Part shown: in pieces, positions 1 to 36,047 of the stretch
Position numbering within the stretch: position 1 is the stretch's first letter
Layout: the number at the start of each line of letters is the position of its first letter
From: an uncultured beta proteobacterium
GTDB taxonomy: Bacteria; Pseudomonadota; Gammaproteobacteria; Burkholderiales; Burkholderiaceae_B
DNA: 36,047 nucleotides
Assembly: GCA_903903735.1 (NCBI GenBank)
Contig: CAIUZV010000374.1
Span: 1 to 36,047, forward strand
Direction: 5' to 3'
Made by a program: the position numbers and the translations under genes
The notes under the pieces: generated by a model
Told to the model about the DNA's origin: nothing
What the model saw: only the letters and a program-made list of their open reading frames with translations
Databases searched by the model: none

Positions 1-257
1 CTATAGACAGCCGAAAGCGTGTCCCCGCCCGGCAGTGCGGCAGAGCCACTGACGACATCCAAGAAACGCTGCGAGCCGAGGTGCTCAGGGGTCAGGCCCA
101 GCAGGGCACCCACCTGAGGATTTGCATGAACTAAGACGGGGTCTTTCAACGGTGTGGTGGGTAAGCGGGTATAAAAGTCTGCGGGCAATGCTGCAAACGA
201 GTTGGTCTTCGGGACGTTGAAAAAAGCGCAGTCCTCACCCATGGCGTGGTTATTCAT
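1..257 (-). CDS. selO: SelO/YdiU family protein adenylyltransferase, N-terminal part (truncated by window edge)
   Basis: Minus-strand translation from ATG at 257 gives MNNHAMGEDCAFFNVPKTNSFAALPADFYTRLPTTPLKDPVLVHANPQVGALLGLTPEHL...ALPGGDTLSAVY, typical of the SelO N-terminus (LPxxFYTR..PTPL..P.LV..N..VA.LLGL). The frame is open to position 1. Confidence 0.85.
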   Translation of the reverse strand, partial: MNNHAMGEDCAFFNVPKTNSFAALPADFYTRLPTTPLKDPVLVHANPQVGALLGLTPEHLGSQRFLDVVSGSAALPGGDTLSAVY

Positions 258-713
258 TTATCGAACCCCCTCATTTCGATCGGCTGGCTGCTCTGCATTC
301 GCCCTAAGCGCCTCCTTCTTGGCCAAGGCCGCAGCACGTTTCGCTGGACGAACATAAAAGATAGAACAAAAGAAAAAAACTGACGCAAGCACAATTTCTA
401 TCCACGCAGCCGAGATACTGGGTCCCGGCGGGTCCGACATCACTCGCACCACGCCTTCCATTAGGTATAAAAGCACCAGCATCGAAGCCCATTGAATCGT
501 GTAGAGGCTACCTCGCGCGACTCCGCGCACAGCAAAAGCCAGCGGCAACGCTTTAAGGAACAACAGCGTTCCGCCCGGGCGCAGCGGTGCGAACCAAATT
601 TCCCAGACCATGCACCAGAGCAACAGGGCTAATAGGCTCGCGATTGCCCCACGTTGCAGCGCAACATTCAAGCTTGGTGGATGCTCTGCATTGAGCGTGT
701 GTGGGTGCGGCAT
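258..713 (-). CDS. DUF2069 family inner membrane protein
   Basis: 151 aa with several hydrophobic helices and the motif WEIWFAPLRPGG..LFLKALPL...YTIQWASMLVLLYLMEGVVR, characteristic of DUF2069. Its TAA directly abuts the selO ATG. Confidence 0.85.
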   Translation of the reverse strand: MPHPHTLNAEHPPSLNVALQRGAIASLLALLLWCMVWEIWFAPLRPGGTLLFLKALPLAFAVRGVARGSLYTIQWASMLVLLYLMEGVVRVMSDPPGPSISAAWIEIVLASVFFFCSIFYVRPAKRAAALAKKEALRANAEQPADRNEGVR

Positions 714-792
714 GGTGTTTTGTATACGGGTTAATTTCGCAGGTTAGTATTATCCATTGTTCCTTGCGCAATTCGGGAAGTACACCTACGGC

Positions 793-1692
793 ATGTTCAC
801 CGCGACCACTTCCGCATCATTGAATACGACGCTACGTCCCTGGCAACTGGCTATCGTGATCGCCGTCAAGCGCTCCCTGAAAGCCAACACGATGCAACTT
901 GCATCGAGCCTGGCATTTTCTACAGTTTTCGCAATCGTGCCCCTGCTGGCAGTGATTCTGTCGATTTTTGCGGCCTTGCCTGAGTTTGAAGTATTTAGCT
1001 TAGCGCTACAGGAATATCTCGCGAATAACCTGCTGCCATCCCAGGTATCGAGCAACATCATGGAGTATCTCAATGTCTTTGCCGCGCAGGCAAGTCATCT
1101 AAGCACCATCGGTGGGATATTCTTAGTCGGAACGATCATCGCGCTTGTGATATCGATCGACGATGCGCTCAATACAGTTTGGTGTGTTCAGGAAAAACGC
1201 CATGCTGTACGCCGCTTGTTTGTCTACATCCTGATTATTGTTGTCGGTCCGATCCTGCTTAGCGCCCTACTTTGGACCACCGCGTTCTTGGCCCGTGAAT
1301 CGTTTGGCCATGTCCTGCATCTGCCAGCCCTCCTCGAACTGTCACTAAAGTTGTCGCCTTTTATCGTTAGTGCCATGGGCTTCACGGTGCTATTTGTCGT
1401 TGTGCCGAACACACGAGTTCTTTGGCGCGATGCGCTGTTGGGTGGCCTCGTGGCTGCACTACTTTTATATGTCATGAAATTCGGCTTTGCACTGTACGTC
1501 ACAAGCTTCTCGACTTACACCTTGATTTATGGCGCCTTCGCAGCGATTCCGGTTTTTCTGCTTTGGGTGTACTTTTCATGGCTAAGCGTGCTGCTGGGCG
1601 CTCACGTGGCGGCCAGCCTACCGCTTCTGCGCAAACAAACACTACAATTAGCGGGCAGCACCACGGAGGAAAAAAATGCTACAGGTCAGTGA
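793..1692 (+). CDS. YihY/BrkB family inner membrane protein
   Basis: Polytopic protein with LASSLAFSTVFAIVPLLAVILSIFAALPEF and GGIFLVGTIIALVISIDDALNTVWCV, typical of YihY. The ORF opens at 757; ATG 793 is an alternative start. Confidence 0.88.
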   Translation: MFTATTSASLNTTLRPWQLAIVIAVKRSLKANTMQLASSLAFSTVFAIVPLLAVILSIFAALPEFEVFSLALQEYLANNLLPSQVSSNIMEYLNVFAAQASHLSTIGGIFLVGTIIALVISIDDALNTVWCVQEKRHAVRRLFVYILIIVVGPILLSALLWTTAFLARESFGHVLHLPALLELSLKLSPFIVSAMGFTVLFVVVPNTRVLWRDALLGGLVAALLLYVMKFGFALYVTSFSTYTLIYGAFAAIPVFLLWVYFSWLSVLLGAHVAASLPLLRKQTLQLAGSTTEEKNATGQ

Positions 1693-2137
1693 AATTCTGC
1701 GTGTAAAGGGAAACACCTTATACACCGCATCACCAGAAACCCAAGTCGTACAGGCACTCGAAACCATGAGTGTTCACGACATCGGCTCGCTCGTGATTAT
1801 GGATCAAGGCAAACTTGCTGGCATGCTGACGTTTCGCGAGATCATCCGCCATGTCAACAGCAATCACGGAGCCGTTGGGGCCACGCCGATACGGGCAATT
1901 ATGGAATCTGCGCCTGTTTCAGTCACCCCCGATACCGATGCGAATACCCTTCAACGCCTCATGCTGGATAATCACTGCCGCTATGTCCCCGTGATGGATA
2001 ATGAGGTACTGCTTGGGGTCATCTCTTTTTACGATCTCGCTCAAGCGATCGTTGCAGCTCAGAAGTTTGAGAACTCTATGTTGAAAGCCTACATCCGCGA
2101 CTGGCCTGCTGAAAAAGCAAGCCCAAAGGGCGACTAA
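1676..2137 (+). CDS. CBS-domain-pair protein
   Basis: 153 aa with two CBS repeats (VVQALETMSVHDIGSLVIMDQGKLAGMLTFREIIR / TLQRLMLDNHCRYVPVMDNEVLLGVISFYDLAQAI). Overlaps the 3' end of the YihY gene by 17 bp. Confidence 0.9.
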   Translation: MLQVSEILRVKGNTLYTASPETQVVQALETMSVHDIGSLVIMDQGKLAGMLTFREIIRHVNSNHGAVGATPIRAIMESAPVSVTPDTDANTLQRLMLDNHCRYVPVMDNEVLLGVISFYDLAQAIVAAQKFENSMLKAYIRDWPAEKASPKGD

Positions 2138-3159
2138 GCCGCTCCAACTACCTGGTAGGCTTGCCGAATCAAATCGGCCTTGCTTGCATTGAGTAACGTT
2201 GAATCGGACAGCATTCGCCGCCAAACGCGAGACTTTGGCCTACCATTAAACAAACCTAACAAGGGTCGAACGACCACCCGCAAAGGCACGCCTATGTCGG
2301 TCTGCGATTGTGCGTAGCATGCCAACGCTTCAATAATTGCCTCCTCTGACATCAAGCTATCCTGTGGCCACCAGGCTTGAGCCATTTCCCTCAGCACCAT
2401 CGGGTTGTGCCAGGGCGAGCGGCCAAGCATCACCCCGTCAAAACGTTGGCGTTCCAGTTCACAATCCGCTCTGGACACGAGTCCGCCATTTAGCACCATC
2501 AAAGCGTCCGGAAAATCAATTTTGAGCTGAGCCGCGTGATCGTATCGAAGCGCGGGAACTTCACGATTATCCTTTGGTGTGAGGCCTTTCAACACCGCAT
2601 TGCGTGCGTGAACAATAAATACACGGCAGCCCGTGTCATACAGTGTTCCAACAAAATCTCTGACAAATCCATAACTCTCGTCCCAGTCTAAGCCGAGGCG
2701 ATGTTTGACCGTGACAGGAATGCTCACGGTATCTTGCATTGCCTTGACACAGTCTGCCACCAACATGGGTTCTGCCATCAAGCACGCCCCAAAGGAACCC
2801 TTTTGAACGCGCTCGGAGGGGCAGCCACAGTTCAAGTTGATCTCATCGTATCCCCAGCGTTCGCCCAGCCGAGCGGCAGCCTGAAGGGCGTGGGGTTCAC
2901 TGCCTCCTAATTGCAAAGCAACGGGTTGCTCTTGGGGACTGAAGGCCAAGTGTCGCTCGATATCACCATGTGTGAGTGCGCCCGTCGTAATCATTTCCGT
3001 ATAGACGCGGGCACGCGGAGCAAGCAAGCGATGGAAATATCGACAATGACGGTCCGTGACATCGATCATGGGGGCGACGCACAGCTGCCATCCCAGGGGA
3101 TCAACTGCCCGCACGCCTGACGACGACGTCGCGGGGGCCGGTGTGAACGAAAGCGTCAT
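2134..3159 (-). CDS. dusA: tRNA-dihydrouridine(20/20a) synthase DusA
   Basis: Dus hallmarks: LCVAPMIDVTDRHCRYFHRLL, YTEMITTGAL, LQLGGSEP, NLNCGCPSERVQKGSFGACLM, VKHRLGLD, NGGL. The ORF is open to 3363; a start at 3159 (MTLSFTPAP) avoids overlapping thrB. Confidence 0.92.
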   Translation of the reverse strand: MTLSFTPAPATSSSGVRAVDPLGWQLCVAPMIDVTDRHCRYFHRLLAPRARVYTEMITTGALTHGDIERHLAFSPQEQPVALQLGGSEPHALQAAARLGERWGYDEINLNCGCPSERVQKGSFGACLMAEPMLVADCVKAMQDTVSIPVTVKHRLGLDWDESYGFVRDFVGTLYDTGCRVFIVHARNAVLKGLTPKDNREVPALRYDHAAQLKIDFPDALMVLNGGLVSRADCELERQRFDGVMLGRSPWHNPMVLREMAQAWWPQDSLMSEEAIIEALACYAQSQTDIGVPLRVVVRPLLGLFNGRPKSRVWRRMLSDSTLLNASKADLIRQAYQVVGAA

Positions 3160-3310
3160 AGAAAGCGAGATAAAGAGATGAACAAGGCGAATGGATGGTT
3201 TGCGCATTTTAATTGTCAAACACCGCCGCGTGCACGCATTCATGAGCGGCTTGGTAAAATTACCCACAACAACGCGGTTTAACCTCTTAATCCTTGCATC
3301 ATTCCCGACG

Positions 3311-4288
3311 ATGGCTGTATTTACTCCTGTCAGCGAACCCGACGCGCGCAACTTGCTTCGCAACTATTCGCTGGGTGAATTCGTATCCCTGAAGGGAATC
3401 GCGGCAGGCATCGAGAATAGCAATTATTTTTTGTGCACCACCTCTGCAGAGTATGTCCTGACGATTTTTGAAGTGCTTAAGGCCGAGCAGTTGCCCTTTT
3501 ATATCGAGCTCATGCACCATCTAGCGGAACGAAACATTCCGGTGCCTAAGCCCCAAACAAGACGGGATGGCAGTCGGTTAGCGACGCTGCACAACAAGCC
3601 GGCAGCGATCGTCTCTAAACTTCCGGGTAGCTACATTGTGTCTCCGACCGCCGCGCACTGTGGGTTGACGGGCGCAACACTTGCCCAAGCGCATTTGGCA
3701 GCAGTGGACTTCCCGATTCATCAAAAAAACTTACGTGGGCTGGCTTGGTGGCAAGAGACCGTACCAGTGGTGTTACCGTTTTTAACAGGCTCGGCTCGCG
3801 ATTTGTTGACGACGAGTTTGGCTGAACAAGTGACAAAAGCTCAATCATTGGATTGGCAAGCGCTCCCCAAAGGGCCCTCCCATTGTGATTTGTTTCGAGA
3901 CAACGTGTTGTTTGCGGGAACTCCAGATCGCCCGGTTCTTGGTGGTTTTATTGATTTCTATTTCGCCGGAGTCGACGCCTGGCTGTTTGATGTTGCTGTG
4001 TGTATCAACGATTGGTGCATTGAACATACGACCGGAAGAATTATTCCAGAACTCGCCAGTGCTTGGCTTCAAGCGTATAGTCGCGTGAGGCCGTTCACAG
4101 AACAAGAGCATCGACTATGGCCGACAATGCTACGCGCTGCCGCGCTGCGTTTTTGGATTTCACGACTGTACGATTTTTACCTCCCGCGTCCTGCCCAAAC
4201 GCTTAAACCACACGACCCCACACATTTTGAGCGCATTCTGTCCCAGAGGACGCTTCACCCTATCCAAGCTTTACCCAAGGAATCCTGA
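3311..4288 (+). CDS. thrB: Homoserine kinase, APH-fold type (ThrB)
   Basis: MAVFTPVSEPDARNLLRNYSLGEFVSLKGIAAGIENSNYFLCTT... and HCDLFRDNVLF...GGFIDFYFAG, typical of proteobacterial ThrB type II. Confidence 0.93.
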   Translation: MAVFTPVSEPDARNLLRNYSLGEFVSLKGIAAGIENSNYFLCTTSAEYVLTIFEVLKAEQLPFYIELMHHLAERNIPVPKPQTRRDGSRLATLHNKPAAIVSKLPGSYIVSPTAAHCGLTGATLAQAHLAAVDFPIHQKNLRGLAWWQETVPVVLPFLTGSARDLLTTSLAEQVTKAQSLDWQALPKGPSHCDLFRDNVLFAGTPDRPVLGGFIDFYFAGVDAWLFDVAVCINDWCIEHTTGRIIPELASAWLQAYSRVRPFTEQEHRLWPTMLRAAALRFWISRLYDFYLPRPAQTLKPHDPTHFERILSQRTLHPIQALPKES

Positions 4289-5082
4289 TGCAAGCAGTAT
4301 CTTTACCCGCTCTCTCCGGTTGGCGATGGGTGCGCGATGGCTGGATGCTTTTCCGTAAACAGCCCATGGCGTTTTTCTCTTGGGCAATGTTTGTTAGCTT
4401 GATCCTCATGGTCGCCAGCGTCACGCCACCGATTGGACCGCTCATATTCGTCGTGCTCATGCCAACAGCTACGCTCTTATCGTTGAGTGCCGCGCGTCAC
4501 GCAGAACAAGGACAAAAAGTTTTATTAGGAACATGGATTGCACCGTTACGTCTTGCGGGGGTTTTTCGACGTCTGCTCGGGATGGGCGCGCTGTATGTTC
4601 TGTTTTGCCTATTTCTTGGTCTCATTGCGTTCATGCCCTTCTCTGAAGAAGTCACCCAAGCGGTCAAGGCCGTCACAACCAACAACGACTTATTGCCCTT
4701 GCTTGAAGCAGTACGCACTCCCATGGCGATATTTGCCGTGCTGTATGTCTTAATGGCCGCAGTCTTCTGGTACGCACCAGCCTTGGTGGGGTGGCACTCT
4801 ATCCCAATGACACGTGCGTTGTTCTATAGCGGTATAGCCTGTTGGCGTAACAAATGGGCCTTTGGTATATACGGCCTATCTTGGTTAGTGATCTTCTTGG
4901 CGATTGATACCGTACTTAGCGCGCTGACGATGGTGGGGCTGCCAAAAAGTTTTAGCGCCATGATACAAGTTCCCATTAACGTGGTGGCTAGTGCGGTGCT
5001 GTACTGCAGTTTTTACACGAGCTTTATCTCCGTGTTTTACTCCGAGCCTGCACCCGAGCCAGAGACCACTGCAGCAGAGTAA
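4288..5082 (+). CDS. BPSS1780-family membrane protein
   Basis: 264 aa; MQAVSLPALSGWRWVRDGWMLFRKQPMAFFSW start and several TM helices. TGATG overlap with thrB. Confidence 0.75.
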   Translation: MQAVSLPALSGWRWVRDGWMLFRKQPMAFFSWAMFVSLILMVASVTPPIGPLIFVVLMPTATLLSLSAARHAEQGQKVLLGTWIAPLRLAGVFRRLLGMGALYVLFCLFLGLIAFMPFSEEVTQAVKAVTTNNDLLPLLEAVRTPMAIFAVLYVLMAAVFWYAPALVGWHSIPMTRALFYSGIACWRNKWAFGIYGLSWLVIFLAIDTVLSALTMVGLPKSFSAMIQVPINVVASAVLYCSFYTSFISVFYSEPAPEPETTAAE

Positions 5083-5395
5083 GGTCAACCACGGTTGCAT
5101 TCTGATCCTGCATCCAAGTCATTTCGCAGACTGCACTGGCAGCCCAGCAGGTCACGATGCGGTTCGGCACTACTTTTCGATCAATGCGAACCGCACGGCC
5201 GGCATGATCGACAAAGATGATAGTCAACGCATAGCGCATCCCAAATGTATGCACAGACCGGCAGTTTGGGAAATACATAAGGTGGCCTGGCGGCAGCGGG
5301 CCGCGCAGCAAGAGTCCTCTTGTACGTTTAAAGAAAGTATTCGCAACGTAAATGTGCAGCTGCTGCGCACCAGGAGCGCGAGGCCAAACTGTCAT
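5024..5395 (-). CDS. DUF192 family protein
   Basis: MTVWPRAPGAQQLHIYVANTFFKRTRGLLLRGPLPPGHLMYFPNCRSVHTFGMRYALTIIFVDHAGRAV: DUF192 signature (R..GLL.R..L..G..M.F..C.SVHTFGM...I.....D..G). ATG overlaps the tadC stop (TAATG). Confidence 0.85.
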   Translation of the reverse strand: MTVWPRAPGAQQLHIYVANTFFKRTRGLLLRGPLPPGHLMYFPNCRSVHTFGMRYALTIIFVDHAGRAVRIDRKVVPNRIVTCWAASAVCEMTWMQDQNATVVDLTLLQWSLARVQARSKTRR

Positions 5396-6288
5396 TACAA
5401 ACCCAACAACTGAGCGGCTACGGGGATCGCTAGCACCAGGAAAGTACAAGGGAAAATACACAACGCCATTGGAAACAACATCTTGACCGGTGCTTGCATG
5501 GCGAGCTTTTCAATCCTCAGCAAGCGTTCTCGTCTGTGCTGATCACTCAGCTTCCTCATGATTGATCCGACACTAAAGCCAGACAACTCAGCTTGAGTAA
5601 TGGCGAAGACTAGCTGCCTAATCGATGGCATGTCAGTTCGCATTGCCAACTGCGCCAATGCATGGCCCCGAGGCTGCCCTGAACGTATGTCTAGTAACAC
5701 GCGCGTCCACTCTGCATGCAGGGAGCCGGGTCGACTATATTGAAGCGCCAACTGCAATGAGGCCTGCAAGTTTAAGCCAGACTCTAACCCAAGAACGATC
5801 AAATCCAAGAAAGCTGGCAAGTCTTTCAGGATTGATGACTGCCGCCTGCGTACGTGGCTTCGGAGTAAGGCGTTTGGATAAACATAGCCCACCAGCCCGC
5901 CCACCAAGACTAGCGTGACATTTATCCAACCCCAATCGAACCAGGCGACCAAAGAATGCTGTAGCAGAGCAAGAAACATCCCGACGATGCACGCCACTGC
6001 CACCTTCACGACGTAGAGTTGCCCCACCTGCCACTGCGGATGACCCGCGCGCGCAAGTAGCGTTGTTCCCGCTCGTCGTTGATTCCATGTCACGAGCCAT
6101 AACAACTGATCGCCAGCGCGACGCGTCGACACCCAGAAAACGCGTTCCCAACGCGATCGCGGAATAAAGCCCAGCTCCGCGGCCTTCTTATCATTAAAGA
6201 GCCATCGGAACGATACCGAGATCATCAAATAGCAGGCCACACCGACTGCGAGGGCACCTACCAAGACACTGGCCCAGCGCAACATCAC
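5395..6288 (-). CDS. tadC: Tad pilus inner-membrane platform protein TadC (T2SS F family)
   Basis: T2SSF-type core: LKDLPAFLDLIVLGLESGLNLQASLQLAL...LAMRTDMPSIRQLVFAITQAELSGFSVGSIMRKLSDQHRRERLLRIEKLAMQAPVKMLFPMALCIFPCTFLVLAIPV. Confidence 0.9.
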   Translation of the reverse strand: MMLRWASVLVGALAVGVACYLMISVSFRWLFNDKKAAELGFIPRSRWERVFWVSTRRAGDQLLWLVTWNQRRAGTTLLARAGHPQWQVGQLYVVKVAVACIVGMFLALLQHSLVAWFDWGWINVTLVLVGGLVGYVYPNALLRSHVRRRQSSILKDLPAFLDLIVLGLESGLNLQASLQLALQYSRPGSLHAEWTRVLLDIRSGQPRGHALAQLAMRTDMPSIRQLVFAITQAELSGFSVGSIMRKLSDQHRRERLLRIEKLAMQAPVKMLFPMALCIFPCTFLVLAIPVAAQLLGL

Positions 6289-7133
6289 ACGGATACCTCA
6301 CGCAGGATTGCGCGTAACCAGAGGACCCCCACCACTTCAAGTATCGCAATCAACGCTAAAACAGCCTTGCCCGCGTGCGTCGATAGCGCGAGATACATCA
6401 CACCAGAATCGATCAAACAAAGAACCATCAGCAGAAGAATAGGAAGCACGCCGATGACCAAAGCCTGCATTTTTCCTTGCGTGGTGAGCATGTCGACCTT
6501 TAGCCCAATATGTTGGTGCGCCTCTAGACTGGACGCTAGGCGATCGATTAGCGCCGAAAGGGATCCTCCTGACTCGACGCCCACACGCAACAACGTCGTG
6601 ACCTGGCCCACGCTTTGCGTATCAACCCTTAAACGAAAGTTATTGAGCGCTTCTTGCAGTGGGATGCCAACTCGCTGCTCTCGTAATACGAGGGATAGCT
6701 CCTGGGACAGCGGGGGATGCAGATCTTTCGCAATCGCATGCAAGGCTGAGCTAAAGCTAGCACCCGCAGCGAGCGCGCCGGCAACCATGCGCAGAGCGTC
6801 CGGAAGCTGCCTATCCAAACGGGTCGCTCTGGCATGACGCGCTCTGACTAGTGCAGCGCGTGGAATCGTAAGAAAACCAAACGCCACGAGAACGCTTATT
6901 GCCAGGCTATTACTTAAGAGCCATACAAAGAAACCAACCGAAACGGCCAGCGCAACGAGCACCGGCCAAAGCAGTGTGAGATCAATAAAAACAAACATCT
7001 CTGCTAGCTGTGTCTCTGCCTCCGTATGTAAGGTATCGCGATACTTACACCACGCGCTAGTGAGAATGCGGTGAACCAGCCAAAAGAGCAAGGCGGTCGA
7101 CACCCCTGCGAACGCAATGCCAGCAACCCTCAT
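6285..7133 (-). CDS. tadB: Tad pilus inner-membrane platform protein TadB (T2SS F family)
   Basis: QLPDALRMVAGALAAGASFSSALHAIAKDLHPPLSQELSLVLREQRVGIPLQEALNNFRLRV...VGVESGGSLSALIDRLASSLE. ATG at 7133 overlaps the cpaF stop (ATGA). Confidence 0.9.
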   Translation of the reverse strand: MRVAGIAFAGVSTALLFWLVHRILTSAWCKYRDTLHTEAETQLAEMFVFIDLTLLWPVLVALAVSVGFFVWLLSNSLAISVLVAFGFLTIPRAALVRARHARATRLDRQLPDALRMVAGALAAGASFSSALHAIAKDLHPPLSQELSLVLREQRVGIPLQEALNNFRLRVDTQSVGQVTTLLRVGVESGGSLSALIDRLASSLEAHQHIGLKVDMLTTQGKMQALVIGVLPILLLMVLCLIDSGVMYLALSTHAGKAVLALIAILEVVGVLWLRAILREVSV

Positions 7134-8746
7134 GGGCAAGTAAACCAGTCTTTTATTGCACAATCCACGGACAAGTTCAAGGTATCAAACACCGCTGGCA
7201 TTAAGCCGGTACCGCGCACCTTCCCCAACATTGGATCTGTACGCGCAATAATTTGGGTTTGTATGATTCCGGATTCAACTCCACATACTTCGGCCACAGC
7301 ACACACGATCCGCTGTCCGCTCGGCAACCTCGCCTGTTGAACGATTAACTGAATAGCCGAAGCGACTTGATCGCGTATTGCCGCAAGAGGAAGACCACTT
7401 TGTGCGCTCAAAATTAAGGTTTCTAGCCGCGCTAAGGCGTCCCTTGGGCTGTTAGCGTGCAGTGTCGTTAATGACCCCTCGTGACCGGTATTCATTGCGG
7501 CAAGCATATCAATGGCCTCCGCCCCGCGCACCTCACCAACCACGATACGGTCCGGTCGCATGCGCAAGGCATTTTTGACCAGATCACGGATAGTGATTGC
7601 ACCGCGCCCTTCGGCATTAGCCGGTCTCGCCTCAAGCCTCACGATGTGCGGATGTGCAATCTGCAACTCTGCTGAGTCTTCGATTGTCACAATGCGCTGA
7701 GTAGTGGGAATCTGGCCTGCCAACACATTGAGCAGGGTGGTCTTGCCCGAGCCTGTTCCACCCGACACAAGGATATTGACGCGATGAACGACGCACCAAG
7801 ATAAAAACTTAGCTAAAGGCTCCTCAAGTGTGTTGTTACGTACCAGGTCCTCAAGTGTGGGACGGGTATTTGGAAACTTCCTGATCGTCACACAAGAGCC
7901 GCTTAACGCGATCGGCGCGATGACCGCATTGAGACGAGACCCATCTGGAAGACGCGCGTCCACCATCGGGGACAATTCATCAATCCTTCTTCCCAACGGA
8001 AAGACGATACGCTCGACGATTCCACGCACCGCAATCTCAGAACTAAATTCGGCAGCAGCGCGCGTGAGTCTACCGCCACGTTCAACATAAATCTCGTCAA
8101 AAGCATTAACCATAACCTCCGACACCGTTGGATCGGCAAGCAAAGGCTCTAGAACGCCCAACCCGATGGCCTCCGAAACGACAAGCTCGATAAGCTCTTC
8201 CCTTTCTGCGTCACTGAGGCTCTCGAGCAGCTCAACAGAAACTTGTCGCGCACATGCTCGCGCATAGTCGCGAAGTCCAGTTGTCGTCAATGCAGCGATA
8301 TCCGTGCGCCTTAAATCCAGCACCTTAATCAGACCCAGATGAAGCGACTTACGGATCTCGCGACGAAATCTACCTGATTCAGGCTCAATCAACCGCACAG
8401 ACTCAAAGGAGTCATCGCACAGCGAATGTAGAGCGATGTCCTGAGCAGCTCGATCGATTTGAGAGGTCGTGAAATGGATCAAGCATGGTCCGACAATGAC
8501 TTCATCGGTTGCCTGCACCGGACCATAACGAATAATACGTTGACCGTTCACCCTAGTACCCGATAATGATCCCAAGTCCTCGACATGGCAACCGGCATCG
8601 TCCTCTCGAACCCGCACATGCGTCTTTGCCACACGCCAATGTTGAATGCGCAAAGCGCAATCCGCTGAACGTCCAATCAAAAACGGGGTGTCCAGACAAA
8701 GCTTCTCTTTTTGACCGTCCTCATACGTCAACATGATATTGATCAT
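7130..8746 (-). CDS. cpaF: Tad secretion ATPase CpaF/TadA with an N-terminal FHA domain
   Basis: C-terminal ATPase with Walker A (NILVSGGTGSGKTTLLNVLAGQIP), RIVTIEDSAELQI, MRPDRIVVGEVRGAEAIDMLAAMNTGHEGSLTTLHAN. N-terminus has an FHA pattern: FLIGRSADCALRIQHWRVAKTHVRV...VEDLGSLSGTRVNGQRI. Probable start is ATG 8746; the ORF is open to 8893. Confidence 0.93.
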   Translation of the reverse strand: MINIMLTYEDGQKEKLCLDTPFLIGRSADCALRIQHWRVAKTHVRVREDDAGCHVEDLGSLSGTRVNGQRIIRYGPVQATDEVIVGPCLIHFTTSQIDRAAQDIALHSLCDDSFESVRLIEPESGRFRREIRKSLHLGLIKVLDLRRTDIAALTTTGLRDYARACARQVSVELLESLSDAEREELIELVVSEAIGLGVLEPLLADPTVSEVMVNAFDEIYVERGGRLTRAAAEFSSEIAVRGIVERIVFPLGRRIDELSPMVDARLPDGSRLNAVIAPIALSGSCVTIRKFPNTRPTLEDLVRNNTLEEPLAKFLSWCVVHRVNILVSGGTGSGKTTLLNVLAGQIPTTQRIVTIEDSAELQIAHPHIVRLEARPANAEGRGAITIRDLVKNALRMRPDRIVVGEVRGAEAIDMLAAMNTGHEGSLTTLHANSPRDALARLETLILSAQSGLPLAAIRDQVASAIQLIVQQARLPSGQRIVCAVAEVCGVESGIIQTQIIARTDPMLGKVRGTGLMPAVFDTLNLSVDCAIKDWFTCP

Positions 8747-8750
8747 GCCC

Positions 8751-10037
8751 TTACTCCCATTGATTCGGTAACTCCAATTCGTGCCCTTCGGGAAGTCCTT
8801 GGTCCCACTGTCCATCAAACATATTTTTCTGATCTGAATTAACTTCTCGACTGATGGCGTGATTGAGGCGTAAAGGCTCGGGGAAGCTGTCACTCAAGAG
8901 CGTACTGGCACTCGACGCTCGTTGCGCAAGGTCTGCGTGTTTGGCATCAACCACTATCGGAGTGACGAAGATAGCGAGCTCTGTCTGACTTCTATGCACA
9001 CGATTCGTTCCAAACAAGTGCCCAAGAACAGGTAGCTCGGACAAAGCAGGCAACCCTTCAGTGTCATGGGACTGCTCACGTGAAATGAATCCGCCAAGAA
9101 CCAACGTTTGCCCTGAGCGAACATTAAAATCAGTGGATGCACGTCTCACCTTTAGAGCTGGCCCGGCAGCGCTCGCGAGACTGTGATCGACGGTACTGAC
9201 TTCAATCTCAATTTTTGATCGCACTCCAAGATTTCTCCCGACGTGGGGCGTAATGTTTAGGTGCACACCGTATTTCTTAAAGGTCGTATGTGCCCGGCCA
9301 TCCTTATCTTGCGTCGTATAGGGAACCTCCCCGCCTGCAGAAAAACTAGCGGTGGAGCCGCTACGTGCAAGAAGCTGCGGCTGAGCAAGCACAATTGCCT
9401 CGCCAGTCTTAGAAAGCGCTACAAGCCTCGCGGAAACAAGTGCCGTCAGTGCAAAGCGGGAGGACTGCATCCCAAGTGATGCATTAGTGTCCCAACGCAC
9501 ACCAAGCTCACGCATCCGTGCTGTGGGGATCTCAATGACCTGGACATCCAGCATCACCATCCGATCCCAGCCGGACTCGTTTCCGTATTCAATCAACTCT
9601 GGATACCGTGCGGCCAAGCGACTGATTGTCGACCGATCGCTCTCTGTCAGATCATCACCATCAATTAAAACTCGACCCGCAATAGTGGTCGTGCGAGCAC
9701 CGGGAATTCGACGTAGAATTTCCGCGACCTCTTTCATTGCACGGCTATGCCCTTCTTGTTTAACATGCACTCGGTACGTTAAATGTGCTGTCTTAGAAGT
9801 CCAAACTGTGACAGTAGTTGTCCCAGGTCTTTTTCCAAATAAGATGGCTTCAGTGGGACTTAGCGCAGTCGCTTGCACGACCTGCCCATTGCCAACGGCC
9901 AAGCGCTGAATGCTCGGATGACGCACCACAAACGATGATCCGACCTCGATCTCTAGCGCCCGATCCTTCTCTGCAAACGCAGGCCCGATGAGCAACCAAA
10001 GTACAAGTCCCAGAAAGAAGCCTCGCCCACGGCTCAT
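8751..10037 (-). CDS. cpaC: Tad pilus outer-membrane secretin CpaC/RcpA
   Basis: Signal peptide MSRGRGFFLGLVLWLLIGPAFAE, BON/N0-like N-terminus, and a secretin core with GGEVPYTTQ...YGVHLNITPHV...LVLGGFISREQSHDTEGLPALSELPVLGHLFGTNRVHRSQTELAIFVTPIVV. Confidence 0.93.
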   Translation of the reverse strand: MSRGRGFFLGLVLWLLIGPAFAEKDRALEIEVGSSFVVRHPSIQRLAVGNGQVVQATALSPTEAILFGKRPGTTTVTVWTSKTAHLTYRVHVKQEGHSRAMKEVAEILRRIPGARTTTIAGRVLIDGDDLTESDRSTISRLAARYPELIEYGNESGWDRMVMLDVQVIEIPTARMRELGVRWDTNASLGMQSSRFALTALVSARLVALSKTGEAIVLAQPQLLARSGSTASFSAGGEVPYTTQDKDGRAHTTFKKYGVHLNITPHVGRNLGVRSKIEIEVSTVDHSLASAAGPALKVRRASTDFNVRSGQTLVLGGFISREQSHDTEGLPALSELPVLGHLFGTNRVHRSQTELAIFVTPIVVDAKHADLAQRASSASTLLSDSFPEPLRLNHAISREVNSDQKNMFDGQWDQGLPEGHELELPNQWE

Positions 10038-10903
10038 CGACGCTTTTCCGACACTTCAGCAGCACCTGCAACAGAGTACTGATAACCATTCTCTGGCGCA
10101 TCAGCAATGCCCTCTAGTCGATCACCATAGATTACCGCTGCGGTGTCGACAGACCCCGTTCGCACCAGGCCGAGCATTTCCTCGAGATTGATGGCAATGG
10201 ACTCAGACAACCTCTGGGGAGTATCTGCATATCGTGCGCTCATCACCGCACTGATAACGCCGCTCTGTCGAGCGGCAACCAGTCGAATCGAGTCTGCGGG
10301 CGACACGGCCACCGTCATCGTGGAATATCCATTCTCTAACGCGCCCTCACGCCCGTTGACTTCTCTGGTGTGCTGGTCTGTTGCTAAAACCTCTATAGCC
10401 CCCAGTAATAACGCCGTTACACGCTTGCCTTCATGATCAACGGATACGAATAGATCAACGCGATCACCAGGCTTTAGTAAGCCCGACATCGCATTGACAG
10501 GATCGACTGGTAGAGTGACAGCGCGCAAAGCTGGATCTAGACGATCAGATAGTGTCGGTACAGCGGGGTCAGCCAACGTACTACCGAGCAACCAGCCCCC
10601 GGCTCGGAGATCTGTCGTCAAACGCTTGCCCACAACAGAATCAATCTCATGCGAATACAACACATCCTGTGCGATGCCATTCGCTTGAAAAGCGCGCTCG
10701 TGTAAATCATCAGCGCGTATGACGCTGTCGCGCTTAAGATCCCTAGAGGCCACCAAGAGATGCACATACTCCACGTTATTGCGATGCTCTAGCTCCGTGG
10801 TTTTATTCGATAAATAAGTGTTGATCGTCGCAGCTGAGCAGCAACCAAGGGCGATCGACACACCCAACACCAGCCATTTCCTTTGACGTTCATTGATGTT
10901 CAC
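10034..10903 (-). CDS. cpaB: Flp pilus assembly protein CpaB/RcpC
   Basis: N-terminal TM followed by an SAF-like domain (LLVASRDLKRDSVIRADDLHERAF...VVGKRLTTDLRAGGWLLGSTLA) and AVTLPVDPVNAMSGLLKPGDRVDLFVSV. GTG start at 10903 is preceded by GGGGGAT; the ORF is open to 10924. Confidence 0.88.
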   Translation of the reverse strand: MNINERQRKWLVLGVSIALGCCSAATINTYLSNKTTELEHRNNVEYVHLLVASRDLKRDSVIRADDLHERAFQANGIAQDVLYSHEIDSVVGKRLTTDLRAGGWLLGSTLADPAVPTLSDRLDPALRAVTLPVDPVNAMSGLLKPGDRVDLFVSVDHEGKRVTALLLGAIEVLATDQHTREVNGREGALENGYSTMTVAVSPADSIRLVAARQSGVISAVMSARYADTPQRLSESIAINLEEMLGLVRTGSVDTAAVIYGDRLEGIADAPENGYQYSVAGAAEVSEKRR

Positions 10904-10913
10904 ACATATCCCC

Positions 10914-11630
10914 CTACTGCCCATTCAAAAACAGAATCGAACTTCCTTGCACAGCAAATATCGTTAAATTGAGTTGAACCCCCTCCTTTGTGGCAAACAT
11001 CGACCGCTCTGCTGTAAGTGAGCCCCTAGGCGCCCTTGCCATTGCAAGGCTCCAGCCAGCTTTGCTAAGTGCGACAGAAATTGAAGCGACTAAGCGAGCG
11101 GATGGAAGCCAGCTTGAAAAGATGAAGGTGTAGCTAGGATCGGCTCGCGCATGATCAACAGTCGAGAGCACAACCCGTAGTTCCATCGCCGGATTGATCC
11201 AGGCGGTCATCGCTCGGGGCGCGCTATCCAAATGCTTGCACGAGAACGGTTGGGGAACCAAGACAGACTGATCAGGGCTAGACAGTGTCGAATAAATACC
11301 CTCGACTCTGTCCTCAGATACGGACCATAACCCGATCAAGTGATGTTGCGGCGCATTGGACCAACGCGCTAGAAAAAAATCGTGTTGAACGTCACCAACC
11401 GAGCCTAAAGGTATGATGCCTGCCACCTTACTGATCGCCCGCTCAATATTCAACTGTCCTTGCAGACGATAGGCACGCGCGTAGAACCCCTGAATGCACA
11501 CGCGATCGATCACGGGCTGATGCTGCAGTTCAGGCGCAAAGGACTGGAGAACGTCGGTGGCATTGCTTGCATGGGCAACGCCGATTAGCGACACGGCGAT
11601 TGAACTTAACAAAAGAAGTTGTTTGATCAT
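10914..11630 (-). CDS. Secreted protein of unknown function encoded inside the Tad locus
   Basis: MIKQLLLLSSIAVSLIGVAHASNA signal peptide; no family recognised; tightly packed between cpaB and the tadE-like gene. Confidence 0.75.
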   Translation of the reverse strand: MIKQLLLLSSIAVSLIGVAHASNATDVLQSFAPELQHQPVIDRVCIQGFYARAYRLQGQLNIERAISKVAGIIPLGSVGDVQHDFFLARWSNAPQHHLIGLWSVSEDRVEGIYSTLSSPDQSVLVPQPFSCKHLDSAPRAMTAWINPAMELRVVLSTVDHARADPSYTFIFSSWLPSARLVASISVALSKAGWSLAMARAPRGSLTAERSMFATKEGVQLNLTIFAVQGSSILFLNGQ

Positions 11631-11634
11631 TTGG

Positions 11635-12210
11635 TTATCGGACCGAGTTTCGTGGAGCCAAATCTCCCCAGGCACCGAGCCAATCGAGTTGTGGTCTCGG
11701 GCGCCGCCAAACCGCATCAATATGTTGAGTGCGAGTCATTACCTGGGCTGCCAGTCGCCGACTTTGCTGTGCGGAACGATGCCAAAATGTAGTTGAGTTG
11801 CCAATCTGCACATGTATCGACTGGCGTGAGCGTGATCTTCCGTCACCGGTGTACAAGTAACTATGCCGTTTCACTGCTGTAGCGATCGTTGGGCCAAGAT
11901 AAAACTGACCGAAGGAGGTCGCCGGCAGGCGTCGCAGGTCAGTTGCTCGAAGAAACCTTCCTGAACCAGACCCCAAAAGCTCGTTTTCTGTATCGCGCCG
12001 ATGATGTGGACCAGCAATTGGAGTTTCAGCAACTCTTGCATCGGTTGGGCCAATGAAGACTGCGAGTGTACTTTCCTGCAGTGCGAGCAACGTTAACTGA
12101 CGCAGCGTTACCGTAAAGTGAAGACCAAACAAAAGAGCAATAAGCGCTCCCAGTAAAAGCAGGGACTCAACGAAACCTTGCCCAACCTGGGCCGTGTCAC
12201 GGGGCGTCAT
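11635..12210 (-). CDS. tadE: TadE-like pseudopilin
   Basis: N-terminal prepilin-like motif VGQGFVESLLLLGALIALLFGLHFTVTLRQL (G|xxxxE with hydrophobic helix); 191 aa; position in the Tad operon. Confidence 0.72.
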   Translation of the reverse strand: MTPRDTAQVGQGFVESLLLLGALIALLFGLHFTVTLRQLTLLALQESTLAVFIGPTDARVAETPIAGPHHRRDTENELLGSGSGRFLRATDLRRLPATSFGQFYLGPTIATAVKRHSYLYTGDGRSRSRQSIHVQIGNSTTFWHRSAQQSRRLAAQVMTRTQHIDAVWRRPRPQLDWLGAWGDLAPRNSVR

Positions 12211-13616
12211 TGGGTGCCTCGGACGGGGTGAGATTCAAGTGAACGCACCGCTGGCACCCGAATCAAACGCGCAAGCCAGAAGGGCTTGAAGAGGCTGGGT
12301 GCCTCCGCTCGTCGGTTCTTGCCCACTAAAGGATCTGAAAAGTAAGTCTCTGCAGCAGAGGTTGAGCTCAGGCTCGGATAGTCAAGCCAACGCTGCACAA
12401 CCTGAATCACAAACTGAGCTGAGGCGCTGTCCCTCGCGGGGTTTAGACGCGTGTATCGCGCTTGTTGGCGAGCTCGCCACACCACAGGCGCTTGATTTGC
12501 CCAACGTTCGGCTAACGGATTGCGCGTTCCGCCAAATATATTCCAACCGGACCATGCACGTTCCGCCGCCCACTTCCAAAACGGCTTTCCTTGAAACGTT
12601 TGCATTGGCTCATCAAGCGAGCCTTCTACGTGGGATCCATTAGAACGCGTTTCAATCGTTGCCCAGCCCATTGGGTACTCTCGGTAGTAGCACCCAATGA
12701 ACCGATTAAAGCGGACATTATGGAACGATTGATTTTCATCAATACTCCAGACGCCATCGCGTGCGAGCGTCAACGTCCCACGACGCCTTAACTGATGTTG
12801 CCGCCAAGGACATCTCAGATTGATGCCATTAAAGCTTCGTGCAACGGACTTCCTGTCATCAAGATACCGATACCGCGCTCGAACATCTTGCAACATCCCA
12901 AACCACTCATCGTCGGTGGTTGGACGATTGACCATGAATTTCGTCGTACCGTCATTCAAGAGACGATATTGAACTCCCAGAGCCTCAAGCGAACTGCCTC
13001 GATTGGCTGAGCCACTGTGACCGAGGTTCATCACAAGGGTGTTGTTCAATACCTGATGGATCTCAGACGAAGTATCCATTCTCGACTCGCGAACTTGGTT
13101 AAGCACTGCGTGTATCAGTTGTTCGTGTTGTTCGAATGCGTTGCCCAGTGCATTTCGCAGAAGTGTGTCACTCAGTCCACCAACGCGTGACGACAGGTAC
13201 GCGCCGCCGTGATGTGTACCAAAACGAAAACTCAGCAAAGATGCCGGCGGATTGCGGGCTGTGGCTTGTCTCGCAAGTCTCGAACGAAAGCGCTCAGCGG
13301 CGGCCATTGAGAAGAGATGTAGTTGCGCGACCTGATGCGCGAGTTGGGTTCGATTCAAATAAGCATGCAGGTTAAGATTGCGAGCGTAAATGAGCGCGGC
13401 ACTATAGGCAGCTGCATCGGTTGCACGATGCAGGGATGACTTGTTATGCACCCAGCTACCGACCTTGAGCATCAACAGCCACGCACCGACACAAAGCGCC
13501 AAGAGCCCAATGCCGAGCAGAAGCGCCTGCCCGGATTGCGTACTTGGGCTGTTGCGCCGTGAACGTCGTGCTGAAGCGATCGAGCGCACAGGCTTGCGAT
13601 CAGTCTGCACGATCAA
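12207..13616 (-). CDS. TadG-like pilus assembly protein
   Basis: N-terminal SGQALLLGIGLLALCVGAWLLMLKVGSWVHNKSSLHRATDAAAYSAALIYARNLNLHAYLNRTQLAHQVAQLH (TadG/TadE-like N-terminal helix followed by DAAAYSAA); 469 aa; ATGA overlap with tadE. Confidence 0.75.
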   Translation of the reverse strand: MIVQTDRKPVRSIASARRSRRNSPSTQSGQALLLGIGLLALCVGAWLLMLKVGSWVHNKSSLHRATDAAAYSAALIYARNLNLHAYLNRTQLAHQVAQLHLFSMAAAERFRSRLARQATARNPPASLLSFRFGTHHGGAYLSSRVGGLSDTLLRNALGNAFEQHEQLIHAVLNQVRESRMDTSSEIHQVLNNTLVMNLGHSGSANRGSSLEALGVQYRLLNDGTTKFMVNRPTTDDEWFGMLQDVRARYRYLDDRKSVARSFNGINLRCPWRQHQLRRRGTLTLARDGVWSIDENQSFHNVRFNRFIGCYYREYPMGWATIETRSNGSHVEGSLDEPMQTFQGKPFWKWAAERAWSGWNIFGGTRNPLAERWANQAPVVWRARQQARYTRLNPARDSASAQFVIQVVQRWLDYPSLSSTSAAETYFSDPLVGKNRRAEAPSLFKPFWLARLIRVPAVRSLESHPVRGTQ

Positions 13617-13637
13617 TTTGCATGATTAATCGCAAGA

Positions 13638-13937
13638 CTATCGACTGCTTTTGTCAGCGTTTCCCGTAAAGTCGTTCAGAGATTTTCGCTTGGCCTCAGC
13701 CTTCGCAGCCTGTGCTGCCGCTTTGGCGACTCGTGTCTCTTGCGTACCGTCTTCGCCCGCGAGCTCTTTTGCAATCGCGGCTGTTTGAGCACGCAGTACC
13801 TGCCCAAAGTATTGATACGTTGCGATCGCTGCCACGGCAACTAGCGCGACAACGATAATGTACTCGGTCATACCCTGACCGCGCTGCGAGCGACGGTTAA
13901 CGGTCTGACGCGTACTAGGCTGAAAGATTGAACTCAT
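13638..13937 (-). CDS. flp: Flp-family major pilin
   Basis: RRSQRGQGMTEYIIVVALVAVAAIATYQYFGQVLRAQ: class IVb prepilin motif G|QGMTEY plus hydrophobic helix. First gene of the Tad cluster. Confidence 0.88.
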   Translation of the reverse strand: MSSIFQPSTRQTVNRRSQRGQGMTEYIIVVALVAVAAIATYQYFGQVLRAQTAAIAKELAGEDGTQETRVAKAAAQAAKAEAKRKSLNDFTGNADKSSR

Positions 13938-14032
13938 CACAACTCCACCACTAAGCTTAAGGAGTGGTGAGTGTGAATGAACAGATGTTACGGCTCAATA
14001 CGCAAAGTACCGCATGGCTAGTTTGATCAAAT

Positions 14033-15163
14033 CTACCAGCCGTAAAAGCGACTCCAGGTCTTGACATCCCCATGCCTATCCACAGCTTGATATTCAGGAA
14101 ACTGCGCACCGGTCGCACAAGCATGATTGGGCAGAATACGAAGCTGCGTGCCGACTGGGAAACGCGTGACGATGTTTAAGTCCGGACTACCCACACGCGA
14201 GATAATCCCGTGCTCTTGATTCGCCCCGGAAATAACGTAGCCAGGAATAACATTTCCTGCTGCCTCGCAGACCTGACCATAACCGTAATCCGTGACTTGC
14301 TTTTGAGTGCCCCGGTCTCGGCTCATGGCCATCCACCCCGCATCAACAATCGCCCATCCTTTTTCTTCTTGATGGCCAATCACCGTTGTGAGCACGCTTA
14401 ACGCGATATCGTCGAGCTGACAAACGCCAACATTGCGCATCACAAGGTCAAAAAACACATACACACCCGCCCTCACCTCGGTCACACCGTCGAGACCTGT
14501 CGCAGCCAAGGCTGTCGGCGTCGAGCCTACGCTCACAACTGGGCAGGAGAACCCCGCTGCGCGCAGACGCTGCCCAGCATGCACGCAACCAAAGCGCTCT
14601 TGCTCCGCCATTTGAACTAAGGCCTCCGGCGTATTGAGGTCATAACTCGATCCCGCATGGGTCATGACGCCTTGAATCACCATCCCTGCGTCTGCAAGAA
14701 CCTTAGCAACATCCAGCAAACTTGCCGCATCAGGCTTGATGCCAGAGCGATGGTCATCTGTATCGATTTCAATCAACACTTTAAAGACGATGCCACGAGC
14801 TTGGGCAAAATTGGCAATTGCCTGAGCACTCGCCACACTGTCGGTCAGGATCTTTAAATCACAACCTTTTTCTTGTAGTGCCGCTGCTTGCGGCAACTTA
14901 TTCGCTGCGATACCGACCGCATACAGAATATCGCGAATGCCTGAGTCAAAGAACTGCTCCGCCTCTTTGAGCGTTGACACAGTGATTCCTTTCGCACCTG
15001 CCTGAACCTGTGCGTCAGTGACCTCGACACACTTCGACGTCTTGACATGCGGACGAAACGCTACGCCAAGACGATTAGTTTGTGCCTGCATACGATTAAT
15101 GTTTTGTGTCATGCGGGCGACATCGATCAATGCGACAGGAGTGATCAGGTCAGTCAGTTTCAT
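14033..15163 (-). CDS. DSD1-family PLP-dependent enzyme (D-threonine aldolase / D-serine dehydratase-like, alanine racemase N-terminal fold)
   Basis: TPVALIDVARMTQNINRMQAQTNRLGVAFRPHVKTSKCVEVTDAQVQAGAKGITVSTLKEAEQFFDSGIRDILYAV...; C-terminal EHGIISR...LRILPNHACAT (H and C of the DSD1 metal site). Confidence 0.88.
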   Translation of the reverse strand: MKLTDLITPVALIDVARMTQNINRMQAQTNRLGVAFRPHVKTSKCVEVTDAQVQAGAKGITVSTLKEAEQFFDSGIRDILYAVGIAANKLPQAAALQEKGCDLKILTDSVASAQAIANFAQARGIVFKVLIEIDTDDHRSGIKPDAASLLDVAKVLADAGMVIQGVMTHAGSSYDLNTPEALVQMAEQERFGCVHAGQRLRAAGFSCPVVSVGSTPTALAATGLDGVTEVRAGVYVFFDLVMRNVGVCQLDDIALSVLTTVIGHQEEKGWAIVDAGWMAMSRDRGTQKQVTDYGYGQVCEAAGNVIPGYVISGANQEHGIISRVGSPDLNIVTRFPVGTQLRILPNHACATGAQFPEYQAVDRHGDVKTWSRFYGW

Positions 15164-15303
15164 TGTGCATCCAAGGTAAGTTAAGGCGGCGAATCGCGCT
15201 ATTTTATCGCTAAGGCATTATGATGGGGGCTGCGGCGCTAAGTCGTCGAGATTTAGAGCAACAAGGCTCTAGTTGTTATTTTTCACCTCCTGTTTTCGAC
15301 AAT

Positions 15304-16188
15304 ATGCTTGAAAAAATCGGTCCGCCAATCGTCACGTTACTTTTTAAGTTAATTGGCGCGCTTCCCTTGCCGACATTGCAAAGACTAGGTCGATTTTTCG
15401 GCTGGCTAGCTTGGTGCTTGCCCGGTAGCTATAAAGAGTCCGCAAAGAGAAACCTCCAACAGGCTTTTCCAGAATCAGATCCCCGCATGCTGCGTGCAGC
15501 AATGATGAGTGTCGGTCAGTTAATGTTCGAGATGCCCTTCTGGTGGACCAGACGCAATGAGTCAGCACTGGACGCGACGCTGCAGTGCGACAACTGGCAG
15601 CAGTTCGATGAGGCCCTGAGACTAGAAAAAGGGGTCATTTTGCTGTCTCCCCATGTTGGGTGTTTTGAACTGTTAGGCCCTATCTTTGGTGCGCGTTACC
15701 CCGCAACCGTCCTGTTTCGACCACCCCGTATGGTTTGGCTCTCGGACTGGATCGTCAAAATGCGCTCGCGCCGGCAGCTTACGATGGCGCCCGCAAATCA
15801 AAGTGGGGTGCGCACGCTCGTGAAGACCCTTCTGCGCGGGCGAATCATCGGTATTTTGCCCGACCAAGTCCCCCCAGATGGCGAAGGCGTTTGGGCTCCC
15901 TTTTTTGGCAAACCGGCATACACGATGACTTTAGTGCAGCGCTTACAGCACCTCTCCGGCGCACCGATATTTGTCTTAGCGGCCGAAAGAAAAGCGGTTG
16001 GGAAAGGCTATACGCTCCATTACAAGCGTCTTGATGCACCGCTACCCAATGAGCCCGAAGCCGCTGCAACCATCATCAACCAAGAGATGGAAGCGATGAT
16101 CCGCAAAATGCCAGAGCAATATCTCTGGGGATATAACCGTTACCGTCAGCCTAAGATCAAAGTAGTAAAAACCAACGGTAACTACTAA
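15304..16188 (+). CDS. LpxL/HtrB-like lipid A (lauroyl) acyltransferase family protein
   Basis: LLFKLIGALPLPTLQRLGRFFGWLAW...SYKESAKRNLQQAFPE, LLSPHVGCFELLGPIFGARYPATVLFRPPR, GILPDQVPPDGEGVWAPFFGKPAYTMTL: LPLAT acyltransferase motifs. Confidence 0.92.
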   Translation: MLEKIGPPIVTLLFKLIGALPLPTLQRLGRFFGWLAWCLPGSYKESAKRNLQQAFPESDPRMLRAAMMSVGQLMFEMPFWWTRRNESALDATLQCDNWQQFDEALRLEKGVILLSPHVGCFELLGPIFGARYPATVLFRPPRMVWLSDWIVKMRSRRQLTMAPANQSGVRTLVKTLLRGRIIGILPDQVPPDGEGVWAPFFGKPAYTMTLVQRLQHLSGAPIFVLAAERKAVGKGYTLHYKRLDAPLPNEPEAAATIINQEMEAMIRKMPEQYLWGYNRYRQPKIKVVKTNGNY

Positions 16189-17129
16189 GCGCGTCGGGCG
16201 TGAGTCGACAGCACCTCAAGTGCTGTTTTTCCAGAGCCCGACTTGACAGAGGTTTTAACGACAGCCGTCATACGCCCCTGATGTACGATTACAGACTGCG
16301 CTCGGACCATCTCGCCTTCACCCGGACTGATATAAGTTGCGGTGACACCCGACAATAGCCATTCTTCCCCTAGTGCAGCGCTTGCACACACCATCCCAAT
16401 CGCTAAGATAATCCCACCTTGAACATGTCCGACGCGATTGCCAATGTGGGGGCCGTTCTCAACATTGCACATCGCCCCATCAGACACTGGCTGCGTATCC
16501 AGCGTCAAAAAGTGCGAAAGAAAGTTTCGCCCACTCTTTTCAGAATCCAATACGGTCTGTCGAACGCGATCAAGTATCCAGCGTTCTGTTTCGTTAAGAC
16601 TATTCAAATCCAACTGAGGATTGTCCGGAGGCTTCTGAGATACCCACGGCACGGGAGGCAGGATCGTCCCTTGCGGCATCGGCATAATCATAAACGCGGC
16701 ACTACCGATCGCAACAAGCGCATCACCACTTGTCAAGCGCGTCTGGCTGATCCCTTGACGACCTTGTACACCTTGCAGGTGAGCTTGTGAGTGGCTTGTG
16801 GCGACGAGCTCTCCGCTGGGTACCACGCCGGTGAATTGGAGCGATAAGGATACGGTTGCGGTTCGATGCCGATCGCCGATGTTATAGCGCAGACAGGTTG
16901 CCAGGCCCATATCGGCAAGGATCGCCTGCACCACCGTGTGAATCTGTCCGTTACTGCCGATGCTTTGCGCTTCAGGCTTCACGTGAACGATCGAGTGATC
17001 CTGATCCGCCGAGTCGTACGAAAAGTCAAAAAAATTACCACAAAAGCTGTAACCAGGAGTCCGGTTTAAGGCAATGGCTCGCATCGCTTTTTTTACGATG
17101 ACATGGTCGTCAATTGAAGGGGGATACAT
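16185..17129 (-). CDS. Tandem hotdog-fold thioesterase (PaaI/acyl-CoA thioesterase-like)
   Basis: Two hotdog-like halves: IHTVVQAILADMGLATCLRYN...TATVSLSLQFTG and HIGNRVGHVQGGIILAIGMVCASAAL...LLSGVTATYISPGEGEMVRAQSVIVHQGRMTAVVKTSV. Confidence 0.75.
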   Translation of the reverse strand: MYPPSIDDHVIVKKAMRAIALNRTPGYSFCGNFFDFSYDSADQDHSIVHVKPEAQSIGSNGQIHTVVQAILADMGLATCLRYNIGDRHRTATVSLSLQFTGVVPSGELVATSHSQAHLQGVQGRQGISQTRLTSGDALVAIGSAAFMIMPMPQGTILPPVPWVSQKPPDNPQLDLNSLNETERWILDRVRQTVLDSEKSGRNFLSHFLTLDTQPVSDGAMCNVENGPHIGNRVGHVQGGIILAIGMVCASAALGEEWLLSGVTATYISPGEGEMVRAQSVIVHQGRMTAVVKTSVKSGSGKTALEVLSTHARRA

Positions 17130-17164
17130 TTCTCAACACCAAAAAAAACGGAATAGGCCTAGAC

Positions 17165-18169
<1,005 letters not shown>

Positions 18170-18399
18170 TCAATTGTCTATCGAGCTATTTTGCGATGCT
18201 GCAACGCACAAAAATCCTGAGGCAAATTCCCCTATCCTAGCCCACAAGGGTTTCTCAGACAATAGCGCCGTCGTCGCGTACGATATACGGCTAAACTTGC
18301 TTTGATACGCGATTCTTTCGTCTAATAGACACTAGTTTTAAACTGCGCGTGTTGTCCGCGTTAAATCTTCCGCTCACCTACACAATCACAATCATCCAT

Positions 18400-19212
18400 A
18401 TGCTGCCCAACTTGACTCTTGGTAAAAAAATAACCTTCGCTGCATTGTTTGCGAGCGCGACCGCGTTGACGTCGGTCGCAACGGCGCAGACGGCACCGTC
18501 GTCTAAACCCGTGCCAGTTTTCCAGGTAAGCGATGGGTGGCGCTCTGCTGTGACGCCGTATCTATGGCTGGTAAACATAAACGGCAGCATCTATTACGAT
18601 GACACACGTTTGGGGCGTGCAGATCTAAGCAGCAGCGAACTGTTATCGCATCTGAATGCCGCAGGCATGGTGACTCTGGAAGCGCACAAAGGCCGATTGG
18701 GGCTAGTGGCTGATCTGGTGTATTCGAAGATATCATCGCAAAACTCGACGATTCGTGGAGCCATTGACTTAGGTAGTAAAACCACGGTCGAGCAAGGTAT
18801 CTATACTTTTGCGGGTTCATATACGGTGCACAACAGCCCCTCCGCTTACGTAGACGCCTTAGTAGGCTTGCGTGTTATGGATATGCGCGCCTCGACCGCT
18901 GTCGCCGTAGTCGGAGCGCCGCGAGGACTCACAAAGAGTAAAAACATCACGACAACCGACCCAATTATTGGTTTGAAGGGACGCATGCAGCTGGGTTCGA
19001 GTGACTATTTCGTCCCCTTTTACCTTGACGTCGGTGGCGGCAGCAGTAATACCGAAGTCACGAGCCAGCAGATGGTCGGTGTGGGACGCGCATTTTCTTG
19101 GGGTGACACAACCTTGGGCGTTAAAAATCTTTACTACAAACAGAAAGCAAATGGTGTCACGACGGACCAAAGTCTTTACGGTGTGACGTTAGGCGTCACC
19201 TTTAAGTTTTAA
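18400..19212 (+). CDS. Outer-membrane beta-barrel-like protein of unknown function
   Basis: Signal peptide MLPNLTLGKKITFAALFASATALTSVATAQTA; alternating hydrophobic pattern, WRSAVTPYLWLVNINGS, terminal aromatic residue (VTLGVTFKF). Confidence 0.65.
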   Translation: MLPNLTLGKKITFAALFASATALTSVATAQTAPSSKPVPVFQVSDGWRSAVTPYLWLVNINGSIYYDDTRLGRADLSSSELLSHLNAAGMVTLEAHKGRLGLVADLVYSKISSQNSTIRGAIDLGSKTTVEQGIYTFAGSYTVHNSPSAYVDALVGLRVMDMRASTAVAVVGAPRGLTKSKNITTTDPIIGLKGRMQLGSSDYFVPFYLDVGGGSSNTEVTSQQMVGVGRAFSWGDTTLGVKNLYYKQKANGVTTDQSLYGVTLGVTFKF

Positions 19213-19240
19213 GTTCGGATAGATCACGCTCGGTGCACAC

Positions 19241-20125
19241 CTATGCATCGAGCGGCTGCACGACAAGTTCGAAGGTCACAAGCACGGGATTTTCCCCTCG
19301 CGCTAACACGCCCTCAGAAACTCCCCCCAGGTAGTCAACCATCACGATATCGATACGTGCCCTAGGTTCCCCATCATCACCTAAACGAATCTCGCCCTGA
19401 CGAATCAGCAGCTCCGTCACAAAAGGTTCGACAACGCGGCCATCTTCGAACACTGCACCGACCGTACTCCCTACTCCACCTTCTATCGTCGCAGCGGTAA
19501 TGCCGTGCTCCTGACAAAAACGCTCCAACGCAAAACAGAGATCCACGTTCGGAGAGAGCCGAACCATATGCGCCGTGCCGAGTGCAGTCGACACCTTGTT
19601 CTGTCCCGAGACCGAGGCGGCAGAGGTCCTCTGAGGCACAAACAAAGAAAAATTTGTCTCCGCATCCGGAGTCACAACAAACTCAGCGTCTTGTATTGCC
19701 CTGCCGGTCGCTAGAATTTCGCGAGCGACCTGGACTTGATCAGGCAACAGATGGCCGCTATGACGCCTGCCGCTTGGCTCTGTCCACACGGCATGGCAAT
19801 GCAGCCAAGGCTGCCCTGCGCGCACGCCATAAGTCACCGTCGCTGCCTCAAGCAAGACCACACCCTCTACGCGATAGGTCTCACTGAAATAGACCGCATG
19901 CTCACTTGTCTTAGAAAGTGCTGGCATACAGAAGGCAAAGCAATCCAACGCACCGCCACTCAGACGCATCACGGCACTGGAGCTGCCGATATCGCGCATC
20001 GCCGTCGCCACTGCGTTGAGCAGGGTCTGTCCGGGCGCGAGACGCGTCACAAACTCTTCTACCCGACAGGGCACGCTGTGAAGGCGATTGGGGGCTGCAT
20101 TGCCTGGGTGCTGGATATGGCGCAT
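19241..20125 (-). CDS. Tandem PPC/DUF296-domain protein
   Basis: Two copies of the PCC/DUF296 pattern: PGQTLLNAVATAMRDIGSSSAVMRLSGGALDCFAFC... and PNVDLCFALERFCQEHGITAATIEGGVGSTVGAVFEDG... Confidence 0.72.
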   Translation of the reverse strand: MRHIQHPGNAAPNRLHSVPCRVEEFVTRLAPGQTLLNAVATAMRDIGSSSAVMRLSGGALDCFAFCMPALSKTSEHAVYFSETYRVEGVVLLEAATVTYGVRAGQPWLHCHAVWTEPSGRRHSGHLLPDQVQVAREILATGRAIQDAEFVVTPDAETNFSLFVPQRTSAASVSGQNKVSTALGTAHMVRLSPNVDLCFALERFCQEHGITAATIEGGVGSTVGAVFEDGRVVEPFVTELLIRQGEIRLGDDGEPRARIDIVMVDYLGGVSEGVLARGENPVLVTFELVVQPLDA

Positions 20126-20265
20126 GGTGGGGAGGTATGTGCGGAAATCTGTGGAATTGCGATAATAGAGAATAATCACCAAAATCGCTTGGCTAATGAT
20201 ACTTAGAAAAGTCTCCCCGGGCGATGCCGTTTAGGTATGTGGCCTTAACAAGGATCCAAAGAAAG

Positions 20266-21438
20266 ATGGAATTTTCACTAACCCCCAGGCAGCTTGAACT
20301 TCAAGCACGCACCCGCTCATTTATTTCCGATGTCATCATCCCCTTAGAGCGTGATCCGAGAGCCACTGCGCACGGCCCGACCGAAGAGCTGCGCAATGAA
20401 CTTGTTGCGCACGCCCGCGCCGCTGGGTTGTTGACCCCCCACGCCTCGGTTGAACTGGGTGGATTAGGACTCACGCATGCTGAAAAGGCTGTCGTCTTTG
20501 AAGAAGCCGGTTATTCCACTTTAGGTCCAACCGCCATGAATATCCATGCGCCGGACGAGGGCAATATTCACCTCATGGAAGTCGTTGCGACACCGGAACA
20601 AAAAGAGCGCTGGCTACGCCCTCAGGTGCAAGGCCATATACGCTCGTGCTTCGCGATGACAGAGCCCAGCCCTGGCGCCGGCGCAGATCCATCCATGATG
20701 CAAACCACCGCGGTCAAAGACGGTGACCACTATGTGATCAATGGCACCAAGTGGTTCATTACGGGTGCGCAGGGTGCCACGTATGTCATCATCATGGCAA
20801 AAATGGAAGACGGTTCTGCAACCATGTTTTTGAGTGACATGAGCCGCATAGGGATTAGCGTCACGCGTCAGATGGACGCCCTCGATAGTTGCTTTACCGG
20901 GGGACACTGCGTGATGACCTTCGAAAACGTACGAATCCCCGCGACTGATGTCCTAGGAGAAATCGGACGCGGTTTCAAATATGCTCAAGTACGCTTGGCG
21001 CCTGCTCGCCTGACACACTGTATGCGCTGGCTTGGACAGGCCCGTCGCGCTCACGACATCGCAACAGACTACGCACGCAAGAGAGAAGCCTTCGGCAGAA
21101 TTTTAGGCAAACACGAAGGTGTTGGATTTATGTTGGCGGATAACGATATGGACTTGCAAACGAGCAGGTTGCATATTGCGCACACTGCCTGGATTTTAGA
21201 TCAGGGGCATGGTGCCAATTTCGAATCGAGCCGAGCCAAGGTCGTGTGTTCCGAAGCGGAATGGCGTGTCGTAGATCGTTGCGTACAAATCTTGGGTGGG
21301 CAAGGCGTCACCGGCGAAACCATGGTGATGCGTATCTTCACGGACATGCGGGCATTTCGAATTTACGATGGTCCAAGCGAAGTGCACCGTTGGAGCATGG
21401 CACGCAAGATTATCGAGGCTGGAGAGAAACGCGCATGA
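20266..21438 (+). CDS. ACAD11-like acyl-CoA dehydrogenase family protein
   Basis: MNIHAPDEGNIHLMEVVATPEQKERWLRPQVQGHIRSCFAMTEPSPGAGADPSMMQT, VINGTKWFITGAQG, GRGFKYAQVRLAPARLTHCMRWLGQARRAHDIA, RIYDGPSEVHRWSMARKI. ATG 20266 is the likely start. Confidence 0.92.
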   Translation: MEFSLTPRQLELQARTRSFISDVIIPLERDPRATAHGPTEELRNELVAHARAAGLLTPHASVELGGLGLTHAEKAVVFEEAGYSTLGPTAMNIHAPDEGNIHLMEVVATPEQKERWLRPQVQGHIRSCFAMTEPSPGAGADPSMMQTTAVKDGDHYVINGTKWFITGAQGATYVIIMAKMEDGSATMFLSDMSRIGISVTRQMDALDSCFTGGHCVMTFENVRIPATDVLGEIGRGFKYAQVRLAPARLTHCMRWLGQARRAHDIATDYARKREAFGRILGKHEGVGFMLADNDMDLQTSRLHIAHTAWILDQGHGANFESSRAKVVCSEAEWRVVDRCVQILGGQGVTGETMVMRIFTDMRAFRIYDGPSEVHRWSMARKIIEAGEKRA

Positions 21439-22220
21439 CCGCAATAAACAATACAGGGATACTGTTCAACCTCCAAGGCCACACCGCACTGGTAACAGGT
21501 GCATCGAGCGGCATCGGGCATCATCTCGCCCTCACGCTCGCTCAGGCTGGTGCGCGTGTCGTTGTCGCCGCGCGCAGAGTGGATAAACTCGAGAGCCTCG
21601 TCGGTGAAATAAAACAACGTGGCGGTCAAGCGTCTGCCGTCGCACTAGACGTTACAAGCGCAGCCAGCGTCACAGCATGTTTTGACGCAATCGAAGCGCA
21701 AGGGCTGCTAGCGGATGTCGTGGTCAGCAACGCTGGGGTGACGGTGGCCAAACCGGCCCTTCAACAGACCGAGCAAGACTGGGATCAGGTCCTGGATACC
21801 AATCTTAAAGGGTGTTGGCTTGTCAATACTGAGGCGGCACGTAGGCTTGTGCATCACAAGAAGCCAGGAAGCATCATCAATATATCTTCCATCTTAGGCG
21901 AGCGTGTGGCGGGTGCTGTCGTGGGTTACAGCGCATCGAAAGCCGGCGTTACACAGTTTACGAAATCCTTGGCTCTCGAATTCGCGCGCTACGGCATTCG
22001 CGTGAATGCCGTGCTACCTGGCTACGTTGTGACGGATTTAAATAGCGAGTTTTTAGCCAGCGATGCGGGTAAGAAATTAGAGTCTCGCATTCCCTTTAGA
22101 CGTTTTTGCCAGATGTCAGATATGGATGGCCCAATACTGCTGCTGGCATCAGATGCTGGACGCGCCATGACGGGAACAAGCCTAGCTGTTGACTGGGGAC
22201 ATCTCGTGAGTTCCCTATGA
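21435..22220 (+). CDS. SDR-family oxidoreductase
   Basis: LVTGASSGIGHHLALTLAQAGARVVVAARR, NAGVT, YSASKAGVTQFTKSLALEFARYGIRVNAVLPGYVVTDL. ATGA overlap with the upstream ACAD gene. Confidence 0.93.
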   Translation: MTAINNTGILFNLQGHTALVTGASSGIGHHLALTLAQAGARVVVAARRVDKLESLVGEIKQRGGQASAVALDVTSAASVTACFDAIEAQGLLADVVVSNAGVTVAKPALQQTEQDWDQVLDTNLKGCWLVNTEAARRLVHHKKPGSIINISSILGERVAGAVVGYSASKAGVTQFTKSLALEFARYGIRVNAVLPGYVVTDLNSEFLASDAGKKLESRIPFRRFCQMSDMDGPILLLASDAGRAMTGTSLAVDWGHLVSSL

Positions 22221-23269
22221 CACAGCCAGAAGCGACCTCCACAAAATCCGCTGCGTTCGATCAGAACGTGCTCGCGGCTTGGTTAAAAGCGCAAGGCCTA
22301 CTGGACCGAGCCACGCTCACCGTCAAAGCGTTGACCGGCGGCCAATCTAACCCGACTTTTCTACTGTCGAGTGGTGCGCAGCGTTATGTTTTAAGAAAAA
22401 AACCCCCCGGTCCTCTTCTGCCTTCTGCGCATGCCGTCGATCGTGAATTTCGCGTCATGCAAGCTTTACAACACAGTGATGTGCCGGTTCCCAAGTTGTT
22501 TGCATACAGCGAAGAGCTCGACGTCGTGGGTACACCGTTCTACATCATGGAGTATTTAGATGGCCGGGTGATCGTCGATCAATCCCTACCTGGCTTAACA
22601 AAAACTGACCGAGCAAGCGTCTATCAAGACATGAATCGTGTCATCGCCGCGTTACATAACGTTGACTACGCAAAGGTCGGACTTGAAACCTTTGGTAAAC
22701 CCGGCAACTACTTCGGGCGACAAATTGCCCGCTGGAGCCGGCAATACAAAGAGGCCAACACAGAGGACATCCCTGAACTTCATGCTCTGATCGATTGGTT
22801 ACCAGCGAACATCCCCGCGGGCGAACAGACGTCAATTGTTCACGGAGACTATCGTTTAGACAATCTGGTCTTGCATCCCACCGAGCCACGCGCCATCGGC
22901 TTACTAGACTGGGAACTAGCGACTTTGGGCCATCCACTCGCGGATTTTGCTTATCACTGTATGAGTTGGCATATACCCGCGTCCTTATGGCGAGGGATCG
23001 GAGGGCTCGATCTCGCGGCGTTAGGGATACCCGACGAGGCGTATTATTTAAAGCAATATTCCGAAGCAACAGGACTGGACGGCGCCGAACACTGGGACTT
23101 CTATCTCGCTTATAACTTGTTCAGAATGGCGGCGATTCTCCAAGGCATCGCACGAAGGGCCGCCGATGGGACCGCCGCATCAAGTGATGCGCTCGAGACT
23201 GGTAGCAAAGCAAGGCCACTCGCTGAAATCGGCTGGAAATATGCACAACGCTATGCGAGTAGCAGATAA
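22217..23269 (+). CDS. APH-family phosphotransferase of the ACAD10/11 kinase type
   Basis: LTVKALTGGQSNPTFLLSSGAQRYVLRKKPPGPLLPSAHAVDREFRVMQALQHSDVPVPK...FYIMEYLDGRV, SIVHGDYRLDNLVLHPTEPRAIGLLDWELATLGHPLADFAY. ATGA overlap with the SDR gene. Confidence 0.92.
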   Translation: MTQPEATSTKSAAFDQNVLAAWLKAQGLLDRATLTVKALTGGQSNPTFLLSSGAQRYVLRKKPPGPLLPSAHAVDREFRVMQALQHSDVPVPKLFAYSEELDVVGTPFYIMEYLDGRVIVDQSLPGLTKTDRASVYQDMNRVIAALHNVDYAKVGLETFGKPGNYFGRQIARWSRQYKEANTEDIPELHALIDWLPANIPAGEQTSIVHGDYRLDNLVLHPTEPRAIGLLDWELATLGHPLADFAYHCMSWHIPASLWRGIGGLDLAALGIPDEAYYLKQYSEATGLDGAEHWDFYLAYNLFRMAAILQGIARRAADGTAASSDALETGSKARPLAEIGWKYAQRYASSR

Positions 23270-23434
23270 TCTGCCCACAAGTGCGCAATCAGACACCTCG
23301 CAAAAACTGGCAATTCGAAGATACTAAACAGCTTGGTTTAAAAAGAACGCTTGGACAGCAGTAGCATTGCTACGATTGGAATGCATTCGCGTTTTAGTCG
23401 TCCAATGACTGATTACTTTTTCTAGGAATATCAC

Positions 23435-23782
23435 ATGAGCACAATGATTCGATGCGCAGTGAGCGGCTTAATTGCAGCCTCCGCATTTATTGCAAGCCAC
23501 GCATCTGCGCAGGTTGTGTACTGCACGGCCGAAGGTGCCCCAGCGGGCTGTGTGGCACGCGCTGTTGATCGAGGTGCACCTGGAGTGGGTGTACTGCCAG
23601 GGCCAGGCGTTGGCGCGCCAGGCCCCGGCATTGCCCCCGGCGTTGGAGCTCCTGGACCAGGCGTGGCACCCGGCGTTGGTGCACCTGGGGTCGGTGCACC
23701 GGGGGTTGGTGCTGCGGGCGCGCGTGGGCCTGGCGAAGGTCCTAACCGTGGCGGCCCCGCGAATCGGCCTGGTGCGCGATAA
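23435..23782 (+). CDS. Small secreted Gly/Pro-rich repeat protein, function unknown
   Basis: Signal peptide (MSTMIRCAVSGLIAASAFIASHASA), short Cys-containing segment VVYCTAEGAPAGCVARAV, GVGAPGPGIAPGVGAPGPGVAPGVGAPGVGAPGVGAAG repeats, NRGGPANRPGAR C-terminus. Confidence 0.7.
   Translation: MSTMIRCAVSGLIAASAFIASHASAQVVYCTAEGAPAGCVARAVDRGAPGVGVLPGPGVGAPGPGIAPGVGAPGPGVAPGVGAPGVGAPGVGAAGARGPGEGPNRGGPANRPGAR
23575..23720 (+). repeat. Short tandem coding repeats encoding G-V-G-A-P-G / P-G-x-A-P-G type units
   Basis: Repeated GGCGTTGG(A/T)GC(T/A)CCTGG-like units, visible as G-V-G-A-P-G in the translation. Confidence 0.75.
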
Positions 23783-23801
23783 CATCTCGGCTTGTCGTTG
23801 A

Positions 23802-24254
23802 TTACTTCTTAAGAACCTTGCTCGCTGCCTTGGCGATCAAGGTTGAGATGACGTCGCTACGCGGTTCTTTGTAGTGCTCCGCGAGCGCGTCCAAAGACTC
23901 CGAAATATTCTTATCAAGAATGATTTCAACGCGTTTTGCACCCGCTTCAATCCGCTTGCGCCTGTGTTCCGCAGTACGTTCTACAGGTGAAATGGGGACA
24001 GGCAACCTGGGGCGCCCTCGCCGCGAGAGTCCTGGCAAAAAACCTTGTCCAGGCAACACGCCGGTTTGATTAGTCGAATGATTGGGCAGAGTGCTTGTTC
24101 GTTTGTCGCCCGCCCGTTTAGGGGACTGCGCGCGAACACGTTGCGTCCGCTTCGATTCTGTGTTGGTCGCACCCAGGGAATCAACAGGCTCGACAGGAGG
24201 GGCTTCGTCCTCGCCGAACAGTGAAAGTACTTGGCCTTTCTTCGGATTTGACAT
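23802..24254 (-). CDS. Small basic protein with C-terminal ribbon-helix-helix-like segment, function unknown
   Basis: 150 aa; disordered basic N-terminal half; C-terminal KRVEIILDKNISESLDALAEHYKEPRSDVISTLIAKAASKVLKK resembles RHH/omega-type DNA-binding folds. Confidence 0.6.
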   Translation of the reverse strand: MSNPKKGQVLSLFGEDEAPPVEPVDSLGATNTESKRTQRVRAQSPKRAGDKRTSTLPNHSTNQTGVLPGQGFLPGLSRRGRPRLPVPISPVERTAEHRRKRIEAGAKRVEIILDKNISESLDALAEHYKEPRSDVISTLIAKAASKVLKK

Positions 24255-24320
24255 CACAACTCAATAAATCAACCGGATAGGTATATTTATATCACTATCT
24301 ACGGTTTTCATCTAGTGCGC

Positions 24321-24857
24321 TCAAGTCGGAAGGGTGCAACTACCCTCGCCTAGCTCTCGCTCAAGCATAGCCGTGTCGCGCCACTGCCCGAACTTGAAGC
24401 CGACGGACCGAAACAGCCCAACCTGTTCAAATCCCAACGCCTTATGCAAGGCTAAAGAGGCCGCACTACTGTCCCCAATCACAGCCAACATTTGGCGATA
24501 ACCAAGCGCCGTGCAACGCTCGATGACCGCGTGAAGCAACGCGCGCCCGACGCCTTTGCCGGCCAGCCCTTCTCTGACATACACAGAGTCTTCAACGGTG
24601 AAACGATAAGCGGGGCGGGGCCGATACATGGTCGCGTATGCGTAACCCACAATAGCTCCCTCAAGCTCTGCAACAAAATAAGGCAAACCTTTTGCGACAA
24701 TATCCGCGCGGCGCTGTTGCATCTCTTGAAGCGTTGGCGGTGTCAGTTCAAACGACGCCGTGCCGTGCAGCACGTGGTGTGCGTAAATATCTTGGATGAC
24801 GACGACATCGTCTTCAACACTGTCGCGAATCAAGAGAGTGGGTGTTGGGGATGTCAT
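24321..24857 (-). CDS. GNAT N-acetyltransferase, phosphinothricin acetyltransferase-like
   Basis: IRDSVEDDVVVIQDIYAHHVLHGTASFELTPPTLQEM...YAYATMYRPRPAYRFTVEDSVYVREGLAGKGVGRALLHAVIERCTALGYRQMLAVIGD...SLALHKALGFEQVGLFRSVGFKFGQWRDTAMLER. Confidence 0.92.
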   Translation of the reverse strand: MTSPTPTLLIRDSVEDDVVVIQDIYAHHVLHGTASFELTPPTLQEMQQRRADIVAKGLPYFVAELEGAIVGYAYATMYRPRPAYRFTVEDSVYVREGLAGKGVGRALLHAVIERCTALGYRQMLAVIGDSSAASLALHKALGFEQVGLFRSVGFKFGQWRDTAMLERELGEGSCTLPT

Positions 24858-24860
24858 CGC

Positions 24861-25781
24861 TTATCTCTCCATCAATTCCAGAATTGCATTCGCAAACACG
24901 CTGGGCACCTCTTGAGGCATATTATGCCCAACCCCAGGCACAACCCGATGTTCACGCTTGCCAGAAAAACGTTTCGCATGCGCTGCAGGACTGGACGGAC
25001 TACGCACGCCATCGTCGCCACCATCAAACGTGATAGTGGGAACAGTAATCACTGGGGACTGGGCGAGGCGGGCTTCGATAGCTGCATAGGCAGGATCGCC
25101 CGCAACCAAACCAAACCGATGTCGATAACTGTGGATCACGACATCGACAAAGTCGGGGTTATCAAACGCTGGAGCGCTGCGCAAAAATGTTGACGCATCG
25201 AAATTCCAGGTCGGAGACCATAAGCGCCACAGTAGCTCAATCAAGCCTCGCCGATCATTCGCAAGCCCGGCTCGGCCCCGCTCGCTATGAAAATAGTACT
25301 GATACCAAAGTCTGTGCTCATTCGATGGCGTGTCGGGCGTAAGCGCTGTTGCAATATTTTGAATGTTGTAGCTATTAAAAGAAACCAATGCTTGACAACG
25401 TTCGGGCCAAAGCGCTGCCACGACGCAAGCGGCACGCCCACCCCAATCGTAGCCAGCAAGAACCGCAGATGGCACGTGCAGTGCATCCATCAAGGCAAGT
25501 AAATCAGCGCCTAGCGCCGCCTGCTCGCCAGAGCGTAGCGTCCTGGGATCAAGAAAGCGTGTCGGGCCATACCCGCGCAAATACGGGACGATCACCCGGC
25601 ATCCTGCCGATGCGAGAATCGGCGCAACCTCGGCATAGGTATGCACATCGTACGGAAAGCCGTGCATCAACAACACGACTGGACCGTGCACGGGTCCATA
25701 CTCCAAATAAGAGATGTCGAGCACTCCCGCACAAATATTGCGAGATGCCGGCAAGGCGAAGTTGGTGTGCTTGTTTTCCAT
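24861..25781 (-). CDS. Alpha/beta-fold hydrolase (epoxide hydrolase-like)
   Basis: VVLLMHGFPYDVHTYAEVAPILASAGCRVIVPYLRGYGPTRFL, LAGYDWGGRAACVVAALWPERC (nucleophile Asp in GYDWGG), PGVGHNMPQE. Confidence 0.9.
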   Translation of the reverse strand: MENKHTNFALPASRNICAGVLDISYLEYGPVHGPVVLLMHGFPYDVHTYAEVAPILASAGCRVIVPYLRGYGPTRFLDPRTLRSGEQAALGADLLALMDALHVPSAVLAGYDWGGRAACVVAALWPERCQALVSFNSYNIQNIATALTPDTPSNEHRLWYQYYFHSERGRAGLANDRRGLIELLWRLWSPTWNFDASTFLRSAPAFDNPDFVDVVIHSYRHRFGLVAGDPAYAAIEARLAQSPVITVPTITFDGGDDGVRSPSSPAAHAKRFSGKREHRVVPGVGHNMPQEVPSVFANAILELMER

Positions 25782-25789
25782 AACTTAAC

Positions 25790-26596
25790 CTAGCGAAGGG
25801 ATTCCAACTGCCGCAACAATTTTGGGAATTGCGCATCGACTACATCCAAACGAATCGCGCTCATCCGAGGGTTGCCCAAATTGAGGCAAATAATAATCGC
25901 GGCAAGAACTACAAATAGGAACAACACGGTTAACCCCACCTGCTGCCCCTTTTCAATCCCCGTCTTATAACCGCAAATGGCTGAAATGATCATCAAGAGC
26001 ACGATTAGCGCTTGCCAAAGGATGCGCGGCGTTTGCATAAAAATAGATGCGAACTGTTGATCAAAACTCGAGTTCATTATCTGAACTCGAGTAAGAAAAG
26101 AATTAAATATGATGCGATCATCACCGACATATTTCGGAAGCAATGCATAGGCGTGTCGCAAAAGCTGCAGCCCTGCCTCTTTCTGAGCACGCCCACGTTC
26201 CTCTATCCCGAGGGTCCGTATCGGTCTGTCGTAAAAATGTTTTCGTCGCTCAACGTACTCGGCTAACAACTTTAAAACGTCTTGCCTGTCGTCTGCCCTA
26301 AGCATTTTCGTTGAATCCATAACCGCTGCGATACTTAAGATCTCATCGACGGTAAGCTTGCGTTGGGTCTCGTAGTTGTTCGTTGATCCAGATAACTGGA
26401 ACGCAACCAGGATCGCAAAGAAACCAAAAATCGACGTAATGAAAATACTACTAACCTCAACCGTCTCTTTGTTGATTGTGCGCCTTACCCGCGCGCCATA
26501 CAGCCAACTCAAGCCGAACACGATCACTACGGCGACCGATAAGCCGACGTAGAGCCAACCAGACTGCAACAGCAAGATGTTTGTTTCGTGAGTCAT
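25790..26596 (-). CDS. DUF4239-like (bestrophin-like domain) membrane protein
   Basis: 268 aa; two N-terminal TM helices with a VSSIFITSIFGFFAILVAFQLSGSTNNYETQRKLTVDEILSIAAV pattern, two C-terminal TM helices, no other recognised domain. Confidence 0.65.
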   Translation of the reverse strand: MTHETNILLLQSGWLYVGLSVAVVIVFGLSWLYGARVRRTINKETVEVSSIFITSIFGFFAILVAFQLSGSTNNYETQRKLTVDEILSIAAVMDSTKMLRADDRQDVLKLLAEYVERRKHFYDRPIRTLGIEERGRAQKEAGLQLLRHAYALLPKYVGDDRIIFNSFLTRVQIMNSSFDQQFASIFMQTPRILWQALIVLLMIISAICGYKTGIEKGQQVGLTVLFLFVVLAAIIICLNLGNPRMSAIRLDVVDAQFPKLLRQLESLR

Positions 26597-26640
26597 CGTG
26601 CATTCCGCTTCAGATAGTAAATGCGCGAGAGGTTAAATAA

Positions 26641-26652
26641 TCATTCCCACTC
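26641..26652 (-). repeat. att-like distal copy of the guaA 3' end (TCATTCCCACTC)
   Basis: 12-bp exact direct repeat of 27523-27534. Minus strand reads ACT ATT GAG TGG GAA TGA = TIEWE-stop, as at the end of guaA. Confidence 0.75.
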
Positions 26653-26713
26653 AATAGTTACTCGGTTAAAAAACATATATAAATCATATAGTTACAGTCA
26701 CCAAAACGAGTGC

Positions 26714-26733
26714 GTGTAACTTTTGTGTAACTT
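26714..26733 (+). repeat. Paired GTGTAACTT motif (left)
   Basis: GTGTAACTTTTGTGTAACTT; similar pair at 27404-27424. Confidence 0.6.
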
Positions 26734-26862
26734 GGCTGAGTTGGGACTGTTTTTAACAAAGCAAAATCCTATTCGTTTTCAACGCTTAATTTTAAAGCTG
26801 TTACACAGGTTGCGGAACTTAAACCAATCATAAATCATCAGAAATTAAACTTTAAAGTTATT

Positions 26863-27300
26863 CTATTTTCCTCTAGCATAACGTTTCAAACGCATAGCCA
26901 AAGTCCCACTGTGTAGCTCAAATAGATGACTATCAAAGTCATAAAAGTAAACTGAATAACCTTCACCTTCGACTCTGGGTCTGGGTGGCTTCTTTTCTAA
27001 TTTCATTTCATCAATTAAAAGTTCTTTTTTTATAATTTCATCTTCATGAATAGCAAAAGCAATATGATGGTAATCACGTTCTAACTTTGGATTGCCTTTC
27101 ATAGCAACCAACCATAAGTTTTCTGTCTCATCGACACTATTTTGATTGCCAATTAAGTAAAAACGCTCTTCAGATAATGAGAACTGTTCTGCACCACTAT
27201 CGTAAACTTTTCTCGCGTCTAAAACGCTTATTAATATTTCTTCCAACCTATTAAGATCGCTACTAATTAAAGTTATGTGACTTAATCCATTCACAGTCAT
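26863..27300 (-). CDS. fosX: FosX-like fosfomycin resistance hydrolase (VOC/glyoxalase fold)
   Basis: MTVNGLSHITLISSDLNRLEEILISVLDARKVYDSGAEQFSLSEERFYLIG...HHIAFAIHEDE...PPRPRVEGEGYSVYFYDFDSHLFELHSGTLAMRLKRYARGK: FosX-type pattern with metal-ligand His/His/Glu positions. ATG 27300 chosen over the longer ORF. Confidence 0.85.
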   Translation of the reverse strand: MTVNGLSHITLISSDLNRLEEILISVLDARKVYDSGAEQFSLSEERFYLIGNQNSVDETENLWLVAMKGNPKLERDYHHIAFAIHEDEIIKKELLIDEMKLEKKPPRPRVEGEGYSVYFYDFDSHLFELHSGTLAMRLKRYARGK

Positions 27301-27403
27301 ACAACATCTCTCACTAAGTGCATTTTGAAAAAATAGAATAGAGTAGTTTTTTTCATACAGTCCTCCGAAATAAGTAACTATGATTTCGAATAGTGTCACC
27401 AAT

Positions 27404-27424
27404 GTGTAAGTTTATGTGTAACTT
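27404..27424 (+). repeat. Paired GTGTAA(C/G)TT motif (right)
   Basis: GTGTAAGTTTATGTGTAACTT; counterpart of 26714-26733. Confidence 0.6.
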
Positions 27425-27522
27425 AAAATTCTCATACTCAATAAAATCCATGACTTAGTGATTTATCAGATTGACACTCAAAAATCAAAAGTCTTTACCA
27501 ATCAATCACTTAAAAATTCCCG

Positions 27523-29115
27523 TCATTCCCACTCGATTGTCGCGGGTGGTTTGCTCGAAACGTCGTACACAACTCGGTTGATGCCTCGGACTTCGTTGAT
27601 GATTCGCGATGAAACCTTTGCGAGTAATGGATAAGGTATTGGCGCCCAGTCAGCAGTCATGAAGTCTGAAGTTTGCACCGCACGCAAGGCGACTACATAT
27701 TCATAGGTGCGTCCGTCACCCATCACACCGACAGATTTCACGGGCAAGAAGACTGCAAATGCCTGTGAGGTTAAGTCATACCAACTTTGCTTGGTCTCTG
27801 GGTCAATCGTCTTACGTAATTCTTCAATAAAAATAGCGTCTGCGCGACGCAGCAGATCTGCGAATTCGCTATTGACCGCGCCCAGAATCCGTACACCCAG
27901 CCCTGGCCCAGGGAACGGATGACGGTAAACCATACCGTGCGGTAACCCAAGTGCCAGACCGAGCTTTCGGACTTCATCCTTAAACAATTCACGCAGCGGT
28001 TCAAGAAGCTTGAGATTAAGTGTCTCTGGCAAGCCACCAACGTTATGGTGCGATTTAATCGCAACGGCTTTTCCGGTTTTAGCGCCGGCGGACTCGATGA
28101 CATCCGGATAAATAGTGCCCTGCGCCAACCACTTTGCTGCCTTCAGTTGGCTGGCCTGATGTTGAAATACCTCTACAAACTCACGACCAATGATCTTGCG
28201 TTTGGCTTCAGGATCCGTCACACCGGCAAGCTTGCCCATAAACTGCTCAGTGGCATCGACGTGGATGATCTTCACGCCCATATTTTGAGCGAACGTCTCC
28301 ATTACCTGTTTGCCTTCGTCTAAGCGAAGCAGGCCGTGATCCACAAACACGCAGGTCAAACGGTCGCCAATTGCACGATGAATCAATGCGGCGGCGACCG
28401 ATGAATCCACCCCGCCAGATAAGCCGAGGATCACTTCGTCCTGCCCAACTTGCTCGCGTATACGCGCGATGGCCTCGTCGACGTAGTTCGGCATCGTCCA
28501 ATCGCCTGTACAAGCGCAAATGTCATTCACAAAACGATTCAATAAAGCCTGTCCCTGGATCGTATGTGTCACCTCAGGGTGAAACTGCACAGCGTAAAAA
28601 CGTCTCGCTTCATCTGCCATCCCTGCGATGGGACACGAATCCGTTGACGCCATGACTTTAAAGCCGTCCGGTAATTTGGTGACTTGATCGCCATGACTCA
28701 TCCAGACCTTGAGCATGCCATGGCCTTCGGCGGTGACGAAGTCCTGAATATCTTTTAACAAAGAGGTATGACCACGCGCCCGGACCTCGGCGTAACCAAA
28801 CTCTCGATGATCGGCGTGACTCACTGTGCCACCCAGTTGCTGAGCCATTGCTTGCATCCCATAGCAGATGCCAAGCACGGGAACACCCAACGAAAACACC
28901 GTCTCAGGCACCTTGAGCGAATCTTCGTCATAGGCTGAGCCGTGACTGCCCGAGAGAATGATTCCCTTGAGGCCTAAGCCAAGCTGTTTCTGCAGAAAAT
29001 CGGCCGAAACATCGCCGGGATGAAGTTCACAATACACACCCGCTTCGCGTACGCGACGCGCGATTAACTGCGTCACTTGTGAACCGTAATCAAGAATAAG
29101 AATGCGCTGGTGCAT
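27523..29115 (-). CDS. guaA: GMP synthase (glutamine-hydrolysing)
   Basis: [114 protein letters not shown]-terminus. Confidence 0.98.
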
Positions 29116-29141
29116 GCGAGTCAAGCCTGTCTGAATGAAAG

Positions 29142-29163
29142 ACACCGGCTAGTGAGCCGGTGC
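29142..29163 (-). other. Stem-loop in the guaB-guaA intergenic region
   Basis: Perfect 8-bp stem CACCGGCT/AGCCGGTG with 4-nt loop AGTG, between the guaB stop and guaA start. The U-tract on the transcribed strand is poor, so a full terminator is not supported. Confidence 0.5.
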
Positions 29164-29203
29164 CAAAAAATACCGCACGCGCACAGGCGCAGCGGGCCAC
29201 AAC

Positions 29204-30691
<1,488 letters not shown>

Positions 30692-30708
30692 TTATACGAT
30701 AGCGCGAG

Positions 30709-33700
30709 CTAGCCTATATGGGCCCGCGCGTTTTGAAAAAACCGCATCCAAGGCGTGTAGGGACCGGACGAATCCTTATCCCCCCAAGCCCTAGGCGACC
30801 AGGACATCATCACATTTCGCGTAACACGCTCTGGGTGAGGCATCATCACGGTAAATCTGCCATCCTCAGTCGTCACCGCGGTCAATCCCTCCGGGCTTCC
30901 ATTGGGATTAAAGGGGTAGCGCTCAGTTGGCGTGCCGTAGTGATCGACAAAATGCGCTGCGCGGAGAACTTTCTCAGAGTTACCCTGCCGCGAGAAGTTT
31001 GCGTACCCTTCTCCGTGAGCCACCGCGACGGGTATGCGCGCACCGGTCATCCCGTTAAAGAATAGAGAGGGACTCTCCACCACCTCCAGCAAGGACAGGC
31101 GGGCTTCGTACTTTTCTGATTGATTACGCGTAAACCGTGGCCAGTGCTCTGCGCCTGGAATCATGGCGGCCAGCGCAGCCATCATTTGGCAACCGTTACA
31201 CACACCCAGTGCGAACGTGTCTTTACGCGCAAAATACGCGGCAAACTGATCGGCCAATTGGTTATTGAACAAAATACTGCGCGCCCAACCTTCCCCGGCG
31301 CCTAGCACATCGCCATAACTAAACCCGCCAACCGCAACCAGACCCTGAACGTCTTTTAAATCCACCACCCCATTTTGCAAGTCGGTCATGTGCACATCCC
31401 AGGCTTCAAAGCCAGAACGGTCAAAGGCCCACGCCATCTCAACTTGGCTATTGCAGCCTTGCTCACGCAAGATCGCAATACGGGGACGCTGTGCTAGGTT
31501 CAGGTAGGGTGCTGCAATATTTTCTTGGGGATCGAAGGCGACCACTCCGGACATACCGGGGTCTTTAGCATCCAACCAAAGATCGTACTCGGCTTGCGCG
31601 CACGCTGGATTATCGCGACGCGAAGCAATGCGATAACTCACATCACTCCAAATTCGACCAAGATCCGCACGAGACTTATTCCAAATCATTTTCCCGTCAC
31701 GGAAAATCTCGATCGCATCATTTGCGTTGAGCGATCCCACCACATGAGCATGCGCGGATAACCCAGCGCCGCGTAACACTTGCATCACCGCATCGCGCTC
31801 AGCAGCGGGCACTTGAATGACCGCGCCAATCTCTTCGCTAAACAGCGCTTTTAATGTCAGTTCATTGCGCTGCACAGCCACTTGTTCAGGGCGAATTTTG
31901 TAATCCCCCCAATCCGAGGCATTTGCATCAATCGTCAGCATGTCAAGGTTCAAGGACACCCCGGTGTGCCCAGCAAACGCCATTTCACAGATCGTAGTAA
32001 ACAGTCCGCCGTCAGAGCGATCGTGATAGGCCAACAGAACGCCGCTTTGCGCAAGCGCACGAATGGTGACAAACATCGTACGCAAGGCTTGCGCGTCATC
32101 GACATCGGGTACCGTCTCGCCAACTTGATTACACACTTGCGCGAGGATAGAGGCACCCATTCGATGCTGGCCTCGCCCTAAGTCGATCAAAATCAAGCTG
32201 GTCGGCCCAACATCGGTACGCAACGCTGGGGTGAGCGTTTGGCGAACATCTGCAACCGGTGCGAAGGCTGTGACAATTAAAGAAACTGGCGAAATGACCT
32301 TGCGCGAGTCCGCACCCTCGGTCCAAGCTGTCTGCATCGACAAAGAATCTTTGCCCACGGGAATGGAAAGACCCACCGCCTGACACAACAAACTAACAGC
32401 TGACACCGTGTCGTATAGCGCTGCATCCTGCCCGGGAGCGCCACACGCAGCCATCCAGTTCGCCGACAGTTTGATGTCCTCCATCTGAGCCACATCTGCT
32501 GCCGCTAAATTTGTCAGGGCCTCTGCAATCGCCATCCTTCCGGACGCGGGCGCATTAATCATCGCAACCGGTGTGCGCTCACCCATCGCCATCGCTTCGC
32601 CGCGCGTATCATCATGGTCAGACAGTGTGACGGCACAGTCGGCCACAGGAATCTGCCACGGCCCAACCATTTGATCGCGACTAGATAGACCGCCAACCGT
32701 ACGGTCACCGATCGTAATCAGGAAAGACTTGTCTGCAACAGTTGGGTGTTGCAGCACACGGGTGATTGCGTCGTCTAGCGGTATCACTGTTAAATCAAGT
32801 GCCGAGGTCTCGGGAGTGATCCGCTTTACGTCTCGTGTCATACGCGGAGGCTTGCCGAGAATGACGTCAATCGGCACATCCACGGGTCTCGTCCCAACTT
32901 GCGGTTGAATCGAGTCGATTCCAGGCAACCCTTCACCGATCACCACTTTTAATTGCCGCTCTTTTGTCGCTACGCCGACAATCGCAAAGGGACAGCGTTC
33001 TCGCTGTGCAATTTGCTCAAAGCGCGCTAAGTCTTCAGGAAGTACCGATAGCACGTAGCGCTCTTGCGATTCATTGCTCCAAATTTCCGCGGCAGACATG
33101 CCAGACTCTTCGAGTGGCACGCGCTTTAGATCAAAGGTGGCCCCACGACCGGCGTCATTGACCAACTCAGGAAAAGCGTTAGACAGTCCACCCGCTCCGA
33201 CGTCATGAATCGCGACGATTGGATTGTTGGTGCCCTGCTGCCAACAGCGATCAATCACCTCTTGGCAGCGACGTTCAATTTCTGGATTACCACGCTGGAC
33301 TGAATCAAAATCCAACGCTGCCGTGTTCGTGCCCACCGCCATACTAGAGGCTGCACTTCCACCCATACCAATACGTAGCCCCGGGCCACCAAGCTGTATC
33401 AACAACGAACCAGGTTGAATCACATTCTTCTTGGTGGATCCGTCATCGATACTACCCAGCCCGCCCGCAATCATGATGGGTTTGTGATAACCCCATCTTG
33501 TCAGCCCAGAGGTTTGCTCAAAGGAGCGGAAATAACCGAGCAGGTTCGGACGGCCGAACTCATTATTGAACGCAGCTGCCCCTAAGGGCCCATCGATCAT
33601 GATCGAAAGTGGACTAGCAATGCGATCGGGCGCGCCATGATGATCTGATTCCCAGACACGCGCCGCGTCAGCCAAGCGTAGGTGCGAAACAGTAAAGCCG

Positions 33701-34740
33701 GCCAAGCCTGCCTTGGGCTTTGAGCCTCGGCCCGTCGCCCCTTCATCGCGAATCTCACCGCCCGAGCCTGTCGATGCCCCCTCGAAGGGAGCGATAGCGG
33801 TCGGATGGTTGTGCGTCTCTACCTTCATCACCGTGTGCACTAATTGCGTACGACTGGCATACATCGGAGCCATGCCCGCTACAGGAAGGCGTGCCTCGAA
33901 ACGCTGAGCGAGTCCACCCGCCATGATCGCCGCGTTATCCGAGTAGGCGACGACAGTCCCTAGAGGCTGCGCCGCATGGGTCTCCCGTATCATTCCGAAT
34001 AAGGTTTTGTCGGTCGGCTTGCCGTCAATCACCCATTGCGCATTGAATATTTTGTGGCGGCAATGCTCGCTATTTGCTTGGGCAAACATCATGAGTTCGA
34101 CGTCAGTCGGATCGCGACCCAACTCAGTAAATGATTGGGTCAGATAGTCAATCTCATCGTCGGATAGAGCAAGACCTAGGGCGCTATTCGCCTGGGCAAG
34201 TGCTCCTCGACCCATTGCAGTGACGGGAACTGTGCGTATCTCTTTGCCGGGCAAGGACTCAAACAACGACGTTGGGTCAAAGCGCTGATCGACCACCGTC
34301 TCTGTCATACGGTCATGCAAACAGTCGGCCGCATGGGCGAGCATCTCGGCGTCAAAGCTTTTAGTCTTGAGCCAACCACGTTCGGGAGTCAAGGTGTATC
34401 GAACACCCCGTTCAATACGACGAATATTGTTGAGCCCGCAGTTGTGCGCGATGTCGGTGGCTTTACTCGCCCACGAAGACACCGTCCCCAAACGCGGAAT
34501 CACCGTTAACGAAAGTGCCTCTGCGGAGTCGTTCGTGACCGCAGCCTGTCCGTAGTCCAACAATTGGACAAGTTTTGCGTGATCGTCTTTGGACAGCGCC
34601 CTGTCACACCAGACGTAATGCTCAAACCGGGCAGTAATCTCTGCAATGGGCAAGCCTAGTTCTTTCAACTTTGCCAGCAGCCGTTCATGCCTAAAAGGGG
34701 ATAAAACAGACGAGCCAGGGATTTGCAGGATGTCAGACAC
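30709..34740 (-). CDS. purL: Phosphoribosylformylglycinamidine synthase (large fused PurL)
   Basis: 1343 aa. [55 protein letters not shown]-terminal glutaminase [18 protein letters not shown] and [10 protein letters not shown]. Confidence 0.98.
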
Positions 34741-34868
34741 AGTGAAAGCCGGTGATTTGGGTAGGGGAAAACACGCATTTTAGCGCTCTAACCGGAGTTT
34801 TAGGGCTGAGGCTAAGGCCATCCTTGCTATGATGTCCTACGCATTCTTTTTTACCTTGGAGACAAAAC

Positions 34869-35888
34869 ATGTCCATTTCGAGACGCACCCTGTTGACTGG
34901 CGCTGGTGCCGGTGTCATCACCCTCGCCGCCCCGCTAAATAGCGTCTGGGCGCAATCCAAAGCAGAGTTTTCGTACAAATACGCGAACAACCTGCCGCTG
35001 ACGCACCCCATGAACATTCGTGCCAAAGAGATGGCCGACGCCGTTCAAAAAGATACCCAGGGGCGTGTTGAGATACGAATCTTCCCAAGTAGCCAGCTTG
35101 GTTCGGACACCGACATGCTGAGCCAGGTACGCAATGGTGGTGTGGAATTCTTCACGCTGTCAGGTCTGATCCTGGCAACGTTAGTCCCCGCGTCGTCCAT
35201 TACGGGCATTGGCTTTGCCTTTAGCGATTACAACGCAGTCTGGAAAGCACTCGACGGCGACCTCGGTGCTCATGTCCGCAGAGAGATCGGCAAGGCCAAC
35301 CTTGTTGCGATGGACAAAATCTGGGATAACGGTTTCCGTCAAATTACGTCCTCGACCAAGCCGATTCAAACCGCAGACGATTTGAAGGGTTTCAAAATCC
35401 GCGTTCCGGTGTCGCCACTTTGGACCTCCATGTTCAAAGCTTTCGACTCGGCACCTGCCTCCATCAACTTTAACGAGGTGTACAGCGCACTTCAGACAAA
35501 GATTGTCGACGGCCAGGAAAACCCACTCGCAATTATTGACACGGCAAAACTCAACGAAGTGCAGAAGTTCTGTTCAATCACCAATCACATGTGGGATGGC
35601 TTCTGGTTCCTCGCAAACCGTCGTGCCTGGGAGCGTCTGCCAGAGAAACTGCGTGACGTCGTTGCCGGTCATATCAACGCAGCCGGCATGAAAGAGCGTG
35701 CTGACGTTGCCGCAATGAATGCAGGCCTACAGAAGGGCCTAACCGAAAAAGGCATGATCTTTAATCAGACACAGGCCGACTCCTTCCGCGATCGTCTGCG
35801 TGCAGGTGGTTTCTACTCTGAATGGAAAGGCAAACTTGGAAATGAGGCATGGGAGTTGCTCGAAAAATCGAGCGGCAAACTGTCTTAA
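34869..35888 (+). CDS. TRAP transporter substrate-binding protein (DctP family), Tat-like signal
   Basis: MSISRRTLLTGAGAGVITLAAPLNSVWAQ twin-arginine-type signal; FSYKYANNLPLTHPMNIRAKEMADAVQKDTQGRVEIRIFPSSQLGSDTDMLSQVRNGGVEFF; DLKGFKIRVPVSPLWTSMFKAF...VYSALQTKIVDGQENP. Confidence 0.93.
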   Translation: MSISRRTLLTGAGAGVITLAAPLNSVWAQSKAEFSYKYANNLPLTHPMNIRAKEMADAVQKDTQGRVEIRIFPSSQLGSDTDMLSQVRNGGVEFFTLSGLILATLVPASSITGIGFAFSDYNAVWKALDGDLGAHVRREIGKANLVAMDKIWDNGFRQITSSTKPIQTADDLKGFKIRVPVSPLWTSMFKAFDSAPASINFNEVYSALQTKIVDGQENPLAIIDTAKLNEVQKFCSITNHMWDGFWFLANRRAWERLPEKLRDVVAGHINAAGMKERADVAAMNAGLQKGLTEKGMIFNQTQADSFRDRLRAGGFYSEWKGKLGNEAWELLEKSSGKLS

Positions 35889-35936
35889 AACAAAGGCGTT
35901 AAACGGACGAGCTCTGCTAGTCCGTTTGTCACGACT

Positions 35937-35971
35937 CCGGGCGACTGTCCTTGCACAGCGCCCGGTTTTTT
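35937..35971 (+). terminator. Rho-independent terminator/attenuator between the TRAP SBP gene and the next ORF
   Basis: CCGGGCG-A-CTGT-CCTTGC-ACAG-CGCCCGG followed by TTTTTT. Confidence 0.8.
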
Positions 35972-35994
35972 ATATGACCTGAACGGGAATCGCC

Positions 35995-36047
35995 ATGTCG
36001 ACCGAGATCACCACACCGCCTCTGCCTATTGTCTCTCGCCTGCTCAA
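35995..36047 (+). CDS. Start of next ORF, possibly TRAP transporter small permease (DctQ), truncated by window edge
   Basis: ATG 35995 gives MSTEITTPPLPIVSRLL..., open to the end. Product inferred only from its position after a DctP gene. Confidence 0.4.
   Translation, partial: MSTEITTPPLPIVSRLL

Follow-up and report, generated by a model that had tools for sequence, protein, structure and literature searches.

A single-gene segment behind guaA

The window, meaning the whole 36,047-nucleotide stretch of DNA that was analysed, carries a segment of ∼0.88 to 0.9 kb (26645-27534) between guaA and a bestrophin-like gene, bounded by two direct repeats of GAGTGGGA that are 882 bp apart. The features of the locus are as follows.

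27523..29145 (-): guaA (GMP synthase), an ORF whose 3' end is the integration site; the GAGTGGGA core lies in the codons for the C-terminus ...KPPATIEWE*
27527..27534 (-): proximal core (attL) GAGTGGGA, within the guaA 3' end; same core as in GIsul2 (PMC9376610)
27371..27534 (-): left arm, ∼165 bp; 87% identical to the G446 mini-element across 173 bp, core included
27393..27424 (-): putative integrase arm-binding repeats AAGTTACACATAAACTTACACATTGGTGACAC, proposed from their repetition and their conservation beside the island integrase gene
27297..27356 (-): 19-aa leader ORF MKKTTLFYFFKMHLVRDVV, with GGAGG upstream and a stop codon overlapping the fosX start as ATGA
26863..27300 (-): fosX-type gene, 145 aa, predicted Mn-dependent fosfomycin epoxide hydrolase (ORF, profile and structure matches, alignment, tree)
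26645..26822 (-): right arm, ∼180 bp; identical at 88% to G446, 81% to G604 and, over 166 bp, 94% to the G383 island
26714..26731 (-): arm-type repeat pair GTTACACAAAAGTTACAC, conserved in 13 right ends
26645..26652 (-): distal core (attR) GAGTGGGA, inside the conserved GTAACTATTGAGTGGGA, from comparison of ends
25790..26596 (-): bestrophin-like gene (PF14023), a chromosomal neighbour that directly follows guaA in the congener G011

The fosX-type ORF starts with ATG at 27300 and runs for 145 aa plus stop. Within the segment, no other ORF on that strand reaches 50 aa, and no integrase, other recombinase or transfer gene is present in these 0.88 kb, which hold fosX and the 19-aa leader only. The first-pass annotation, made from the sequence alone, had described a FosX-like gene as the sole cargo of a guaA-adjacent segment; the ORF is real, all of the motifs it quoted are present, and the segment proves to have exact ends. 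The GAGTGGGA pair by itself is without significance, as at least two copies occur in 16 of 100 shuffles of the window; it is meaningful because one copy belongs to the guaA 3' end and homology with a second genome (see below) ends at the other. GTTACAC-type repeats are found in both arms, and the GTTACACAAAAGTTACAC pair occurs once in the window, with 0.04 occurrences expected at up to three mismatches. Single-strand folding of the right end is weak and unremarkable (z −1.7).

The base composition of the segment sets it apart, with 32.8% GC (34.2% for the fosX-type ORF) versus 53.5% for the remaining window, and a GC3 of 0.27 for the ORF versus 0.55 to 0.61 for guaA, guaB, and the downstream gene. 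This agrees with the AT-rich contrast reported in the first-pass annotation, and the low-GC donor that it proposed is plausible, with both gene and arms being AT-rich. The gene lies downstream of guaA and is co-directional with it. A promoter scan upstream of fosX gave fewer sites than in shuffles and none that stood out, so read-through from guaA is possible, and the 19-aa leader, which has a good ribosome-binding site, may couple fosX translation.

The cargo protein is FosX-type

The protein, of the VOC superfamily, matches the NCBIfam FosX/FosE/FosI model (NF000222) over its full length (E 8.5e-49), but its 165.1 bits are ∼5 short of the curated equivalog cut-off of 170, which is an annotation threshold; we therefore refer to it as FosX-type and not as a certified equivalog. 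Solved FosX structures from Listeria and Mesorhizobium match at about 1e-37, and the similarity to FosX far exceeds what chance would explain. Apart from the copy described below, the nearest identities are 45 to 55%, to FosX/FosE/FosI proteins. In a tree of 18 proteins, which had no FosB rows, it groups with the FosX/FosE/FosI-type rows and apart from the FosA/FosM-type (support 94/95), and no close named relative is present among the 18. In the alignment, H8, E45, H79, and E128 correspond to H7, E44, H69, and E118 of Listeria FosX, of which we take H7, H69, and E118 to be the His/His/Glu metal ligands and E44 the general-base glutamate. The motif PPRPRVEGEG...YFYD..LFELHSGTL is also retained, and a 9-residue insertion after LIG (NQNSVDETE) is absent from the other FosX-type rows. 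Phylogeny and residues thus both bear out the first-pass FosX assignment.

FosX is a Mn-dependent hydrolase in which an essential glutamate acts as the general base (PMC4790336), and the cargo product is most likely a Mn-dependent epoxide hydrolase that opens fosfomycin; hydrolysis of fosfomycin is likely because the catalytic residues are kept and the protein falls with FosX/FosE/FosI. Alternatively, it could be an enzyme of the VOC family acting on another epoxide or phosphonate, as might be suggested by a score below the equivalog cut-off, a best identity of only 55%, and an insertion that is unique in the aligned set. Set against retention of the metal ligands, the catalytic glutamate, and the PPRPRVEGEG...LFELHSGTL motif, and against the grouping in the tree, we consider this unlikely; it would in any event be compatible with the explanation that we favor for the carrier.

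A near-identical copy in a second family

A search of genome contigs recovered the gene at 99% identity in Polynucleobacter meluiroseus (L004), where it is likewise directly behind guaA. Both hosts of fosX appear to be metagenome assemblies, as is stated for P. meluiroseus. From core to core the two elements differ by four mismatches in 890 bp (99.55% identity), whereas the nucleotide identities of guaA and guaB are 68% and 67%, respectively. Identity starts no more than 14 bp from the proximal core and is lost at the distal one, beyond which the downstream DNA is unrelated; in P. meluiroseus the contig itself ends only about 70 bp from the distal junction. The congener G011 provides an empty site, in which the same neighbor genes follow guaA directly (guaA, bestrophin, hydrolase), and by eye the DNA to the right of the P. 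meluiroseus element resembles the post-guaA DNA of three insert-free genomes (G007, G025, and G030).

The simplest reading of these comparisons is that one integrase-less unit inserted site-specifically in two families, and that the fosX segment is a recently moved mini-element. The mobility raised in the first-pass annotation is thus strongly supported, as a member of another family carries the complete 0.88-kb segment at the identical location. Spread of chromosomal DNA across the guaA region by homologous recombination, following transformation or transduction, would also place the gene at the same locus in both genomes, and guaA is conserved. We regard this as very improbable: with guaA at 68% identity and the downstream DNA unrelated, the near-identity nonetheless begins within 14 bp of one core and ends exactly at the other, and the same arms at the same site hold different cargo.

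Related elements at guaA in other Burkholderiales

We searched whole genomes with a right-end pattern consisting of the arm repeat pair, a spacer, and the core. Within the order, 5 of 399 genomes have a match, as do 6 of 186 in the G067 genus (among them G461, with a match position agreeing with the P. meluiroseus element) and 1 of 16 in the G286 genus. The window's family yielded 4 of 269, all four of them in the window's genus, and among 369 genomes drawn from the class only the window's own genome matched. A reversed control pattern gave no matches in any of the genome sets searched (order, genera, family, and class).

Elements at guaA were classed as integrase-less where both ends are seen and no intact integrase is present. 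The G446 mini-element (∼1.8 kb) has a cargo of an FkbM methyltransferase (PF05050) between arms that are both 87 to 88% identical to those of the window, and the G286 element (∼1.4 kb) codes, in the opposite orientation, for a 304-aa protein that is FkbM-like by eye (no Pfam match above the cut-off). The G014 element (∼2 kb) encodes a 403-aa protein, acyltransferase-like by eye, together with residues 1 to 86 of an integrase, and the G015 element (∼1.5 kb; 1.46 kb) retains integrase residues 1 to 200 between intact ends. In G604, a right end with 81% identity follows genes for a carbamoyltransferase and a GDSL hydrolase; the 3.5-kb contig lacks the other end.

Several further arrangements were seen. 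In G014 (L097, reverse complement 438-2470) a second, degraded left arm follows right after the distal core, a tandem accretion. In G027 (C257:3209-4640; L102) a fatty-acid-desaturase-like gene has guaA on one side and a second copy of the guaA 3' end on the other; the start of the bestrophin-like gene is also duplicated, and GTTACAC arms are absent, which points to a different kind of event. In G526 (C12; L039/L043) the right-end signature and its core are found 6.5 kb downstream of guaA, at which no left arm can be recognized; the intervening genes look chromosomal. Short matches to parts of the right arm are found in G297, G1216, and G1234.

Comparison of the ends places the window cassette in a wider group, made up of cassettes and islands that target guaA and whose ends match. 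A broader proposal, to which we give somewhat less than even weight, is that these constitute a non-integron cassette system circulating among Burkholderiales families, in which integrase-free units of ∼0.9 to 2 kb with conserved arms would use the universal guaA 3' end as a landing site and borrow an island integrase. Interchangeable cargo in such a system would include fosX, FkbM-type methyltransferases, an acyltransferase, and perhaps a carbamoyltransferase. A tie of the whole set to freshwater bacteria, suggested by Polynucleobacter alone, is only a suspicion.

guaA islands and a candidate helper integrase

Larger islands with window-type end motifs are present in G067 (15.9 kb), G494 (8.1 kb), and G020 (13.4 kb), each with a tyrosine integrase of ∼400 to 420 aa directly behind guaA (PF00589 for that of G067). 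For G028, G383, and G008, the left end and the start of the integrase are seen; the G383 island, whose right arm shares 94% identity with that of the window across 166 bp, has its two ends on separate contigs. In the islands, the GTTACAC-type repeats lie a short distance upstream of the integrase gene and, at the opposite end, close to the core, and we infer that they are arm-type integrase binding sites.

Other features of the islands vary. The G020 island (L098, reverse complement 513-15058) carries type I restriction-modification-like genes, followed by the distal core; another partial guaA 3' end comes next, bearing a further GAGTGGGA 1.2 kb on; tandem arrangements at guaA are seen in G014 and G020 only. 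A second, short (∼195 to 220 aa) tyrosine-recombinase-like ORF is present at L023:4296-4883, at L031:1-600, and in the G494 island. The G067 island (L023:6047-13364) has, by eye, large helicase-like, methyltransferase-like, and restriction-subunit-like genes, and its cargo is probably concerned with restriction or phage defense. In G043 (C12; L024:180-1108) the island integrase is in two overlapping frames and is apparently broken.

A search for the island integrase detected no homologue in the window genome G000 (∼80% complete), G446, G461, or G604, so that in its present location the element may be unable to move; the same search leaves no resident integrase in the window genome as a candidate enzyme. 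Nor does a plasmid collection contain a close homologue of the island integrase. For this reason the GIsul2 integrase was set aside as the cognate enzyme, and GIsul2 is a precedent in target and logic, with no claim of membership. Other origins and vehicles were also rejected. The boundaries are GAGTGGGA at guaA and not attC, in disagreement with an integron cassette. Viral contigs lack matches to the end pattern or the protein, and matches in a phage collection are Listeria records with FosX at 50% only. The element is on no plasmid record, and the sole DNA match there is 80 bp of Listeria fosX.

Cis-mobilizable elements (CIMEs) are described as decayed ICEs or IMEs that are mobilized in cis by accretion (PMC5704250), and one explanation is that the window element is a dead CIME, left behind when a complete guaA island lost the integrase in situ and no longer able to move. 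Decay does occur at this site, as illustrated by the truncated integrases between intact ends in G015 and G014, and the fosX hosts are without a detected island integrase homologue (given the ∼80% completeness of the window genome). However, the integrase-less form itself is common to two families with only four mismatches, which argues that movement came after integrase loss, and the left arm that the fosX element has in common with G446 is unlike its counterpart in the integrase-bearing islands and is without an integrase remnant. We therefore consider a dead remnant improbable.

The explanation that we favor, with considerable confidence, is that 26645-27534 is a minimal non-autonomous, CIME-like integrative cassette that is mobilized in trans by guaA-specific island integrases and has a fosX-type gene as cargo. 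The cassette would consist of two att arms with the guaA-end core and one cargo gene, its own recombinase being absent, and the helper would be a tyrosine integrase of the kind in the larger guaA islands of related bacteria, supplied in trans and binding the GTTACAC-type arm repeats. The circularized cassette, with the predicted junction GTAACTATTGAGTGGGAATGACGGG, would recombine with the last guaA codons at GAGTGGGA; insertion would restore those codons, the stop, and the reading frame, with the cassette then lying immediately after guaA and co-oriented with it. The sequence and comparative evidence for this cassette is strong. Its exact ends, the repeated core, the copy in another family, and the empty site in a congener are observed directly, as are homologous ends around varied cargo and integrase islands with matching end motifs; we infer excision, integration, and recombination in trans, as well as a vehicle between cells, expression, and fosfomycin hydrolysis.

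Comparison with known systems

Studies that trace resistance and surface-modification genes normally look to plasmids, transposons, integrons, and large islands, and integrase-based island finders are blind to integrase-less units such as these. GIsul2 and CIMEs are known; new here is a precisely bounded integrase-less cassette that is one of a wider guaA set, a sub-kilobase unit without a mobility gene that has crossed families at a site found in nearly all bacteria. The small att sites and the integrases of this system are experimentally tractable.

Integron cassettes, including those of fosE and fosI, whose products are clinical relatives of the window cargo, are likewise ∼1-kb single-gene units moved by a tyrosine recombinase. 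The window element differs in its GAGTGGGA ends, GTTACAC arm repeats, guaA 3' target, and lack of an array; attC-type (GTTRRRY) boundaries in an array behind attI are not found. The FosX proteins of Listeria monocytogenes and Mesorhizobium loti share ∼50% identity and the same catalytic residues with the window protein, which differs in its 9-aa insertion after LIG and in riding on a mobile mini-element. Tycheposons, found in streamlined aquatic bacteria, are also tyrosine-recombinase islands whose cargo varies, but they target tRNA genes and span 4 to 200 kb (PMC10872708).

CIMEs resemble the window element in being att-flanked and in lacking recombination and transfer genes, and they form tandem relics at a single site (PMC5704250), as is seen here at G014 and G020. 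The window element has GAGTGGGA at both ends, as attL and attR, with G011 as the empty site, and integration and transfer genes are absent; its arms are island-related and decay intermediates exist (G014 and G015), with no integrase remnant in the window element itself. It thus fits a CIME-like structure, albeit an unusually small one, and differs in that a form with one gene and conserved arms is found again in separate families, its cargo exchanged.

The closest parallel is with GIsul2, which targets the guaA 3' end with a GAGTGGGA core, and whose integrase was shown in E. coli to excise and integrate the integrase-less CR2-sul2 between att sites (PMC9376610). Target, core, and an integrase-less att-flanked unit (CR2-sul2) are held in common, whereas GIsul2 is ∼15 kb with its own integrase and the window element is 0.88 kb with one gene and no integrase ORF. 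A FosX-type gene is thereby tied to guaA-targeted mobility, in parallel with sul2 in GIsul2.
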